From Acidilobaceae archaeon (lineage in GTDB: Archaea; Thermoproteota; Thermoprotei_A; Sulfolobales; Acidilobaceae): DNA of 64,000 nt. Below, piece after piece: positions 1 to 64,000 of this stretch. The notes beneath the pieces are model-generated. The model had not been told where the DNA came from. It did not search any database and worked only from the letters and a program-made list of their open reading frames with translations. Position 1 is the first letter of the stretch; each line of letters begins with the position of its first letter. Location of the stretch: contig JALWEI010000036.1 in NCBI GenBank assembly GCA_027014125.1, positions 1 to 64,000 of the forward strand. Direction: 5' to 3'. The translations under genes were made by a program, and so were the position numbers.

Positions 1-1
1 G

Positions 2-286
2 TACTGGTACCTAGTCTGCTATGAAGACGGTAAGCGTAGACACATCTACGTGGGCGCCTTCCCAGAGAGGGCCTACAAGGAGAGGGAGGAGGCCAAGAGA
101 GCCAGGGAGATAGGCAGGAGGCTGAGGAAGCTGCACAAGGCTAAGCGTAGGATTGAGAAACTGCTTGCTAAGGCTGAGGAGCAGCTTGCCGAGGCGGTTA
201 GCCTTCTCGAGGGTGTTGGAGAAGATAGGGTCCAGCCCGAGGCGGGTTTTTCTCTAACACCTGGAGCGGGGGTGGTCCAGGGGTGA
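2..286 (+). CDS. Element protein, 5'-truncated at window edge
   Basis: The open frame runs to the left edge without a stop, so the GTG at 50 is probably not the true start and the gene is partial here. The extra N-terminal residues read YWYLVCYEDGKRRHIYVG. This resembles the aromatic, basic Y-x-Y-x(n)-G-K-x(n)-Y-x-G motif found in short archaeal and phage proteins of unknown role. Residues after it are highly charged and rich in K, R and E, which suggests a helical or coiled-coil segment, followed by an unstructured Gly/Pro tail. It ends in TGA inside a GTGA overlap with the next gene, indicating translational coupling. Function unknown. Confidence 0.6.
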   Translation, partial: YWYLVCYEDGKRRHIYVGAFPERAYKEREEAKRAREIGRRLRKLHKAKRRIEKLLAKAEEQLAEAVSLLEGVGEDRVQPEAGFSLTPGAGVVQG

Positions 287-684
287 GCAAGGGTAGGGTA
301 TACCCGTATCTATATGTTGTGACGGACGTGTTCCAGGATGATGTTGGGTTAGAGCCTGGCATGCTGATTGCATGGGATAACCATGGCAGTTACTACACTA
401 TAACGACATTCAACCTGGAGACTAGGGAGATCAAGCCGCTGGCAAACATCTACCTGGTCAAGAGGATGACTCGGGAAGAGGTGAAGTGTCTAGAGGAGAA
501 CGTGCATCCCTGCAAGTGCATCCAAGGCCTTGAGCATAGGCTCAGAGAGCGTCTCTTGGATGCTGCCAAGGTATTCAGCCACATCAATGGTAGGAGGATA
601 GACGAGCTCTACGAGAGGGCGCTGGAAAATGCTGGTTGCAGAGAGCCAACTGATAGTAATATGGAGGAGGTGGACGAAAAGTGA
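283..684 (+). CDS. Element protein, unknown
   Basis: A 133-residue protein starting at a GTG that overlaps the preceding stop. The first 60 residues look like a small beta-rich domain (YPYLYVVTDVF, then a GMLIAWDN turn). The rest is charged and probably helical, with a C-K-C pair near residue 84. No family recognised. It is joined to the genes on both sides by 4-nt overlaps, so it belongs to the same polycistron. Confidence 0.6.
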   Translation: MSKGRVYPYLYVVTDVFQDDVGLEPGMLIAWDNHGSYYTITTFNLETREIKPLANIYLVKRMTREEVKCLEENVHPCKCIQGLEHRLRERLLDAAKVFSHINGRRIDELYERALENAGCREPTDSNMEEVDEK

Positions 685-923
685 GGAAGCTGGCGTACTG
701 CCTGGAGTGTGTGTTCTTCAGGCATTGGGGTGAACTGTCCCAGGTTGAGAAGGAGAAGGTTGTAGACTGGGTTGACAGGTATAGGCCTGGGCAGGAGCCT
801 AAGGGCTTTTGCCAGTACTACAATCGCCCTGTCACCTACCTGGTCGGTAGCTGTCGTGGCTTCACGCCGAGGCGTATGCGGAAGCCAGAGCCGAAGAGTA
901 TACTCGAGTACTTGGAGAGGTGA
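681..923 (+). CDS. Small Cys-containing element protein
   Basis: 80 residues, GTG start in a GTGA overlap with the upstream stop. Four cysteines at about 7, 10, 44 and 58 (CLEC near the N-terminus) could bind one zinc ion. The middle reads WVDRYRPGQEPKGFCQYY. Small zinc-binding proteins of this size are common in crenarchaeal viruses and plasmids, but no specific family is recognised and function is unknown. Confidence 0.6.
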   Translation: MRKLAYCLECVFFRHWGELSQVEKEKVVDWVDRYRPGQEPKGFCQYYNRPVTYLVGSCRGFTPRRMRKPEPKSILEYLER

Positions 924-1228
924 TAACGGTGCTGGCCCGAGAGTGGTTTGCAAGACTGGAGGGCTTGACGAGGAGCCAGGTGAAGGCTTGGAGCTATATC
1001 GTCGAGTACGTCAAGGTCCACCAGAGAAGGTGCTTCACGTATAACGACTTGACCAGGTTCTGGCCTCAGGCTAGTACAAGGATCAATGTGCAGACCCTAG
1101 ACCGCAGGATAAGGGAGTTCGTCGGGGAGGGCCTGCTGGAGCGCTTTGACAAGGAGTGGCATGGCAGGAGGCGCGCTGTATTCTGCCTCCCGGAGGATCT
1201 TTTCCTCTTCTACACTTCAGGGAGGTGA
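920..1228 (+). CDS. Probable winged-helix protein of the element
   Basis: 102 residues. GTG at 920 overlaps the preceding TGA; an in-frame GTG at 929 is an alternative. The pattern of helices around residues 14-36 (TRSQVKAWSYIVEYVKVHQR), a TYNDL segment, a second helix near RINVQTLDRRIREFVGEGLLERF and a basic turn WHGRRRAVF fits a winged helix-turn-helix with a beta-wing. A DNA-binding regulatory role is inferred from this pattern and from the element context only. Confidence 0.55.
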   Translation: MITVLAREWFARLEGLTRSQVKAWSYIVEYVKVHQRRCFTYNDLTRFWPQASTRINVQTLDRRIREFVGEGLLERFDKEWHGRRRAVFCLPEDLFLFYTSGR

Positions 1229-1234
1229 TGCCTG

Positions 1235-1534
1235 GTGGCTAAGGATCTGCGGGCTTGCAGGATGCTTGGCGAACTAGTATCCAAGCTCAGCTACGGCTTC
1301 CACGTCTTCGAGAGGGATCATGCTAGAGTCGAGGTAAACAGGACTGGGTCATTCACCACCGTGTGGCTGCTATTGCCTGGCGGTAGGTATGTGCTTGCAG
1401 CCTTCGGTTCCAAGCCTGGGCGTAGCTACCACTGGCGGTGTACTGACGCGGATGCTGTTGCGTTCGCACTCTACACAATCGAGGAGGAGATGGTCGGGAA
1501 GACTCTATACGTGGAGGTGTTGGATAATGGCTGA
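1235..1534 (+). CDS. Element protein, unknown
   Basis: 99 residues, GTG start six bases after the previous stop. Hydrophobic beta-strand patterns alternate (TTVWLLLPGGRYVLAAFG), followed by a C-terminal segment AVAFALYTIEEEMVGKTLYVEVL. It resembles a compact alpha/beta fold but no family is recognised. The stop overlaps the start of the next gene by eight bases. Confidence 0.55.
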   Translation: MAKDLRACRMLGELVSKLSYGFHVFERDHARVEVNRTGSFTTVWLLLPGGRYVLAAFGSKPGRSYHWRCTDADAVAFALYTIEEEMVGKTLYVEVLDNG

Positions 1535-1904
1535 ATCGTTTGAGACCAGGAGGATGAGGATCCACATACCCGACCCCTACCCCCAGGTCGACCCCGGGGT
1601 CTACGCCGGGGTCCCCGGGGCGCCATTGTCAATAGACGACGTGTTGCAGCGCAGACACGTCTGCTTCTCACCCGACGAGCTCCGGTCCATACTGGAGCGT
1701 GCTCGGGGCCGTCTCGAGGCCGAGACGCCCCTGGGAGTGGATGAGGTGGAGACTAGGAAGGACTGGGTGGTGCACGCCAGGGTGGATCGGGCAACGGTAT
1801 ACTTTCTTCGTCGTCTACAGGCCCGCTTCAACATCGACAGGAGCACGGCAATCCGCCTCGGCGTATACCTGCTGAAGGAAGCACTCGAGAAGCAGCAAGA
1901 CTAG
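1527..1904 (+). CDS. Probable ribbon-helix-helix protein of the element
   Basis: The frame is open from 1389, but the upstream 46 codons lie within the preceding gene and read as low-complexity shadow. ATG at 1527 gives a sensible start (MAESFETRRMRIHIPD). The C-terminal 40 residues have the pattern of a ribbon-helix-helix or MetJ/Arc-like domain: a short strand (DWVVHARVD), then two helices (ATVYFLRRLQARFNI and STAIRLGVYLLKEALEK) separated by a Asp-Arg-Ser turn. Such proteins usually act as transcriptional repressors or plasmid copy-control factors. The domain call is by eye. Confidence 0.55.
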   Translation: MAESFETRRMRIHIPDPYPQVDPGVYAGVPGAPLSIDDVLQRRHVCFSPDELRSILERARGRLEAETPLGVDEVETRKDWVVHARVDRATVYFLRRLQARFNIDRSTAIRLGVYLLKEALEKQQD

Positions 1905-1907
1905 GGG

Positions 1908-2195
1908 GTGAGTCCAGTGGTCATGGTTAAGATAGTCTGTAGGGGGTATACGAGTGATGATAAAGAGAGGCGTGTTGTGGTTAGTGCTGATATGCCATCG
2001 GACAGGTGGGCGCTGATCGCGCATGTTATTATGCGGTTCTTTGTCTCAAAGTCGTCCCCGCTGATCGACCTGGACTTCGACATGCTACACTGCGAGGCTA
2101 AGTGTGAGGGCAAGCAGTGCAGGAGCAAGAATGCGTGGAAGATGCAAGCAAAACACGCAGAGAAGCTGCTAAAGAACAAACCCACATGGCTATGA
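1908..2195 (+). CDS. Element protein with Cys cluster, unknown
   Basis: 95 residues from GTG 1908; ATG 1923 is a plausible alternative. The first half is strand-rich (VMVKIVCRGY, RRVVVSADMP). The second half has a HCEAKCEGKQC cluster that may bind metal and a lysine-rich amphipathic C-terminus. No family recognised. Three bases separate it from the previous gene. Confidence 0.5.
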   Translation: MSPVVMVKIVCRGYTSDDKERRVVVSADMPSDRWALIAHVIMRFFVSKSSPLIDLDFDMLHCEAKCEGKQCRSKNAWKMQAKHAEKLLKNKPTWL

Positions 2196-2211
2196 AGGGG
2201 GTGGTTGTGTA

Positions 2212-2655
2212 ATGGCAGAAAAGGAAGGTCATGAAATTATCATGGAAGAAGTTCGTGATTTACTACGCGATGCTGTGAGGATAGTAAGTGAACGACTAGA
2301 TGACCACGCTAGGGAGATGGATTTCAAGTTGTCTATGATAGATGCAAAAATAGATCGTGTAAGGCGTGACATTGATGAATGGTCTGCCAAAATATTTAGA
2401 AGAATGCTTATAGCATCAGTATTATTTGGTTTGATAGTATCAATCATTGCAATAGCTGTTATAAGCGGGCTAATGCTGGAGCATGCATCTAATAATGCGG
2501 AACAGTATGTCCAGGGATATATTGAGGGTGTTAGAGACGCCCTTAATGATCCTAGTTTCTCCATGGTGAAGTTAGCCTGCATGAAGGGAGAGAATGTATC
2601 AATAACAATAGGTAGAGAGCAGTTCAAGCTTGTATGTGGACAGGGTGGTAGATGA
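2212..2655 (+). CDS. Coiled-coil plus single-TM membrane protein
   Basis: 147 residues, ATG start behind a GGGGGTGG Shine-Dalgarno-like stretch. Residues 1-60 are charged heptad-like helix (EEVRDLLRDAVRIVSERL, DAKIDRVRRDIDEW). A single membrane helix lies at about 65-90 (LIASVLFGLIVSIIAIAVISGL), and a roughly 55-residue tail with two cysteines follows. The topology suggests a membrane-anchored structural or sensor protein of the element. Its codon use is visibly more AT-rich than neighbouring element genes, suggesting a different recent source. Confidence 0.6.
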   Translation: MAEKEGHEIIMEEVRDLLRDAVRIVSERLDDHAREMDFKLSMIDAKIDRVRRDIDEWSAKIFRRMLIASVLFGLIVSIIAIAVISGLMLEHASNNAEQYVQGYIEGVRDALNDPSFSMVKLACMKGENVSITIGREQFKLVCGQGGR

Positions 2656-2903
2656 TGGCTTTGACGGTTGTTTTTACGGGGCGTATTTCTAGGAGGCGGG
2701 GCCAGGTCCTAGTATTGCTGCCTAGGGACTACTGGGAGGTGTTTAGGGGTATGCGAGGTAGGAGAGTGAAGGCTAGGATAGGCGACGTCGAGTACAATGG
2801 AAGGATAACAGTGATCGAGGACCGGGTATATGTCAGCCTGCCATACTCGGCGTTAGCCCTGAGAGAGCAGGCTAGGTATCACATTATTAGGCTGGAGGTG
2901 TGA
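2652..2903 (+). CDS. Small beta-rich element protein
   Basis: 83 residues, ATG in an ATGA overlap with the preceding stop. Sequence is strand-rich and basic (RRGQVLVLLPRDYW, RRVKARIGDVEYNG, RVYVSLPYSALAL), consistent with a small barrel of the AbrB or OB type. No diagnostic motif is present, so this is only a shape-based impression and function is unknown. Confidence 0.5.
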   Translation: MMALTVVFTGRISRRRGQVLVLLPRDYWEVFRGMRGRRVKARIGDVEYNGRITVIEDRVYVSLPYSALALREQARYHIIRLEV

Positions 2904-2906
2904 CCC

Positions 2907-3137
2907 TTGGGTGAGCCTAGGTTTGTTATCAGGTGTTATCATGCTGATGGCAGTTTTGATGACATGTTCTCTGACGAGTGTGTGCTGAATGAGGAGCCTG
3001 CTCCAGGCTGTGTTAGGGTGGAGTGTATGAGTTTAAGTGAGTGGTTTGAGGAGGATTGTGAGGCTACGGACTTTCCCGGTGAAGAGGAGGAGTGTTTAGA
3101 TATGCTTGATGAGGCTGGTGCCTATGTGCATGTTTAA
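2907..3137 (+). CDS. Very acidic small element protein
   Basis: 76 residues from a TTG start, three bases after the previous stop. It is strongly acidic (EEDCEATDFPGEEEECLDMLDEAG) with five cysteines. The acidic composition could mimic DNA or bind metal; neither is demonstrated. It is the last element gene before the integrase fragment. Confidence 0.5.
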   Translation: MGEPRFVIRCYHADGSFDDMFSDECVLNEEPAPGCVRVECMSLSEWFEEDCEATDFPGEEEECLDMLDEAGAYVHV

Positions 3138-3154
3138 ATTATAACCTGGAGGTG
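3132..3154 (+). promoter_or_regulatory. Promoter and ribosome-binding site of int(N)
   Basis: TTTAAATTA (3133-3141) is an archaeal TATA-like box overlapping the previous stop codon. GGAGGTG (3149-3154 region) is a strong Shine-Dalgarno match in front of ATG 3157 and ATG 3163. In the excised circular form this would drive the complete integrase. Confidence 0.5.
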
Positions 3155-3156
3155 TA

Positions 3157-3288
3157 ATGGTTATGAATGTGGTTGAAAAGAGTGAACTGGGAATCAGCTA
3201 TACAGTGGCTAAACGTTCTGGTCTTGATTCCCGCCCTGGTAAGGCGGAGGTCCCGGGTTCAAATCCCGGCGGCGGCTCCACCTTCTAA
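3157..3288 (+). pseudogene. Integrase N-terminal fragment, int(N), reading through the att site
   Basis: A 43-residue ORF (ATG 3157, or ATG 3163 with better spacing from the GGAGGTG site) starts in element DNA and crosses the whole tRNA-Thr 3' half in frame (tRNA-encoded residues GSNPGGGS). It stops at TAA just after the CCA. Having the attachment site inside the 5' part of the integrase ORF is the hallmark of SSV-type integrases, and integration separates int(N) from the catalytic int(C). No catalytic residues are present here, as expected. Identity rests on position and architecture, since the preserved part is too short for a family match. Confidence 0.6.
3231..3280 (+). other. attR: 3' half of tRNA-Thr(GGT)
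   Basis: Reading from 3231: anticodon stem CCGCC, loop CTGGTAA (anticodon GGT), stem GGCGG, variable AGGTC, T-stem CCGGG, loop TTCAAAT, CCCGG, acceptor 3' strand CGGCGGC, then T and CCA. No GCCGCCG 5' acceptor strand or D-arm is found upstream, so only tRNA positions 27-76 exist. This is the repeat expected when an element inserts into a tRNA gene using the anticodon-to-CCA half as att. A trans-spliced tRNA half is the alternative but less likely reading. Confidence 0.8.
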
Positions 3289-3347
3289 CCTATAATGTGG
3301 GTTGGTTAGGGCATTGTGAGCTTTTGCCGGAGTTACCGCCTGATTGG

Positions 3348-4577
3348 CTAGCATTTGTATTTTTCTCCTGTGCATACGTCCCTGTCGACTGTGCATCCGG
3401 GGTATATTGTTGCGTGTGCCCCTATCTTGACTCCGGGGAGTATTGAGACGTTTATCCCCGTCTTCGCGTATCCTCCTATCACTGCACCTAGCTTCCTCAT
3501 TCCGGTGTCTACTGGTTTACCTTTGATCCTCATCTTTACCGTCTTGTTGTCGAACCTGAGGTTTGCTGTTATCGTCCCTGCGCCTAGGTTTACGTGCTCT
3601 CCTATTATGCTGTCTCCTACGTAGTTGAGGTGGGGTGCCTTGGCGTGTTCCATGAGTATTGAGGCTTTGACTTGGGTTGAGAATCCGATGTGGGCTCCTG
3701 TTGAGAGGCTTGTGTATGGCCTTACGTGGCTATTGGGCCCTACCCTGGCCTCTGGGCCTATGTATGCTGGTCCCTGTATGAGTGTGTGGTGTCCTATCCT
3801 TGCTCCTGGTGCGATGTGGACTCTGCCTTCTATGACTGCTGTGGGCGCCACATCCCCCTGGGTTTGGGGTTCTAGCTCGTTTTCTAGGACTAGCTTGTTG
3901 GCTTTGAGCAGGTCCCATGGGCGGCCTATGTCTACCCAGTACCAGTCTCCTGTCTCTACTTTTACTGTGTGGTCTCTGGCCATTGCTGTTATTGCGTCTG
4001 TTAGTTCTAGCTCTCCTCTGGGGCTTGGCTTGAGCTTTTCTAGGTAGGGCATGATCATGTCGTAGTCTACCTTGAGGCCTCCTATGAAGACTAGCCTGCT
4101 GGGCTCCTGGCCCCTCCTCGGCTTCTCTACTATGCCCTGTAGGGCCCCGTGCTCTAGCTTGAGCACCCCGTACTCCCATGGGGTGCTAGTCTCCCCTGCT
4201 AGGAGCGTTGGGGGGTTGGCCTTGTCTAGGGCCTGGTAGGCTGTGGGCTGGGCCACTATGTCCCCGTAGAGCACCGTATACCTCCCCGGGCCCCCGTGCT
4301 CCATCGCCACCCTCAGCGCATCCCCTGTGCCGGCCTCCCTGCCCTGGTCTATGATCTCCACATCATGGAGGCCGCAGTTCCTTATCCCCCTGGCCAGCTC
4401 CTCTAGCTTGTATGACGCAACCACTAGCACCTTGTCGTGGGGGCCTGCTAGGCGGAGGTGCCGGCAGATTACTGGCTCTCCTGCTACTGGCATGAGGGGT
4501 TTGGGCTTGGTGTCTGTTAGGGGCCTTAGCCTCTCCCCCTTGCCTGCTGCTAGTATCGCTAGTATCCTCTCCACCAC
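3348..4577 (-). CDS. GlmU-like sugar-1-phosphate nucleotidylyltransferase/acetyltransferase
   Basis: 409 residues, GTG start. The N-terminal Rossmann-like nucleotidyltransferase domain opens with LAAGKGERLRPLT (9-21) and PKPLMPVAG, the nucleotide-binding signature of the family. From about residue 240 hexapeptide repeats form a left-handed beta-helix with the VGDSIIGEHVNLGAGT and GAVIGGYAKTG blocks typical of bifunctional GlmU-type enzymes. Archaeal members make UDP-GlcNAc or related sugar nucleotides from sugar-1-phosphate, with the C-terminal domain acetylating amino-sugar phosphates; the exact substrate cannot be read here. The product would feed glycans and lipids in the cytoplasm. The upstream PTPS-like gene ends two bases before its start. 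Confidence 0.9.
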   Translation of the reverse strand: MVERILAILAAGKGERLRPLTDTKPKPLMPVAGEPVICRHLRLAGPHDKVLVVASYKLEELARGIRNCGLHDVEIIDQGREAGTGDALRVAMEHGGPGRYTVLYGDIVAQPTAYQALDKANPPTLLAGETSTPWEYGVLKLEHGALQGIVEKPRRGQEPSRLVFIGGLKVDYDMIMPYLEKLKPSPRGELELTDAITAMARDHTVKVETGDWYWVDIGRPWDLLKANKLVLENELEPQTQGDVAPTAVIEGRVHIAPGARIGHHTLIQGPAYIGPEARVGPNSHVRPYTSLSTGAHIGFSTQVKASILMEHAKAPHLNYVGDSIIGEHVNLGAGTITANLRFDNKTVKMRIKGKPVDTGMRKLGAVIGGYAKTGINVSILPGVKIGAHATIYPGCTVDRDVCTGEKYKC

Positions 4578-4579
4578 GC

Positions 4580-4936
4580 CTACCTACCCCGTGTGGTGGC
4601 TGGCTGGTTGCCTGGCTTTAGCTTGATTACCCTGCCCCGGGGCAGGGTCGCCTTTATGATTGTTACCTTGTATCCCCTGGCCTGTAGCTTGTCTAGTACG
4701 TGGAGGAGCAGGTCCTCTATTAGGGCCTCGTCCCTGCCTAGGGCCTCCCAGAGGGGCTTGTAGTCCAGGCTACTGACCGCCTCCTCTAGGCTCTTCGCCA
4801 CCTCCTCCACATCGACCACGCTATCAGGCTCTATGCAGGCCTCCACCTCGACGTCGTGGCCGTGGAGGCCGTAGCCCATGCCCGGTATCCTTAGGGCCAC
4901 GCTGGCCCAGGACCTGGCGCAGTACTCCCACCGCAT
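4580..4936 (-). CDS. Degenerate 6-pyruvoyl-tetrahydropterin synthase/QueD-fold protein
   Basis: 118 residues, ATG start. LHGHDVEVEA (about 24-33) followed by a VVDVEEVAKSLEEAVSSLDYKPL segment is characteristic of the PTPS/QueD fold. Active members bind zinc through three histidines, the first in an N-terminal SAAH-like motif, and use a cysteine just before LHGH. Here the first histidine is missing (SVALRIPG) and GMGYG replaces the Cys region. The C-terminal glutamate motif is also not recognisable. It may be a non-catalytic or altered-function relative. It lies upstream of the GlmU-like gene in the same operon and has a near-leaderless promoter. Confidence 0.75.
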   Translation of the reverse strand: MRWEYCARSWASVALRIPGMGYGLHGHDVEVEACIEPDSVVDVEEVAKSLEEAVSSLDYKPLWEALGRDEALIEDLLLHVLDKLQARGYKVTIIKATLPRGRVIKLKPGNQPATTRGR

Positions 4937-4953
4937 GGCCGCTGACCCAGTGG

Positions 4954-5009
4954 CTATATACTTTGCCCCGGGTAAGAGTTAATATGCTCCCCATGGATAG
5001 GGTATAACT
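4954..5009. promoter_or_regulatory. Divergent promoters for PTPS-like gene and liv operon
   Basis: On the minus strand AGTATATAG (4954-4962) sits about 22 nt before the ATG at 4936, predicting a leaderless transcript. On the plus strand GGTATAAC (5001-5008) lies about 25 nt before ATG 5029, again near-leaderless, although a GGTGGG stretch directly precedes the start codon. Positions are assigned by eye. Confidence 0.45.
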
Positions 5010-5028
5010 AAAGTAATGTATTGGTGGG

Positions 5029-6402
5029 ATGATGGGTGGAGAGGTAGGGCGCAGGGACTTCCTTAAGATCGCCGGTGCAGGGGTCCTGGGCCTCATAGTG
5101 GGGGCTGGCGTCGGCTACAGCATAGGCTCCAGGGGAGGCGGGGGAGGTACCGAGACTGTAACAGTCACCCAGACTGCGGGGGGCCAGCAAGCCAGCCAGC
5201 AGGCGGCCGGGGGCATACCCGGGAAGCCACTCAAGATAGGCTACATGTACTTCATGACCGGGCCCTTCGGCACCTACGGCGATATGGCCAGTAAGGCCCT
5301 GGAGATGGCTGCTGAGGAGGTAAACAATGCCGGGGGCATACTGGGGCGCAAGGTTGAGCTGATCAGCAAGGATGAGGCCGACAGGGAGAGGGTCGTGGAT
5401 AATATTATCAAGATGGTGCAGGACGAGGGGGCAGAGATCCTCGTCGGCATAGATAGCAGCGGCGACTCGCTGAAGCTTATAGACACTATAGAGAAGGAGC
5501 TCCAGGTCCCCCTGATCGTGACGCACGCAGCAACCCCCAAGCTTACCGAGTGCGCCAAGAGGAAGTACATATTCAGGGTGAGCATGTACGAGGAGCCGAT
5601 AGACGTGGCCGCCGCCATACTGGCGGCTGAGAACTATCCTGATGCAGCCAAGGTGGCCAACATAGGCCCCGACTATGCATACGGGTGGGACTCCTGGGCG
5701 GTCTTCTCCTCCGTCCTCAAGGAGCTGAGGCCCGATATCGAGCTTCTGGATCCAGTATACACCAAGCTCGGGACCACGGATTACGCGAGCTACATTGACG
5801 AGTTCAACAGGCAGAAGCCCGATATACTCTTCTCGAGCCTGTGGGGAGGCGACGCGGCCACATTCTTCAAACAGGCCGTCCAGAAGGGCCTATTCAACAA
5901 CATCAAGGCGTATATAAACCCGATGCTGGGGGCCACCGATACCCTGAAGGCTATAGGAGACGAGAACGTGCCCCAGGGAGGAGCCGATATATGGGGCAGC
6001 GGCAGGTACTGGTTCGACTACCCGCCCCCAAGCGTCTATCCCGTGAACAAGGCGTTCGTAGACAACTTCAAGAGCAAGTACGGGGAGTACCCTGCATACG
6101 TCTCGGGAACAAGCTACACGGCCCTTTACGCAATAAAGGCTGCCGTGGAGAGGGCCTACGCAGAGAAGGGCTCATGGCCCGACCCCGACGACTTCGTGAA
6201 GGCCATGGAGGACCTCGTGGTTGCAGGCCCCATGGGCCCCGTGTACGTGAGGGGAGGAGACCACCAGGGCATGTATGAGGTGTACTGGGGCAAACTGGCC
6301 CGCGGCGGGGGCAAGTACCCCCACCCGATCCTAAGCGACCTCAAGGTGTTCAGCCCCTTCAAGGTGTTCCCGGAGCCGCTGAAGACCAGGGTGGAGTGCT
6401 GA
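5029..6402 (+). CDS. livK: Branched-chain amino-acid-type ABC transporter substrate-binding protein
   Basis: 457 residues. The N-terminus has a twin-arginine-like motif (GRRDFLKIAG, residues 7-16) followed by a hydrophobic GVLGLIVGAGVGYSIG segment and a Gly/Gln-rich linker to about residue 60, so it is exported and probably stays membrane-tethered. From KPLKIGYMYFMTGPFGTYGD the sequence follows type I periplasmic-binding folds of the LivJ/LivK class (KVELISKDEADRERVVDNIIKM, VSMYEEPIDVAAAIL). The next four genes complete a Liv transporter. Ligand is likely hydrophobic amino acids or a related small organic compound; it cannot be fixed from sequence. Confidence 0.9.
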   Translation: MMGGEVGRRDFLKIAGAGVLGLIVGAGVGYSIGSRGGGGGTETVTVTQTAGGQQASQQAAGGIPGKPLKIGYMYFMTGPFGTYGDMASKALEMAAEEVNNAGGILGRKVELISKDEADRERVVDNIIKMVQDEGAEILVGIDSSGDSLKLIDTIEKELQVPLIVTHAATPKLTECAKRKYIFRVSMYEEPIDVAAAILAAENYPDAAKVANIGPDYAYGWDSWAVFSSVLKELRPDIELLDPVYTKLGTTDYASYIDEFNRQKPDILFSSLWGGDAATFFKQAVQKGLFNNIKAYINPMLGATDTLKAIGDENVPQGGADIWGSGRYWFDYPPPSVYPVNKAFVDNFKSKYGEYPAYVSGTSYTALYAIKAAVERAYAEKGSWPDPDDFVKAMEDLVVAGPMGPVYVRGGDHQGMYEVYWGKLARGGGKYPHPILSDLKVFSPFKVFPEPLKTRVEC

Positions 6403-7307
6403 CGGCGAGGGTGCTCGTAGGGGTGGTCGACGCAGGGTTCCTGGTGGCCCAGCTCGTTAACGCCCTCTTCTACTCCTCCATCCTTTTTATGATCGCCTCC
6501 GGCCTTAGCCTGATATTCGGTATAACGAGGATCCTGAACCTGGCCCACGGGGCCTTCTACATGCTTGGAGCTTACATTATGTATACTGTGATGACCGCCC
6601 TCCCCGGTGGCGCCTCGGCTGTCCTTGGCATACTAGCCGCCGGGGCCCTCGTGGCGTTGATTGGCCTCCTGGTTGAGGCTGGGCTCCTGAGGAGGGTCTA
6701 CGGGAAGCCTGAGGAGGTCCAGCTGCTCCTCACCTTCGCCCTCATACTGGTGCTGGATGACTTGGCTAAGATGATCTGGGGCCCAGAGTACAAGTCTCTA
6801 ACCACGCTCCCCTGGGGCAGCCTGGCGGTTGGTGACTACACTATACCCGTCTACCACCTAGTTGCCATAGCTGTGGCCCTTGCCTCGGCGGTGGGCCTCT
6901 GGCTCCTCTTCTCCAGGACGACGCTGGGTAAGAAGATCAGGGCCTCCGCCTCCTACCCGGAGGTTGCCGAGGCGCTGGGGGTTGATACGAGGAGGATGTT
7001 CATGGCCACATTCATGCTGGGCTCCGCCCTTGCCGGGGCCTCCGGGGCCCTGGCAGGGCCCGTGCTTACGGCTTACCCGGGCATGGGCACTGAGGCGATA
7101 GTACTCTCATTCGCCATCATCGTGATAGGGGGTATGGGGAGCATACTGGGCGCCCTGGCTGGCGCGTTGATCGTGGGATTCACTAGGACGGTGATGGCCG
7201 TGGTCTACCCTGTGTTGGAGGTGGCCCTGATCTACATAGTGATGGCCATCGTCCTCCTAGTCAAGCCCACTGGGCTGTTTGGCGGCAGGGAGGTGGAGAG
7301 GAGGTGA
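6396..7307 (+). CDS. livH: ABC transporter permease, LivH type
   Basis: 303 residues, GTG start overlapping the end of livK. About eight hydrophobic segments and the LivH hallmarks SGLSLIFGITRILNLAHGAFYMLGAY near the N-terminus and FAIIVIGGMGSILGALAGALIVG near residue 235 identify it. The EAA-like cytoplasmic loop (ASASYPEVAEALGVDTRRMF) that contacts the ATPases is present. It forms the membrane channel together with LivM. Confidence 0.93.
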   Translation: MLTARVLVGVVDAGFLVAQLVNALFYSSILFMIASGLSLIFGITRILNLAHGAFYMLGAYIMYTVMTALPGGASAVLGILAAGALVALIGLLVEAGLLRRVYGKPEEVQLLLTFALILVLDDLAKMIWGPEYKSLTTLPWGSLAVGDYTIPVYHLVAIAVALASAVGLWLLFSRTTLGKKIRASASYPEVAEALGVDTRRMFMATFMLGSALAGASGALAGPVLTAYPGMGTEAIVLSFAIIVIGGMGSILGALAGALIVGFTRTVMAVVYPVLEVALIYIVMAIVLLVKPTGLFGGREVERR

Positions 7308-8221
7308 AGCCCAGCGACTACTGGGCCCTTGTACTAGTCTTCGCCCTGCTAGCTGTGGCCCCCGCCCTGGCGGGCCCCTTCTACACGAGGCTCCTAGCCA
7401 CGGGGATACTCTATGGGACCGCCGCTGTGGGGTTCAACGTGCTCTTCGGCTACACGGGCCTGCTCAGCTTCGGCCACGCAATGTTCTGGGGCGCCGGGGC
7501 CTACACTGTTGCCATAGGCATGGTCAAGATGGGCCTATCCTTCCCCGCCTCCCTGGCCCTCTCCCTCCTAGTTGTCGGGGTGATAGCGCTCGTCACAGGC
7601 TTCCTGAGCCTGAGGCACACTAGGATATACTTTGCGATGCTCACCCTCGCCTTCGGCCAGCTGCTCTACGCTATAGCGCTCAAGTGGAGGAGCATGACCG
7701 GCGCTGATGAGGGGATCTACGGCGTCCCTCGCCCTCTGGGCGATGTGGTCCTCTACTACTACCTCATCCTAGGAGTCTCCCTCGTGGTGCTCCTAGCCCT
7801 GCTCAAGATCCTCAAGAGCCCCCTGGGACTTGCGTTTAGGAGCATAAGGGATAACCCCTTCAGGGCCGAGGTTGTAGGGTACCCGGTCAACAGGCTTAGG
7901 CTGCTTAGCTACACCATAAGCGGCCTAGCTACTGGGGTGGCTGGTAGCCTCTACGCCCCCCTCCAGACCTCGGTCAACCCTGAGTCCCTATATTGGACCT
8001 TCAGCGCTGCTATAGTGTTCATGGCTATACTCGGGGGCTCCAGGGTGTTCATAGGCCCCTTCATAGGTGGGCTCCTCTACGTCTTCATCCAGGACACAGC
8101 GATGGGCGCCACCGAGTACTGGCTCCTCGCCACAGGCATCACGCTGGGGGCCCTCATACTCCTCCTGCCAGAAGGCATAGTAGGGTACATCTGGAGGAGG
8201 CTCGGGGGGAGGCTGGAGTGA
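7304..8221 (+). CDS. livM: ABC transporter permease, LivM type
   Basis: 305 residues, GTG start in a 4-nt overlap with livH. LivM features include GTAAVGFNVLFGYTGLLSFGHAMFWGAG near residue 40, the GLAFRSIRDNPFRAEVVGYPVNRLRL coupling loop near residue 180, and FMAILGGSRVFIGPFIGGLLY. It is the partner permease of LivH in the inner-membrane channel. Confidence 0.93.
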   Translation: MKPSDYWALVLVFALLAVAPALAGPFYTRLLATGILYGTAAVGFNVLFGYTGLLSFGHAMFWGAGAYTVAIGMVKMGLSFPASLALSLLVVGVIALVTGFLSLRHTRIYFAMLTLAFGQLLYAIALKWRSMTGADEGIYGVPRPLGDVVLYYYLILGVSLVVLLALLKILKSPLGLAFRSIRDNPFRAEVVGYPVNRLRLLSYTISGLATGVAGSLYAPLQTSVNPESLYWTFSAAIVFMAILGGSRVFIGPFIGGLLYVFIQDTAMGATEYWLLATGITLGALILLLPEGIVGYIWRRLGGRLE

Positions 8222-8973
8222 GGCCCGTGCTGGTAGTTGAGGACGTGAGGAAGTACTACGGCAGGGTAGCCGCCGTGGACGGGGTCAGCCTCACCATAGA
8301 GGAGGAGTCGGTGGTGGGCCTGATAGGCCCCAACGGCGCGGGGAAGACGACGCTCCTAGACATAATCTCGGGGGTCGTGAGGCCCGACACTGGCAGGGTT
8401 AAGCTTGTGACGGAGGAAGGCGAGGTAGACCTTACCGGGAGGCCCATATCCTACATAACAAGGATGGGGGTCTCGAGGGCGTTCCAGATACCCAACGTGT
8501 TCAGCGGCCTCACAGTGCTTGACAACCTGAGGACCGCGCTGGTGGCCTCAAAGAGGCTATACACGAGGCCCACGAGGAGCTACGAGTCGCTACCTGGAGT
8601 AGACGAGGAGGCCCACAGGCTGGCCTCACTGGTCGGCTTAGAGGATAGGGTTGAGGTAAAGGCCTCCGGCCTGAGTCATGGCGAGAGGAAGCTGCTAGAC
8701 ATAGCAATGGCCCTAACCACCAAGCCCCGGGTGCTACTCCTGGATGAGCCCACTGCTGGGCTTAGCGCTGTTGAGAAGGGTAGGATAGTGGAGCTGATCG
8801 AGGGGTTGAAGAGGCGGGGTATACCCATGCTCGTAGTTGAGCACGACCTAGACGTGGTCTTTAGCGTCTCCGACAGGGTAGTGGCGATGCACGAGGGCAA
8901 AGTCCTCGTGGAGGGCAGGCCGGAGGAGGTGAGGAGCGACCCAAGGCTCAGGGTGGCATACTTCGGAGAGTAG
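8218..8973 (+). CDS. livG: ABC transporter ATPase, LivG type
   Basis: The frame is open from 7993, but the first 75 codons overlap livM as shadow. GTG 8218, in a GTGA overlap with the livM stop, gives a normal 251-residue LivG. Walker A is GPNGAGKTT, the Q-loop region GVSRAFQIPNVF, the signature LSHGERKLLDIAMAL, Walker B VLLLDEPTAGL, and the switch histidine lies in VEHDLDVVF. It hydrolyses ATP to drive import with LivF. Confidence 0.93.
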   Translation: MRPVLVVEDVRKYYGRVAAVDGVSLTIEEESVVGLIGPNGAGKTTLLDIISGVVRPDTGRVKLVTEEGEVDLTGRPISYITRMGVSRAFQIPNVFSGLTVLDNLRTALVASKRLYTRPTRSYESLPGVDEEAHRLASLVGLEDRVEVKASGLSHGERKLLDIAMALTTKPRVLLLDEPTAGLSAVEKGRIVELIEGLKRRGIPMLVVEHDLDVVFSVSDRVVAMHEGKVLVEGRPEEVRSDPRLRVAYFGE

Positions 8974-8987
8974 ACGAGGTGAATGGC

Positions 8988-9701
8988 ATGGTGGAGGTCA
9001 GTATGGAGGACGTATGGGTCGAGATAGGGGGTGTCGAGGTCCTCAGGGGGGTAACAATCAAAGTCGAGGAGGGGGCCAGCTACGCGATAGTGGGTAGGAA
9101 CGGGGCCGGGAAGACAACGCTCCTCCGCACACTCCTGGGCATACTCAAGCCCAGCAGGGGCAGGGTCACCGCCCGGGGCAGGGGTAGGATCCTGGACATG
9201 ACTAGGACCCCGCCCCACAAGCTAGCAGAGCTGGGGGTAGGCTACGTCCCCCAGGGCAGGATGATCTTCCCAGACCTAACAGCCCTGGAGAACCTAGAGG
9301 TAGCCTACGGCGGCCCAGTACCGGGGGACACGCTGGAGTGGATCTACACGATCCTCCCAGAGCTGAAGAGGTTCATAGACAGGAAGGGCATGTACATGAG
9401 CGGGGGAGAGCAGCAGATCGTAGCAGTGGCCAGAGCCCTCGTGAGGAGGCCCAGCCTCATAGTGCTAGACGAGCCACTCGAGGGCCTCGCGCCGAGGGTT
9501 GTCAAGAGCATCCTGGACGCCCTGAGGGAGATCAAGGCCAGCGGGGTCTCAATACTAATAACTGAGTCTGGCACAATATCGAGGGTCAGGGGCATAGCAG
9601 AGAATGCCTACGGCCTCGATAGGGGAGAAATAATATACAGCGGAGACCTAGACGGGCTAGAGCGGGACCCCGAGGCCAGGAGGAGGATATGGGGCCTCTA
9701 G
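8988..9701 (+). CDS. livF: ABC transporter ATPase, LivF type
   Basis: 237 residues from ATG 8988, chosen because GAGGTGA lies 6-7 nt upstream; GTG 8979 would add three residues. Walker A is GRNGAGKTT, the LivF-type segment GVGYVPQGRMIFPDLTALENL follows, the signature is MSGGEQQIVAVARAL, and Walker B is LIVLDEPLEGLAP. The switch region reads ITESGT where many ABC ATPases have a histidine, an unusual replacement. Last gene of the liv operon. Confidence 0.92.
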   Translation: MVEVSMEDVWVEIGGVEVLRGVTIKVEEGASYAIVGRNGAGKTTLLRTLLGILKPSRGRVTARGRGRILDMTRTPPHKLAELGVGYVPQGRMIFPDLTALENLEVAYGGPVPGDTLEWIYTILPELKRFIDRKGMYMSGGEQQIVAVARALVRRPSLIVLDEPLEGLAPRVVKSILDALREIKASGVSILITESGTISRVRGIAENAYGLDRGEIIYSGDLDGLERDPEARRRIWGL

Positions 9702-9719
9702 CCAGGCCCCGAGGGGCAG

Positions 9720-11474
9720 GTGATGCTGAGGAGATGGCTCGACGCGCTGGCTAAGAGCGTGTGGGTAAAGAGGGTCACGGGAAGCCTAAGGGATATAGAG
9801 CTCTGGATAATCCTCGGCAGCATAGTAGGCCTCCTCTCCGGCCTTGCAGGGGTCGCACTAACCCTAGCAATAGAGCATATATCCCCCATGCTAATAGGCG
9901 GGGCCCACGGAGCCCTGGTCAACACTGGCCTAGACCCGGGTCTCCTCTGGGTCATCCCCCTGGTCGCCCTAGGCGGCCTAGCTTCGGGGTTGATAACCAG
10001 CTTCCTGGCTCCCGAGGCTGAGGGCCATGGTACCGACTATGTTATAGAGTCTATACATAGGAGGAAGGCCGAGCTCAGGGCCCGGGTGGCGGTGTGGAAG
10101 ATCATAGCCTCGAGCATACTCATATCTACAGGGGGGAGTGCCGGGAAGGAGGGGCCAATAGCGCAGAGCGGTGCTAGTATAGGCTCCACGATCGCCATGA
10201 TCATGAGGCTGACAAAGGTTGAGAGGAGGCTCCTTGTCCTAGCCGGGGTTGCTGGGGGTATAAGCTCCGTCTTCAAGGCCCCCCTCGGGGCGGTGATATT
10301 CGCCCTCGAGGTGCCCTACAAGAGGGATATCGAGGCGGAGGCGGTGACCCCCATAGCCGTCTCATCCTTCACCGGCTACCTTGTAAGCACCCAGATACTA
10401 GGCGGCTCCACACTCTTCAACGCCCCAACAATCACCCCTGAGGGGGTGTATAGGCACCTCTGGATCTTCCTAGCCATAGGCCTTTTCACCGGCCTCTTGG
10501 CTAGGCTATTCGTGAGGACCTTCTACTGGGTTGCCGATAGGGTCTCGATGCTCAGGCTCCATAGGGCCCTCAAGCCCGCCCTCGGCGGGCTTGGAGCCGG
10601 GTTGATAGCGTTCCTGGTCCCCGGCGTTTTGGGGCAGAGTTATTGGGTAGTGGGCGAGATCCTCGGGGGAACCGTGTACCCCTGGGGGCTCCTCCTGGCA
10701 CTAACCCTGGCCAAGGTCCTTGCCACCTCCCTCAGCGTGGGGAGCGGCGGCTCCGGCGGGGTCTTCGGCCCCTCTATAGTGATCGGGGCCTCCGGCAGCG
10801 CCGCGCTGGCTATGCTCCTAACGGGGGACCCCTCGCTGGTGCCCATGGCTAGCCTCGTCGGGATGATGGCGTTCCTGGCCGCCGCTGGGAAGGTGCCTCT
10901 AGCAGCCATAGTTATGGCGGTGGAGATGAGTAGGGGCTACTCGATGATAGCCCCCGCAATAGCGGCGGTCGCCGTCTCCACGCTCGCCTCGGGGGGCGAC
11001 TCGATATACCGCAGCCAGGTGGATACTAGGGTCGACTCGCCCTTCTACCTGGGCCTGGAGCTAAGGCAGATCCTAAGAAAGGTGAGGGTGAGGCAGGTGA
11101 TGACCACCAACGTGATCACCGTCAAGCCAAGCCAGACCCTACTGGATGTGCTAAGGCTGATAGGCAAAACCGGCCACCGCGGCTTCCCCGTTGTGGACGA
11201 GGAGGGCAGGGTAGTCGGCATGATAACGGAGAGGGACATAGCCAGGTATGACAGGACCAAGCTAGACAAGGTTAGGGTCGAGGAGGCTATGACGAGGCAC
11301 CTAGTCGTAGCTACTCCAGATGAGACGCTGGATGACGCCATGACTAAGATCATAAGGTACACCGTGGGGAGGCTACCAGTGGTCGAGGACCTGGACACGA
11401 TGAGGCTAGTCGGCATAGTCACCCCAAGGGACATACTGAGGGCCTACAAGGCTCTAGAGGCCACGATAGAGTAG
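9720..11474 (+). CDS. ClC-family chloride channel/antiporter with C-terminal CBS pair
   Basis: 584 residues from GTG 9720 (ATG 9723 equally possible). About ten to twelve membrane segments cover residues 27-455. Family motifs are GSAGKEGP (139-146) with the gating glutamate at 144, and GSGGSGGVFGPSIVIGA (GxFxP equivalent). Two CBS domains follow the membrane part (VRQVMTTNVITVKPSQTLLDVL and VEEAMTRHLVVATPDETLDDAM), which in this family sense nucleotides and gate transport. Archaeal members move Cl- or other halides, sometimes in exchange for H+; channel versus exchanger cannot be decided by eye. It starts 18 nt after livF, so co-transcription is possible. Confidence 0.92.
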   Translation: MMLRRWLDALAKSVWVKRVTGSLRDIELWIILGSIVGLLSGLAGVALTLAIEHISPMLIGGAHGALVNTGLDPGLLWVIPLVALGGLASGLITSFLAPEAEGHGTDYVIESIHRRKAELRARVAVWKIIASSILISTGGSAGKEGPIAQSGASIGSTIAMIMRLTKVERRLLVLAGVAGGISSVFKAPLGAVIFALEVPYKRDIEAEAVTPIAVSSFTGYLVSTQILGGSTLFNAPTITPEGVYRHLWIFLAIGLFTGLLARLFVRTFYWVADRVSMLRLHRALKPALGGLGAGLIAFLVPGVLGQSYWVVGEILGGTVYPWGLLLALTLAKVLATSLSVGSGGSGGVFGPSIVIGASGSAALAMLLTGDPSLVPMASLVGMMAFLAAAGKVPLAAIVMAVEMSRGYSMIAPAIAAVAVSTLASGGDSIYRSQVDTRVDSPFYLGLELRQILRKVRVRQVMTTNVITVKPSQTLLDVLRLIGKTGHRGFPVVDEEGRVVGMITERDIARYDRTKLDKVRVEEAMTRHLVVATPDETLDDAMTKIIRYTVGRLPVVEDLDTMRLVGIVTPRDILRAYKALEATIE

Positions 11475-11528
11475 CCAGAGGCCAGGATATAACTTATACA
11501 CTCAGCCACAACTCCTGGGGGCCAACCC

Positions 11529-13034
11529 TTGGAAGACCTAGAGCCCAGGCTCTGGAGGCTAGCCCAGCAGCTCTACACCGGGAACCAGCACATAGCCGGG
11601 AGCCCCGGGGAGAGGAGTGAAGCTGAGAGGATAGCAGGGATCCTGGAGGACCATACCGGGCTGGAGGCTAGGCTTGTCGAGACCCCCCTGACCAGCTGGA
11701 GGCTTAGGCACGTGGAGCCCCAGGGGCTACTGGTGGCGCCCTACGTCGAGTCTGGCTATGCACGGGGCAGGGTTACCAGGATCCAGGGTGACCCGGCGCT
11801 GCCCGAGTCGTGGAGGCCTGGGAGGGGTATAGCAGTCATAGGGGAGCCTGAGGATCCTGATGACGTCAAGGCCGCCGCCCTACTGGCCCATGAGGCTGGA
11901 TACGAGGCACTGATCGTGGAGTCTCCCAGGCCCCGGGTGATTGTGGTTAACGGTCACTGGGGTTATAGCTACAGGGCTGGAGCCCCCAGCCCCATACCGG
12001 TGGCCTATGCACCCCCGGGGCTTGTGGGGGATGAGGTCGAGATCCAGGTTGAGGCTGAGACCGTAGAGGCCCGGGGTTATACGGTGGAGGCTGGGGGTGG
12101 CGAGGAGCCTATAGCTGTGGGCGCCCACTATGACAGGTGGCTGACCGGGTTCCAGGATAATATTGCCGGTGTCGCTGAGGCCGCTGAGCTGGCTAGACTA
12201 CTCCACGAGGGTGGCAGGGAGGTCCTCCTACTAGTCTTTACTGCGGAGGAGCATGGGGCCCCGGGGTACGCCTCCTGGTACTGGGCCTGGGGCAGCAGGT
12301 TCTACTTCACCCAGCTCCAGGAGGCCGGGCTGCTAGATAGGGTTAGGGCCTACGTGAACTTCGACGTTGCTGCTAGCCCCGGCTTGAGGGTTAGTGGGAG
12401 CCCCCAGCTGGTGGAGGGGTCCCGGCTACCTGTGAGGAGGTGGGAGTGCCCTGAGTGTGATAGCATGCAGGCTGCGGTGCGTGGGGTGCCCACGGTATCG
12501 ATCCACTCCCTGTGGAGCCGCGAGATCCTCGGGGTCTACCACACAGTGTGGGATACTCCTGGTAACGCGAGCCCTGCCGCGATGGCCATGGCCGTGGAGG
12601 AGGCCTATAGACTCGTCACCGCGGGGCCCCGGTGGGGGGCCCTCGCCAGGATGCTCCACGAGACGCTATCCCAGGGCCCCCTAGAGGCTAGGAGGCTCGA
12701 CTCGATGATACAGATGGCGCTCCGGAGGGATCCTGAGGACACGTATAGGGTGCTGGCTAGGCTTATGCTCAGGCCGGTCCACTACGGCTCCTACAGGTAT
12801 GAGGGGAGCCACCTGGAGGCCCTCTGGATACCGGAGGTTAGCCTGCTCCCCCGGCTGCTTGAGGACCTTGCCCGGGGGAGCGCTCCGAGGGAGGTCGTGG
12901 AGCCCGGGGAGGAGAGGCTCCTCCTCGTGCCCTCCAGTGGGGGGAGGCCTGTAGGTAGGAGGGCCTTGATGGCGCAGGTTAGGGCTGCTATAGCCGAGTA
13001 TACTGGGGCCCTGGAGGAGTGGCTTAGGAGGTGA
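11529..13034 (+). CDS. M28-family zinc aminopeptidase
   Basis: 501 residues, TTG start preceded by TGGGGG. Metal-ligand motifs of peptidase family M28 are in order: H200-x-D202 (GAHYD), D210-N (QDNIAG), E240-E241 (TAEEHG), D279 (VNFDV) and H338 (GVYHTVWDT). QHIAGSPGERSEAERIAGIL at the N-terminus and an inserted PA-like region around 70-190 match secreted or cytosolic M28 enzymes. No signal peptide is visible, so it probably acts inside the cell, trimming N-terminal residues from peptides. A 150-residue helical C-terminus is extra. Its last 11 bases overlap the convergent gene. Confidence 0.9.
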   Translation: MEDLEPRLWRLAQQLYTGNQHIAGSPGERSEAERIAGILEDHTGLEARLVETPLTSWRLRHVEPQGLLVAPYVESGYARGRVTRIQGDPALPESWRPGRGIAVIGEPEDPDDVKAAALLAHEAGYEALIVESPRPRVIVVNGHWGYSYRAGAPSPIPVAYAPPGLVGDEVEIQVEAETVEARGYTVEAGGGEEPIAVGAHYDRWLTGFQDNIAGVAEAAELARLLHEGGREVLLLVFTAEEHGAPGYASWYWAWGSRFYFTQLQEAGLLDRVRAYVNFDVAASPGLRVSGSPQLVEGSRLPVRRWECPECDSMQAAVRGVPTVSIHSLWSREILGVYHTVWDTPGNASPAAMAMAVEEAYRLVTAGPRWGALARMLHETLSQGPLEARRLDSMIQMALRRDPEDTYRVLARLMLRPVHYGSYRYEGSHLEALWIPEVSLLPRLLEDLARGSAPREVVEPGEERLLLVPSSGGRPVGRRALMAQVRAAIAEYTGALEEWLRR

Positions 13035-13575
13035 GCCCCTCTATCAGGTTCCTGAGCTTTGATGCTAGGCTCGCAAGGTCCTCTCGCCCTGGTGCTGCCC
13101 GGGTTACGCACCATTCTAGCCACCTGGCGTAGCACTTCGGATCCCCTAGCTTGACACCGGCCCTCAGCTTTGTGTAGAGTATCATTAGCTCTACGAGGCA
13201 GCCGTGTGCCCTGGAGTATGGTGGGGGCGACCCGGCTAGGTGCTCTAAGCCCGTGCACTTGTAGAGGGTGTACTCGTCCCTGTCCTCAGCCTTCTCGGGG
13301 GTGCACCTGTACCAGGCTCCCATGCCTGGGTCTGGCTTGGGGCAGGGTGTCCACTCTATTAGGTCCTCTAGCTTGTGCTCTATGCTGAGCCAGTATAGGC
13401 TGGGGTCCCGGGGTGCTAGGAGGTATAGCTGGGTGGGTGACTCCTCTAGGATCCTGCTTAGCCCGGTCCCCTTGTATGCCTTGAAGGTTGGGGGGTTTAG
13501 GGCTAGGATGCCCAGTGGCATGGTGTACCTCTTGCATGGCATCGCTATTAGCTCGCTGTACGCGCCCTCCAGCAT
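13024..13575 (-). CDS. Conserved-looking protein, unknown function
   Basis: 183 residues. Begins MLEGAYSELIAMPCKRYTMPLGILALNPPTFKAYKGTG. A CKRY/C-P-rich N-terminal half (PCKRY, WTPCPKPDPGMGAWYRC) resembles proteins that open with a PCS/PCK motif and then an aYxG step, but no family assignment is made. Eight cysteines are spread over the protein. It overlaps the convergent M28 peptidase gene by 11 bases at the 3' end. Its reading frame is better coded than the longer open frame at 13286-13963, which is shadow. Confidence 0.55.
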   Translation of the reverse strand: MLEGAYSELIAMPCKRYTMPLGILALNPPTFKAYKGTGLSRILEESPTQLYLLAPRDPSLYWLSIEHKLEDLIEWTPCPKPDPGMGAWYRCTPEKAEDRDEYTLYKCTGLEHLAGSPPPYSRAHGCLVELMILYTKLRAGVKLGDPKCYARWLEWCVTRAAPGREDLASLASKLRNLIEGLTS

Positions 13576-13695
13576 CCCGGGGGCCCCTAGGATATATGTG
13601 CCCCGGGGCGGGGTGTAATTTAGGTGTGGGCCTGTGATGCCGCTCTGCCGCTACCGTAGTGTTTGTGAGGACGCGAACCCCTGGCTGAGGCCCTC

Positions 13696-13953
13696 CTAGA
13701 CTACCTGAGCCTCCTCGCCCTCCTCCCTCTTGGCCTCCTCGTAAACCCTGGCTATAACCCAGGTCCTCAGGAGGGTTACGCTGGCCGAGAGCATTGCTAG
13801 GCCTATCACCGCCGCTAGGAGGCTGGCTGCGACCCGCGGCTGCTCTAGCTGCATGAGTTGGAGGCTGTTGGAGAGGAAGTATAGGGCTCCTAGGATGAGG
13901 AGTATGGAGATTGATAGTGTGCTGGCCGCCTCCAGCCTCAGCCTCCTCGGCAA
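13696..13953 (-). CDS. Small two-TM membrane protein
   Basis: 85 residues, TTG start six bases after the htpX-like stop. Two hydrophobic helices (about 10-32 and 41-62) connect through a short QLEQPRV loop, and a charged tail (YEEAKREEGEEAQ) follows. It is co-transcribed with the HtpX homologue, so it may be an accessory or adaptor of that membrane protease. That role is inference from context; the sequence alone gives no function. Confidence 0.6.
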   Translation of the reverse strand: MPRRLRLEAASTLSISILLILGALYFLSNSLQLMQLEQPRVAASLLAAVIGLAMLSASVTLLRTWVIARVYEEAKREEGEEAQVV

Positions 13954-13959
13954 TAGGCT

Positions 13960-15054
13960 TCACTCCCTGTAGAGGCTGAGCCTGTCCAGGAACCTTATCC
14001 TCTTCGGTATGGGCGGGTGGCTTGAGAATAGCTCCTGGAGCGGGCTGGGCTCCTCCCTCCTCAGCCTGTCTATGTAACTGTCTATATCGTATAGGAACCC
14101 GCCGCTGGCCTCTATGAGGGGGGCTACTATGAATAGCATGGCAGCCGCCTCATGGGTTCTTGCCTCCTCTACTAGGGCTGGGTTGCTCTTGTAGGCTAGG
14201 TCCAGCCTTGCTAGGGCCCTCTGCATGTACCTAGGGCTCCCGGAGGCCATGGCTCCGTGGGCGTCTGCGTAGTACTCCCTGAGCCTGTTGAAGTGGGAGA
14301 CTAGGAACTTGAATAGTATGCTCGCCGCTATCAGAGCTGCGCCTATGGCTACAAGGATTAGGGGGTTCCCCCTCTCCCTGGCCTCTCCTCCCCCTAGGAA
14401 GCCGCTCCATATCAGGGCCCTGCCTATGAAGTAGATGGCCATCGGGACTAGGCTGAGGGCTAGTATCCATGATATGTCCCTGTGCTTGAGGTGGCCCACT
14501 TCGTGGCCTAGTACTGCCCTGAGCTCTTGGGGAGGCATGATCCTTAGTAGGCCCCGGGTTACTGCTACGTAGCTCCCTGCTAGGGGGCTCCCGTAGGCGA
14601 AGGCGTTGGGCATTGCTAGGTCTGAGATCCTGAGTCTTGGGGGCTTGATCCCGCTGACCTCTGCTATCCTCCTCAGCTCCTCCTCTAGGAGCCTCTCCTC
14701 CCTTGTCTGGGGAGGCCTGGCCCTGTAGAAGAGGTTTATGAGGTATGGTGAGAAGAGCCACTGGAGTAGTATTAGTATTGCGCTTAGCAGGGTGGCGCCC
14801 CATACTAGTGCGCTGGCGCTGGCTGTCGAGCCGGTGTAGTAGCCTATCAGCTTTGCCACCCCTACCAGGAGTGCTATGTAGCCTATGAACGTTGCCAGCG
14901 CTGTTACTCCCATCCCTGCCTTGAGTGCTGCCATGCTCTTGGGGGTGTCACCTACGAGCCTGTGGGCGTTGAGGGCTATCACTCCTATGATCCCGGCTAC
15001 TATCAGGCTCTCTACTAGTAGTAGCCACCACCAGGCGAATATGAACTCTATCAT
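13960..15054 (-). CDS. htpX: HtpX-like M48 membrane metalloprotease
   Basis: 364 residues, ATG start. Four or more membrane helices flank a cytosolic zinc protease core with HEVGH at 184-188 and a downstream REYYADAHGA motif giving the third ligand, as in family M48B. PPRLRISDLAMPNAFAYG and GLLRIMPPQELRAVLGHE are strongly conserved family segments. HtpX enzymes cleave misfolded membrane proteins. It heads a two-gene unit with the small membrane protein downstream. Confidence 0.93.
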   Translation of the reverse strand: MIEFIFAWWWLLLVESLIVAGIIGVIALNAHRLVGDTPKSMAALKAGMGVTALATFIGYIALLVGVAKLIGYYTGSTASASALVWGATLLSAILILLQWLFSPYLINLFYRARPPQTREERLLEEELRRIAEVSGIKPPRLRISDLAMPNAFAYGSPLAGSYVAVTRGLLRIMPPQELRAVLGHEVGHLKHRDISWILALSLVPMAIYFIGRALIWSGFLGGGEARERGNPLILVAIGAALIAASILFKFLVSHFNRLREYYADAHGAMASGSPRYMQRALARLDLAYKSNPALVEEARTHEAAAMLFIVAPLIEASGGFLYDIDSYIDRLRREEPSPLQELFSSHPPIPKRIRFLDRLSLYRE

Positions 15055-15115
15055 CCCAGCTCTTCCCCAGGCTTAGTGAGGTTACCGGGGTTATATAGGG
15101 TGTGGCTATACGTGG

Positions 15116-17011
15116 CTAGACCTCCCCCCGGGCCTGGTCGGCTAGGTGGGTCTTCATCCACTCCGCTATGAGCCTGAGCCTGGCCAGCCTCTGCTTGGGC
15201 CTCCCGCTCCTTGAGAGATCGTGGTTCTCCCCGGGGAATACTGCTAGCCTGGCCTCAACGCCTAGGACCTTGAGCCCTGTGAAGAGTTGTATGGCCTGCT
15301 CTAGGGGGCACCTGTAGTCCTCGGTGGCGTGTATTATGAGGAGTGGCGTCTTGGCCTTGTCTAGGCTGAATAGGGGGCTCTTCTCGATGAGCGGCTCTGG
15401 GTCTACCCATGGGGGTGGGGCCTGGTGCTGGTCCTGGGCGAAGTGCCATCCTATGTCGCTTGCCCCGTAGAAGCTTATCCAGTTGCTACAGCTCCTCTGG
15501 GTCACAGCTGCCTTGAACCTGGTGGTTCTTGTTATTATCCAGTTGGTCATCCAGCCCCCGTAGCTCCCCCCGGTGACTCCTCCCCTCTCGGGGTCTAGCT
15601 CCGCCCTCTCCCCTAGGATCTTGTCTACTACTGCCATTAGGTCCTCGTAGTCTACCGTGCCGTACTTGCCCCTTATGTCGGCGAACTCCTCGCTGTAGCC
15701 GTCGCTACCCCGGGGGTTGGAGTAGATTATTGTGAAGCCCATTCCTGCTAGGGCCTGGAGCTCGTGTATGAAGGCGTAGCCGTAGCTTGTCTTGGGGCCC
15801 CCGTGGATGTAGAGTATCCAGGGCCTACACCTCTTGCAGTCAGCCCTTCCCAGGATCCAGTAGTCTATCCTGGCCCCCTCCCTCTCTACCTGGCCCTTGA
15901 TAGGCTCCATCGCCCTGGCCTCTACCCAGTCGTTGAAGCTTGTAGCCTTCTCCCCATTGATGTATAGCTCCTTCGGCCTTGTAGGTGTCATCAGCGTGTA
16001 GGCTGTGGTGTCCCCTGCTATGCTGTACTCGTCTACAACAACGTCCCCGGGGGCTATGTGGGGCTCCAGCCCGCCGCTCCACTTGTACACGTGCACCCTC
16101 CCGGCGTCGTGTACCTGGAAGTATACCACACCGTTGCTTGCCTGGAGGGGCCTGCTACAGCTGGGGCCCCTGATGTCGCTATTCACTGTGTTCACAGTGT
16201 TCCTGTCCATCCCACAGGTTATACATTCGATCCTGCCATCGTTGATCATGTAGATCTTGTGGTGCGAGGCGTAGCCCCTCTCGCCCTTGTGCCCCCTGAA
16301 GTACACGGTGTCCCCGTCGGCTGCTATGGCTGAGACTGTGTAGCCCTCGAGTAGGACCTCCCTCTCCCCGTCTAGGGTCTGCCTGACTATCCTGTGCAGC
16401 CTTGGCTCTAGCATGTTGTATGCCTCGGCGTATACAACTCCCTCGGAGTAGGTGTCGTAGGCCACGATACTGGTCTCGCCCCAGGTTAGCCTCTCGACCC
16501 TGCCTCCAGGGTACTCCACGTAGAATAGGTGGGGGAACCGGTCGAATACCCAGCCCTCCCCGTTGAACCACACGGGTATCCTATCCGCTACCAGGACCTC
16601 CCTCTCGCTGTACTTCTTGAACCTCTCCCCTCCAGGTGGGGCCATGGACTGGATTATGAGGCCCCTGCCATCTGGCATCCACTGGAGGCCCCTGACACCG
16701 GTCTTGAAGCTTGCCAGCTCCCATGGCTCGCCGCCTCCGTGGATCATTATGCTTGCCCTGTCCTCGCTCCTCCTGGTGAATGCGAATACGTCCCCGGCGG
16801 GGGACCACTTGGGGCAGGTGTCGCTGGGGCCGCTGGTTATTGGCCTGGGCTTGCCGTTGCCCGTGGTCCATATTGATGTCTTGTACTTGTTCTCGTCTGT
16901 GCTCATCTTGGTTAGTGTGAATAGTGCCTCCGGCCTTGCTGGGTGGGCTTCGGGGCTTGAGACTAGGGAGATGCGGGTTAGGTCCTCTATGGTTAGGGCC
17001 ACAATTTGCAC
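15116..17011 (-). CDS. S9C-type acylaminoacyl-peptidase / prolyl oligopeptidase-family enzyme
   Basis: 631 residues from GTG 17011 (GTG 17002 possible). Residues 1-370 form the beta-propeller (WSPAGDVFAFTRR, WMPDGRGLII), and the alpha/beta-hydrolase domain follows. The catalytic triad is visible: S483 in GGSYGGWM, D565 in HATEDYRCP and H597 in FPGENHD. RGSDGYSEEFADIRGKYG matches crenarchaeal acylaminoacyl peptidases such as the Aeropyrum enzyme. It likely removes acylated N-terminal residues or short peptides in the cytoplasm. Confidence 0.92.
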   Translation of the reverse strand: MQIVALTIEDLTRISLVSSPEAHPARPEALFTLTKMSTDENKYKTSIWTTGNGKPRPITSGPSDTCPKWSPAGDVFAFTRRSEDRASIMIHGGGEPWELASFKTGVRGLQWMPDGRGLIIQSMAPPGGERFKKYSEREVLVADRIPVWFNGEGWVFDRFPHLFYVEYPGGRVERLTWGETSIVAYDTYSEGVVYAEAYNMLEPRLHRIVRQTLDGEREVLLEGYTVSAIAADGDTVYFRGHKGERGYASHHKIYMINDGRIECITCGMDRNTVNTVNSDIRGPSCSRPLQASNGVVYFQVHDAGRVHVYKWSGGLEPHIAPGDVVVDEYSIAGDTTAYTLMTPTRPKELYINGEKATSFNDWVEARAMEPIKGQVEREGARIDYWILGRADCKRCRPWILYIHGGPKTSYGYAFIHELQALAGMGFTIIYSNPRGSDGYSEEFADIRGKYGTVDYEDLMAVVDKILGERAELDPERGGVTGGSYGGWMTNWIITRTTRFKAAVTQRSCSNWISFYGASDIGWHFAQDQHQAPPPWVDPEPLIEKSPLFSLDKAKTPLLIIHATEDYRCPLEQAIQLFTGLKVLGVEARLAVFPGENHDLSRSGRPKQRLARLRLIAEWMKTHLADQARGEV

Positions 17012-17072
17012 CCTTTAGGTGGTAGGTGTGGGTCTCCAATATAAAGGTGGCCCATATAAGGGGGCCTCTGGG

Positions 17073-17261
17073 CTATGCCATGCTCCTCTTGAGCCTCCGT
17101 ATCCACTCCTGCTTCTCCGGGCGCCTCCTCAGCTTCATGAAGTTCTTGTAGCACTTGCTGCTACAGAACCATAGTATGTCCCCGCGCTTGGTTACGAACA
17201 TCAGCCCTGTCCCCGGCTCTATTGCGCGGCCACAGTACGTGCACGTCCTTAGCTTGGGCAC
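17073..17261 (-). CDS. rpl24e: Ribosomal protein eL24
   Basis: 62 residues from GTG 17261; the open frame extends upstream to 17342 but the canonical eL24 start is at VPKLRTCTYCG. The zinc ribbon CTYCG...CSSKC and the basic FMKLRRRPEKQEWIRRL tail identify it. In many archaea it is next to eS28 on the same strand; here the two are divergent. Confidence 0.92.
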   Translation of the reverse strand: MPKLRTCTYCGRAIEPGTGLMFVTKRGDILWFCSSKCYKNFMKLRRRPEKQEWIRRLKRSMA

Positions 17262-17348
17262 CCTGCATTCCCTCCAGCATGGAGGGTGGAGGGTGGTAGC
17301 CTTTAATAGGCTTTGCCAGCGCCTCCACCCCCGCGGGTGCATGGGGCC

Positions 17349-17591
17349 GTGTCTGAGGACAGCGGGGAGAGGATTATAGAGGAGTTCGGCTACCCGGCTG
17401 AGGTTATCCAGATCATAGGGAGGACCGGGGTGGCCGGGGAGGTCACCCAGGTGCGTGTGAGGATCCTCGAGGGCAGAGATAAGGGAAGGATCATAACGAG
17501 GAACGTCATAGGAGCGGTGAGGATCGGGGACATACTGATACTGAGGGAGACCGAGAGGGAGGCTAGGAAGCTGAGTAGCAGGAGGAGGTAG
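17349..17591 (+). CDS. rps28e: Ribosomal protein eS28
   Basis: 80 residues from GTG 17349, the start matching other archaeal eS28 proteins; GTG 17337 is possible. Diagnostic core: [41 protein letters not shown] and [11 protein letters not shown]. It is a small-subunit OB-fold protein near the mRNA exit. Divergent from eL24, and its stop is one base from the convergent MBL gene. Confidence 0.95.
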
Positions 17592-17592
17592 C

Positions 17593-18432
17593 CTAGCGGG
17601 ACCTTATAGCCCAGGGGCTCCTACCCCTATCAACCCTAACCACGCCCAGCTCTTCGAGGGCCCTAGCGTAGCCCACCAGGTTCCTCGCTGCTAGGAAGAG
17701 GGTTGCCCCCTCCACCCCGGGGTACATCCTGTGGAGCGCTGCCCTCATGTCCACTCCCTCGCCCGCGAGCCTTGCTAGGGCCGCTATCCTAGCCATCTTC
17801 CTCTCTAGGACCTTGGTGAGCCACCCTGCCAAGTCTGCCTTGCCACCTGGGTCCCCGTGGCCGGGGTAGGCCTTATCCCAGTCTAGGGATAGCACCCTGT
17901 GCATGCTCCCCATATAGTCCATGGGGCTCGATAGGGTGGTTGAGAGCGTGTAGGGCACGTAGTTGTCGCCTAGGAACACGTGGCCCCCGGCTAGTATACA
18001 GTGGTGGTCCTCGCTGTGGCCTGGGCAGGGGACTGCCTCCACCCCCGGGGCCGGACACTCGTCCAGCGTGTATATGTCGTGCCGGGCCAGGGCCTCCTTG
18101 ATCTCGCCGTACTGGCTGGTGTAGGGCCTAGCATACTCGGCCAGGCCGCCATAGCCCACTGCCTCCAGCACGGTCTTAACCGAGTCCATGGCCCTACCCG
18201 GGTCTATGGCCTTGAGGGTCTCGGGCGACATGCATACCCTGAGCCCCCGGGCCCTTGCGAGGCCCAGGGTGTGGTCCCAGTGGTAGTGGGTTACAACCAC
18301 AACACCCCCCTGGGGGGCATCGAGGCCAGCGTCTATGAAGACCGTGGCGCCGTTGAGGCTGAGCCTGTACCTGTTGACCGCCTCCGGGAGCAGGGGATGG
18401 GTGAACCTCTCCACTAGGACCTCAACCGTCAA
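17593..18432 (-). CDS. Metallo-beta-lactamase-fold hydrolase
   Basis: 279 residues, TTG start. Zinc motifs are THYHWDH (about 53-59), CPGHSEDHH, LGDN and YPGHGDP, as in glyoxalase II-like MBL proteins. A C-terminal helical domain (LERKMARIAALARLAGEGVDMRAAL) resembles those of archaeal glyoxalase II-like and LACTB2-like enzymes. Likely a cytoplasmic thioester or phosphodiester hydrolase; substrate unknown. Confidence 0.88.
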   Translation of the reverse strand: MTVEVLVERFTHPLLPEAVNRYRLSLNGATVFIDAGLDAPQGGVVVVTHYHWDHTLGLARARGLRVCMSPETLKAIDPGRAMDSVKTVLEAVGYGGLAEYARPYTSQYGEIKEALARHDIYTLDECPAPGVEAVPCPGHSEDHHCILAGGHVFLGDNYVPYTLSTTLSSPMDYMGSMHRVLSLDWDKAYPGHGDPGGKADLAGWLTKVLERKMARIAALARLAGEGVDMRAALHRMYPGVEGATLFLAARNLVGYARALEELGVVRVDRGRSPWAIRSR

Positions 18433-18608
18433 GACCGGGAGCCACCCCCCGGGTAGCCTTCCTTGGGATGGCGAGGGTTAAACGCGCCTAGGGCCAGCTA
18501 GTATATAACATGGCATGGTATATGGCATTCATTTACGCATATAACCCTGGCCTGGATAGTATACATATTACATAATTACTGCTATGACCGGGAGGGTGTG
18601 GTGTATAA

Positions 18609-19436
18609 GTGTTGCTCAGTGAACCGGGGCTGCACTCCTATGAGGGGAAGATGTACGTCGTGGGAGAGGGGGATAGGGTAAGCCTCGGCCCAGCGCCCAG
18701 CGGCGAGGAGGGAAGGCTAGAGGACCTCGCCTCCAGGAGCCGGGGGAGGGAGCTCTGCATATACACGAGGGCCATCAACAGGGGGTACAACATGCTTCTC
18801 AGCCAGGGGCTGGCGGATAAGGTCCTAGCAGGGATAGCCCTGGGAGAGGGCCCCGTGGAGGCCATGGAGAGGGCCGGGGTGCTGGTAGCCAACATAGGCC
18901 TAGAGGAGCACCACGGGGTGTGCACTAGCCTTGGCCTAACCCGGGGCTCGTGCCGGCTCATGCTACTCGACTCCCTAGGCCAGGGGAGGAGTATTAGAGC
19001 CCGCCTATTCTTCATGGGAGACAATGATATGTGGAGCAGGAGCTACCCGGCCAAGATGACGATCTGGAGCGGCCCCGGCTACGTTGCAATGGAAACGAGG
19101 ACACACCACTGGCTGGATGAGGAGTTCAAGGTCTCCAGGCTCCACGTGCTACTCGAGCCCCAGGGCCCCGGAGACTCTGTGGTCGAGGCCTCGATCCTAG
19201 CCCACTCAACCAGGCTGCTATCAAGCATGTGGCTCCTCCTAGCCAGCCAGCTACTCTCAACTGTTGAGGGCTACAGGCTGGTGGCCGACACCGCCAGGAG
19301 GGCCTCACTAAGGCTCATGACAGGAACCACCAGGGCTATGAGGATTGGTGGGGAGGTGTACCACGAGGCCTCCCCCGGGGTCTGCGTTGCTGGGTCAGCC
19401 CTGGAGCACGGCGTCTCCGAGCGAGGGGAGGCCTAG
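18609..19436 (+). CDS. Uncharacterised protein convergent with the aromatic amino-acid lyase
   Basis: 275 residues, GTG start; an in-frame TAA lies immediately upstream, so the start cannot be further 5'. No family recognised. It has a strand-rich N-terminus (KMYVVGEGDRVSLG), a GVLVANIGLEEHHGVCTSLGL segment, and a helical C-terminal third. A TATA-like GTATACATAT (about 18559) precedes it. Its 3' end overlaps the convergent lyase gene by 42 bases, with both frames appearing coding. A link to amino-acid metabolism is only suggested by adjacency. Confidence 0.6.
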   Translation: MLLSEPGLHSYEGKMYVVGEGDRVSLGPAPSGEEGRLEDLASRSRGRELCIYTRAINRGYNMLLSQGLADKVLAGIALGEGPVEAMERAGVLVANIGLEEHHGVCTSLGLTRGSCRLMLLDSLGQGRSIRARLFFMGDNDMWSRSYPAKMTIWSGPGYVAMETRTHHWLDEEFKVSRLHVLLEPQGPGDSVVEASILAHSTRLLSSMWLLLASQLLSTVEGYRLVADTARRASLRLMTGTTRAMRIGGEVYHEASPGVCVAGSALEHGVSERGEA

Positions 19437-20798
19437 CCTCCTGCTGATCATGGAGTGGTACCGCCTCAGGCCCCCGGAGGGGTCGTCAAGCCCCTCCACT
19501 CCCCTGGCTATGTTTGTGACTAGCCTCTCCGCCGCTACGAGCCATGCTAGGGCGTCCACTATGGATAGTAGCTTGAGCCCCGAGTCGGGGCTCATCGGGA
19601 CTATATCCTCCTGGAGGCCGCTAGTGGGTATGTTATGCACCGTCGACGGCTGGGCCAGCCTCCTCACCCTGGCCGCTAAGCTAGCGGCTGTGTACTGGAT
19701 TATCATGGCCCCCACGCTACTATCCTCCCCCGCCAGGTACTCTGGGAGCCCCGTTATGCTGCTCCTCATGAGCTGGGCTATCCTCCTCTCCACCATGTTG
19801 GCAAGGCTAGCCAGCGCCAGCCCTGCGTAGTCTGCGGCCAGCCCAGCTGCTATGCTGTGGAAGCTACAGGAGTGGATTACTCTGCCCCCGGCCACGAGGG
19901 GGTTCTCGGTGGAGCTGCAAAGCTCTGCCTCCACCATGCCCCTGGCATGGGCTAGCGCAGCCTTTACTGCTGAGTACACCTGGGGTATGCACCTTATACT
20001 ATACGGGTCCTGTAGCCTATCCCCGCTACACCCCTCAACCATGGTATCCCTGTCTAGGAGGGGCCTAGCCTCCAGGAGTCCACTACTAAAATGCTCGGGG
20101 TTGCACCCCGTGACCCCCAGGCTCTCCCCCGCTGCCTCAAGGCTCTCGCCCAGCAGATGGAGGGAGTAGTACACGCCCAGCCCGGCTAGGGCAGTGGACC
20201 AGGCTGTATTATTGATCAGAGCCAACGCCTCCCCCGGCTCCAGGGCCAGGGGCTCCAGCCCAGCCCTGGCTAGGGCGTCCCTGCACGGCTCCAGGCCCCC
20301 ACCCGATAGGGCATAGCCTATGCCCAGGTGAGTGCAGAGGAAGGCGTGGGCCGAGGGGGCGAGGTCCCCACTAGCCCCCACACTGCCATAGAGGGGTATA
20401 GCCGGCACCACCCCATGGTTAAGGGCCTCCGCGATCCTCCCCGCCACGACACCCCTAACCGGGGCCCGGCCCCGGGCTAGCTGCGATAGCCGGGCGTAGA
20501 GGAAGGCCCTGGCCATCCACTCCGGGGCATAGGGCCCCGCACCCGCTGCGTGCTCCCTTAGCACCCTCTCCTCGAACCCGGGCCCGCACCTGGCCTTGGC
20601 CGAGTAGAGGTCCCCCAGCCCTGTGCAGTAGCCGTAGACACTCCTCCTCTCAGCCTCTCTCAGGTACACGGCCCGGGCCTCATCCAGCAGGCTATACACG
20701 CTATGCTCGACCACAACCCTGGCCCCCTGGGAGGCCAAGTGTAGGTCCTCGAGGCTAGGGCACCTTGACGGGGATACAACTACACTCCCACCAGCCAC
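19395..20798 (-). CDS. Aromatic amino-acid lyase (HAL/PAL family)
   Basis: 467 residues, GTG start. The MIO cofactor triad A142-S143-G144 sits in YGSVGASGDLAPSAH. QDPYSIRCIPQVY and SSTENPLV are the conserved active-site segments. The family deaminates histidine (to urocanate), phenylalanine or tyrosine. Several usual histidine-lyase residues differ: YGINTG is YGYCTG, INGT is INNT and NFHG is SFHS, so substrate preference is uncertain. No other hut gene is nearby. Cytoplasmic enzyme of amino-acid breakdown. Confidence 0.88.
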   Translation of the reverse strand: MAGGSVVVSPSRCPSLEDLHLASQGARVVVEHSVYSLLDEARAVYLREAERRSVYGYCTGLGDLYSAKARCGPGFEERVLREHAAGAGPYAPEWMARAFLYARLSQLARGRAPVRGVVAGRIAEALNHGVVPAIPLYGSVGASGDLAPSAHAFLCTHLGIGYALSGGGLEPCRDALARAGLEPLALEPGEALALINNTAWSTALAGLGVYYSLHLLGESLEAAGESLGVTGCNPEHFSSGLLEARPLLDRDTMVEGCSGDRLQDPYSIRCIPQVYSAVKAALAHARGMVEAELCSSTENPLVAGGRVIHSCSFHSIAAGLAADYAGLALASLANMVERRIAQLMRSSITGLPEYLAGEDSSVGAMIIQYTAASLAARVRRLAQPSTVHNIPTSGLQEDIVPMSPDSGLKLLSIVDALAWLVAAERLVTNIARGVEGLDDPSGGLRRYHSMISRRLGLPSLGDAVLQG

Positions 20799-20832
20799 AC
20801 AGCATCCCCGAGGGGTGGGGTATACCTGTGGG

Positions 20833-20900
20833 GGATATATCGGGTAGATAGCACTTCTAATCTATTTATTATTAAGACCAAGAATAGGCCTTTTATATAT
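20833..20900. promoter_or_regulatory. Divergent promoter region, lyase and enoyl-CoA hydratase
   Basis: On the minus strand GATATATC (20835-20842) lies about 40 nt before the lyase start. On the plus strand TTTTATATAT (20891-20900) is a good TATA box, predicting transcription near 20921 and a leader of about 45 nt to the TTG at 20967. Assigned by eye. Confidence 0.4.
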
Positions 20901-20966
20901 TCGTGTAGGGACTATAATTTAAGTATCTCCCTAGTGCTAATTACATTACAGTTGGGGTTCCGATTC

Positions 20967-21725
20967 TTGGCTGAGCCTGTGTTATCCCGGGTTGAGAGGG
21001 GTAGTCTCGTTATTGTGTTGAATAGGCCTGAGAGGTTGAATGCTTTCAACTTGGAGGCTTGGAGGCGGCTTTCCTCGCTGCTTGGTGAGGGTTGTTCTTC
21101 TGGGTATAATGCTGTTGTGTTGACTGGGTCGGGTAGGGCGTTTAGTTCTGGTGATGATATTTATGAGATGTATGGCTTTAGGTCTAGGGGTGAGGCTGAG
21201 GCTTTCTTCGGCGAGCTTCTGGGGGCTTTGGAGGTTATGGCTTCTTGTAGGAGGCCTTTGGTTGCTGCTGTGAATGGTTTGGCTGTTGGGGGTGGGGCTG
21301 AGGTTCTGCTTTTGGCTGATGTTGTTGTCGCCTCTCGTGGCTCTTGGTTTTGGTTCCCTGAGTCGAGGATTGGGCTTATTCCTCCATTGTTGTCTACTGT
21401 GGGTGCCTTGGCTTTTGGGCCTAGGAGGGCCCGGTATTTGGCTCTTGCTGCGCCAAGGCTTTCTGTTGAGGAGGCTCGAGATATTGGTCTTGTGGACTTG
21501 GTGGTTGAGCCTGGTAGGCTCTTGGATACTGCTCTTGGGCTGGGGGAGGAGCTTGGTTCTGTGCCTGATGGGGTTGTTGCTAGTGTGAGGAGGCTTACTA
21601 TGGAGCCTCTTCTCCCCCGGGTTAGGGAGGCTGTGGGGGTTCTGGTGGATCTTGTTGTTAGCCCTGAGGCTAGGAGGCTTATGGGGTCTTTTGTCGTGCG
21701 TGGTGGGAGAAAGCGTGGAGATTGA
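20967..21725 (+). CDS. Enoyl-CoA hydratase/isomerase family (crotonase)
   Basis: 252 residues from TTG 20967, preceded by TTGGGGTT; the GTG at 20934 would add eleven unlikely residues. Crotonase-fold motifs: VLNRPERLNAFN, the oxyanion-hole segment FSSGDDIYEMYGF, and AVNGLAVGGGAEVLLLADVVVAS, with PESRIGLIPP after it. The usual catalytic glutamates are partly present (GGGAE). It would act on an enoyl-CoA or a related acyl-CoA. Codons end in T far more often than in surrounding plus-strand genes. Confidence 0.88.
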   Translation: MAEPVLSRVERGSLVIVLNRPERLNAFNLEAWRRLSSLLGEGCSSGYNAVVLTGSGRAFSSGDDIYEMYGFRSRGEAEAFFGELLGALEVMASCRRPLVAAVNGLAVGGGAEVLLLADVVVASRGSWFWFPESRIGLIPPLLSTVGALAFGPRRARYLALAAPRLSVEEARDIGLVDLVVEPGRLLDTALGLGEELGSVPDGVVASVRRLTMEPLLPRVREAVGVLVDLVVSPEARRLMGSFVVRGGRKRGD

Positions 21726-21741
21726 TGGGAGGGGGCTGGGG

Positions 21742-22680
21742 TTACTCGGGCTTCTTGACTACCCTATCTTTGAAGACTGTCCAGGGGTCTGCTATTGGCT
21801 TGCCCTCCACGCTTATTGGCCTCGTTGCTGGTGGGTGCTTCATGTAGCCTGGCATTACTTTTTCTAGCCTGGTGTGGAATGTGTCCTTTCTTAGGTCCTT
21901 GTAGAATATGCCTAGTGGTATCCTGTCTCCCCATTCCACCATCTTCTCCAGTATCCTTGGGGCTTTCTCCTTGAAGTCTAGGTCGCTGGTTATTACTGGG
22001 TTCCATTCTGGGTCTTCCTCGTTTAGGTAGTATATCCTCTCCTCGTACCACTTGTTGGTCATTATGTTGTTGTAGGTTGGGCATGGCTGTAGTATGTCTA
22101 CTAGTGCTGTGCCCTTGTGCCTTATCGCCTCCTTTATCAGCTCCTTTAGCTGGTTGGTGTGGTATGCGTATCCCCTTGCTATGAAGGTGTATCCTGAGGC
22201 GAATGCTAGTAGTAGTGGGTTTAGGTTGTCTTGGAGGTTTGGCCCTGCTAGGGCTTTTGTCTGCCACCAGCTTGGTAGTGTGGGGGCTGCCTGGCCCTTG
22301 GTTAGCCCGTAGACCGCGTTGTCGTGGAGTATTATTGTTATGTCCATGTTCCTCCTCCCGGCGGCGACGAAGTGGCCTGCCCCTATGCCTAGGAGGTCGC
22401 CGTCTCCCCCTGCTACGACTACTGTCAGGTGGGGGTTTGCTAGTTTGACCCCGCTAGCTACGGGGATGGCCCTGCCGTGTAGGGAGTGTATGTTGGATCC
22501 CTTCACGTAGTAGGTTATCCTGCCGCTGCACCCTATGCCTCCTACTAGTACTAGGTTTGATGGGTCTATGTCTAGCTCTGCCAGTGCCCTGTGGAAGGCG
22601 TTGAGTATTCCGAAGTCCCCGCATCCGGGGCACCATTGGACCCAGGCATCCGTCTTGAACTCGAGCCAGCTACGCGCCAC
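21742..22680 (-). CDS. 2-oxoacid:ferredoxin oxidoreductase, beta subunit
   Basis: 312 residues, ATG start overlapping the alpha subunit by 11 bases. C17-P-G-C20-G binds the single [4Fe-4S] cluster together with a later cysteine, and GGDGDLLGIGAGHF...DNAVYGLTKGQ is the thiamine diphosphate motif. This matches the crenarchaeal two-subunit enzyme that oxidises pyruvate, 2-oxoglutarate or other 2-oxoacids to acyl-CoA and CO2 with ferredoxin as acceptor. Confidence 0.95.
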   Translation of the reverse strand: MARSWLEFKTDAWVQWCPGCGDFGILNAFHRALAELDIDPSNLVLVGGIGCSGRITYYVKGSNIHSLHGRAIPVASGVKLANPHLTVVVAGGDGDLLGIGAGHFVAAGRRNMDITIILHDNAVYGLTKGQAAPTLPSWWQTKALAGPNLQDNLNPLLLAFASGYTFIARGYAYHTNQLKELIKEAIRHKGTALVDILQPCPTYNNIMTNKWYEERIYYLNEEDPEWNPVITSDLDFKEKAPRILEKMVEWGDRIPLGIFYKDLRKDTFHTRLEKVMPGYMKHPPATRPISVEGKPIADPWTVFKDRVVKKPE

Positions 22681-24595
22681 CGCTCACCACCACCCTCTCC
22701 TCTCCGGTCTCTAGGATCCTCTTAACGCCGTATACTACCTCTGTATCGTATAGGGGGCGCCCGTTGAGCTTTACTATCGCATGTTTTATCCTCTTGCCCG
22801 TGTATCCTGCTATCACGAATGCTGCCTGGAGGAGGTCGTTCTGCTCCACGTCTATCACCTTGCCGGCGCTTCCTAGTAGCGACTCTACCTCCTCCGCTGG
22901 GAATGGGTTGAAGAATCGTATCTGTAGGAAGCCTGTGCTCACCCCGTCCTCCTGGAGCTGGTTGAGTGCCTCTAGTATTATCTGCTTGGTTGAGCCCCAT
23001 GATACTAGTAGGACCTCGGGGTTGGGGTCGCCGTAGTACTTGTACTTCTCCTCAGAGGGGATCTCCCTAGACACGGTCTCCCACTTTCTCCTCCTCTTCT
23101 CCATCATCATATCCCTCACCACGGGGTCCTCGGTGACGAAGCCGTCCTCCATGTGTTCTAGGCCTGTGATGACCATGGGGGTGGTGCCCACCCTTGCCCG
23201 GGGGCTTATCCCGTCCTCCGTGATCTTGTACCTCAGGTATCCCGGGCCTGGGTTGTCTACTAGCATGCCCCTATCGATCACCGCCTTGCTCGGGTCTATC
23301 TCCTGCCTGTCTATGCTGATCATGCTTGAAGCTAGGTACTTGTCGAGGAGGTGGATTACTGGTGTCTGGTATCTCTCTGCGAGGTTCAGGGCCTTGATCG
23401 TGTCGTAGTACGCCTCTATGTGGTCCCCGCTGGCCAGCACGATCTTGGGGTTGTCCCCGTGGCCCGAGAATAGGGTGTGGAGGAGGTCCTGCTGGCCCTC
23501 CCTTGTGGGCATCCCTGTGCTTGGCCCGGCCCTCATCCACACGCTTATGAGCACGGGGGTCTCAGTCATTATGGCCATGCTGATCATCTCGTTCATCAGG
23601 CTGAAGCCCGGGCCGCTGGTTGTTGTCGAGGCCCTGGCCCCCGCTGCCGCTGCCCCTATCGCCATGCCTATGGCGGAGAGCTCGTCCTCTGCCTGGACGA
23701 TAGCTATTCCCGCCTTCTCCAGGCCAAGGGCCTCACGGGCCTCCTCCGACAGCTCGTAGTAGCGGTGCCTCTCTAGGTAGAGGGCCTCGTCGCTGGAGGG
23801 TGTTATGGGGTAGTAGGTCTGCACTGTCAGGCCCCCGACGAGCTTGCCCATCGCGACCAGGTCGTTACCTGAGGCTATCATCTTCTCCCTGCCCTTGTGG
23901 GGGCCGTCTGGCAGGCTCTCGACGTCTCCGTAGACCTCCCTCACATACTCCACTGCCGCCTCCGCAGCTATGATGTTCGGCTCTATGACCTTCGCCTTCC
24001 CGGCGAACTGGGCTTTTATGCCGAGCTTTATGTAGTCCAGCTCTACTCCGAGGAGGTAGAGCCCTGCTGAGAGGCCCATCGTGTTTATCGTCTTTGACAC
24101 GGAGGAGAGCGGCCTCTTGGACCTCTCTGCCACCACCTTGAGCAGCTGCCTGAGGGGGAGGCCGATGGCCTTGACTCCTGCATCCTCAGCCGCCTTCACT
24201 GCCCCCGCCACTGTGGCCTCTAGCCCCCGGGACTTGAGGTCCTCAACCACCCTCTGCTTGAGCGGTTTGGGCATTGAGGCTATTCTCTCCGGCCTCGAGT
24301 TTACCGTGCCGGAGTCGTATAGCAGGAACCCGCCGGGGTTTACGTCCTTGTAGTGGGTGAATACGCTCTCCGCGTCCAGCGCTATCACCATGTCCACGGG
24401 GACCCTGACTGAGCCTGGCCTCTCCTCCTTTACCCTCACCGTGTAGTAGCTGTGTGCCCCCATGATGTTGCTCTGGTACTCCCTGTTGCCCAGCACGTTG
24501 TATCCCTTCATGACGAAGGTCTTCAGCGCGATCTGCCCAGCGGATTCTATGCCCCCTCCCTGGGGGCCCCCTATGATGAATGTCAGGTCGACCAC
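22670..24595 (-). CDS. 2-oxoacid:ferredoxin oxidoreductase, fused gamma-alpha subunit
   Basis: 641 residues. Residues 1-190 are the gamma domain (FIIGGPQGGGIESAGQI). From about 235 the alpha domain carries YPITPSSDE at 262-270, the motif known to be essential in the Sulfolobus enzyme. TTSGPGFSLMNE and the MPTREGQQDLL block follow. With the beta subunit it forms the cytoplasmic enzyme feeding acetyl-CoA or succinyl-CoA formation. It could also handle the 2-oxoacids derived from amino acids. It starts 13 nt after a small zinc protein gene. Confidence 0.95.
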   Translation of the reverse strand: MVDLTFIIGGPQGGGIESAGQIALKTFVMKGYNVLGNREYQSNIMGAHSYYTVRVKEERPGSVRVPVDMVIALDAESVFTHYKDVNPGGFLLYDSGTVNSRPERIASMPKPLKQRVVEDLKSRGLEATVAGAVKAAEDAGVKAIGLPLRQLLKVVAERSKRPLSSVSKTINTMGLSAGLYLLGVELDYIKLGIKAQFAGKAKVIEPNIIAAEAAVEYVREVYGDVESLPDGPHKGREKMIASGNDLVAMGKLVGGLTVQTYYPITPSSDEALYLERHRYYELSEEAREALGLEKAGIAIVQAEDELSAIGMAIGAAAAGARASTTTSGPGFSLMNEMISMAIMTETPVLISVWMRAGPSTGMPTREGQQDLLHTLFSGHGDNPKIVLASGDHIEAYYDTIKALNLAERYQTPVIHLLDKYLASSMISIDRQEIDPSKAVIDRGMLVDNPGPGYLRYKITEDGISPRARVGTTPMVITGLEHMEDGFVTEDPVVRDMMMEKRRRKWETVSREIPSEEKYKYYGDPNPEVLLVSWGSTKQIILEALNQLQEDGVSTGFLQIRFFNPFPAEEVESLLGSAGKVIDVEQNDLLQAAFVIAGYTGKRIKHAIVKLNGRPLYDTEVVYGVKRILETGEERVVVSGGA

Positions 24596-24608
24596 GTTAA
24601 TCCACCCC

Positions 24609-24935
24609 TTAGAAGGAGTCGTAGATCTCCTCCCTCACGTCGGGGTCTATATAGGCCCCGAGGTACACCCTGTCCCCCCGGGCTGCGTGCTCCCTGGCCT
24701 CCTCCGGGGTTAGCCTCGTCTTGCAGGTCTGGCACCAGTATAGCCTTGGGGACCCGTTGATCCTGAGCGGCTTGTAGCTTGGGCAGGAGTGGTCGTCGAA
24801 TGTCATCTTCCCGTGGAGGGTGCAGTACCCTATGTACGGGTAGTGGACGTGCGGCCTCCAGTGCATACACCTGGAGCATGTCGCCCTCGCCAATATCCAT
24901 CGCCCGGGGGGCACTGGCGCCCCTTCAGGCTTCAT
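24609..24935 (-). CDS. Small zinc-binding protein upstream of the oxidoreductase
   Basis: 108 residues, ATG start and near-leaderless promoter. Two cysteine groups are seen: CSRCMHW...C...C (20-58) and CQTCKTRLTPEEA (about 69-72 onward), giving one or two zinc knuckles. The C-terminus (GAYIDPDVREEIYDSF) is acidic. No family recognised. Position at the head of the oxidoreductase operon suggests a linked role such as assembly or regulation, which is inference. Confidence 0.65.
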   Translation of the reverse strand: MKPEGAPVPPGRWILARATCSRCMHWRPHVHYPYIGYCTLHGKMTFDDHSCPSYKPLRINGSPRLYWCQTCKTRLTPEEAREHAARGDRVYLGAYIDPDVREEIYDSF

Positions 24936-24948
24936 AGGCTTCCTAGGG

Positions 24949-24999
24949 TAATATAATATAGTTTAGAAGCGGGGGGCATAGATTACATCTCCTTATAAG
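24949..24999. promoter_or_regulatory. Divergent leaderless promoters
   Basis: CTTATAAG at 24992-24999 is centred about 23 nt before ATG 25019, so the DUF432 transcript should be leaderless; no Shine-Dalgarno is seen. On the minus strand ATATTATATT (about 24949-24959) sits some 20 nt before ATG 24935, also near-leaderless. Confidence 0.5.
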
Positions 25000-25018
25000 A
25001 CTTAATATGTAGCTTCTC

Positions 25019-25759
25019 ATGGCCGGGGCGGGAGCCAGGGAGATGGTATACGGTAGGCTTGACCCCGGCGGCGAGGTTAGGGTAGGGGGCTACGTGCTCA
25101 GGATCTCGAGGGGCCCCATGGGCATGCTAGAGTACTCTAGGCTGCGTGATGGGGAGCAGGTGGCCTCGGCCTACATATATCATAGCAGGGATGTGAGGCT
25201 CATACCCGCGAGGCCTATGCTCCTGCCCGAGAGGGGCTTGGCCTCGTGCCTCATGATCGACTTTGAGAGGCCGGTGCATATACCCCCGTTCTCCAGCGTG
25301 AACCTCGAGGCGAGGATTATAGTGGACCTGGCCGTGGTTACCATAGAGGGTAGGAGGCACTCCCTGGTGGATGCCTTCGAGCCGGGGGTGAGGCCTAAGC
25401 TAGCGTTCTACGGCCAGGGGCCCCGGGGGGTGCTGTGTAGGTATACCCGGGGGATCCTGGCCCGGGAGCCTGGGCCTGGCTATGCCGAGACTAGGGTTAG
25501 TATTGTGAATAATAGCGAGGACCCGGTTAGGGTCTCCACGATAGTGGTTCCCCTGTCAAGGATGAGGATGTACTATAGGCCTGGGACTTGGAGGGCTCGG
25601 GCCTCGGATATAGTGATGGCTATAAGGGGCCCCGACTCGGCGGTTGTGAACGTGGAGAACCCTCGGCTGGGGGAGAGGATGGAGGCGTCCCCCCTGGCGT
25701 ATATGGGGAGGGAGATCGCTATACTGCCTACGGGCTTCCTTATGGAGTGGGGGTTCTAG
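25019..25759 (+). CDS. DUF432-family protein
   Basis: 246 residues. The pattern YGRLDPGGEVRVGGYVLRISRG...YSRLRDGE, then the membrane-proximal-looking VHIPPFSSVNLEARIIVDLAVV, LAFYGQGPRGVLCRYTRG and IVVPLSRMRMYYRPGTW, fits archaeal DUF432 proteins. These are known to sit next to MscS-type channel genes, and that is the case here (four bases downstream). Function unknown; a channel accessory role is inferred from this recurrent pairing. Confidence 0.75.
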   Translation: MAGAGAREMVYGRLDPGGEVRVGGYVLRISRGPMGMLEYSRLRDGEQVASAYIYHSRDVRLIPARPMLLPERGLASCLMIDFERPVHIPPFSSVNLEARIIVDLAVVTIEGRRHSLVDAFEPGVRPKLAFYGQGPRGVLCRYTRGILAREPGPGYAETRVSIVNNSEDPVRVSTIVVPLSRMRMYYRPGTWRARASDIVMAIRGPDSAVVNVENPRLGERMEASPLAYMGREIAILPTGFLMEWGF

Positions 25760-25763
25760 AGGG

Positions 25764-26570
25764 TTGCCGGTGGATGCCCTCCGGGTTTTCGCTGAGGTTG
25801 GCAACGCTGCCAAGGCTCTTGCCGTGTTCGCCTTGTCCATTGTTTTCGCCTACCTGGTTAGGCTCGCCATAGAGCGTAGGGTTATGAAGACCTTGCCACG
25901 GCAGGTTGCTGTTCCGCTGGTCAAGTCTATCTACTATACGATCATATTCCTGGGCGGCGTGGGGGCTCTGGCTGCTGCCGGTGTTAACCTGAGCGGCCTC
26001 CTTGTTGCTGGTGGTATTGCTGGTATTATACTTGGCTTTGCTAGTCAGGCTGTGATCTCTAACCTCCTCTCTGGCATGTTCCTCTATATTGATAGGCCTT
26101 TCACTGTTGGTGATCCCATTATCCTCGGCGATATCGAGGGGATCGTTGAGAATATTACCGTGTTTAGTACTAGGGTTAGGAGGTGGGATGGCGTTATTGC
26201 TAGGATTCCTAATGAGACTGTGTTTAGGAGTACGATCCTGAATCCCTACCAGAATCCTGTGAGGAGGTTTGAGCACCTTATCGTTATATCGCATGACTCT
26301 AGCGTTGAGGAGGCTTCCAGGATTGCGTTGGAGGTTATGGAGGATGATGTTCTTGTCCTTGCTAGGCCTGGGCCTGAGGTTCTCGTTTTGGAGGTTAGGG
26401 AGAGTGGGGTGCTGCTTAGCATTAGGGGGTGGGCTCCTAGCCAGTACTGGTTTTCTACTAAGAATAGGGTGTTGCGTAGGATAAAGGAGAGGTTTGATGA
26501 GGCTGGGATTAGGACTGGGCTTCCTCCGAGGCTTGTGGTTTTTGAGGATGGTCATCCCGGGGGTGGGTAG
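25764..26570 (+). CDS. MscS-family mechanosensitive ion channel
   Basis: 268 residues, TTG start (GTG 25770 possible). Three membrane helices precede the conserved pore and beta-domain junction: GGIAGIILGFASQAVISNLLSGMFLYIDRPFTVGDPI, then GIVENITVFSTRVRRWDGVIARIPNE. The C-terminal alpha/beta cytoplasmic domain follows. It releases solutes on osmotic downshock. Co-transcribed with the DUF432 gene. Confidence 0.92.
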   Translation: MPVDALRVFAEVGNAAKALAVFALSIVFAYLVRLAIERRVMKTLPRQVAVPLVKSIYYTIIFLGGVGALAAAGVNLSGLLVAGGIAGIILGFASQAVISNLLSGMFLYIDRPFTVGDPIILGDIEGIVENITVFSTRVRRWDGVIARIPNETVFRSTILNPYQNPVRRFEHLIVISHDSSVEEASRIALEVMEDDVLVLARPGPEVLVLEVRESGVLLSIRGWAPSQYWFSTKNRVLRRIKERFDEAGIRTGLPPRLVVFEDGHPGGG

Positions 26571-26652
26571 CCCCCTGGTCTGCTCGGTGGTCAGCTCCTC
26601 ATTGTTGTCCTCGGGACCGGGCTTGTGTGGTGTGGTTGGGTGGCTGGGGTTT

Positions 26653-27369
26653 TTACCTCTTCCTCCTGCCCGTCCTCCTGGCTGCTATGTGGCCTACCTT
26701 CCTGCCTGGTGGGGCGTTTCTTGCTACTGTTGATGGGTGGCTCTTCCTCTGGTGGCTTCCTCCTCCGAACTTGTGGTTTACTGCGTTCATTGCTACGCCC
26801 CTTACTCTGGGCCATTTCCTGGCTTTGACCTTCCACTTGTGGTATGCGTTTCCTGCCTTCATGATTGGCTTCTCTGTCCTGCCTGCGCCTGCTGGGATTC
26901 CTATTGTAGCCCTTGCTGTGCTTGGTATGTCCTTCTCCTTGCCGCTTGGTAGTCTTATCCTTGTTACTCCGCCGCTCTTGCCTAGGATTAGTGCGTAGCT
27001 TCCTGCTTGCCTGGCTAGTTTGCCCCCGTCTCCGGGCCTGAGCTCTATGTTGTATACCATTGTTCCCTCTGGTATGCTTCCTAGTGGGAGTATGTTTCCT
27101 GGCTCTGGCTTGGCTGCTGGGCCTACCTCTATGATCTGTCCTATGTACATGCCCTCTGCCGCTGGTATTAGGAATTCCTTCCCGTTCTCTAGGACTACCC
27201 TGGCTAGGGGTGTGTAGCGGCCGGGGTCGTGTATTAGGTCTACTATCTTACCCTTGAGTGTCTCCCCGGTGAGTGGGGGATACTTGGCTGGTCCTGGGTG
27301 TATGTGCTTTGGGCTTAGGTATGTTGGGCTCCCCCTCCCTGCCCTCTGTTGCCTGAGCCGTTTGCCCAT
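26653..27369 (-). CDS. rpl2: Ribosomal protein uL2
   Basis: 238 residues, ATG start with GGGAGGGAGAGG upstream. MGKRLRQQRAGRGSPTYLSPKH is the normal archaeal uL2 N-terminus, and GVAMNAVNHKFGGGSHQ is the conserved peptidyl-transferase-region segment. In most archaea rpl2 follows rpl23 in the S10 operon. Here it stands alone 7 kb away on the other strand, behind cedB. Its first 40 codons lie inside the 3' end of the cedB reading frame, so its ribosome-binding site is within cedB. Confidence 0.97.
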   Translation of the reverse strand: MGKRLRQQRAGRGSPTYLSPKHIHPGPAKYPPLTGETLKGKIVDLIHDPGRYTPLARVVLENGKEFLIPAAEGMYIGQIIEVGPAAKPEPGNILPLGSIPEGTMVYNIELRPGDGGKLARQAGSYALILGKSGGVTRIRLPSGKEKDIPSTARATIGIPAGAGRTEKPIMKAGNAYHKWKVKARKWPRVRGVAMNAVNHKFGGGSHQRKSHPSTVARNAPPGRKVGHIAARRTGRRKR

Positions 27370-28876
27370 CCCTTATCCTCTCCCTCCCTAGCAGTAGCCC
27401 GGTGCGTGGGGTTTTAAGTAGTTTCTTGAAGTCGAGTATCCTGACTCTTACTGGGGGTAGGTCTCCTATTCTTAGTATGGCCATTCCTATGGGTAGTGAT
27501 AGTAGGTCTCTGGCGTCCTCTAGGCCTAACCTCCTGACCGTCTCCGTGTAGCCCCTGGTGTAGCCTCCGAATACTGCTAGGGTTCTCGTGTTGTCTGTTA
27601 CTGGCTGGGGCACGTCGCTGGGGCTCTGGGTTGCGTAGATCACGTGTAGGCCCCTGCTCCTCCCTTCCCTGAGTGCCATGATCATGTGTAGCCCCCTGCC
27701 CTGGGCGGCTCTCCAGGCCTCATCTACTACCAGGGCTACCCTGCCTGGTAGCCTGGACTCGCTGGCCTCTAGGGCTAGGCTGGCCATTATGAGGGAGGCG
27801 GCGGTGTTGCGGTCCTCGTTGGGTAGGCTTGAGAGGTCGTATACTACCAGTCCCCGCTCTAGTATGGAGCCTGGGCATGGCCTTATGCTTGACCTTCCCC
27901 CGCCCGCTTCTAGGCTTGACTCTACCAGCTCCTGGGCGGCGCCGTCTAGCCTGGGGAGGGGTATGCAGCCGCCTGGAGGTGGCCTCGCTATCCTGCTCGC
28001 CACTCCTGCTAGCATCTCTGCAAGGTCCCCTTTTGGGTCGACCACTGCGACCATGTATGGGTCTAGGCTGTTCTCCGACCTGACTCCTAGTTGTGATGCT
28101 ATCCCGGCTAGGAGGACCGTTTTCCCCCTGCCGGTGGGTCCGAATATGGCCATGTGGGCCTCGAAGTCGCTGGGCCATGAGAGGACTACTGGGGTCTGGG
28201 CCTCGTCGTCCAGGGTTCCGATGGTGACGCCGCTCTTGTCCCAGGGCTGCTGTACTGGTAGGGGGGCCTCCTCGCCTCCTAGTATTATAGACATGCTTCC
28301 CCCGGCCACTGTTAGGGCCTCCTCTATCCTAGGCTGGGCCCTCTTGAGTGTTATCCCCAGCTCTGCCTCTACCAGGCTCTTGAAGGCCTCCGCTGCCTTC
28401 TCTGCATCCTCCTCGCCCTCGGGGATCCATATTATGAGTGAGAGGCCGCCTGTGTATGGGGTGTGTAGCCTCGCTACGGAGCGGTAGAGGTTGTTTAGGT
28501 AGTTGAGCCTCTCATGGTACTTGACGTGCTTTGTGGCTGCGTAGGCCAGCTCGGTCTTCCTTATCTCCTCCTCTATGTACTTGAGTAGCCTGCTCCTGCC
28601 CGCCTTGACCATGTTGGATATGAATGTTACGTTAACCCTGCTGGATGCTGCTAGGGTTACCAGCCTCTGGGAGACGTTTCCCTCGCCCCGCGGTAGGCCC
28701 TCGCCCCTGTATACTATGCCTCTGTGGGTCCTCCCGTCTATGACTGCCCTCAGCTCTCCCTTGCCCGGGTCTAGCCTTACTGGTAGCCTCACATCCCCCG
28801 CTACCCTCATGTTGTAGAGGAGTAGCGCTGCTGATGCTATTGCCATTGCTAGGATTGCCATGTCGACGGGCTCCAT
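27248..28876 (-). CDS. cedB: CedB-like HerA/VirB4-type ATPase
   Basis: 542 residues, ATG start. An N-terminal membrane helix (about 6-21) precedes the ATPase domain with Walker A GPTGRGKT (246-253), VAVVDPKGDLAEML, Walker B VALVVDEAW (about 380-388) and IYATQSPSDVPQPVTDNT. This is the VirB4/HerA superfamily layout of CedB, the motor for DNA import in the crenarchaeal Ced system. It is preceded at 13 nt by a polytopic CedA-like gene and then by a CedA1-like pilin gene. Residues 503-542 are encoded by the same DNA as the first 40 codons of rpl2 in another frame and look non-conserved. Confidence 0.8.
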   Translation of the reverse strand: MEPVDMAILAMAIASAALLLYNMRVAGDVRLPVRLDPGKGELRAVIDGRTHRGIVYRGEGLPRGEGNVSQRLVTLAASSRVNVTFISNMVKAGRSRLLKYIEEEIRKTELAYAATKHVKYHERLNYLNNLYRSVARLHTPYTGGLSLIIWIPEGEEDAEKAAEAFKSLVEAELGITLKRAQPRIEEALTVAGGSMSIILGGEEAPLPVQQPWDKSGVTIGTLDDEAQTPVVLSWPSDFEAHMAIFGPTGRGKTVLLAGIASQLGVRSENSLDPYMVAVVDPKGDLAEMLAGVASRIARPPPGGCIPLPRLDGAAQELVESSLEAGGGRSSIRPCPGSILERGLVVYDLSSLPNEDRNTAASLIMASLALEASESRLPGRVALVVDEAWRAAQGRGLHMIMALREGRSRGLHVIYATQSPSDVPQPVTDNTRTLAVFGGYTRGYTETVRRLGLEDARDLLSLPIGMAILRIGDLPPVRVRILDFKKLLKTPRTGLLLGRERIRDGQTAQATEGREGEPNIPKPKAHTPRTSQVSPTHRGDTQG

Positions 28877-28889
28877 CCTCTGGCACCCC

Positions 28890-30254
28890 CTAGACTATCC
28901 TGACTGGTATCCTCTCCCTCCCTCCTAGTAGCCTCGCCAGGCCGGTTGTTGCTATGAATAGCGTGAAGATGTAGATCATGGGGACGGTGAAGTAGTAGAG
29001 GATGAATGCCGCTAGTATATTGTAGTCTATGAAGTCCCCGCCGGGGCCGGATAGGTAGTCCTCCGCCTCAAGGCTGGGCGTCACGTTGCATGGGGTGGCT
29101 CCTAGTGTTATATTGTAGACGCCGTGCTGGTGTGCTTTTAGCCTGAGCTTCTCGACCTGGATCCCCTCCCAGCTTGTCTCCCCCTCCGTCGCCTCTAGGC
29201 CCTGGTACTCTACCTGGACTGGGCAGTCCTGTGGATACCTTACCTCCACGTATTCTCCTGGGTATAGCTCTATCTGGTAGGTGCTGTGGGTCTCGTTGGC
29301 AGTGTACCCTGTTATCTCTCCTATGGTATAGGCGTATTGTAGCGTGCCTGGGCTCCAGAAGATGTGGGGGGACCATACCAGTATCTCTCCTCCCTGGCTC
29401 GAGGTGTCTACGAGGTCTGGCTCTAGGGGGAACGAGACGGCGTTCGAGACGTAGTCGAACATTACCTCTCCATCGGGGAGGGAGACTTGCCTGTCCCCGG
29501 TTGAGGACCTTGCATAGCCATCACCGTCTACCGGGTACGCCGCTATCCTGCTCCCTGTGGAGTTGTAGACTACCAGCAGGCCCCCTTTTACCGTGTCTCC
29601 CATGACGTTTAGGACCCTAACCTCCCTGTATACTACCCCCGACTCGATGCTTGAGGGCGGGTTTATTGGCGACCCTGGGGCTGAGGCCACTGTGGCTAGG
29701 AAGACTGGTAGCACCTGGAGCCCGGCGTTGAATACTAGTATGAATGATATGAGCCATGCCCCGGCTCCTCTTAGTATCCTGAAGGGGACCGAGTAGAGTG
29801 CAACCCCTACCGTGGCCAGGAGGGGGCCGTAGGTGTATATGAGGAGGTGTATGCCCCCGACTGTTAGTAGGAATAGTAGCGCCGCTGTTGCGGCCTTGTC
29901 GACGGGGGCTGCTAGGATCTTCGCTCCGCCCAGTACTCCCCCGGGGTCTGGCACGGAGTATAGGGCTGCCACCGCTGCCTTTACCGATACTATAACCCCC
30001 ATCGCGTCATCGTACCAGGAGTCGTATAGCGGCCATGAGCCTCCTAGTGTGGAGGCTATGTAGTCTGAGAGGTCTAGTAGGCTGTATATTATGAAGACTA
30101 GGGCTGCTGCTAGTATTGAGTCCGCCATGAGTGTGGGGGCCCATCTTTTGAGGCCTGGGAGGGGTATGGGTAGGGCGTAGATTAGCACCCCTATGTAGAA
30201 TGTTAGGATGGCCAGCTTGTAGGCCGCTACCAGTATCTCCGCCTCCCCTGGCAT
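28890..30254 (-). CDS. cedA: CedA-like polytopic membrane protein
   Basis: 454 residues, ATG start. Roughly six membrane helices occupy residues 10-190. A large, probably extracytoplasmic domain (about 195-415, strand-rich with DTSSQGGEILVWSPH and a C...C pair) follows, and a last helix lies near 430-448. CedA is the VirB6-like transmembrane channel of the Ced DNA-import apparatus. The gene lies between CedA1-like and CedB-like genes, spaced 6 and 13 nt. The call relies on topology and gene order more than on sequence motifs. The long external domain would be an addition relative to the shorter Sulfolobus protein. Confidence 0.7.
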   Translation of the reverse strand: MPGEAEILVAAYKLAILTFYIGVLIYALPIPLPGLKRWAPTLMADSILAAALVFIIYSLLDLSDYIASTLGGSWPLYDSWYDDAMGVIVSVKAAVAALYSVPDPGGVLGGAKILAAPVDKAATAALLFLLTVGGIHLLIYTYGPLLATVGVALYSVPFRILRGAGAWLISFILVFNAGLQVLPVFLATVASAPGSPINPPSSIESGVVYREVRVLNVMGDTVKGGLLVVYNSTGSRIAAYPVDGDGYARSSTGDRQVSLPDGEVMFDYVSNAVSFPLEPDLVDTSSQGGEILVWSPHIFWSPGTLQYAYTIGEITGYTANETHSTYQIELYPGEYVEVRYPQDCPVQVEYQGLEATEGETSWEGIQVEKLRLKAHQHGVYNITLGATPCNVTPSLEAEDYLSGPGGDFIDYNILAAFILYYFTVPMIYIFTLFIATTGLARLLGGRERIPVRIV

Positions 30255-30260
30255 AGCGGC

Positions 30261-30506
30261 CTAGCCTCCCCCTATCGTTGTCGCTATGTATGTGATGAAG
30301 TTGAACACGGTGGCCCCTATGGCTAGCCAGAAGGCGGCCCACACGCTATCCTCTACCAGGCTGGTCCCGGCCCTCCTCAGCCTGCCTATAGGTAGCGGGC
30401 TCCCCCTTATTGCCCATCCTATGCTCCAGGTCAGCAGGAATAGGGCCCATGCAAGGGCCGTCACCCGGGTGGTGAGGTCCTCTATGAACGCGATCAGGTC
30501 CGCCAC
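30261..30506 (-). CDS. cedA1: CedA1-like pilin subunit
   Basis: 81 residues from GTG 30506, chosen because the TATA box at 30531-30539 predicts transcription near 30509; GTG 30518 gives 85 residues. Two membrane helices (about 14-33 and 54-77) flank a basic turn with RGSPLPIGRLRRAG, the pattern of VirB2-type conjugative pilins and of CedA1, which forms import pili in Aeropyrum. It is the first gene of the ced cluster. Confidence 0.7.
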   Translation of the reverse strand: MADLIAFIEDLTTRVTALAWALFLLTWSIGWAIRGSPLPIGRLRRAGTSLVEDSVWAAFWLAIGATVFNFITYIATTIGGG

Positions 30507-30530
30507 ACGCCTCACCACCCCCGCCCCATC

Positions 30531-30539
30531 CTTATAAAG
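30531..30539 (-). promoter_or_regulatory. TATA box of the ced-rpl2 cluster
   Basis: TTTATAAG on the minus strand, centred about 29 nt before GTG 30506. It lies in the short gap behind the isocitrate-lyase-like gene and is the only clear promoter before cedA1. rpl2 may therefore be transcribed from here through cedA1-cedA-cedB. Confidence 0.5.
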
Positions 30540-30560
30540 AGGCGGGGGGCCAGGCCGGAT

Positions 30561-31475
30561 CTACTCTTGAACTCCCCGTACTATCTTACGCGCCTTCTCC
30601 GCTATCTCCCGGTCCCTCTCCTCGTACCTATAGTAGCCTATCAACTCGTAGAACTCCTGCCTAGTCATCATCTCCCCCAGTAGGCCCTTCTGTGTACCCT
30701 CCCTCTTGATCACCTCCAACGCCCTCCTGGCGGCGCCCATGGAGATCCTGAAGGTTGTGACTGGGAATATCACGATCTTGTACCCTGCCTCCCTGAACTC
30801 GTCGACGGTTATGTAGGGCGTCTTCCCGAACTCGGTCATGTTGGCTAGAAGCGGCGCGTTGACCCTCCTAGCGAACTCCCTGAACTCGTCTAGGCTCCTT
30901 AGCGCCTCGGGGAATATTATGTCGGCTCCCGCCTCAATGTACATCTTTGCCCTCTCCACGGCAGCGTCTAGCCCCTCAACCCCCCTGGCGTCGGTCCTAG
31001 CTATGATCAATGCATCCCTCCTGGCCTCTACCGCTGCTATGATCTTCTTCACCATGTCCTCCGGCGTGACCAGCATCTTGCCTGATAGGTGCCCACACTT
31101 CTTGGGAAGGACCTGGTCCTCGATCTGTATAGCAGCCGCCCCCGCCGCCTCCAGCTCCCTGACAGTCCTCTCAACGTTGATCGCCTCCCCGAACCCTGTG
31201 TCAGCATCCACAATCAGGGGTATCCTGGCAACCCTGGTTATGTACCTCACAGCCACGGCAAGCTCGGTAAGGGTTATCAAGCCCAGGTCAGGCATGGCCA
31301 GGGAGCCCGTCAGGGCGGCCCCGGAGAGGTATGCAGCCTCAAACCCCATCCTCTCCGCGAGGAGCGCTACCGCCGGGTTGAAGACGCCCGGGGCAACGAT
31401 TATATCACGCTCCCTGAGGAGGAGCCTAAGCGCCTCCCCAGGCCTCTCCAATGGATCCCTATAGAGGAAGGCCAC
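30561..31475 (-). CDS. prpB: Isocitrate lyase/PEP mutase superfamily, methylisocitrate-lyase type
   Basis: 304 residues from GTG 31475, behind GGGTGGCAGGTG; the open frame reaches 31709 but the promoter at 31511-31523 excludes that extension. Motifs: VAPGVFNPAVALLAERMGFEAAYLSGAA, VDADTGFGE (Mg2+ site), IQIEDQVLPKKCGH with the catalytic cysteine, and IARTDARG. This is the PrpB pattern; the enzyme splits 2-methylisocitrate to pyruvate and succinate in propionyl-CoA use. No prpC or prpD is in the window, so other C-C lyase substrates remain possible. Confidence 0.88.
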   Translation of the reverse strand: MAFLYRDPLERPGEALRLLLRERDIIVAPGVFNPAVALLAERMGFEAAYLSGAALTGSLAMPDLGLITLTELAVAVRYITRVARIPLIVDADTGFGEAINVERTVRELEAAGAAAIQIEDQVLPKKCGHLSGKMLVTPEDMVKKIIAAVEARRDALIIARTDARGVEGLDAAVERAKMYIEAGADIIFPEALRSLDEFREFARRVNAPLLANMTEFGKTPYITVDEFREAGYKIVIFPVTTFRISMGAARRALEVIKREGTQKGLLGEMMTRQEFYELIGYYRYEERDREIAEKARKIVRGVQE

Positions 31476-31510
31476 CACCTGCCACCCAAAAGGTGGGTTG
31501 CACCGGGATC

Positions 31511-31523
31511 CATTATTTATAGC
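31511..31523 (-). promoter_or_regulatory. TATA box of the prpB-like gene
   Basis: GCTATAAATAATG on the minus strand, about 40 nt before the GTG start at 31475. Predicted transcription near 31492 leaves a short leader containing the Shine-Dalgarno-like sequence. Confidence 0.5.
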
Positions 31524-31563
31524 CCACACAACTAGGCATACATGCCCTGGGGGTGCCCAGGGA

Positions 31564-31665
31564 ATGGGAGGAAGGCAGAGGACTACCCTATTCATGGAGA
31601 CGGGTAAGAAGGAGAAGGAGGAGCAGGCCCAGGCCAGGAAGGGCAAGGGGAAGGGTAGGAAGTGA
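31564..31665 (+). CDS. Tiny Lys/Glu-rich basic protein upstream of the SPOUT gene
   Basis: 33 residues: ATG 31564 preceded by GGGGTG at proper spacing, or ATG 31594 giving 23 residues. The C-terminus is extremely basic (ARKGKGKGKGRK-like; KKEKEEQAQARKGK at its core). Its TGA overlaps the GTG start of the SPOUT gene (GTGA), so translation would be coupled. It may be a real small RNA-binding protein or a leader ORF. Moderate to low confidence because it is so short. Confidence 0.4.
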   Translation: MGGRQRTTLFMETGKKEKEEQAQARKGKGKGRK

Positions 31666-32474
31666 AGTGCACCGAGTGGCCTCCACGGAGGAGGCCTAGA
31701 CCCCTCCACGTCGCCCTCCCCGGCAGCGTTTTATCCACCGAGCACAGCCTACAGGCCAAGACCCTCAAGGCCGGGTATATAGCGAGAGCCCTAGCCATAC
31801 ACCGGGTCGACCATGCATGGCTATTCCGAGACCCAGACACGGGCAGGGAAGACCTTAGGCTACTCTCCCTGCTACTCCGCTACGCCGTAACCCCGCCCCA
31901 CCTAAAGAAGAGGCTTTTCCCCATCAGCGGGGCCCTCAGGTACGTTGGCCTCATGCCACCTCTAAACCTCGCCAACCACGAGGCCCCCACCAGCCCCGAG
32001 CCTGGGGCTCTTATCGACGGGTTCGTTGAAGAGTGCCGGGGAGGCTATTGTAGGGTCTTCCTAGGCTCCCTAGGCCACGGCGTTATGCAGGGCAAGTATA
32101 GGCCTGGCAGGGTGGTTACTGTCAGGATACTAGGAGTCAGGGGCGGCTCTGTCGAGGTGGAGGAGGCATCGTGGGACCCTATCTACACCGGGTTCGGGGT
32201 GTCCATTAAGAGTAGGCTCGATAGCCTCATCAGGGAGGCTCGTGGCCGCGGTCTCAGGATCGTTGCAACCAGCCGCCTGGGCGAGTGCGTGGGCTCTATA
32301 GTGAATGACGGCCTCCTCATAGTATTCGGCGGCCCCAGGCTGGGCCTCCTCGAGTACGTTGACAGCAGGATGTTCGACGTTGTCGCGAACACTTTACACA
32401 TGCAGGGGGCCAGGACTGTTAGGACCGAGGAGGCGCTCCACGCAACCCTCACGAGGGTGGTGGACCCGTTATAA
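31662..32474 (+). CDS. Putative RNA uridine N3-methyltransferase, SPOUT superfamily (COG2106 type)
   Basis: 270 residues, GTG start. LHVALPGSVLSTEHSLQAKTLKAGYIARALAIHRVDHAWLF and RRLFPISGALRYVGLMPPL-like segments match archaeal COG2106/DUF171 proteins. The C-terminal knot region reads LLIVFGGPRLGLLEY...VANTLHMQGARTVRTEEAL. This methyltransferase gene commonly sits just upstream of rpl3 in archaea, as here, and probably modifies rRNA. Confidence 0.85.
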   Translation: MKCTEWPPRRRPRPLHVALPGSVLSTEHSLQAKTLKAGYIARALAIHRVDHAWLFRDPDTGREDLRLLSLLLRYAVTPPHLKKRLFPISGALRYVGLMPPLNLANHEAPTSPEPGALIDGFVEECRGGYCRVFLGSLGHGVMQGKYRPGRVVTVRILGVRGGSVEVEEASWDPIYTGFGVSIKSRLDSLIREARGRGLRIVATSRLGECVGSIVNDGLLIVFGGPRLGLLEYVDSRMFDVVANTLHMQGARTVRTEEALHATLTRVVDPL

Positions 32475-32475
32475 C

Positions 32476-32484
32476 CATATATAG
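32476..32484 (+). promoter_or_regulatory. TATA-like box before rpl3
   Basis: CATATATAG lies between the SPOUT gene and rpl3, about 50 nt before GTG 32530. It may give rpl3-rpl4-rpl23 its own promoter. Confidence 0.35.
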
Positions 32485-32529
32485 CCCGGCTCCTCCAGTA
32501 GGCGTAGCGGATACTGGGGGTAGCAAGGA

Positions 32530-33567
32530 GTGGGCGCTAGGAAGAAGAGCGCGCCGAGACGAGGAAGCCTGGGGTTCTCGCCCAGGAAGAGGGCCTCCAG
32601 GCTAGTGCCTAGGGTCAAGACGTGGCCCGACATAGACCTGGGGGAGCCAGCCCTACTCGGCTTCCTAGGCTACAAGGTCGGCATGAGCCATGCATTCGTG
32701 ATAGACGATAGGAAGGGCAAGCCCACCTTCGGCAAGGAGATCTTCGTCCCCATAACCATAATCGAGACCCCTCCGGTATACGTGCTAGCTGTGAGGACCT
32801 ACGGCTACGACCCCAACAGGGGCAGGTACATACTAGGGGAGGCCTGGGCAACACCGCCCGAGGAGCTAGAGCTCCACAGGAAGATACCAACCCTAGGCTC
32901 CTTCGACACCGACGCCATGCTATCCAAGATAGAGTCCCGGCTGGACAAGGCTAGGGAGGTGAGGGTCATCATAGCATCACAGCCCAAGCTGGCAGGAGGC
33001 CTGAGCAAGAAGAAGCCAGACCTCCTAGAGGTCAAGGTTGGTGGTGTGGATGATGTGGCCAGCCTCTACGAGTACGCTAAGAAGAAGCTAGGCACAACCG
33101 TAACTGTGGGAGAGGTCTTCAAGGCGGGCCAGCTAATAGACATAATCGGGGTCACCAAGGGCAAGGGATTCCAGGGAGTAGTCAAGAGGTGGGGCGTGAA
33201 GGAGCTGCCCAGGTGGCACAAGCACAGGAAGGGTAGCAGGAGGATAGGAGCCAGGAGCCACGGCAAGGGGGTCTTCTGGGAGACGCCCCAGGCGGGCCAG
33301 ACAGGCTTCCACAGGAGGACCGAGTACAACAAGAGGATACTCCTGATAGACGACGACGCGTATAAGATAGTCCCCGCCGGCGGCTTCCTCCACTACGGCG
33401 TAGTCAAGAGCACCTACATAGCCATCGCGGGCAGCGCCCCGGGCACGCCAAAGAGGCCACTAGTCCTCAGGCACCCGGTAAGGCCGCCGAGCTGGTACCT
33501 CTCAATGGAGAAGATAGCGCCGCCAACGATAACCTACATTAGCCTGGCTAGCAAGCAGGGCAACTAG
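32530..33567 (+). CDS. rpl3: Ribosomal protein uL3
   Basis: 345 residues, GTG start behind AAGGAG. The archaeal uL3 N-terminus (GARKKSAPRRGSLGFSPRKRA) and core (VGEVFKAGQLIDIIGVTKGKGFQGVVKRWG, RIGARSHGKGVFWETPQAGQTGFHRRTEYNK) are clear. The protein reaches toward the peptidyl-transferase centre. First gene of an rpl3-rpl4-rpl23 unit. Confidence 0.97.
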   Translation: MGARKKSAPRRGSLGFSPRKRASRLVPRVKTWPDIDLGEPALLGFLGYKVGMSHAFVIDDRKGKPTFGKEIFVPITIIETPPVYVLAVRTYGYDPNRGRYILGEAWATPPEELELHRKIPTLGSFDTDAMLSKIESRLDKAREVRVIIASQPKLAGGLSKKKPDLLEVKVGGVDDVASLYEYAKKKLGTTVTVGEVFKAGQLIDIIGVTKGKGFQGVVKRWGVKELPRWHKHRKGSRRIGARSHGKGVFWETPQAGQTGFHRRTEYNKRILLIDDDAYKIVPAGGFLHYGVVKSTYIAIAGSAPGTPKRPLVLRHPVRPPSWYLSMEKIAPPTITYISLASKQGN

Positions 33568-33585
33568 CACGCGGGGGTGACGGCG

Positions 33586-34401
33586 ATGTACAGCAGCATG
33601 CTACTCTACCTAAGCCAGCCGGTGATAGTACCCGTATACAACGAGGAGGGCGACAAGGTGGGAGACGCCCTCCTACCCGACGCCTTCCGGGTCCCCGTGA
33701 GGAAGGACCTGATAAGGAGGGCGTTCCTAAGCGAGTTCACAGCCAGGCTCCAGCCCAAGGGAAGGGACCCCATGGCTGGTAAGAGGACCAGCGCAGAGAG
33801 CGTGGGCGCGCACCACGGAGTCTCAAGGGTACCCAGGGTAAAGGGCACCATGAGGGGAGCCCTGGTCAACATGACCCGGGGAGGCAGGCTAGCCCACCCG
33901 CCCAGGGTGGAGAAGAGGATCCACGAGGAGATCAACAAGAAGGAGAAGAGGCTAGCGACGATGAGCGCCCTGGCGGCAACGGCGATACCTGAAATGGTCA
34001 GGGCCAGGGGCCACGTGTTCACGGCAGAGGCGACCCCGGTGGTGGTAAAGCCCAGCGTACTATCTGCCGTGGAGAAGACTCAGAAGGCCAGGGAGCTGCT
34101 CGACAAGCTAGGGATCCTGGCCGACGTCGAGAGGGCTAGGAGGAGGACCAGGGTGAGGGCTGGCAAGGGTAAGATGAGGGGCAGGAGGCTCAAGAAGCCG
34201 GTGAGCATCCTATTCATACTATCCGACCCCAACTCGCCCCTAGCCAGGAGCGTCTCCGGCCTCCCTGGAGTCACAGTAGCCACGCCAAGCCAGGTTAGCG
34301 TGCTCGAGCTGGCCCCCGGCGGGGTGCCTGGGAGGCTAACGGTTATAGACGAGAGGGCGCTAGAGGAGATCGGGCTTAGGTTCAGGGTGAAAGCGCCATG
34401 A
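33586..34401 (+). CDS. rpl4: Ribosomal protein uL4 (L4e)
   Basis: 271 residues from ATG 33586, preceded by GGGGGTGA; GTG 33577 would add three residues. [32 protein letters not shown] and [27 protein letters not shown] are typical of archaeal L4e. It lines the exit tunnel. It ends in an ATGA overlap with rpl23. Confidence 0.96.
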
Positions 34402-34652
34402 GCGGGGTTATAATCAGGATCCACATGAGCGAGAAGGCCAGTATACTGATGGAGACCCAGAACGTGCTCACACTAGTGGTAAGGAGGGACGCGACGAAGA
34501 GCGATATAAAGAGGGAGGTAGAGAGGCTCTACGGCGTCAAGGTGGACGAGGTAAGGACCCTGATAACGCCCAAGGGGTATAAGAAGGCTTATGTGAAGCT
34601 GGCCCCCGAGTATAGTGCCAGCGAGCTAGCTACAAGGCTGGGGCTAGTCTAG
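34398..34652 (+). CDS. rpl23: Ribosomal protein uL23
   Basis: 84 residues, ATG start overlapping the rpl4 stop. [45 protein letters not shown] and [11 protein letters not shown] are diagnostic. Binds at the tunnel exit. In most archaea rpl2 would follow; here the unit ends and the convergent Mrp gene overlaps by four bases. Confidence 0.96.
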
Positions 34653-35578
34653 CCCCCACCCTCGAGGTCTATATCCCCACCCGGCACCTTCGCCTTCCCA
34701 TTCTCCACTATATCTATGATCTTATCGGCGATCTCTAGGAAGGCTCTAGAGGCCTCGGTGTCGGGGTACTCGAGGAAGAACATCTTCCCCTTATCGTTGG
34801 CCTCCCTTATCCTCTCGTCCACCGGTATCTGGCCCAGGAAGGGTATCTCATACTCCTCGGCGATCTCCCTAGCCGCCCCCCTGCCGAATATGTAGTGGAC
34901 CTTCCCGTCTCCACACCTGAAGTACGCCATATTCTCTATTATGCCTATAACTGGTATATTCAGCTTCTTGGCGAATGACGCCGCCTTCTTAACCACGCTC
35001 TTAGACACCTCGCTGGGTATGGTCACGAGGACTATACCCGTGATCTTTGGTATGAGCTGGGCTATAGTCAGCTGCTCGTCCCCGGTGCCCGGGGGCATGT
35101 CTATTAGGAGGTAGTCTAGCTCGCCCCAGTCTATGTATGCTAGGAGCTCCCTGATAGCGCTAGTCTTTATGGCGCCCCTCCAGATCAGGGGCACCTCGTC
35201 CCTCGGGAGTAGGAGGCCCACGGACGCGACCTTGACGCCCGGGGGCACCTCGGGGGGTATAACAGTCCCGTCCATCCTAGCGGTCATGCCATACCCTGTC
35301 GGCAGGCCCATCATCTTATGTATACTGGGCCCAGCAACGTCGGCGTCGAAGACCCCAACCCTCCTAGCCCTAACGGCCAGGGCCCCGGCGAGGTTGCTAG
35401 TCACAAAGGATTTGCCGACCCCGCCCTTGCTGCTGAGTACAACAACCTTGTACCGTATCCTCCTCATGTTCATGAGTAGCCTGCGTTGCTGCTCCTGTAT
35501 CGCGCGCATCCTCTCTGCTACTTGCTTGTACTCCCTTGTGCCGAGCCTCATTCCGCTCCTCCTTGAGGGCTTGCTCAT
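34649..35578 (-). CDS. Mrp/NBP35-type P-loop ATPase (Fe-S carrier)
   Basis: 309 residues from ATG 35578, behind GGGAGGG; the longer frame to 35776 is excluded by the promoter at about 35626-35636. The deviant Walker A is SSKGGVGKS, switch [16 protein letters not shown], and Walker [14 protein letters not shown]. The CxxC of many Mrp proteins near the C-terminus is not present; one cysteine (YFRCGDG) is seen in that area. The family transfers Fe-S clusters to target proteins in the cytoplasm. Confidence 0.92.
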
Positions 35579-35894
35579 CTCTTTGACCCTCCCGCTCTCC
35601 CTTGAAGCCACTTTAACCGCTCTAAAGTTATTATACTGGGGGGATGAGGAGTTTGCCGAGTGTTGACCCCCGGTGCCTTGTGGGGGGTGAAGCGTGGAGA
35701 CCACTCCGACCCCTCTCATAATTATTAGTTTCCTCCCTGCTGTTGACCCTTGTGGGGCGGGTGAGGATATTTGCACGTCTATGAGGGGCGCCGATGATTT
35801 GCCTCCACCGGTGCCGACGCCCCTGGTATTATGCCGGCTCCCTACCGTTTGTGTTCTAAAAATATTTGTGTGGGGGTTGGGCCTTCTATAACGT
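35579..35894. other. Intergenic region with Mrp promoter and an imperfect repeat
   Basis: 316 bases without a convincing gene. A minus-strand TATA box (GTATAATAAC, about 35626-35636) serves the Mrp gene. Two related segments start TGTTGACCC at 35661 and 35741, each continuing to a TTGTGGGG(C)GGGTGA-like string. A 65-codon plus-strand frame (35694-35891) has implausible composition and is not called. No tRNA or C/D-box pattern was recognised. Confidence 0.5.
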
Positions 35895-36101
35895 TTACTT
35901 GGATACTGGGTAGTCGTCGGGTACCTTTGCCCTGAAGTACTTGCCCGTCTCAGGGCTCTTGAAGAGCCCTATCTTGACTCCCTTACCCTTGCCCTTCCTG
36001 GTCTTTGGCGAGAGCTCCCACACCTTTATGGGAGATAGTTTTACCTCTTTGCCTGTGGTGGGATCCTTGACTTTCACCGGGGGTAGTTGCTTCTGGGTCA
36101 T
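35895..36101 (-). CDS. cren7: Chromatin protein Cren7
   Basis: 68 residues, ATG start with AGAGGTGG upstream. The SH3-like chromatin protein is recognisable by [22 protein letters not shown] and [26 protein letters not shown]. The loop before KIGLF is slightly extended (RKGKGKG). Cren7 binds the DNA minor groove, bends and supercoils it, and is confined to Crenarchaeota-related lineages, supporting the taxonomic call. Confidence 0.95.
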
Positions 36102-36270
36102 ACCGATCCACCTCTTATACTACCATCTATGTCGTATAGTTAATATTACCGGTGATTAGTTATAAGTTTTGTGGAGGTATTTAACCTGGAATGCCTGGGC
36201 CTAATGCGGGCCTTCAATGGGTTCATTAAAGGGTCTCTTTAGAAAGGAGCTAGGGAGTGTATGGGGGTGC

Positions 36271-36801
36271 CTAGCAGACTATTGCCTGCCTTTTGCCACA
36301 CTCGCTTACGGCCTCCAGAGACTTCCTCACAGGCCTTGCAAGCTTCTTCATTGCGTACTTTATAGCATAGCTACTCTGGTAGACGGCATCATAATCGTCA
36401 AGCCTGATGGTCTTCGAGGCCCACCCCTCGCCTGCTGGGAACTGGAGCACCAGCTCTACGCCTGCCAGCCTCATCTTGGCATCGTCCACTCTAACCTCCA
36501 CTCCATCAGGGCCTACCACGGCTCCGAATGCGTTGCCCTTGTACTTACCCATCACCAGGCCCTCTCCGCCAGCTTGTAGCACTAGCCCCCCGCAGCCGGG
36601 GCGGCAGAAGCCGTCCTTGCATCCACCCTTGGCCTCGGCGACGCACCTGATCCTCTTGGCTAGGGCCTCTAGATCCTCTACCAGGGTCCTCACACTGTTT
36701 ATTACGCCCAGGACTACCGCCGCCTTGTAGCCCTCCTTGGGTGCCCCCTCTATGATACTGTCCAGCCTGGAGACGTATTGCCTAGCCGACACTGCCTCCA
36801 C
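36271..36801 (-). CDS. Unknown protein with Cys-rich centre
   Basis: 176 residues, ATG start overlapping the upstream zinc-finger gene by 20 bases. Helical N-terminus (SARQYVSRLDSIIEGAPKEG), a central CVAEAKGGCKDGFCRPGCGG cluster of four cysteines that could bind metal, then a strand-rich part. No family recognised. It is third in a tight three-gene unit next to cren7. Confidence 0.6.
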   Translation of the reverse strand: MEAVSARQYVSRLDSIIEGAPKEGYKAAVVLGVINSVRTLVEDLEALAKRIRCVAEAKGGCKDGFCRPGCGGLVLQAGGEGLVMGKYKGNAFGAVVGPDGVEVRVDDAKMRLAGVELVLQFPAGEGWASKTIRLDDYDAVYQSSYAIKYAMKKLARPVRKSLEAVSECGKRQAIVC

Positions 36802-37180
36802 CCTGCCTGCCTCCAGGCTCTGGTCGAGGTATATTACCTCTAGCTTTATAGAGGTGGAGGATCCTGTACGTCAGCCTCCTGGCCCCCAGGCTGTATAGCC
36901 TTACCTCGCCGGGGCCCGGCCACCTCCTGGCCCTGGCTAGTGGCAGGCAGTCCCTGCACACCCTCCTCACATTATCTACCTGGACTAGACAGTCGCTGCA
37001 TGCTAGGCGGCCGCATATCATGCAGTGGGTCAGCGCTAGGTTGCTGCGGCATATCCTGCATGTCGCCTCCCTGCATATGGTGCATCTGTCCCCCGTGAAG
37101 TGGAGGGGGCAGACCCTCCTGCCGCAGGTTGGGCATATGAGCCTTCCCGGCGCCTCGTTGCAGATCTCACACGTCACCAC
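36782..37180 (-). CDS. Multi-zinc-finger (B-box/RING-like) protein
   Basis: 132 residues. Three or four CxxC-type knuckles in the first 95 residues: CEIC, CPTCGRRVCPLHF, CTICREATCRICR, CMICGRLACSDC and CRDC, reminiscent of archaeal B-box zinc fingers. The C-terminus is basic and Gly-rich. Such proteins may mediate protein or nucleic-acid binding; the partner is unknown. Overlaps both neighbours. Confidence 0.7.
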   Translation of the reverse strand: MVTCEICNEAPGRLICPTCGRRVCPLHFTGDRCTICREATCRICRSNLALTHCMICGRLACSDCLVQVDNVRRVCRDCLPLARARRWPGPGEVRLYSLGARRLTYRILHLYKARGNIPRPEPGGRQGGGSVG

Positions 37181-37491
37181 TCTACTACACCGAGTGTATC
37201 CCTCATGACTCCGCGCCTGACTAGGGTCTCGTATATCCTCCAGATCCTCCTATCGTTCACGTACCTGGTATCGTAGCCCCACTCCTCCAGCAGGCTCCTC
37301 ACAGCGTCTGGGAAATCCTCGGGGCTCCCTCCCCAGGCCTTGGCCGCCTCTATGACTGCCTCTGCTATCTCCCTGTTTGAGGGTAGCTTTGTCTTGCCCC
37401 TCCTCCGCCTCTTCGGGGCTATCTCCTCCATCGCCTCCTTGAGCTCCTCTAGCACGTCCTCCGGGATCTCGTCTATGTCTTTCCACTCCAT
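37174..37491 (-). CDS. Small charged protein, unknown
   Basis: 105 residues, ATG start. Acidic N-terminus (DIDEIPEDVLEELKEAMEEI), basic patch PKRRRRGKTKL, and a helical C-terminal domain (REIAEAVIEAAKAWGGSPEDFPDAVRSLLEEWGYDTRYVNDRRIWRIYETL) that resembles a winged-helix or SAM-like helical bundle. First gene of the three-gene unit. Function not recognised. Confidence 0.6.
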   Translation of the reverse strand: MEWKDIDEIPEDVLEELKEAMEEIAPKRRRRGKTKLPSNREIAEAVIEAAKAWGGSPEDFPDAVRSLLEEWGYDTRYVNDRRIWRIYETLVRRGVMRDTLGVVEW

Positions 37492-37597
37492 GCCGCAGCA
37501 CCTCCTTACAGCAGGCTATCTATAAGGCAAGGAATAATAAGTTTAGGATCTCTAAGTTGTCTATAGGCCCCCGTGTGGCGTGCGTGGTGACCCGTTG

Positions 37598-38128
37598 ATG
37601 CTCAAGCCTAGGAGTGATGTGGTGGTTGAGGTTAGGAATGGCCGGGTTAGTGTTGAGGGTAGGGTGTATGAGGCCCAGCACGTGCTCATAATAGGGGCCT
37701 CCAAGGCTAGCCTGCTTGTCGAGCCTGGCGTGTTCCAGGTTAGGGCATACTTCCCCGGCCTGCCTAGCGTGGACATCGTTGGGGGGGACGTTGTCAAGGT
37801 GTATAGGGAGGGGGCCAGGTACCAGGTCGACATGTTTGGAGACAGTATAACCAGTGTTAAGGAGGAGGGCGACTCCATAACCATAAGTGGCGACATTGTC
37901 ACCATCAAGTTCGACATGGATGAGGAGAGTATAAATGTTAGCCTCCCCAGGGTGGGCAGGGTGTCCACTAGGAGGCTGGAGGTCTCCAGCGACGCCTCCA
38001 CCTCGATAAACGCCATGATCCTGCCCTTCCTAACCGGGGTTGTAAACATATACGGTAGGGCTAGGGTCAGGATTAGAAAGGATGTAGAGTCTACAGTAAT
38101 AGAGGCTAGAGGCCTGGGGACTAGCTAG
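37598..38128 (+). CDS. Strand-rich protein, unknown
   Basis: 176 residues from ATG 37598, with GGTGA upstream; GTG 37580 adds six residues. The sequence alternates short beta strands throughout (VVVEVRNGRVSVEGRVYEAQHVLIIG, ITSVKEEGDSITISGDIVTIKF), suggesting a beta-sandwich or adhesin-like fold without signal peptide. No family recognised. Four-base convergent overlap with the next gene. Confidence 0.55.
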   Translation: MLKPRSDVVVEVRNGRVSVEGRVYEAQHVLIIGASKASLLVEPGVFQVRAYFPGLPSVDIVGGDVVKVYREGARYQVDMFGDSITSVKEEGDSITISGDIVTIKFDMDEESINVSLPRVGRVSTRRLEVSSDASTSINAMILPFLTGVVNIYGRARVRIRKDVESTVIEARGLGTS

Positions 38129-38397
38129 CTCTGGGCAACCGCCTCACTCCCAGCCACCGCCTCCACATCGGTCTTAGCACTGTAGCCGTAGTCACTGGAG
38201 AAGCCCGCGATCTCCCTCAAGTCGTTGACCAGGTAGTTCCTTAGGATCTTGAGCAGGATCCTCTCAGCCCTATCCTCCTCCCCGTCCCCCAGCTCGGCCA
38301 GCCTCCTGTCTATGTATGTGATCTCTTCCACGAGCTTGGATACCTCCCTCTCGAGCATACCATCTATCTTATGGTCTATTATGGAGTCCCAGGCCAC
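38125..38397 (-). CDS. Small helical protein, unknown
   Basis: 90 residues, GTG start. Mostly charged helix (REVSKLVEEITYIDRRLAELGDGEEDRAERILLKILRNYLVNDL), then a short AGFSSDYGYSAKT tail. It could be a DNA-replication or chromatin-associated helical protein, but nothing diagnostic is visible. Confidence 0.5.
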   Translation of the reverse strand: MAWDSIIDHKIDGMLEREVSKLVEEITYIDRRLAELGDGEEDRAERILLKILRNYLVNDLREIAGFSSDYGYSAKTDVEAVAGSEAVAQS

Positions 38398-38534
38398 CTG
38401 GCTCCACCATCCTGTGTATAGTGCCAGTCATGCTTAGGAGCGGACTGGGTCCGGGATACTCGCGTATTAGACGCGCCTATCCCCAGGTAACACCTCTATC
38501 CCACCATTAACCCACTCAAAAAAATATAGATTCC

Positions 38535-38587
38535 CTTTATATACAACACCGTGCACTAAGATATAATTTAGTGGGTAGGAGGTGAGG
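38535..38587 (+). promoter_or_regulatory. Promoter and RBS of the winged-helix gene
   Basis: CTTTATATAC (38535-38544) is a TATA-like box and AGGAGGTGAGG (38577-38587) a strong Shine-Dalgarno before ATG 38592. A second TATA-like ATATAATTT at 38561-38569 would give a leaderless form. Confidence 0.4.
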
Positions 38588-38591
38588 AGAT

Positions 38592-39020
38592 ATGAGCATG
38601 AGCAGGAACCAGGTAGAGGAGGCCCCAAGGGACATAGAGAGGATCAGGAGGATCATACTCGAGGACTACGACAGGCTGAGAGAAACCCTTGACGTCGGCA
38701 TGGATATAAGCATAACAACAGCCCTAATAGACACGGACATAGAGAAGCTAGTCATAAAGACACTCAAACTAGCCAAACGCCCCCTATCATGGAGGGAGCT
38801 AAAACAGATATTCCAAGGAGTAGTAGGCGAGGATAGGCTCAGGAGAGTCCTCAACATGCTGAAAGCCAGGAACGAGATAGCCGAGCTAACCCACACACGC
38901 TACAGCCTACCAGAATACGTCCCTCCAAGGGAGATACAGAAGGTGAAAAACCCGGGCATAATCAACAAGATACTAAAGACCCAGAGACCCGAGGAGTACA
39001 CCCTCGGAGAGACACAATGA
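38592..39020 (+). CDS. Probable winged-helix protein
   Basis: 142 residues. Residues 45-105 (DTDIEKLVIKTLKLAKRPLSWRELKQIF, VGEDRLRRVLNMLKARNEIAELTHTRYSLPEYVPP) show three helices and a wing, as in winged-helix DNA-binding proteins. A transcription or replication role is inferred. Its TGA overlaps the start of a 50-residue ORF (ATGA). Confidence 0.65.
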   Translation: MSMSRNQVEEAPRDIERIRRIILEDYDRLRETLDVGMDISITTALIDTDIEKLVIKTLKLAKRPLSWRELKQIFQGVVGEDRLRRVLNMLKARNEIAELTHTRYSLPEYVPPREIQKVKNPGIINKILKTQRPEEYTLGETQ

Positions 39021-39169
39021 TCAAGGCAAGGATAACCAGGAAGGGGAGCCTAGCACTGATAGTAACAGACAGGGGCCAGAAGGCCCTAGTACCATGGAAC
39101 ACCCTATGCAAGTTCCTAGAGGAGAACAACATCATCCCAGAAAACATGAACCCCTGCGAAAACACATAA
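39017..39169 (+). CDS. 50-residue protein coupled to the winged-helix gene
   Basis: ATG 39017 overlaps the upstream stop as ATGA. The product is 50 residues, beginning MIKARITRKGSLALIVTDRG and continuing QKALVPWNTLCKFLEENNI, an alternating strand-turn-strand-helix design. Codon use matches neighbours (AGG, CTA, ATA). Coupling and composition make it likely to be a real small gene, but no family is recognised. Confidence 0.55.
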   Translation: MIKARITRKGSLALIVTDRGQKALVPWNTLCKFLEENNIIPENMNPCENT

Positions 39170-39210
39170 AAACCCTCAGCCCCACACCACCCCACATGGC
39201 GGGGTAAAAC

Positions 39211-39463
39211 AGCGGGGTAGGGTAGCCTGGCAGCCCGCGGGGCTCATAAGACCCCACCGGGCCGCCGGCCACTACACCCAACCACAACTCCTCCAATATC
39301 CAACACATAGGAGCCTATCATACCCATCTACCACAGAAACACCCACAAACCCCCAGTAACACTTATAAGCAGCCCAAACCATACCCATCTATAGCATGGC
39401 CGGCGGCCCCGGGGGGACGGAGAAACCCCGAGGTCGGTGGTTCAAATCCACCCCCCGCTACCA
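39211..39463 (+). tRNA. Initiator tRNA-Met(CAT) with intron
   Basis: Exon 1 (39211-39248) begins AGCGGGG, carries the D-arm and the anticodon stem CGGGG with loop CTCATA. Exon 2 (about 39425-39463) is A, CCCCG, AGGTC, GGTGG-TTCAAAT-CCACC, CCCCGCT, A, CCA. The acceptor pairing AGCGGGG/CCCCGCT and three G-C pairs at the anticodon stem fit an archaeal initiator tRNA. The halves are separated by an intron at the usual 37/38 site. CCA is encoded. Confidence 0.9.
39249..39424 (+). other. Long (about 176-nt) tRNA intron with a 12-bp terminal helix
   Basis: The ends pair: 39259-39270 (GGGCCGCCGGCC) is the perfect complement of 39398-39409, with CCCC/GGGG pairs further out toward the splice sites, compatible with a bulge-helix-bulge. 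The inner 127 nt are A/C-rich and contain a 12-nt direct repeat, CATACCCATCTA, at 39319-39330 and 39380-39391. No C/D-box motif or homing-endonuclease ORF is seen. Exact ends may shift by one or two bases. Confidence 0.75.
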
Positions 39464-39601
39464 TGTGGGGGCCCCGCCACCAACCCCGCCATCCCTAAAA
39501 TAGTCCTATACAGCCTACAATCTATGCCCCTCATAAGCCCACCCCCTATAACCCTCCAACGAGCCAACACACCCTAGAGGATCCTGGGGAGGTGGCCCGC
39601 T

Positions 39602-41245
39602 ATGCCCCTAGCCAGCATCGAGGATCTATCCCTAGCCTACGGTATGAACCATTACCTAGTAGACACCCCCCTTAGGGACACACTCCGCTACTACCTAGGC
39701 TCCGAGCCTTCCCTAAGCGGCCTCGGGGAGTATGCCGGGGGCTACCTCTACGAGGTGGCCTATCGGGTCGACAGGATCAACCCCCCGGTTCACATAATGT
39801 GGAGTGTTAGGGGGGATAGGAGCGACGTTGCCTGGCTAGACCCCTCCCACAGGAGGGTAATCAAGGACCTCATGCTAACCTACGGAGTAAACAGGCACCC
39901 CTTCCAGGAGGAGGGTGGATGGCACACCCACTACGCGTCCATAAACCTGATCGGGGACCCCGGCCTGGCGTGTATACTGACGATCACCGTACAGACAGCA
40001 TATGCCCTAGAGAAGTACGGTAGCGACGATGTACGCGGGTACTACAAGAACCTTGCAGGCATCGAGGAGCCGATCATGCTAGGCGCCACCTGGTTCACCG
40101 AGATACAGGGAGGAAGCGACCTAGGGGCCAACACAACCACCGCAAGGAGGGTAAACGGCAAGTGGGTCCTAGACGGGTACAAGTACTTCGCCAGCGGCGC
40201 GGGCCTCGCGGATATAGCACTAGCAACCGCCAGGCCCCAGGGAGCTAGGCCAGGCGCAAAGGGACTCGCCCTCTTCGCTGTACCCCGTATCCGCAGCGAT
40301 GGCAGGCTAAACTATAGCGTGAGGAGACTGAAGGAGAAGAGCGGGACCATCCCAGTACCCACCGGGGAGGTCGAGCTAGCCGGGTCCGAGGCCTACCTTC
40401 TGGGGAGGAGCGACGAGGGCATATACTACACCCTCGAAGACCTGATGGTCTCCAGGCTATCCAACTCCGCTGGTGCCATCGGGATAGCCAGGAAGGCCTA
40501 CCTGGAGGCCTACCAGTATGCCAGGCATAGGAGGGCCTTCGGAAGGAGGATCATAGAACACCAGCTAGTCAGGAGGGATCTCCTCGAGATGGAGGTCCTC
40601 ATAGAGGAGTCCCTAGCCATAACCCACAAGGCAGTACAGCTCTTCCAGGACTCCACGGGAGATAGACCCCCATACACCTCAACATACCACTACGCCAGGC
40701 TAATGACACACATAGCCAAGAACCTAACAGCCCAGGCAGCCGCCAGGGTCACAATGCTAGCCATGGAGCTATTCGGCGGCATAGGCTTCCTCAGAGAGTA
40801 CACCATAGAGAGGTGGCACAGGGAAGCCCTCATAACACCGATATGGGAGGGAACCAGCAACATACAGGCCCTAGACATGCTGGAGGCCATGTACAAGAAG
40901 AAGGCCCACGAGCCCCTGATCGAGGACCTAGACTCGATGGCGAGGGAAGCCTATGACAAGGAGCTGGCCCTGAAGGCCGTGGAGGCGGCTAGGACCTCGC
41001 TGGCGAGGACCAGCTCCATGCCCCCCAGCGAGGCCGAGTTCCGTGCAAAGTACCTACTCGAGGACCTAGGCCACTCCACCGCCGTGGTACTACTAGAGTC
41101 CATGGCCTCCAGCCTAGGGGAGGAGAGGTACCACCACGTAGCCAAGATAGTCTACGACTCCCTACTACACAGGAAGCCCATCGAAAATCCCGGGGATACG
41201 GTGCTTGAGGACATCATAAGCCTGGGCGGGGGGCTAGAGCTCTAG
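39602..41245 (+). CDS. Acyl-CoA dehydrogenase, AidB-like subfamily
   Basis: 547 residues, ATG start. ATWFTEIQGGSDLGANTTTA is the FAD and substrate segment typical of AidB-like members. RRAFGRRIIEHQLVRRDLLEMEVLIEESLAI and ITPIWEGTSNIQALDMLEAM are the conserved C-terminal parts. FAD-dependent oxidation of an acyl-CoA to enoyl-CoA is the family reaction; AidB-like proteins may have other substrates. The last 12 bases overlap the convergent kinase gene. Confidence 0.9.
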   Translation: MPLASIEDLSLAYGMNHYLVDTPLRDTLRYYLGSEPSLSGLGEYAGGYLYEVAYRVDRINPPVHIMWSVRGDRSDVAWLDPSHRRVIKDLMLTYGVNRHPFQEEGGWHTHYASINLIGDPGLACILTITVQTAYALEKYGSDDVRGYYKNLAGIEEPIMLGATWFTEIQGGSDLGANTTTARRVNGKWVLDGYKYFASGAGLADIALATARPQGARPGAKGLALFAVPRIRSDGRLNYSVRRLKEKSGTIPVPTGEVELAGSEAYLLGRSDEGIYYTLEDLMVSRLSNSAGAIGIARKAYLEAYQYARHRRAFGRRIIEHQLVRRDLLEMEVLIEESLAITHKAVQLFQDSTGDRPPYTSTYHYARLMTHIAKNLTAQAAARVTMLAMELFGGIGFLREYTIERWHREALITPIWEGTSNIQALDMLEAMYKKKAHEPLIEDLDSMAREAYDKELALKAVEAARTSLARTSSMPPSEAEFRAKYLLEDLGHSTAVVLLESMASSLGEERYHHVAKIVYDSLLHRKPIENPGDTVLEDIISLGGGLEL

Positions 41246-42166
41246 TCCAACCCTCCCCGCCGCCTCTAGGACCTCATCCTGCGTGGGGGCCTCGTGGGAG
41301 CCAAGCCTGGCAACCTTCAGCGACGCAACCAGGGAGGCGTAGAGGCCAGCTTTCTCCACGTCATACCCCCTAAGGAGGCCCACTATCAGGCCCGCAGCGA
41401 AAGCGTCTCCAGCCCCCGTGGTGTCTACAACCCTCTCCGGCCTGAACGCCCTGATCCTATACACCCTTCCCTTGTAGAGTATCAGCGCGCCCTCACCGCC
41501 CAGCTTGACGACAACTATACCCGGGCCCAGGCCTTGTATCCTCCTAGCCGCCTCCACGGGGTCACCCGTTCCCGCTAGGCTCTCCGCCTCCTTCCTGTTG
41601 ACGAGAACTATATCGACGCCCCTAACCATGGATGATAGCCCCTGGAGGCCCTTCCTAGCTAAAACCCTGCCCGGATCCCAGGATATGGTGGCCCCTGCCC
41701 TCCTGGCTGCCTTTGCCGCCTCGAGGGAGGTGTCTATCCTTAGGCTTGCAATGTGCACGTGCCTGGCCCTGGAGAGTATGTGGACTGGCAGGTCCCTGGG
41801 CTCTAGCTCCTCCGCCGCCCCCTTGTAACTGTATATGGCTATCGATCCTTGTGGGTTCATCGCTACTATGGAGAACCCTGTTCTCCTTGTGAGGGATACG
41901 CTGAGGCCCGTTATGTCTACCCCCTCCCTCATGAGGCCGTCGACGGCTATCCTGCCGAAGTCGTCCAGCCCGATCTTGGCTACAACCCCGCTGGCCACCC
42001 CGAGCCTCCTAGCGGCTATGGCCACGTTAGCGGCGGATCCCCCTACTCCCCTCGTCTCCCTCGTTATCCTAGCTTCATCATCTGGGCCCGGTATGTGGTC
42101 CACCTGGATCCTGATATCCACTAGTATGTGTCCTACTGTTATTAGGTCTATGGTTTTAGCGATCAA
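41234..42166 (-). CDS. PfkB-family sugar/nucleoside kinase
   Basis: 310 residues. GVGGSAANVAIAARRLG and the C-terminal VVDTTGAGDAFAAGLIVGLL (anion hole and catalytic Asp) identify the ribokinase-like fold. In the archaeal branch such proteins phosphorylate fructose-6-phosphate, KDG, nucleosides or ADP-ribose-like substrates. Its place behind aldolase and GAPN genes fits a sugar role, but the substrate is undetermined. It starts 19 nt after the aldolase stop. Confidence 0.88.
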   Translation of the reverse strand: MIAKTIDLITVGHILVDIRIQVDHIPGPDDEARITRETRGVGGSAANVAIAARRLGVASGVVAKIGLDDFGRIAVDGLMREGVDITGLSVSLTRRTGFSIVAMNPQGSIAIYSYKGAAEELEPRDLPVHILSRARHVHIASLRIDTSLEAAKAARRAGATISWDPGRVLARKGLQGLSSMVRGVDIVLVNRKEAESLAGTGDPVEAARRIQGLGPGIVVVKLGGEGALILYKGRVYRIRAFRPERVVDTTGAGDAFAAGLIVGLLRGYDVEKAGLYASLVASLKVARLGSHEAPTQDEVLEAAGRVGLEL

Positions 42167-42184
42167 CGCTGTTGCCCCCGTGTC

Positions 42185-43039
42185 CTATCGTAGCGCCTCC
42201 CCCGCCTCCCTGGGGGTGGCCCCCTTGTGTATGATCAGCTTGAGCGCCTCTACCATGCCCTCCAGGTTTTCTGCCTGGAATATGTTCCTGCCGACCACCA
42301 CACCCTTGCCGCCAGCCTGGACTACCTCGTAGGCTTTTTCTAGAAACTCCTGTGGGGTTCTCGTCCTTGCCCCTCCGCTCATGAGTACCGGCACCCCCTG
42401 GGCCGCCTCTACTACCCTCCGAAACGTCTCCATGGACCCGGTGTAGTAGGTTTTTATCAGGTCTGCCCCGGTCTCCATGGCTGCCCTTGCCCCGTACTCC
42501 ACGATCTCCACCGCGTACCGGTTCTCTATGGATGGGCCCCTGGGGTATGCCAGTTGTAGTGCTGGCATTCCTAGGCTCTCCGCCTCTAGCCTGATCCTTG
42601 TCCACCTCTCTAGCATGAGGTTCTCCTCGGGGCTCCCCCAGTATACGGTCGCTGCCACTGCATCGGCCCCCATTGCCGCTGCCTCGTGGACCGTGCCTAT
42701 CGGGCTCTGGAGTAGCTGGTTCTCCGCTGGCCTGAGGCTGGTTTTGCCTGTAACCTTGATTATCATGGCGGTCCTCCCGGCCCATATGTCCCAGGTCAGC
42801 CTTGCTATGCCGGGGGTTGTCATGATCGCGTCGACCCCGGCTTCTACTACCTCCTCTATGATCCTGCGTGGGTTCCTTCTGGGCCTCGGTATCTCGCCTG
42901 GCCCGTGCTCTACGCCGTGGTCGAAGGCGAATATGAGGGAGCGGCCTCCTGGTAGTATCTTTGATAGTCTAACCCTCTTGCCTATGTAGCTCGGCGGGTC
43001 CACGATTCCCTTGCCTCCATGTGCTACATGTACTCCCAT
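42185..43039 (-). CDS. Archaeal class I fructose-1,6-bisphosphate aldolase (DhnA type)
   Basis: 284 residues, ATG start, overlapping the GAPN gene end by 16 bases. [28 protein letters not shown] and [10 protein letters not shown] with the Schiff-base lysine, then VLMSGGA and [10 protein letters not shown], are the DhnA aldolase motifs. It splits FBP to dihydroxyacetone phosphate and glyceraldehyde-3-phosphate or runs in reverse. Related enzymes make other ketose phosphates, so the exact role is likely but not certain. Confidence 0.9.
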
Positions 43040-44562
43040 ATGCCCTTGCCCTTGTAGTTGTATACTATGGTCTTCCTGGCCGTGACGTATTCTATACTGT
43101 ATCCTATGCCCTCCATTCCTATACCAGAGTCCTTGCGGCCCCCGAAGGGGTAGTAGCCTATACCATGCCTGGGATACTCGTTTATGTAGATGGCCCCGAC
43201 CTCGAGTAGGCGGATCAGCTTCCTGATCTTGTTTATATCCCTCCCAAATATGGCGGCGTCCAGCCCGTACCTCCTCTCGTTCGCCAGCTCTATCGCCTCA
43301 TCAACCCCGCTCACCGGGGTTATTACTGCTATTGATGCGAATATCTCATCCCTGAACACCCTAAGCCTCCTGAGGACCTCCTTGTCCCTAACCTCTATTA
43401 GCGTTGGCTCGATGTAGTTGGGGCCGAGCTTCCTGCCCCCATAGAGGACCTTGCCCCCGGCTTCCTCCGCCTCCCTTGCAGCTTCTACTACCTCATCCGC
43501 AGTGGCCTCATCGATGAGGGGGCCCATTGTGATGCTTGGATCCCTCGGATCACCTATCTTAGCCTTTGCCAGCTCCTCTACAAGCTTCTTCTTCAGCTCC
43601 TCGTAAACCGGCTCTTCCACGAGGATCAGCTTTATGGAGTCACACCTCTGCCCACTATAGCTGACTATCCCGGTCGCTATCTTAGACGCTGCCAGGTCTA
43701 GGTCTGCGTCGTCTAGTACTATAGCTGGGTCGCCGCCGCCGAGCTCCATTATGAACTGCTTTATCCCTGCCTCCCTTATCACCCTAATACCGGTCTCTGT
43801 GCTTCCGGTTAGGCTTATCACGTGTATCCTCCTATCCCCGACTAGCCTGCCTGAGTCCTTGCCTGGTAGTGGGAGTAGTGCTATGCTCGACTGGGGCACC
43901 CCGGCCTCGAGGGCTAGCTTTACGAAGTAGAATATCGGTATGGGGTCCGCGCTGGGCGGCTTCACTATGAATGCGTTGCCGGGTAGGAAGCTATAGGTGA
44001 ACTTGTTCACGGTGTCGAATAGCGGGTAGTTGAATGGTATTATTGAGAGCACGACTCCATAGGGCTCCCTCCTAACTAGCCCCTCGCTTTCTAGGGTGTG
44101 GGCGTCCCAGTCCCCGGGTATGTATTCTCCGTGTAGCTTCTTCAAGTCTAGTGGTGCTCTCCTTAGCCTGTCTATGCTTGCCTCCACTTCCCCATGGGCC
44201 GCCTTCACGGGCTTACCGGCGTTGATTACCAGAGCCTCTGCTATATCGTCCTTATACCTCTCCATGAGGTCTGCTATCCTAGATATTATCTCTAGCCTCC
44301 TCTCTCCAGGTATGTTTCTTGCAGCCCTCCTGCCCTCCCTGTATACCTTCTCTAGGGCCGAGTCTACTTGGCTCCATGTGGGAGTGTAAACCCCCGCTAT
44401 TGTTGTCCCGTCTATAGGGCTCCTTATCCATCTTACCCCTGTACCCTCCTCCCACGCCGTGGCGGTGTAGTGCTTGAACACCGGCTTTCCGTTTATCTCT
44501 ACCACTAGGTCCTTGGCCCAGGGTGGGACGTTGTATTCTACTGGTCCTAGGAGCTTGATCAT
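43024..44562 (-). CDS. gapN: Non-phosphorylating glyceraldehyde-3-phosphate dehydrogenase (GAPN-like aldehyde dehydrogenase)
   Basis: 512 residues from ATG 44562, preceded by GAGGGGTGG; the frame's first codon at 44601 lies at or upstream of the predicted transcription start. [34 protein letters not shown] with the catalytic cysteine and [20 protein letters not shown] match crenarchaeal GAPN. It oxidises GAP directly to 3-phosphoglycerate with NAD(P)+, a hallmark of modified archaeal glycolysis. It is the first gene of a unit with the aldolase and kinase. Confidence 0.88.
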
Positions 44563-44611
44563 GCCGTGTCCACCCCTCATCCTTATCAATAGATTATTCA
44601 CACGTGTAGGG

Positions 44612-44622
44612 GTTATATATTT
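44612..44622 (-). promoter_or_regulatory. TATA box of the gapN-aldolase-kinase unit
   Basis: AAATATATAA on the minus strand, predicting transcription near 44590 and a leader of about 25 nt to ATG 44562. About 25 bp further upstream is a perfect inverted repeat ATTAA-ACGA-TTAAT (44642-44655). Confidence 0.5.
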
Positions 44623-44718
44623 TCATGTATCATTAATATAAATTAAACGATTAATCCTCATGCAATATTCGAATAAATAGGAAAAATGGAGTTTATAGAA
44701 CATGGTCCAGTGCCGGGA

Positions 44719-47700
44719 TTACAGGCTAGCCTCCCTACTCCTGGCCCCCACTGCTAGGGTTAGCACCGCTGCAAGTACCATGCCACCAGCGGCTGATACG
44801 CCGTAGTCCACGATCTCAGGGTAGGGATGATCACCCTGCTTCTCCGCCACGAAGCCTATCTCAACAGTCTCGCCAGGGTCTATCACCGAGGTGTAGCCTA
44901 CCGGGGTTAGCACATATGTGTTGTTCCCTAGATACTCCGCGTTGGCGCCCCATATACTGTTTATCGTGCTAGTCATGTAGATCTTCACGTACCACCCGGA
45001 TACCGGCGTGTCCCCTATGTTCGTTATGTAGATCCTTGCAACGAACCCGGTATTCCACTCACTGTCTATGACCAGGCTTACCTCCAGGGAGCCTGGGCTG
45101 GGCTGCGGCGCCGTCCAGTTATCTAGGACCTGGCCGTTCACCACCAGTAGGATCTCCTCTACCAGCGGGTTCTGGCCCCTGGTTATGAACCCGGCTGTTG
45201 CTATTGGGCCAAGGTTCCACTGCTCTGAGACTAGTACTATGTAGCCGTCTGGGGTGGTGCCGTTGGCCACTGCACCCCAAGAGTTGTCTATGTAGCCGTC
45301 GGCCACCTTCACCAGCAGGCTCCACTCCGACTCCTGGTCTAGCGTCACAGTTACCTCGTAGTGGGCCCCGCTCCCCCAGGAGTTGACTAGCTCCACCTCT
45401 AGGCTGCCCGCGGTGGCCCCGCCCGAGCCGCCACTATCCCCGCCGCCGGAGCCCCCGCCTGAACCGTCTCCTGGTGGCGGGGGTGGCGTTGTTAGTAGCG
45501 GGTCTCCTGTTGGGGTTAGGTTGAAACTGTAGATCCACCATTCCATGTGGGCTGAGGTCGTTGACGGGCTCCCGTACTCTGTGCCGACCTCCACATCCTC
45601 CAGGTATAGGCTTGCGTAGTCGGCTAGGTCTGTTATGTTCGCGGCGGTGCTTATGAATGGCGAGTAGGGTAGCGTTACTGTACCCGCCTTTATCGGGGTC
45701 GTTATCCTGAACGCTATGTACTCCCAGCCTATGAATGCCTTCCAGACCTCGAAGGTAGCGTTGACCTCGGTCCCGTTGACTATTATCGGTACAACTATCT
45801 CTCCTACCTTGGAGCCGGCGGGCTGTAGGCCGTCGTAGTATAGCCATATCATGAGCTCCTGCTCGTCGGGCTGGATCCCGGTGCTCCTCCACTGGTCCCT
45901 GGTTAGCCAGGATTCTATAGCTAGGTTGACTGGTAGCCCTGGCTCGGGGTTGAGGCTGTAGCTGACTGTCACATAGAAGTTATTCAGGTCTGCTACTCTT
46001 GCTGGTAGTGGTACTGGTCCGTCGGTCGCGTTATACTGGTTCCAGGGCTTGTTGCCGTAGAAGATTTCGGGGTAGCCGTGCACCCATGATCCGGGGTTCC
46101 TCAGGACTATGTTGTCCAGGGCTTGTATGTAGTGTAACGTGCCGTTGCTTGGGTAGAATGTCATCACAGCATAGCCGCTCGCGCTGTCGATGTTCCACGG
46201 GTTTATCTCTATGACATACTCGTTATACCCGTCATTGTCTAGGTCTATCTCGGCGGTTGGCCACAACTCGTCGGGGTACCTTATAGATACTGGTCCTCCC
46301 TGGCCTCCACCACTGGATACTTGTATAGTCACTGATGCGTTAGAGTCTCCGTTGCTGTTCCACACGTAAATGTAGTATGTGGTCGTGGTGCTTGGCGTCA
46401 CCACCGTGGAGCCGTTGTGGGGGACTACTCCTATTCCAGGTATATTGGTATCCCAGCCGTCTGCCTCGGTGACTGTCCATTGTAGCTGAACCGGTTCTCC
46501 TGGAGTTATGCTAGTGGTGTTGGCTACTAGCGTCACTGTTGGTGGGCTGCCTGGCTGTATGGTCTCGTTGACTGGGGTGCATGTTATGTTTATCTCGTCG
46601 AAGTCGGCGTAGACGGTGTGGTTGGGTGCCCAGTTGCTGTCTGAGCCTCCGAAGAATGTCGAGAAGTAGAAGCTGTCTATGTAGGCCTTTTGCCCTTCTC
46701 CCCTTAGCTGTATGTTTGACATGTTTAGCGCCATCGTGTCGTTGATGTAGACTATTATGTATGCATCAGCCTGTCCCGCGGTGCCCACGTATATCTCCTG
46801 GCTTATCTTGTACCATACCCCGGGCACCACCGTGTAGTTTAGTGATATGTAGTCTCCGTAGCTCCTCTGCTGGTTCATCCAGTAGAGGTATAGGAATAGT
46901 GCCGCGTCGCTCCTATTATAATCGCTCCTCCAGTCGGGCGTCTTGTCCCCCCTCCACATGAACCTGGCGCTCCATCCCTCACCGTTGCTGGGTACCCTGA
47001 AGCCTGTCCACTGGCTCCCTCCACTGGTTAGGCCCGGCAGCTTGCCTCCCTTACTGAAGTCGAAGCCGTCCTCGAACCTAACCAGGTAGTCTAGACGGCA
47101 GTACTGAGACTCTGGCAGGTTCACCACGAATGACGCCCCACTGTTCCTGGAGCCTGCCTGGCCTGCCGGGTACTCGATTCTGAGGTACCTGTTGCCTGCC
47201 TCCTCTGCTATCGTGGCCCTTCCATCCAGCCTTGACCAGTTTATGTCTAGGAAGTCCTCCTGTAGAGCTGCTTCCGTGTAGGGGCCCGGTTGCCTATTCT
47301 GGAAGTCTACGTATAGGTTGAAGTAGCCCGTGCTGGGGGGCTGCTGCCCGTCTCCTGGCTCTCCTGGGGGCGGCTGGCTGGAGCCTGCCCATGCAGCTAG
47401 CGCCTCCCATGGGGTGAGGCTCCTGGGTGCTAGGGCGTAGTAGTACTCTTCTAGGCTCCACCTTATATCCACGTTGCAGGGGAAGGCTGGGCAGGTGTTG
47501 GTGTATACCTCTGTCCCGAACTCGAGGGACATTAGGTATAGGCTGTCTAGGCCTCCTCCTAGGTACTGGTTGGCTAGCTCTATGAAGTACGTGTAGTCGA
47601 ACACCACGCTGCTATTCACGTAGTTGGTCGTTGACTTGAATGTTAGGAACCTCCACCCTGGGTCAGCTACAACGTCGTATAGCTCGAATGTCTGGTTTAC

Positions 47701-49845
47701 CAGCGTCCCGTTAACCAGTATGGGTACCTCGAACACCGCTACCGGGCCACTATCGTAGCCAGCGGGGAAGCCCCCCTCTATGTATAGCTGGACCATTATC
47801 TCGTAGTCTCCCGGCCCCGGAGCCCTGTTGTTATTTGTATCGGGGAATAGCCATGCCTCGAAGGCGTAGTTGTTGCCAGGCACGCCGCTATACTGGTTGT
47901 AGTGCACCCCTACTAGTAGCCTTGGTAGGCTTGACACCATGGCTGGTAGTACGAAGTTGGGTGCGTTCACCGGCTGGTTGCCCCATGGCTTAGCCCCATA
48001 GATAACCTCGTGGTATCCCATAACGTTGTATTGTGGCACGGAGTTTATGGTCCACTGGCTATCCACGTGTAGTGCTCCTGACTCGATCCACATGGTTGTG
48101 TTCCCGCTCCCGATCTGGCCTGGGTCGGTCTGGTAGAGGTGCTGCCATCCCCACAGGTTGGGGTCTATACTTGCGTTACCTATCCTAACGACGCCCCATA
48201 GGTTGGGGCATCCCCATATGCTGGAGCAGCATTGGCCCCCATCGCAGGTTACGGTTGATGATGCCCCCTCATACTGGGGCGTCGTGGGTATTATCTCTAC
48301 TACGTCGAATGGCGGGGGTTGGGGCTGGTCTTGGCCCTGCCCTACTGTTATGGTCAGGGTCTTGTTCACGCTGCCGTTCGTATTCCATGCGTGTATGTAT
48401 AGTGTTATGGTTTGGTTTACTGTGATCACTGTTGAGCCTGTCTGGCTTGTTGCTATGTTGCTGTCCCAGCCGTCTGCGTTCTGTATGCTCCAGTTGACCA
48501 TGATGCTCTCTCCGGGTTCTACGCTTGTGGCGTTTGCTGTTAGTGTTACTTGTGGTAGGCCTGCCTGGCTACAGTGGTCCATAAGTCTCTTCAGGTTCTG
48601 GTATTTGTCCTCCCATATATTAGTCCAGTCGTCTTGGAGTATGCCTCCGGTGTCCCCGCTGTTGGGGTTCCAGCTCCAGTAGAAGAAGCTACAGAAGTTG
48701 TTCTCTATCATCCAGTCTATTAGCTTGTTCTGCCAGTCCACATCTCTGGGGTCGCCTCCGTGTCCGTATCTTCCTCCAAATTCTCCTATGACAACCGGGT
48801 ATCCTAGCTCTATCTTGACATAGCCGAAGTGGTGGTACCATATATCAGGCATGTTGTCCGGGAAGTCTGGCTCGTTGAAGTATGGCTGGTTGTAGACGTC
48901 GGGGCCGTAAACGTGTGGGCTGTAGACAAGCTTGTTCCTGGGAAGGTTCACGGGGTAATCCCTTACTGCCATTAGGTTGCCTCCCCACCAGGAGTTGTAG
49001 CCCCACTGGTAGGATCCGTCTATGTCTGGCCTGGTGTACTGCGTGCCCTCCATGAATATCAGCCAGTGGGGTGCCACCTGTAGTATGGCCCTGCCTATCC
49101 TCTCCGCCGCCAGGTTCCAGTCTGTAGCATTGTTGCCCATGCCCCAGGTTGCCCCTGTGCCATCGGTGTATGCCCCTGGGGGCTGGCTCACGCTGTGGGG
49201 CTCATTCTTCAGGTCAGCCCCTATAACGTTCCAGTATTTCGAGAACCTCTGTGCCACGCTTACCCATGTGTTTATGTAGTCCTGCTCTGTGAAGGTGTCC
49301 GTGTACCATAGCGGCTCAATGTATTGGCACCCGATCCTGTGGTAGTCTAGCAGTATGAATATACCCAGCTCTCCCGCCTTCTGTACGATCTTCTCCATTA
49401 TCTCGAGGCTCGTGAGACCCTGAAGGTCTGGATTCTTATTGTAGTCTATGGAGGTGGGCATTGTTCCTGGTTGTACTGATTCTGTGCAGAATGGTAGCCT
49501 TATGGCGTTGAATCCTAGACTCTTTATCTGGAGTAGCATGTCCTCCCAGTTCCTGGCCCATAGCCCGTGGACCACGTGGTCTGGTGTTTCGAACCCGAAC
49601 CAATTGACACCGTACAGGTTTATCTTCTTCTCCTCGCCGCTAGTTAGGTTTATCATGTAGATAGCGTCTCCCCTTACCTCGTAGTATACTGTCGTGTTAG
49701 CCTGCTGTTGTGGCGTGTATAGTGTTATCGACTTCAGGGGGCTGCCTTGCCATGTACTACTCAATCCAACTCCTGGCACTATGGAGAGGTAGGGCATTGC
49801 CATTATGATTGCCAGGAGTATGGCTATGAAGGTTCTGGCCTCCAT
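44719..49845 (-). CDS. Giant multidomain cellulase: GH5, Ig, GH12, PL14-like, Ig, GH12, CBM2, CBM2, TM
   Basis: 1708 residues, ATG start. Signal peptide about 1-28. GH5 at about 74-425 with acid/base E215 (LKNEP) and nucleophile E355 (VIGEFG). Ig-like module 430-502 (VTLTANATSVEPGES). First GH12 at about 514-805 with E682 (YEIMVQ) and E779 (FGTEV). PL14-like jelly-roll 840-1090 (FEDGFDFSKGGKLPGL, FSTFFGGSDSNWAP). Second Ig-like module 1101-1176. Second GH12 at 1186-1448 (GYPEIFYGNKPWN, E1330, E1423). Pro/Gly linker 1449-1480. Two CBM2-like modules, 1481-1580 and 1585-1686. A terminal hydrophobic helix 1687-1700 followed by RSR probably anchors it. All glycosidase catalytic glutamates are present. 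It should cut cellulose and related beta-glucans at the cell surface. A GH5-GH12-GH12-CBM2-CBM2 enzyme is known in a Thermococcus strain; the PL14-like insert sets this one apart. Domain borders are by eye. Confidence 0.92.
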   Translation of the reverse strand: MEARTFIAILLAIIMAMPYLSIVPGVGLSSTWQGSPLKSITLYTPQQQANTTVYYEVRGDAIYMINLTSGEEKKINLYGVNWFGFETPDHVVHGLWARNWEDMLLQIKSLGFNAIRLPFCTESVQPGTMPTSIDYNKNPDLQGLTSLEIMEKIVQKAGELGIFILLDYHRIGCQYIEPLWYTDTFTEQDYINTWVSVAQRFSKYWNVIGADLKNEPHSVSQPPGAYTDGTGATWGMGNNATDWNLAAERIGRAILQVAPHWLIFMEGTQYTRPDIDGSYQWGYNSWWGGNLMAVRDYPVNLPRNKLVYSPHVYGPDVYNQPYFNEPDFPDNMPDIWYHHFGYVKIELGYPVVIGEFGGRYGHGGDPRDVDWQNKLIDWMIENNFCSFFYWSWNPNSGDTGGILQDDWTNIWEDKYQNLKRLMDHCSQAGLPQVTLTANATSVEPGESIMVNWSIQNADGWDSNIATSQTGSTVITVNQTITLYIHAWNTNGSVNKTLTITVGQGQDQPQPPPFDVVEIIPTTPQYEGASSTVTCDGGQCCSSIWGCPNLWGVVRIGNASIDPNLWGWQHLYQTDPGQIGSGNTTMWIESGALHVDSQWTINSVPQYNVMGYHEVIYGAKPWGNQPVNAPNFVLPAMVSSLPRLLVGVHYNQYSGVPGNNYAFEAWLFPDTNNNRAPGPGDYEIMVQLYIEGGFPAGYDSGPVAVFEVPILVNGTLVNQTFELYDVVADPGWRFLTFKSTTNYVNSSVVFDYTYFIELANQYLGGGLDSLYLMSLEFGTEVYTNTCPAFPCNVDIRWSLEEYYYALAPRSLTPWEALAAWAGSSQPPPGEPGDGQQPPSTGYFNLYVDFQNRQPGPYTEAALQEDFLDINWSRLDGRATIAEEAGNRYLRIEYPAGQAGSRNSGASFVVNLPESQYCRLDYLVRFEDGFDFSKGGKLPGLTSGGSQWTGFRVPSNGEGWSARFMWRGDKTPDWRSDYNRSDAALFLYLYWMNQQRSYGDYISLNYTVVPGVWYKISQEIYVGTAGQADAYIIVYINDTMALNMSNIQLRGEGQKAYIDSFYFSTFFGGSDSNWAPNHTVYADFDEINITCTPVNETIQPGSPPTVTLVANTTSITPGEPVQLQWTVTEADGWDTNIPGIGVVPHNGSTVVTPSTTTTYYIYVWNSNGDSNASVTIQVSSGGGQGGPVSIRYPDELWPTAEIDLDNDGYNEYVIEINPWNIDSASGYAVMTFYPSNGTLHYIQALDNIVLRNPGSWVHGYPEIFYGNKPWNQYNATDGPVPLPARVADLNNFYVTVSYSLNPEPGLPVNLAIESWLTRDQWRSTGIQPDEQELMIWLYYDGLQPAGSKVGEIVVPIIVNGTEVNATFEVWKAFIGWEYIAFRITTPIKAGTVTLPYSPFISTAANITDLADYASLYLEDVEVGTEYGSPSTTSAHMEWWIYSFNLTPTGDPLLTTPPPPPGDGSGGGSGGGDSGGSGGATAGSLEVELVNSWGSGAHYEVTVTLDQESEWSLLVKVADGYIDNSWGAVANGTTPDGYIVLVSEQWNLGPIATAGFITRGQNPLVEEILLVVNGQVLDNWTAPQPSPGSLEVSLVIDSEWNTGFVARIYITNIGDTPVSGWYVKIYMTSTINSIWGANAEYLGNNTYVLTPVGYTSVIDPGETVEIGFVAEKQGDHPYPEIVDYGVSAAGGMVLAAVLTLAVGARSREASL

Positions 49846-49884
49846 ATATACACACCCTTTTTTAATTCACCGTCCTCTATGGTA

Positions 49885-49927
49885 GAATATAATTAAGTAA
49901 TACAGGATTATAAGCTTATATCGTTAC
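49885..49927 (-). promoter_or_regulatory. Cellulase promoter region
   Basis: In the very AT-rich gap before the cellulase, TTAATTATATTC (minus strand, 49885-49896) is the best TATA candidate, some 45 nt before ATG 49845, with AAGGGTG as ribosome-binding site. Upstream lies GTAACGAT (49920-49927, minus strand), an octamer also found at the GH1 promoter. Confidence 0.4.
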
Positions 49928-49966
49928 CCTATTATATTAATATAATTACATTATAATTAATTTATT

Positions 49967-50908
49967 TTATTGGTATAGCCAGCACGCTACTCTTCTACCA
50001 TTATACTCCACTAGCCTTGGCCTGGCGGCGCACTTGTTAAACCTCAGCTCACACCTGTCAGCGAATAGGCATCCACTCCTTCCAATAGCATGTAGGGGCT
50101 CGTGGAGCCTCAGCCTGCCTCGCCACCTAGAGTCCAGCCTGGGTATGGAGTCTAGGAGCATCCTTGTGTAGGGGTGAGCTGGCTCGTCTAGGACCTTGGA
50201 TACGTCCCCCTCCTCCATGACTCCTCCCCTATATAGCACTACCACCCTGTCGCTGACATAGTATGCTAGGGAGACGTCGTGTCCTATCAGTAATATTGAC
50301 GTACCCAGCTCATCCCTCATCTCTGCGAATATGTTGAGTACGTCAATCCTGGTTGAGGCGTCCAGCATCGAGACAGGCTCATCCGCCACTAGTAGCCGCG
50401 GCTCCACTAGCAGAGCCCTGGCTATGGAGACCCTCTGGAGCTGGCCTCCGCTCAGCTGGTGTGGGTACTTCCCGAGGACCTCACTTGGGCTTAGGCCTAT
50501 CCTCCTGAGGACCTCCCTCACCCTTCTGAGCGCCTCCTCTCCCCTCACCCCCTTGAGCCTGGAGAGTGCTTGGAGTAGGGGCCTCTCAACTACGTGTATT
50601 GGGTTAAAGCTTGAGTAGGGGTCCTGGAAGACTCCTTGAACCTGTGTGTAGTACCACAGCGTTTCCCTTCTCCCTAGCCTCCATATGTCTCGCCCCCTGT
50701 AGAGTATCCTTCCCTTGGTAGGTCTGAGTATGCGCAGGACCATCCTTGCTATTGTGGTCTTCCCGCTTCCGGATTCTCCTAGTAGCGATACTATCTCGCT
50801 CTCCCCCACCTCTAGTGTCACGTTGTCTACAGCAACTGTTACCCTGCCCATTCCGTGGCTGAATACCTTTGATACCCCGTGTAGCTCGAGAAGCGCCATG
50901 TACATCAC
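49967..50908 (-). CDS. Opp-type ABC transporter ATPase (OppF-like)
   Basis: 313 residues. Walker A GESGSGKTT, Q-loop VQGVFQDPYSSFNPIHVV, signature LSGGQLQRVSIARALL, Walker B LLVADEPVSMLD, and the C-terminal CxxxxxC extension GCLFADRCELRFNKC of Opp ATPases. It partners the OppD-like ATPase, overlapping by four bases. Nearest to the cellulase gene, so uptake of cello-oligosaccharides is inferred. Confidence 0.93.
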   Translation of the reverse strand: MMYMALLELHGVSKVFSHGMGRVTVAVDNVTLEVGESEIVSLLGESGSGKTTIARMVLRILRPTKGRILYRGRDIWRLGRRETLWYYTQVQGVFQDPYSSFNPIHVVERPLLQALSRLKGVRGEEALRRVREVLRRIGLSPSEVLGKYPHQLSGGQLQRVSIARALLVEPRLLVADEPVSMLDASTRIDVLNIFAEMRDELGTSILLIGHDVSLAYYVSDRVVVLYRGGVMEEGDVSKVLDEPAHPYTRMLLDSIPRLDSRWRGRLRLHEPLHAIGRSGCLFADRCELRFNKCAARPRLVEYNGRRVACWLYQ

Positions 50909-51852
50909 CCTCCTGTATATAGCCAGCAGTACACTGTTCTCTTCCCCACCCTAGCCGGTGGGGGCTCCCTGGCCCTGCACCTCTCCTCGGCCACGCTGCA
51001 CCTGGGGTGGAATCTGCATCCTGTCGGGGGGCTGGCTAGCCTGGGCGGCTCTCCTTTGAGGCCTGTCAGCCTCCTGGTTTTGTACCTGACTCCGAGCCGG
51101 GGGACGGAGTCTATCAGCGCCCTGGTGTAGGGGTGTAGCGGGTCTCCTATCACCTCCTCTGCTGGGCCTATTTCCGAGATTTTCCCTGCGTACATGATCA
51201 TGATCCTATCCGCCACCTGGTATAGGGCTGCTATATCATGGGAGACTAGGATTATGGATCTTACTATCCCTGTGTCCCTGAAGCTTGCAAGCATCTCTAG
51301 GACTGCTCTCTGCATTGTAACGTCTAGGGCTGAGGTTACCTCATCGGCTATTAGCACGTCTGGGTCGAGTAGCGTTGAGATTACGAGTACTACCCTCTGT
51401 CTCATGCCCCCGCTGAGCTCTATAGGGTACCTGTCTAGCACGTCTCCTGGCAGTCCGACCATTCTTAGCCTCTCTCTGGCCTTCTCCTCGATATCGCCTT
51501 CAGCCCTGCCCCGGGTTAGGTCCCTTATTATCGCCCTGATCCTCTTTGTTGGGGATAGCGCGTCCATAGCGTACTGGGGTACTATTGATATACCGGTGTA
51601 CCTGATCTTGGATAGCTCCCCTGGGGTTATGCTTGTGAGGTCTATCCCCCTGTAGACTATGGACCCTGCTATCCTAACCATTGGCGGCTTGGGTAGTATT
51701 ATGTAGTTTACCAGCGTGCTCTTCCCGGATCCGCTCTCGCCTGCTATCCCCAGTATCTCGCCCTTGGATAGGGTGAATGTGACACCATCCACTGCCCTAA
51801 CATACCCGCTTAGCGTCTTGTAATATACCCGTAGGTCCTCTACTCGAAGCAC
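50905..51852 (-). CDS. Opp-type ABC transporter ATPase (OppD-like)
   Basis: 315 residues. Walker A GESGSGKST, ISIVPQYAMDALSPTKRI, signature LSGGMRQRVVLVISTL, Walker B VLIADEVTSALD, switch SHDIA, and the C-terminal TGCRFHPRCSVAEERC zinc-like or Fe-S-like cysteine segment. Part of the five-gene transporter. Confidence 0.93.
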   Translation of the reverse strand: MLRVEDLRVYYKTLSGYVRAVDGVTFTLSKGEILGIAGESGSGKSTLVNYIILPKPPMVRIAGSIVYRGIDLTSITPGELSKIRYTGISIVPQYAMDALSPTKRIRAIIRDLTRGRAEGDIEEKARERLRMVGLPGDVLDRYPIELSGGMRQRVVLVISTLLDPDVLIADEVTSALDVTMQRAVLEMLASFRDTGIVRSIILVSHDIAALYQVADRIMIMYAGKISEIGPAEEVIGDPLHPYTRALIDSVPRLGVRYKTRRLTGLKGEPPRLASPPTGCRFHPRCSVAEERCRAREPPPARVGKRTVYCWLYTGG

Positions 51853-51859
51853 TCGTAGG

Positions 51860-52702
51860 TCACCTCCTCAGCCTAGGGTTTAGGACCTCGTCTAGGCCAG
51901 TGTTGACCAGGTAGAGTGCGGTGAGTAGTACAGCTATGAGTAGTCCTGGCGGTATGGCCCACCACCACATGCCAAGCTGTATAGCGTTCCATAGCACTGC
52001 CTGCTGGAGGATTACCCCTAGGGATATGCTATCTGTTGGCCCTAGGCCCAGGAAGTCTAGGCCAACCGCGTAGAGTATTGCTCCACCGAACTGTAGGATG
52101 AAGACCATTATTATGTATGACAGCATGTTTGGCATGATCTCGCTTACTAGTATCCTAGCCCCTCCTAGCCCCGAGAGCTTGGCTACGTAGACGAATTCCC
52201 TGCTCCTTAGGGACAGGGTGTTCGCCCTGACAGCCCTGGCGGTCCATGGCCATGCTGTTAGCCCTATTATTAGGCTCTCGACGCCTATTCCCCTCTGCTC
52301 TATATAAGCTGCTATTATGATGAGGAGGGCCAGCGTGGGGATGACCAGGAAAATATTGGTTATCATCATCAACATCTCGTCTGCTAGGCCTCCTAGGTAG
52401 CCTGATGCTAGGCCTACTGCTACGCCGATCAACGTTGCTATTACTCCCCCCAGTAGGCCTATTGCTAGTGAGCCCCGGAGGCCGTAGACTACTTGTGCAT
52501 ACACATCGTAGCCGAATGTGTTTGTTCCTAACGGGTGCTCCCTGCTCGGCGGGGCTCCTATATCCCCTGTATAGTCTAGGGGGCCGTAGCCTGTGGTGTA
52601 TGGTCCTACTGCCGCGATAGCCACTATTATTACAAGTACCATTATGCCTATCCTCACCTTCGGGTTTGCGAGGGCCAGCTTGGCTGGCATCCGGTTCATC
52701 AC
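51860..52702 (-). CDS. Opp-type ABC transporter permease (OppC-like)
   Basis: 280 residues, ATG start overlapping the OppB-like gene by four bases. HPLGTNTFGYDVYAQVVYGLRGSLAIGLLGG is the OppC N-terminal block, and VYVAKLSGLGGARILVSEIMPNMLSYI is the EAA loop. About six membrane helices. Confidence 0.93.
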   Translation of the reverse strand: MMNRMPAKLALANPKVRIGIMVLVIIVAIAAVGPYTTGYGPLDYTGDIGAPPSREHPLGTNTFGYDVYAQVVYGLRGSLAIGLLGGVIATLIGVAVGLASGYLGGLADEMLMMITNIFLVIPTLALLIIIAAYIEQRGIGVESLIIGLTAWPWTARAVRANTLSLRSREFVYVAKLSGLGGARILVSEIMPNMLSYIIMVFILQFGGAILYAVGLDFLGLGPTDSISLGVILQQAVLWNAIQLGMWWWAIPPGLLIAVLLTALYLVNTGLDEVLNPRLRR

Positions 52703-53694
52703 GTTTCACCCGTGTAGGTGTACCTAATTCTTGGATCTACAAGCGCATATACTATATCCACTATAAAGTTTGATACAAGTACCATTATTACAATGACTAG
52801 GAAGGCTCCCTGCATTAGGAAGTAGTCCTGGTTCTGTATAGCCTGGAGCATGAGGTACCCGAGGCCAGGGTAGGAGAATACTATCTCCGTAGTTATTGCC
52901 CCCGCCACTGCCAGGCCTATCTGGAGCGCAAGCCCGGTTATCTGGGGCAGCATCGCGTTCCTAAACGCATACCTAAGTATCAGCCCCCTAGGAGCCCCCA
53001 GAGCCTCCATGTACCTCGAGTAGTTCGACTCTATCTCATATATTATAAGGTTCCTCATGCCTATAGCCCAGCCCCCCAGCATTACTAGGACCAGGGAGAG
53101 GAATGGTAGGGTCCAGTGCATCAGGAAGTCCTCTATGAAGGCTAGGGATAAGGAGGGCTCTAGGCCCGGGCTATAAGCGCCCGAGGGTGGGAATATGGGG
53201 AATACAACAGTCAGGAGCCAGGCTAGCACGATCGCCATCCAGAAGTATGGCGACGAGGTTAGGAAGTAGAATACAGGCATGAGGAGCGCGTCTAGCCTCC
53301 TACTCACCGAGGCCAGGGCCCCCAGCCAGTTCCCTATGATCCAGCTCACAATAACGGCTGGTACTATGAGGACCAGATCGTATGGAAGCGCATCTAGGAG
53401 TATATCCTCCACCTTCCTAGGATACAGGTATATGCTAACCCCCAGATCGCCACTTAGCAGGGCCCTCCAGAAGTTGATGTACTGCTCATGCAACGGCTTG
53501 TCTAGGCCGAAAGCCTGCATGAAGTAGCTATACATTACCTCGGTCGACTGGGGCAGCGTGGAGAACCTGGAGAGGAGCACTCCTATAGGATCCCCAGGCA
53601 TGAGCCTGGGTATGCCCCAGTTTAAAGTCGCAGCTACTATGAATGTGATCGTGTACACCACCACCTTCTTTGCGAGGTAGCTGTTGAAACCCAT
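52699..53694 (-). CDS. Opp-type ABC transporter permease (OppB-like)
   Basis: 331 residues, ATG start. The N-terminal helix and PRLMPGDPIGVLLSRF, GDLGVSIYLYPRKVEDILLDALPYDLVLI and the EAA loop YSRYMEALGAPRGLILRYAFRNAMLPQ are typical of OppB/DppB permeases. Forms the channel with the OppC-like subunit. Confidence 0.93.
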   Translation of the reverse strand: MGFNSYLAKKVVVYTITFIVAATLNWGIPRLMPGDPIGVLLSRFSTLPQSTEVMYSYFMQAFGLDKPLHEQYINFWRALLSGDLGVSIYLYPRKVEDILLDALPYDLVLIVPAVIVSWIIGNWLGALASVSRRLDALLMPVFYFLTSSPYFWMAIVLAWLLTVVFPIFPPSGAYSPGLEPSLSLAFIEDFLMHWTLPFLSLVLVMLGGWAIGMRNLIIYEIESNYSRYMEALGAPRGLILRYAFRNAMLPQITGLALQIGLAVAGAITTEIVFSYPGLGYLMLQAIQNQDYFLMQGAFLVIVIMVLVSNFIVDIVYALVDPRIRYTYTGET

Positions 53695-53825
53695 ACACTA
53701 ACTCCCACTATCCTTATATTATTATTTCTCCTTTAAAAACGTTTGCATGTATATTTAGTGTAAATAAAAATAGTGTATGCTATGGGTACGCCCGCCTATA
53801 CCAGCTAACACCATATTACTACTCT

Positions 53826-55745
53826 TTACCGCCTCCTAGCCACCACAACTGCAACTATGGCAGCTATGATAACCAGTAGAACGGCTATCATACCTAGGCC
53901 TGCTCCTTCTCCCTGGCTAGCCTCGGAGCCTGCCTGTGTTATCGTAGTCGTGATTGTCTGCTCCTTGGTGACTACTTTACCCTCCTCCGTTACCGTCACC
54001 GTCTTAACTATCTCCTTCGTGACTACCTCACCTCCAGATGCCGCGGTGGGCTTCAGGTTGAGTAGGACTAGTACCCCACCAAGCTGCCAGTTGCCTGGCC
54101 AGGTAACTGGGACCCCGTAGGGGTTTTCCTCGCTGGGCCATCCGGTCCAGTGTAGAGTTGAGGCTTGGAACCAGAATCCGTTGTACCATAGTGGTATGTA
54201 TGGTAGGTCCCTGAGGAATATTTCTTGTAGCTTCCTGTATAACTGTTTCAGTGTTTCCTCATCGTCTACTGGTGTTACTAGTATCTTCTCCATTATCTGC
54301 TGGACCTCGCTGTTGAAGTACCTGCCGAAGTTCCCGTTCCAGCTGTTCTCGCCTATGGGTGGGGTATTGTTGTAGAATATCCAGTTGTACATGGTCCAGG
54401 GTGTCGGGGAGACGAAGCTATTGAAGTTGTTTATAGCCATGTCGAAGTAGCCCTTAGTCAGGTCGTCGAAGTACTTGGAGTAGTCGGGGAACTTTGGCTC
54501 GACGTTTAAGCCTACAGCCTTTAGGTTCTCTGCTATGATTCTGATGGACTCCATCCAGTCGGTCCAGCCGAAGGGGACTATTATTGTCAGCTTTATCCTC
54601 TCCCCGTTGGGGGCCTCCCTGTAGCCGTCCCCGTCTATGTCCTTGAAGCCCAGCTGGTCTAGTATCTGCTTGGCCTTCTCCGGGTCATATGTGAACCCCA
54701 TCTGCTTGTCTAGGTCCTCTGCGTAATACTTCTGCCAGCTGGGTATTGGCAGGAATCCTACCGAGTTTGATTTTAGCACGGTCCCCTCGAAGACCCTGTT
54801 TATGATCTCGTCTACATTTATAGCGTATGCTATCGCCTTCCTGAACTCTGTGATGTTTAGTGGGTACTTCTGGTTGTTTATGAATAGGAATGCCACGTTT
54901 GCGGGGAGGTGGAATGGCTTGTCCTTGTACCAGGTGTGTATGAAGTCGTACTGTCGTACCAGCTGTGGCACGCCAGGTAGGAAGAAGTTGCTCCAGTCGA
55001 GGTCTCCCCTTACTAGCATGGCTAGGGCTACATTGTTGCTTGAGACCCTCAGGTATACTATGTACCTTGGCCCCGGTTCTCCGTATACCTTTGTGCCCCA
55101 CCAAGCATTGTTATACTCGTAGACCACCTGGCTCTGGTCGTAGGACTTGAGGCGGTACATGCCGCTACCTATAGGGTTCTCATTCGCCTCCTCTAGGGGC
55201 TTGTCTATGTTCTCCCATATGTGCTTGGGTATTATGTAGATCGTGTATAGGTAGTACTGCCACTCCGGGTAGTGGGGCTGGCTGAATATGAACCTGACAG
55301 TCCTGTCATCTACTATCTCTATCCTGTCCAGCCAGTCCCATATGCTGGAGTAGTATATCCCCTCATGCATCCTGGCGTACTCGAAGGTGAATTTTACATC
55401 CTCAGCAGTTAGCGGCTCCCCGTCCTGCCACCTGGCCTCTCTTATCCTAACCTCGTAGGTCTTATTGTCGATCCACTCGCCCTCCTCGGCCAGCCATGGT
55501 ATGAACTCGTCCTTCACTGGGTTGTATAGGAATAGGGGTTCATAGATTAGTCCCACTACCCCCGTAGCGGCTGCCCATGGTGTGAGGGGGTTGAAGTTGC
55601 TGGGCGGTGCCCAGAGGCCGCCGCCCACGTATATAGTCTCCTCCCGTGGTAGCTGCTGAGCTGTGGCTGGGATTGGGGCTAGTGATGCTATGACTAGGAC
55701 CGCTAGTAGGAATGCAGTGACCCGGGCTGGGGTGCGTGTAGTCAT
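53826..55745 (-). CDS. Family 5 extracellular solute-binding protein (probable oligosaccharide binder)
   Basis: 639 residues from ATG 55745, behind GGAGGCGG; the open frame upstream adds 17 unlikely residues. Signal peptide about 1-30 (VTAFLLAVLVIASLAPIPATAQ). The SBP_bac_5 core shows FTFEYARMHEG, PIGSGMYRLKSYDQ and LRDLPYIPLWYNGFW. A Thr/Val-rich stalk and a C-terminal helix (GLGMIAVLLVIIAAIVAVVVARRR) anchor it to the membrane, a usual archaeal arrangement. Homologous archaeal proteins bind cellobiose and other beta-oligosaccharides; the next-door cellulase and GH1 support this. Peptide binding cannot be excluded. Confidence 0.9.
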   Translation of the reverse strand: MTTRTPARVTAFLLAVLVIASLAPIPATAQQLPREETIYVGGGLWAPPSNFNPLTPWAAATGVVGLIYEPLFLYNPVKDEFIPWLAEEGEWIDNKTYEVRIREARWQDGEPLTAEDVKFTFEYARMHEGIYYSSIWDWLDRIEIVDDRTVRFIFSQPHYPEWQYYLYTIYIIPKHIWENIDKPLEEANENPIGSGMYRLKSYDQSQVVYEYNNAWWGTKVYGEPGPRYIVYLRVSSNNVALAMLVRGDLDWSNFFLPGVPQLVRQYDFIHTWYKDKPFHLPANVAFLFINNQKYPLNITEFRKAIAYAINVDEIINRVFEGTVLKSNSVGFLPIPSWQKYYAEDLDKQMGFTYDPEKAKQILDQLGFKDIDGDGYREAPNGERIKLTIIVPFGWTDWMESIRIIAENLKAVGLNVEPKFPDYSKYFDDLTKGYFDMAINNFNSFVSPTPWTMYNWIFYNNTPPIGENSWNGNFGRYFNSEVQQIMEKILVTPVDDEETLKQLYRKLQEIFLRDLPYIPLWYNGFWFQASTLHWTGWPSEENPYGVPVTWPGNWQLGGVLVLLNLKPTAASGGEVVTKEIVKTVTVTEEGKVVTKEQTITTTITQAGSEASQGEGAGLGMIAVLLVIIAAIVAVVVARRR

Positions 55746-55800
55746 AAGGGTTCCGCCTCCTGCATCCCTACTCTTGTTTAGTATTAGATACAACACTTCG

Positions 55801-55811
55801 CTATTTATAGC
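55801..55811 (-). promoter_or_regulatory. TATA box of the transporter operon
   Basis: GCTATAAATAG on the minus strand, about 60 nt before ATG 55745. Predicted transcription near 55780 with a leader of about 35 nt carrying the GGAGGCGG ribosome-binding site. It is divergent from the GH1 promoter. Confidence 0.5.
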
Positions 55812-55851
55812 TTTATATCTCTATAACTACATATACTTTGATATACTTGTA

Positions 55852-55881
55852 TTGGTGTAACGATTACCAACGCATATAAAC
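55852..55881 (+). promoter_or_regulatory. GH1 promoter with a candidate operator
   Basis: CATATAAAC (55873-55881) is the TATA box; transcription would begin near 55905, leaving a leader of roughly 24 nt before TTG 55929. Immediately upstream is an inverted repeat TTGGT-N9-ACCAA (55852-55870) overlapping the BRE area and containing GTAACGAT (55857-55864). A repressor or activator site is inferred, not shown. Confidence 0.4.
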
Positions 55882-55928
55882 TTACATATGTGGCTAAGAG
55901 CATGGGATCGTAGAGGTGCGGTAAGGGA

Positions 55929-57464
55929 TTGCTACCTAGCGACTTCCTATGGGGCGCATCTATGTCGTCATTCCAGTTTGACATGGGCGACAGGTATAGG
56001 AGGAATATCGACCCTAATAGCGACTGGTGGGTTTGGGTACGCGATAGGAGGAACCTGGAGGAGAAGCTTGTCAGTGGTGATCTGCCCGAGGATGGGGTCA
56101 ATTATGCAGAGCTCTACCACATAGACCACGGGCTTGCCAGGAGTCTGGGCATGAATGTTTATAGGATCCAGGCCGAGTGGAGCAGGATCTTCCCCTGCCC
56201 GACGTATCATGTCGAGGTTGATGTAGAGCACGATGGCTCGGGCCTGGTTAGTAGGGTTAGGGTAACGGGTGAGACGCTTAGGGAGCTCGACTCGATAGCC
56301 AACCATGGTGAGGTAGAGAGGCTCCGGAGGATCATAGAGGACCTGAGGAGGAACGGAATGAAGGTCATAGTGAACCTTCACCACTTCACCACTCCAGTAT
56401 GGCTCCACCACCCCATAATCAGTAGGGAGACTAGGCTAAGGAAGGGCCCCCTAGGTATAGTCGACCATAGGTTTATAGTTGAGTTCGCCAAGTACGCTGC
56501 GTATGTTGCATGGAAGCTAGGCGACCTAGTCGACATGTGGTCAATCTACAATGAGCCCATGGTTCTGGTTGAGCTGGGCTATATGGCCCCCTTCGTCGGC
56601 TTCCCGCCGGGGGTCAACGATCCCCGGGCCGCCGCGGCTGGGCTCAGGAATATTATAGTCTCCTACGCTAGGGCCTATGACGCCATAAAGGAGTATGATA
56701 CCGTTGAGGCCGGGGACTGGGGAGTGGGCCCGGCGATGGTAGGTGTCATACACAACATCATACCAGCGTACCCCCTTGACCCCGAGAGGGATGAGAGGGC
56801 GAGTTCCAGCTACAACTATTTCCACAACGAGCTGATACTCGACGCCTGGAGCCGGGGCCTCTATGACCACGACCTTGACGGGGAGCGTAGTAGGGTGGCC
56901 CACCTCGCCGGGAGGCTGGACTGGATAGGCCTGAACTATTATACCAGGATAGTTGCTAGGAGGGGGAAGGCGCCCGAGGGGATACCTGTCCTCGAGTTTG
57001 AGGGTGTTGGGGGGTACGGGTATGCGTGTATAGCTAATGAGCTATCCAAGTCTGGGAGGCCCTGCGACGACTTCGGCTGGGAGATGTTCCCCGAGGGGTT
57101 CTACGACGCTATAAGCATGGTCAGCAGGTACGGGGTCCCGGTTTACATTACCGAGAATGGGACAGCCGATGCTAGGGACTACTATAGGCCTAGATACCTG
57201 GTTTCCCATATAAGGGCGCTGGAGGCTGCGGTGGAGGACGGCTTCAGGGTCGAGGGCTACATGCACTGGGCCCTCACCGACAACTACGAGTGGGCCCGGG
57301 GCTTCAGGCTCAAGTTCGGCTTATTCAGCGTGGACATGGTTACTAAGGAGAGGATACCCAGGCTCAGCGCTAAAATTTTCGCTCGTATAATTAAGAGTAA
57401 TGGGGTGCCTAGGGATCTACTAGAGCTCTCCATATGGGATCATAGTAGGGGTGTGGGGGTGTAG
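55929..57464 (+). CDS. GH1 beta-glycosidase
   Basis: 511 residues, TTG start; no in-frame ATG is available upstream. N-terminus LPSDFLWGASMSSFQFDMGD, acid/base E209 in IYNEP and nucleophile E409 in YITENG, plus HWALTDNYEWARGF, place it with the Sulfolobus LacS-type hyperthermophilic GH1 enzymes. No signal peptide, so it acts inside the cell on imported oligosaccharides, most likely cellobiose and cello-oligosaccharides, though galactosides or mannosides are possible. Divergent from the transporter operon, followed closely by a VapBC pair. Confidence 0.94.
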   Translation: MLPSDFLWGASMSSFQFDMGDRYRRNIDPNSDWWVWVRDRRNLEEKLVSGDLPEDGVNYAELYHIDHGLARSLGMNVYRIQAEWSRIFPCPTYHVEVDVEHDGSGLVSRVRVTGETLRELDSIANHGEVERLRRIIEDLRRNGMKVIVNLHHFTTPVWLHHPIISRETRLRKGPLGIVDHRFIVEFAKYAAYVAWKLGDLVDMWSIYNEPMVLVELGYMAPFVGFPPGVNDPRAAAAGLRNIIVSYARAYDAIKEYDTVEAGDWGVGPAMVGVIHNIIPAYPLDPERDERASSSYNYFHNELILDAWSRGLYDHDLDGERSRVAHLAGRLDWIGLNYYTRIVARRGKAPEGIPVLEFEGVGGYGYACIANELSKSGRPCDDFGWEMFPEGFYDAISMVSRYGVPVYITENGTADARDYYRPRYLVSHIRALEAAVEDGFRVEGYMHWALTDNYEWARGFRLKFGLFSVDMVTKERIPRLSAKIFARIIKSNGVPRDLLELSIWDHSRGVGV

Positions 57465-57467
57465 CCT

Positions 57468-57677
57468 GTGAAGACCATAGCGGTGGATGAGCAGACCTGG
57501 AATAAGCTGAGGATGCTGAGGGAGAAGCTTAAGGCTAGGTCCTACGACGAGGTTATACAGATGCTTATAGAGACTTGGAAGAACACGGAGCTGGATAAAG
57601 TGTTGAGCGAGACCCAGGTCCCCGATGATGTGGTGGATGATATGGAGTCCCTCTTGACTAGGAAGAGGAGGATGTGA
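57468..57677 (+). CDS. VapB-like antitoxin
   Basis: 69 residues, GTG start four bases after GH1. The N-terminal ribbon-helix-helix pattern MKTIAVDEQTWNKLRMLREKLKARSYDEVIQMLIETW is that of archaeal VapB/DUF217 antitoxins. The C-terminal tail binds the cognate PIN toxin, which follows after seven bases. Such proteins repress their own operon. Confidence 0.8.
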   Translation: MKTIAVDEQTWNKLRMLREKLKARSYDEVIQMLIETWKNTELDKVLSETQVPDDVVDDMESLLTRKRRM

Positions 57678-57684
57678 TCCAGTA

Positions 57685-58155
57685 ATGTCGGCTCCCATCG
57701 AGTCCATACTGGTAGACTCGAGGACCACCATATGGCTCCATGCAAGGAGCAGGGCGAACCTGCTCAAGCTGCTCCTCTCGAGACTAGACATCTACCTCTC
57801 CGCACTGAGCGCCTATGAGGTGGCCGCCGCCTTCATCTATTATAGGATCGGGGATCCCCGCGGCCATATGGCTAGGCTCGAGAAGATCTACCACATCGTG
57901 TATCCTGATAGGGAGATCCTGTCGACCGCCGCTAGGATAAGCGCGGACCTCATGTACCACGGGGAGTCGAGGAGCGATATAGATGTTATAGTCGCTTCCA
58001 CAGCTATATCTAGGAACCTCCTACTCGTCTCCATCAGGGCCCAGGAGTATGATATGTTCAAGAAGTACGGTTTATCAACGCTGAGCATGGATGGGCTGAT
58101 AAAACAGTTGGAGCATGGTGTGGAGGGCAGGGTGCCCCCGGAGGGCGGTTCCTAG
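57685..58155 (+). CDS. VapC-like PIN-domain ribonuclease toxin
   Basis: 156 residues, ATG start. PIN acidic residues: D11 (ILVDS), E45 (SAYEVAAA) and D98/D100 (SRSDIDVIVASTA). The N-terminal DSRTTIWLH replaces the usual DTSVL-like motif, so it is a divergent member. Mg2+-dependent cleavage of tRNA or rRNA is the family activity. Stop overlaps the convergent CBS gene by four bases. Confidence 0.8.
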   Translation: MSAPIESILVDSRTTIWLHARSRANLLKLLLSRLDIYLSALSAYEVAAAFIYYRIGDPRGHMARLEKIYHIVYPDREILSTAARISADLMYHGESRSDIDVIVASTAISRNLLLVSIRAQEYDMFKKYGLSTLSMDGLIKQLEHGVEGRVPPEGGS

Positions 58156-58544
58156 ATCACCGCTGCCTCTATATCCCTAATACTAATAATACCTACCAGG
58201 CTCCCCTTATCGTCGACCACTGGCAGGTGCCTTATCTTGAACCTGCTCATCAGCCTCAGCGCCTCAGCTAGGGTCTCCTTCTCGTTAACCACAATCAGGC
58301 TCCTTGTCATGAACTCCGAGACGGGCGTGCTATAGGGCTTCTCCTCCGCCACAATCTTCCACACGAAGTCGCGCTCGGTTATTATCCCCACGAGCCTGCC
58401 GTTGGAGTCTACTACTGGCAGCGCGCTAACGCCTACCTGCCTCATGAGCCTTGCCGCCTCTAGCGCGGTCTTCTCGGGGTTGATCACGACCGGGTTCCTT
58501 GTCATGGCGTGTGAGACCAGCATCTCATCTATCGTTCTAACCAA
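58152..58544 (-). CDS. CBS-domain pair protein
   Basis: 130 residues consisting of two CBS domains: VSHAMTRNPVVINPEKTALEAARLM...GRLVGIITERDFVWKI, and VSEFMTRSLIVVNEKETLAEALRLM...GSLVGIISIRDIEAAV. Stand-alone CBS pairs bind adenine nucleotides and act as energy-status sensors for partner proteins. No partner domain is present. Confidence 0.92.
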   Translation of the reverse strand: MVRTIDEMLVSHAMTRNPVVINPEKTALEAARLMRQVGVSALPVVDSNGRLVGIITERDFVWKIVAEEKPYSTPVSEFMTRSLIVVNEKETLAEALRLMSRFKIRHLPVVDDKGSLVGIISIRDIEAAVI

Positions 58545-58642
58545 GATGCCGCACCCCTAGAACCGTCTGCATATCTATTATACTATAGCGTGGGTCTACT
58601 TATTCCTAACACTCGGCCAGCCCCAGCCGCGGGTGCAGGGTT

Positions 58643-59338
58643 GTGATAAGGCTGGTGGTCACGGATATCGACGGCACGTTGACTAGGAGGAGGGGAGACC
58701 TGCTGCTGGAGCTAGAGGCGGTCGAGGCCATCAGGCTCCTGGAGTCCCGGGGCGTCACGGTCTCGCTAGCCTCGGGGAACAGCCTCCCGGTGACGGCTGG
58801 GGTTGCCAGGTATATAGGAGCCCGGGGGCCGGTGATCGGGGAGAACGGGTGCCTGGTCCTTCACCAGGGAATTGTGCATCACGTATGCAGGGGGAGGCCT
58901 GGCGAGGATCTTATAGAGGCCCTAGAGTCGCTTGGCCTCAGCCAGAGCTGGCAAAACATGTTCAGGATGCACGATCTCTCATTCAATGGCCCCAGGGAGC
59001 TATTGTACGAGGGCGCTAGGCTTGCCGAGGAGATGGGATACGCTGCATACCTGAGCGGGTATGCGCTCCACGTACAGCCGCGGGGCGGGGGCAAGGATGC
59101 TGGGCTGCGCTATGCAGCCAGGCTGCTCGATGTGGGGCTCGACGAGGTTGCTGCTGTGGGTGATGGAGGCAATGATATCCCCATGCTAAGGGCTGCCGGC
59201 TTTTCCGCTGCCCCGGGTGATGCCGATGAGGAGGTTAAGTCTATTGTAGACTATGTAGCCTCGCAACCCGGGGGAAGGGGGTTCAGCGAGGTTGCGAGGC
59301 TGATCCTCTCTGGCCGGGCCGGTGGCTCGCGCATTTAA
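58643..59338 (+). CDS. Phosphoglycolate phosphatase, archaeal HAD family
   Basis: 231 residues, GTG start. DxD motif VTDIDGTL (D8, D10), SLASGNSLPVTAGVARYIG, the cap domain, and C-terminal AVGDGGNDIPMLRAAGFSAAPGDADEEVKSIVDYVA are those of the archaeal Cof-like phosphoglycolate phosphatase. It removes phosphate from 2-phosphoglycolate or related sugar phosphates. It lies upstream of rpl6. Confidence 0.9.
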   Translation: MIRLVVTDIDGTLTRRRGDLLLELEAVEAIRLLESRGVTVSLASGNSLPVTAGVARYIGARGPVIGENGCLVLHQGIVHHVCRGRPGEDLIEALESLGLSQSWQNMFRMHDLSFNGPRELLYEGARLAEEMGYAAYLSGYALHVQPRGGGKDAGLRYAARLLDVGLDEVAAVGDGGNDIPMLRAAGFSAAPGDADEEVKSIVDYVASQPGGRGFSEVARLILSGRAGGSRI

Positions 59339-59389
59339 ACCTCCTAGCCAACGATAGGCGTCCCTGGTGTAGGTAGGGGTATCGCTGGG

Positions 59390-59938
59390 ATGGCTAAGGA
59401 TGTGCATGTGGAGAAGAGGGTTGAGATCCCTGAGGGCGTCAGGGTGGAGATTGAAGGTATGAAGGTCAGGGTGGAGGGGCCGAAGGGGTCCCTGGAGAGG
59501 GACTTCAGCCACGCTCGTGGGGTGCTGCTGAGGCTAGAGGATGGGGAGGTAGTTGTTGAGGCCTACTTCGCTAATGCCAGGAAGAGGGCGCTCGTGGGGA
59601 CTATAGCATCCCACATAGAGAATATGATAACCGGCGTCACGAAGGGGTACCGGTACAAGCTTAAGGTGATATACAGCCACTTCCCCATAAACATCAAGAT
59701 AGAGGGGGACAAGTTCGTGATAGCAAATTTCCTCGGCGAGAAGGCTAACAGGATAGCCAAGATCCTCCCCGGCGTCAAGGTTACGGTGAAGGGCCAGGAT
59801 GTCACCGTTGAGGGTATAGATATCGAGGCTGTAGGCCAGACAGCGGCCAACATAGAGCTAGCCACCAAGGTGAAGGACAAGGACAGGAGGAAGTTTATGG
59901 ATGGGATATACATCTACGAGAAGGGGGTGGCTGAGTAG
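59390..59938 (+). CDS. rpl6: Ribosomal protein uL6
   Basis: 182 residues, ATG start. KMKVRVEGPKGSLERDFSH-like and HIENMITGVTKGYRYKLKVIYSHFPI segments are archaeal uL6. It begins the distal half of the spc operon; the upstream uS8 gene that usually precedes it is absent here. Confidence 0.97.
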   Translation: MAKDVHVEKRVEIPEGVRVEIEGMKVRVEGPKGSLERDFSHARGVLLRLEDGEVVVEAYFANARKRALVGTIASHIENMITGVTKGYRYKLKVIYSHFPINIKIEGDKFVIANFLGEKANRIAKILPGVKVTVKGQDVTVEGIDIEAVGQTAANIELATKVKDKDRRKFMDGIYIYEKGVAE

Positions 59939-60333
59939 TGCCCGAGAGGCCCAGGCAGGTTAGGGAGAAGAGGAGCCTCCAGAGGAGGCTAGCCAAGAGG
60001 AGGGAGAAGCCCAGGTTCCTCCGCTACCTCTCCTGGAGGTTCTGGAAGTTCGAGCGTAGGGAATACTGGAGGAAGCCAAAGGGTAACGACAACAAGATGA
60101 GGCTACAAGTCAAGGGCTACCCTCCAATAGTCAAGTCGGGCTACGGGACCGACAAGAGGCTGAGGGGCCTCCACCCCAGCGGGCTCGAGCCGGTGATCGT
60201 TTACAACCCAAGGGAGCTGGAGGGCCTGGACAGGGAGAAGCATATAGTCTACATAGCATCCAGCGTGGGGCTGAGGAAGAGGATACAGATAAGGCAGAAG
60301 GCCCAGCAGCTAGGCCTAAGGGTTGCAAACTAG
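59938..60333 (+). CDS. rpl32e: Ribosomal protein eL32
   Basis: 131 residues, GTG start sharing one base with the rpl6 stop. FLRYLSWRFWKFERREYWRKPKGNDNKMRLQVKGYPPIVKSGYGTDK is the canonical eL32 sequence, followed by VGLRKRIQIRQKAQQLGLRV. Confidence 0.97.
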   Translation: MPERPRQVREKRSLQRRLAKRREKPRFLRYLSWRFWKFERREYWRKPKGNDNKMRLQVKGYPPIVKSGYGTDKRLRGLHPSGLEPVIVYNPRELEGLDREKHIVYIASSVGLRKRIQIRQKAQQLGLRVAN

Positions 60334-60347
60334 GAGGTGGGTGAAGG

Positions 60348-60812
60348 ATGGACTACCGGCTACAGAGGAGGCTGGCGGCCGAGGTTCTGGGTGTAGGCGA
60401 GTCCAGGATATGGATCAGCCCCGACCCTGAGCATGCAGAGGAGATAGAGCAGGCAGTCACCAGGAGGGACGTGGAGGCCCTGATAAAGAGGGGCCTCATA
60501 AGGGTGAAGCCGGAGAAGGGGAACAGCCACACAAGGTGGCTGGAGAGGAGGAGGCAGAGGAGGAAGGGTAGGAGGCGTGGGTACGGCAAGAGGGAGGGCA
60601 AGGCCACCGCAAGGAGCGACCCGAAGAGGGACTGGATCTATAGGATAAGGAGGATAAGGAGGTACCTGAAGTGGATGAGGGATCACGGCAGGATAGACAA
60701 GAGGACATACCGCCGCCTATACAGGCTAGCCAAGGGAGGCACATTCAGGGATCTGGGAGACCTAAAGAGGTATATGCAGGAGCACGAGCTGGTTAGGGAG
60801 GGTGCAAGCTAA
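60348..60812 (+). CDS. rpl19e: Ribosomal protein eL19
   Basis: 154 residues, ATG start behind [28 protein letters not shown], basic [17 protein letters not shown] and [32 protein letters not shown] are diagnostic. Overlaps rpl18 by one base. Confidence 0.97.
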
Positions 60813-61435
60813 TGGGGAGAGGGCCAAGGTACAGGGTCCCCCTCAGGAGGAGGAGGGAGGGCAAGACTGACTACAGGAAGAGGTTCAAGCTGGTAATATC
60901 GGGGAAGCCACGGCTAGTCGTCAGGATAACCAACGAGTACGTCACCGTACAGGTAGTAGAGGCTAGGATAGAGGGCGATAGGGTGATAGCGGCCGCCCAC
61001 AGCAGGGAGCTAGCCAAGCACTACGGATGGCTGGGCGACGGTAACAACACGAGCGCAGCCTACCTTACAGGCCTACTCGCCGGGTACAGGGCAAGGCTCA
61101 AGGGAGTGGAGGAGGCGGTGCTGGACATAGGTCTCCACACGCCCGTTAAGGGGGCCCGAGTCTTCGCCGCGCTCAAGGGAGCACTAGACGCCGGCCTCAG
61201 TATACCACACTCCGAGGAGATACTGCCCGGAGACGAGAGGATTAGGGGAGAGCACATAGCCGAGTACGCCTCGAAGCTTAAGGAGGAGGATGAAGAGGCT
61301 TATAAGAGGCAGTTCTCAAGATACCTGGCCCGGGGCCTGAGCCCTGAGGACCTGCCGAGCCACTTCGACGAGGTGGCCTCTAGGATCAAGGGAGAGTACG
61401 GGGCCAAGCTCACGCTGGCTAGGAAGGAGGTGTAG
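60812..61435 (+). CDS. rpl18: Ribosomal protein uL18
   Basis: 207 residues, ATG start. [33 protein letters not shown] and the 5S rRNA-binding region [26 protein letters not shown] are typical archaeal uL18. Confidence 0.97.
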
Positions 61436-61437
61436 AC

Positions 61438-62070
61438 GTGATGGGTATGGAGGTACAGCTCGAGGAGTGGGTACCCAGGACCCGTGTGGGTAGGATGGTT
61501 AAGGAGGGCAAGATCACCAGTATAGCCGAGATATTCAAGAGGAACCTACCAATACTAGAGCCGGAGATAGTCGACTACCTCCTACCAGGCCTAGACCACG
61601 AGGTCCTAGACGTCAGTATAGTGCAGAAGATGACCGACGCAGGCAGGATAACAAGGTTCAGGGCTGTAGTGGTTGTGGGCAACAGGGACGGCTACGTCGG
61701 CCTGGGCAAGGGGAAGGCGAGGCAGTTCAGGTTCGCCATAGAGAAGGCCCTAAGGAATGCGAAGCTAAACATAATCCCCGTTAGGAGGGGATGCGGCAGC
61801 TGGGAGTGCACCTGCGGCGAGAGCCACAGCGTGCCATTCACTGTCAGGGGCAAGAGCGGTAGTGTAGAGGTAATCCTCAAGCCGGCCCCAAAGGGTACAG
61901 GCCTAGTAGCGGGAGACACCGCCAAGGCGGTACTAGCCATGGCAGGCCTCAGCGACGTCTGGACCTTCACCAAGGGGGAGACAAGGACAAAGTACAACTT
62001 CGCCAGGGCCACATACCTGGCCCTCAGGGACACCTACAGGTTCGTCACCCCCGTAGACTGGACCAGGTAG
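61438..62070 (+). CDS. rps5: Ribosomal protein uS5
   Basis: 210 residues, GTG 61438 or ATG 61441. [42 protein letters not shown] and [24 protein letters not shown] (S5 signature) are clear. Contacts decoding and translocation region of the small subunit. Confidence 0.97.
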
Positions 62071-62075
62071 GAGGG

Positions 62076-62567
62076 GTGATGGAAGTGCCACTATACGTGC
62101 TAGTAAGGATCCGGGGCCAGGCAGACGTCCACCCAGACACAGAGAAGACCCTACACCTACTCAGGCTAAGGAGAAGATACACAGCAGCCCTCTACCACAG
62201 CAGCCTACCAGGGATAGAGAAGATGATAAAGAAGGCCGAGAACTGGCTCACCTGGGGTGAGATAGACAGGGAGACCCTGATAGCACTCCTCTCCACCCGC
62301 GGCAGGCTCCAGGGAGACAAGCCCCTCACCAGCGAGTGGGTAGCCATAAACCTAGGCCTACCCGGGGGGATATACGACCTGGCAGACAAGCTACTCGCAG
62401 GAGAGATACACTACCACAAGCTACAGGAGAAGGGCGTCAAGCCATTCTTCCGACTCCACCCACCCCGGGGAGGCTTCAAGGGCAGCATAAAGACCCACTA
62501 CAAGATGGGCGGCGAGCTCGGCTACAGGGGCCCCGATATAAACAGGCTAATAGCCAGGATGCTCTAG
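62076..62567 (+). CDS. rpl30: Ribosomal protein uL30
   Basis: 163 residues; GTG 62076 or, more likely, ATG 62079 behind GTAGGAGG. YVLVRIRGQADVHPDTEKTLHLLRLRRRYTA and the FRLHPPRGGFKGSIKTHYKMGGELGYRG tail mark the long archaeal form. Confidence 0.97.
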   Translation: MMEVPLYVLVRIRGQADVHPDTEKTLHLLRLRRRYTAALYHSSLPGIEKMIKKAENWLTWGEIDRETLIALLSTRGRLQGDKPLTSEWVAINLGLPGGIYDLADKLLAGEIHYHKLQEKGVKPFFRLHPPRGGFKGSIKTHYKMGGELGYRGPDINRLIARML

Positions 62568-62588
62568 GCCCAGAAGGGGGTGGCAGGC

Positions 62589-63059
62589 ATGGTCGTGAGG
62601 AGGAGGAGCAAGACGAGGAAGCTAAGGGGGAGAACCCGCACCATGAGCTGGGGCAGGATAGGCCAGCACAGGAAATCCGGGTCCCGCGGCGGTAGGGGAG
62701 CCGCAGGGCTAGGCAAGCACGAGTGGACATGGACAATAAAGTACGCCCCCACCTGGTTCGGCAAACACGGCTTCAAGCCACCACGCATAAGGGTAGGCTA
62801 CAGGCCAAACGTGATCAACCTAAGCCAGCTGGAGGACCTAGTAGCAAAGCTAGAAGCAAAGGGCCTAGCAAAGAGCGAGAACGGGCTGACAATAGTAAAC
62901 CTAGAGGAAATGAAGATACACAAACTATTAGGCTCGGGAAGAATAACGAGGAAACTGAAAGTCATAGTACCACAAGCATCAGAACAGGCTATAAAGAGGA
63001 TCGAAGAGGCAGGCGGCCAAGTAATACTAACACTAAAACAAGAGGAATCCCAGCCCTAA
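62589..63059 (+). CDS. rpl15: Ribosomal protein uL15
   Basis: 156 residues from ATG 62589, behind GGGGGTGG; GTG 62580 adds three residues. SKTRKLRGRTRTMSWGRIGQHRKSGSRGGRG is the conserved N-terminus. In many archaea secY follows; here the operon ends and a tRNA gene lies downstream. Confidence 0.97.
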   Translation: MVVRRRSKTRKLRGRTRTMSWGRIGQHRKSGSRGGRGAAGLGKHEWTWTIKYAPTWFGKHGFKPPRIRVGYRPNVINLSQLEDLVAKLEAKGLAKSENGLTIVNLEEMKIHKLLGSGRITRKLKVIVPQASEQAIKRIEEAGGQVILTLKQEESQP

Positions 63060-63131
63060 ACACCCTCCTAACCATCAAAAAAACCCCTGAAAGGCTTAAT
63101 AGCCCATAACACAAGCATACCCTGAATAAAC

Positions 63132-63147
63132 GGGGCCCACAGGCCCC
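63132..63147 (+). repeat. GC-rich hairpin before tRNA-Val
   Basis: GGGGCC-CACA-GGCCCC can form a 6-bp stem with a 4-nt loop, 72 nt after rpl15 and 8 nt before the tRNA. It may help end the ribosomal transcript or shape the tRNA leader; neither is shown. Confidence 0.4.
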
Positions 63148-63154
63148 CCGGAGA

Positions 63155-63232
63155 GGGCCCGTCGTCTAGCCTGGTCAGGACGCCGCCCTCACACGGCGGA
63201 GGTCCGGGGTTCAAATCCCCGCGGGCCCACCA
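63155..63232 (+). tRNA. tRNA-Val(CAC)
   Basis: 78 nt. Acceptor GGGCCCG/CGGGCCC, D-arm with GTCTAGCCTGGTCAGGAC, anticodon stem CCGCC/GGCGG with loop CTCACAC (anticodon CAC), variable AGGTC, T-arm CGGGG-TTCAAAT-CCCCG, discriminator A and encoded CCA. All stems pair. No intron. Confidence 0.95.
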
Positions 63233-63246
63233 TCCGATAACATCAC

Positions 63247-63606
63247 TTATTTTAACGGAATTATCCTTATAGTATTTCTACGAACTACAACTAGTTTGTC
63301 GTAGGGGTTCTCCACAGAATTGAGAGCGGAGATTATTCGATTTGTGATATATTCTGGATTAACAGGTGGAATTCGCATTAGCATAACGCCTGGCACGTTA
63401 GGATTAGTGAGAACGATTCTTCCGAAATCCTTGTCAAATGTTATAATTATTCTCTTTTCCCTTATTGAGAGTTGTACTACTTGCTCATCACTAATACCAG
63501 GATTTACTTCCCAGACTGATACTACGTCATAGCTTAAGCTTCGGAGAGTCTTGATAGTAGTTCTCGGAACGTTTTCGTCGGCCAGGATTTTAGGCTTTGA
63601 CAACAA
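63247..63606 (-). CDS. DUF5615-type PIN-like toxin
   Basis: 119 residues. KILADENVPRTTIKTLRSLSYDVVSVWEVNPGISDEQVVQLSIREKRIIITFDKDFGR is the DUF5615/Mut7-C-like PIN pattern, with D (LADEN) and TFDKDFG acidic residues. It overlaps the DUF433 gene by 17 bases, a common toxin-antitoxin pair in archaea and cyanobacteria. Sequence is more AT-rich than the ribosomal genes nearby. Confidence 0.85.
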   Translation of the reverse strand: MLSKPKILADENVPRTTIKTLRSLSYDVVSVWEVNPGISDEQVVQLSIREKRIIITFDKDFGRIVLTNPNVPGVMLMRIPPVNPEYITNRIISALNSVENPYDKLVVVRRNTIRIIPLK

Positions 63607-63817
63607 CTTCCTCCCTCAACACTCTTGCGGCATATCTTACTGCTGCCAACACATCCTCTCGTGTGAGATGTGGATATTCCTTCACTATATCGTCAATTGA
63701 CCATCCATTGGCTATAAGCTCAAGTATGAAGTAGACGGGAATCCTCGTCCCTTTTATAACAGGCTTGCCACCCATAATTTTCGGGTTAACAACTATCCTC
63801 TCCTCAGAATCAGCCAT
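63590..63817 (-). CDS. DUF433 antitoxin
   Basis: 75 residues from ATG 63817, behind GGGGTAGGTG. IVVNPKIMGGKPVIKGTRIPVYFILELIANGWSIDDIVKEYPHLTREDVLAAVRYA is the DUF433 signature, a helix-turn-helix antitoxin that pairs with DUF5615. First gene of the pair. Confidence 0.9.
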   Translation of the reverse strand: MADSEERIVVNPKIMGGKPVIKGTRIPVYFILELIANGWSIDDIVKEYPHLTREDVLAAVRYAARVLREEVVVKA

Positions 63818-64000
63818 CGGCACCTACCCCATGTTGTATCTAGTAAACTCGGCTCACTTAAACCTAGCTGCTTTATTCTATAACTAGTCATGCATATCTG
63901 ATATCTGATGATAAATGATATTGATTCCGGATATCCTTGTTGCTATGCATTTTGGATTAAATGCATATCGCTGACATGTATTGCCGCATATAGTTGCGTT
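63818..64000. other. AT-rich right edge without a gene
   Basis: No ORF of useful length. It holds the leader of the DUF433/DUF5615 pair, the direct repeat ATGCATATC (63890-63898 and 63961-63969), the palindrome GGATATCC (63929-63936) and a 9-bp inverted repeat TATGCATTT-TGGATT-AAATGCATA (63944-63967). Composition differs from the GC-rich chromosome to the left. Confidence 0.5.
63944..63967. repeat. 9-bp perfect inverted repeat
   Basis: TATGCATTT and its exact complement AAATGCATA flank a 6-nt loop. It could be a protein-binding site, a hairpin, or one end of a mobile element; the window stops too soon to tell. Confidence 0.5.

Follow-up and report, generated by a model that had tools for sequence, protein, structure and literature searches.

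The window, a stretch of 64,000 nucleotides from an Acidilobaceae archaeon, encodes a multidomain cellulase that carries a polysaccharide lyase domain of family PL14 between its two GH12 domains. The GH5-GH12-GH12-CBM2-CBM2 core and a Trp-to-Gln change within it are already known from a published Thermococcus enzyme; what is new is the presence of PL14 within such a cellulase, and with it a GH5+GH12+PL14 fusion that lies outside the four surveyed types. We consider it likely that the protein is a secreted, probably surface-anchored enzyme with four catalytic domains, with which a hyperthermophilic archaeon of the Acidilobaceae type would degrade mixed beta-glucan and polyuronate. A wider reading is, in our judgment, evenly poised: that this is the first archaeal hyperthermophilic single-chain enzyme to break both beta-glucan and alginate- or glucuronan-type polymers, a Thermococcales-type cellulase joined to a PL14 lyase of bacterial type, and that its genus recombines lyase, GH12, and GH114-like modules via Ig-like spacers, including a whole enzyme domain inserted inside an Ig-like fold.

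The protein is encoded in a single uninterrupted frame of 1708 codons with no internal stops, and its modules follow the order SP-GH5-Ig-GH12-PL14-Ig-GH12-CBM2-CBM2-hydrophobic tail:

44719..49845, minus strand: whole ORF, 1708 aa, about 189 kDa, ATG start
49765..49845, minus strand: signal peptide, residues about 1-27, hydrophobicity maximum at 5-25
48550..49713, minus strand: GH5 endoglucanase domain, residues 45-432 (E215, E355), from Pfam and identity to EGPh
48310..48549, minus strand: Ig-like spacer 1, residues 433-512, from alignment with Ig-like spacer 2 and the Ig of a paralogue
47422..48309, minus strand: GH12-1, residues 513-808 (E682, E779; Q686 replacing Trp)
46543..47340, minus strand: PL14 polysaccharide lyase domain, residues 836-1101 (K935, S959, R961, Y986, Y988), from Pfam, an AF2 model, and Foldseek
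46297..46542, minus strand: Ig-like spacer 2, residues 1102-1183, the site of a GH114-like insert in a sister species
45478..46296, minus strand: GH12-2, residues 1184-1456 (E1330, E1423; Ca motif DLDNDG at 1201), 71% identical to 7s8k
45112..45426, minus strand: CBM2-1, residues 1474-1578, chitinase-type, from a match to 2cwr
44806..45108, minus strand: CBM2-2, residues 1580-1680, Pfam PF00553 2.7e-16
44737..44799, minus strand: C-terminal hydrophobic segment, residues 1683-1703, then R-S-R, a putative membrane anchor

The first-pass annotation had proposed a 1708-residue frame with one GH5, two GH12, two CBM2, and two Ig-like spacers, and all of these were located. Pfam places GH5 at residues 78-396 (PF00150, E 3.2e-51), GH12 in two stretches (PF01670, 4e-38 overall), and CBM2-2 at residues 1589-1677 (PF00553). 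CBM2-1 (1478-1574) received no Pfam call and is recognized by its match to the binding domain of the solved chitinase 2cwr (E 4.7e-19). Pfam gave no match for either Ig-like spacer; the two align with each other and with the other Ig-like modules of the genus. The proposed signal peptide and C-terminal tail correspond to strongly hydrophobic segments at residues 5-25 and 1683-1701, the latter a putative surface anchor. All six glutamates named as catalytic occupy their expected positions, a pair in GH5 and a pair in each GH12 copy. Neither a lack of GH12 or CBM2 matches nor a loss of these glutamates, the outcomes named beforehand as refuting that reading, was found. The description was correct but incomplete: its three glycosidase domains stand, but residues 836-1101 had been left unassigned and a further catalytic-type domain was thereby overlooked. 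Since PL14 fills this stretch, the catalytic domains number four (GH5, GH12-1, PL14, and GH12-2).

The core of the protein points to the Thermococcales. GH5 shares 82% identity with the Pyrococcus horikoshii enzyme EGPh, versus 55-67% with the crenarchaeal GH5s sampled. For GH12-2, the identity is 71% to 7s8k, which we take to be the structure of GH12-2 from a Thermococcus multidomain glycosidase (MDG), and 69% to P. furiosus EglA, versus at most 49% to the crenarchaeal GH12s sampled. Unlike the window protein, EGPh and EglA are single-domain enzymes. Because GH5 and GH12-2 are nearer to Thermococcales than to sampled Crenarchaeota, a transfer of the core between the crenarchaeal and Thermococcales lineages is well supported by these identities, which imply no direction; the suggested move between distant hyperthermophiles holds as a transfer in this sense. 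A tblastn search against plasmids gave only matches below 60% identity, those listed being to GH5, and a plasmid origin of the ORF was rejected on this ground.

The suspected kinship to a Thermococcus enzyme is borne out by the MDG of Thermococcus sp. 2319x1 (GH5-12-12-CBM2-2, gene of 3912 bp; PMC4853606), which we compared through its solved domains and published coordinates. It shares the order GH5, GH12-1, GH12-2, CBM2, CBM2, the Gln for Trp in GH12-1, and the Ca motif in GH12-2. Its GH12 domains lie at 508-754 and 834-1070 (PMC4853606, PMC12265866), and as only about 80 residues separate them, the MDG has no PL14 at the place where the window protein carries one, which rules out an ordinary Thermococcus-type MDG as the full answer. 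The MDG is also euryarchaeal, and an N-terminal signal peptide alone has been reported for it. In the window protein, Q686 of the GH12-1 motif EIMVQL aligns with W1334 in ELMIWLY of GH12-2. Both this substitution and the differing specificity of the two GH12 domains, each remarked on or anticipated from the sequence in the first-pass annotation, are already in the literature: the change is known from two Ignisphaera aggregans enzymes as well as from the GH12-1 of Thermococcus, the two Thermococcus GH12s differ in specificity, and MDG GH12-1 is active on xylan, arabinoxylan, and beta-glucan (PMC12265866).

The additional domain is recognized by the Pfam PL14 model (PF21294 at 882-1084, E 9.9e-33, 114 bits versus a cut-off of 27). 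A phmmer search with this part alone returned AkAly30 (5gmt, 1e-13), Aly36B (6kcw, 8e-8), and, weakly, vAL-1. The AlphaFold model of residues 836-1101, built from 41 sequences, is rich in beta-strands, with a mean pLDDT of 92.3 and a pTM of 0.90. When this model was submitted to Foldseek, the top matches were 6kcw (Aly36B, PL36), 5gmt (AkAly30, PL14), and 3gne; in the PDB the model comes closest to three beta-jelly-roll lyases, Aly36B, AkAly30, and vAL-1, followed by the glucuronan lyase 2zzj, with TM-scores from 0.79 to 0.53. The domain is therefore predicted to adopt a beta-jelly-roll fold like that of vAL-1 and AkAly30. We also considered an assignment to PL36, in view of the first rank of Aly36B in Foldseek, but the score of the Pfam model and a tree that separates the archaeal clade from the Aly36B side led us to prefer PL14, with the PL14/PL36 boundary decided by the Pfam model.

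Relative to AkAly30 (from Aplysia) and Aly36B, the window domain shares the predicted fold and the aligned catalytic-type residues, whereas the identity in structure alignment is about 23-25% and both relatives are mesophilic. The PDB lists the Aly36B mutants K143A, M171A, and Y185A, whose sites align to K935, M963, and Y986. All 41 aligned PL14 domains have K935, R961, and Y986, S959 is found in 38 of 41, and Y988 in 40 of 41; for K935 the invariance is in part a product of the retrieval, as GGK belonged to a pattern used to collect this set, one that did not fix R961 or Y986. Comparison of the window with two genomes of its genus, G399 and G400, gave dN/dS values for PL14 (0.054 and 0.110, respectively) close to those of GH12-1 (0.034 and 0.093) and GH12-2 (0.056 and 0.077), and we conclude that PL14 is kept by purifying selection.

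Lyase activity would be a natural reading of these data. The rival is that the module is no longer an enzyme and has a polysaccharide-binding or structural role, the protein being functionally an MDG-type cellulase. The substrates of its relatives are diverse, and the related beta-jelly-roll, lyase-like Cip1 boosts cellulose hydrolysis while its own activity is unsettled (PMC8287770). The only cysteines within the domain are 916 and 1089, neither forming a counterpart of the AkAly30 loop disulfide Cys115-Cys124, which has been linked to polyM specificity (PMC8618178); the domain thus lacks the loop disulfide of the polyM-specific AkAly30-type lyases, and this absence also fits a binding role. 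Against it, the Lys, the Ser, the Arg, and both Tyr of the site are retained in all three archaeal copies, and its dN/dS matches the low values of the GH12 domains. We think loss of catalysis unlikely and keep to a candidate lyase, whose activity and substrate the sequence suggests.

The combination of a glucanase with an alginate-lyase-type domain was, to our knowledge, previously found only in seaweed-digesting bacteria. A 2026 survey that looked for added GH domains across the alginate-lyase families of CAZy described GH5+PL31, PL14+GH9 with CBM2, PL7+GH16+PL6, and PL7+GH16; the representatives, those with PL14 and CBM2 included, degrade both alginate and glucans and come from marine bacteria, and archaea are unmentioned (PMC13235733). 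Like CelAly (GH5+PL31) and the PL14+GH9+CBM2 fusions, the window protein joins a glucanase, an alginate-lyase-family domain, and binding modules in one chain, and it has CBM2 in common with the PL14+GH9 type. Unlike them, it is archaeal and pairs GH5+GH12+PL14+GH12, a set absent from the four combinations of the survey. Judged by its sequence, it would follow the same principle in a different combination and a different domain of life. We note that a planctomycete protein of 2164 aa (L052 3007-9498) carries PL14 with a GH81 C-terminal domain and DUF1996, a glucanase fusion also outside the four published types, and that large ORFs in L053 and L055 have PL14 domains near-identical to its own.

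A trivial origin of the fusion, in which misassembly or annotation joined modules of different genes, was also weighed. MAG contigs can be chimeric, and one of the sister contigs discussed below (L039) has low coverage (cov 1.41). However, the frame runs uninterrupted through all 1708 codons in an assembly that is 99.8% complete, every module compared is under purifying selection, and the independent MAG G399 (L037/L038) repeats the module order of the window with 92% identity over 1526 aa, its frame (L037) being open to the contig end, inside CBM2. Because an independent MAG has the same order, we reject misassembly, which we regard as very improbable, and treat the fusion as a genuine gene.

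A rearranged version of this gene, absent, like the surrounding locus, from the first-pass annotation, is found in the sister species G400 (L036/L039 1-4356). There, PL14 precedes GH12-1, the 5' part of the gene lying beyond the contig start, and a GH114-like domain (PF03537, 3e-9) lies within Ig-like spacer 2, following the motif NIPG. The model of the insert stretch (pLDDT 85.5) runs from beta strands through an alpha/beta part to the remaining strands, and among PDB structures it best matches the PelA hydrolase and GH191 alpha-galactosaminidases. The window's genome also has a paralogue (G000:C18; L003 37-2529, minus strand), which encodes 830 aa in the order GH114-Ig[GH114]-CBM2-CBM2 and has an ortholog in G399 (C42); in both, the second GH114-like domain occupies the same Ig site as the insert in G400. 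The insert is 62-64% identical to these paralogues, whereas the catalytic modules are 78-85% identical between the same genomes, so that the insert is probably an old relative of the paralogue domains, and not simply a misjoined copy of the paralogue gene. The GAPN gene is kept beside the G400 copy, which places both at the same locus. The position of PL14 on the other side of GH12-1, together with the GH114-like insert, indicates that modules move within the genus, and we propose that the Ig-like and low-complexity linkers serve as exchange points for module insertion and permutation.

The PL14 lyases known so far are bacterial, molluscan, or viral. In the library that we searched there was no report of an archaeal PL14, an archaeal alginate lyase of such kind, or an archaeal glucanase-lyase fusion. 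Three of 147 relatives carry PL14, and all three belong to the window's genus; of 398 sampled Thermoproteota, the window's genome alone has it. When 84,980 species were scanned with one genome each, 112 PL14 loci were confirmed; two of the best 80 of these 112 are archaeal, and they belong to MAGs of a Desulfurococcales archaeon and of an Acidilobaceae archaeon, the same two sister genomes. Across the relatives, the Thermoproteota sample, and the best 80 scan loci, PL14 was found in no archaeon outside the window's genus. One 8-kb stretch of an Arcicella MAG contig (L097) holds six PL14/PL36-like genes in a row.

The archaeal PL14 domains, three in number, form a single clade (100/100) in a tree of 92 sequences, and this clade lies inside a group with five Bacteroidota sequences and one Verrucomicrobiales sequence (99/94); the verrucomicrobial sequence has a long branch, so that the tree gives the group, not the exact sister, of the archaeal clade. 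The nearest bacterial domains are 38-43% identical. The nesting of the archaeal clade among bacterial PL14s points to acquisition from bacteria, and the GC of the module, equal to that of its neighbours, fits an acquisition that was not recent.

The surroundings of the gene form a compact predicted glucan-utilisation locus (41234-57464), with an importer and a GH1 upstream and three genes related to sugar metabolism downstream:

41234..42166, minus strand: PfkB-family sugar kinase, below every equivalog cut-off
42185..43039, minus strand: archaeal class I fructose-bisphosphate aldolase (FBA), NCBIfam NF040816 over its cut-off
43024..44601, minus strand: archaeal non-phosphorylating GAPN, NCBIfam NF040869 over its cut-off
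49967..53694, minus strand: two ATPases and two permeases of an opp/dpp-type ABC importer
53826..55796, minus strand: ABC solute-binding protein (1vr5 and 4pft 1e-198, 4pfu 5e-196), closest to Thermotoga manno/cello-oligosaccharide binding proteins
55929..57464, plus strand: GH1 beta-glycosidase, divergent from the importer operon (Pfam 1e-61; 7f1n 3e-161)

The three structures matched by the solute-binding protein are Thermotoga proteins, and one of them is annotated as mannoside binding. By eye, a GH1 fragment is also present upstream of the G399 gene. A uronate catabolic cluster beside the gene was considered and rejected: the PfkB falls under the KDG-kinase equivalog cut-off and the aldolase is a fructose-bisphosphate aldolase, and the locus is therefore one for glucan, not uronate, with a predicted route from glucan to glycolysis. 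A search for an oligo-alginate lyase, a KDG kinase equivalog, and a uronate pathway demonstrated none of them; a DHDPS-family aldolase is present, but this family occurs in all 14 control genomes. Near that aldolase lies a gene (L141 2434-3810, minus strand) for a protein of surface type, whose N-terminal part is rich in repeats and looks beta-propeller-like by eye; a long Thr/Val-rich stalk ends in a hydrophobic tail.

The natural target could also be a microbial exopolysaccharide or biofilm matrix, the organism's own or that of neighbours, instead of algal or plant debris. Bacteria produce both cellulose and alginate in biofilms; the insert of the sister protein resembles PelA and GH191 enzymes, and the paralogue with two GH114-like domains and two CBM2 in the same genome continues a GalN-polymer theme. 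The three glucanases, the CBM2s, the GH1, and the oligosaccharide importer, on the other hand, suggest use as a carbon source more than remodelling of a matrix. We hold the biofilm target as a tentative possibility, and the two uses can coexist.

In the role we favor, that of an enzyme acting on mixed beta-glucan and polyuronate, GH5, GH12-1, and GH12-2 would cut beta-1,4- and mixed-linkage glucan chains while the two CBM2 modules would tether the protein to insoluble cellulose or to material resembling chitin. PL14 would cleave an acidic polyuronate of the alginate or glucuronan type via beta-elimination, and this cleavage may open or co-degrade the matrix around the glucan. The resulting oligosaccharides would be taken up by the adjacent ABC importer, split by GH1, and passed to glycolysis. 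Such an enzyme would have arisen from a core exchanged with Thermococcales and a PL14 gained from bacteria. If active, it would provide a very heat-stable lyase coupled to cellulases, of use for seaweed biomass, and hyperthermophilic archaea would be among the degraders of composite cell walls or biofilms. Module shuffling inside one genus can, for its part, be read from the sister genes.
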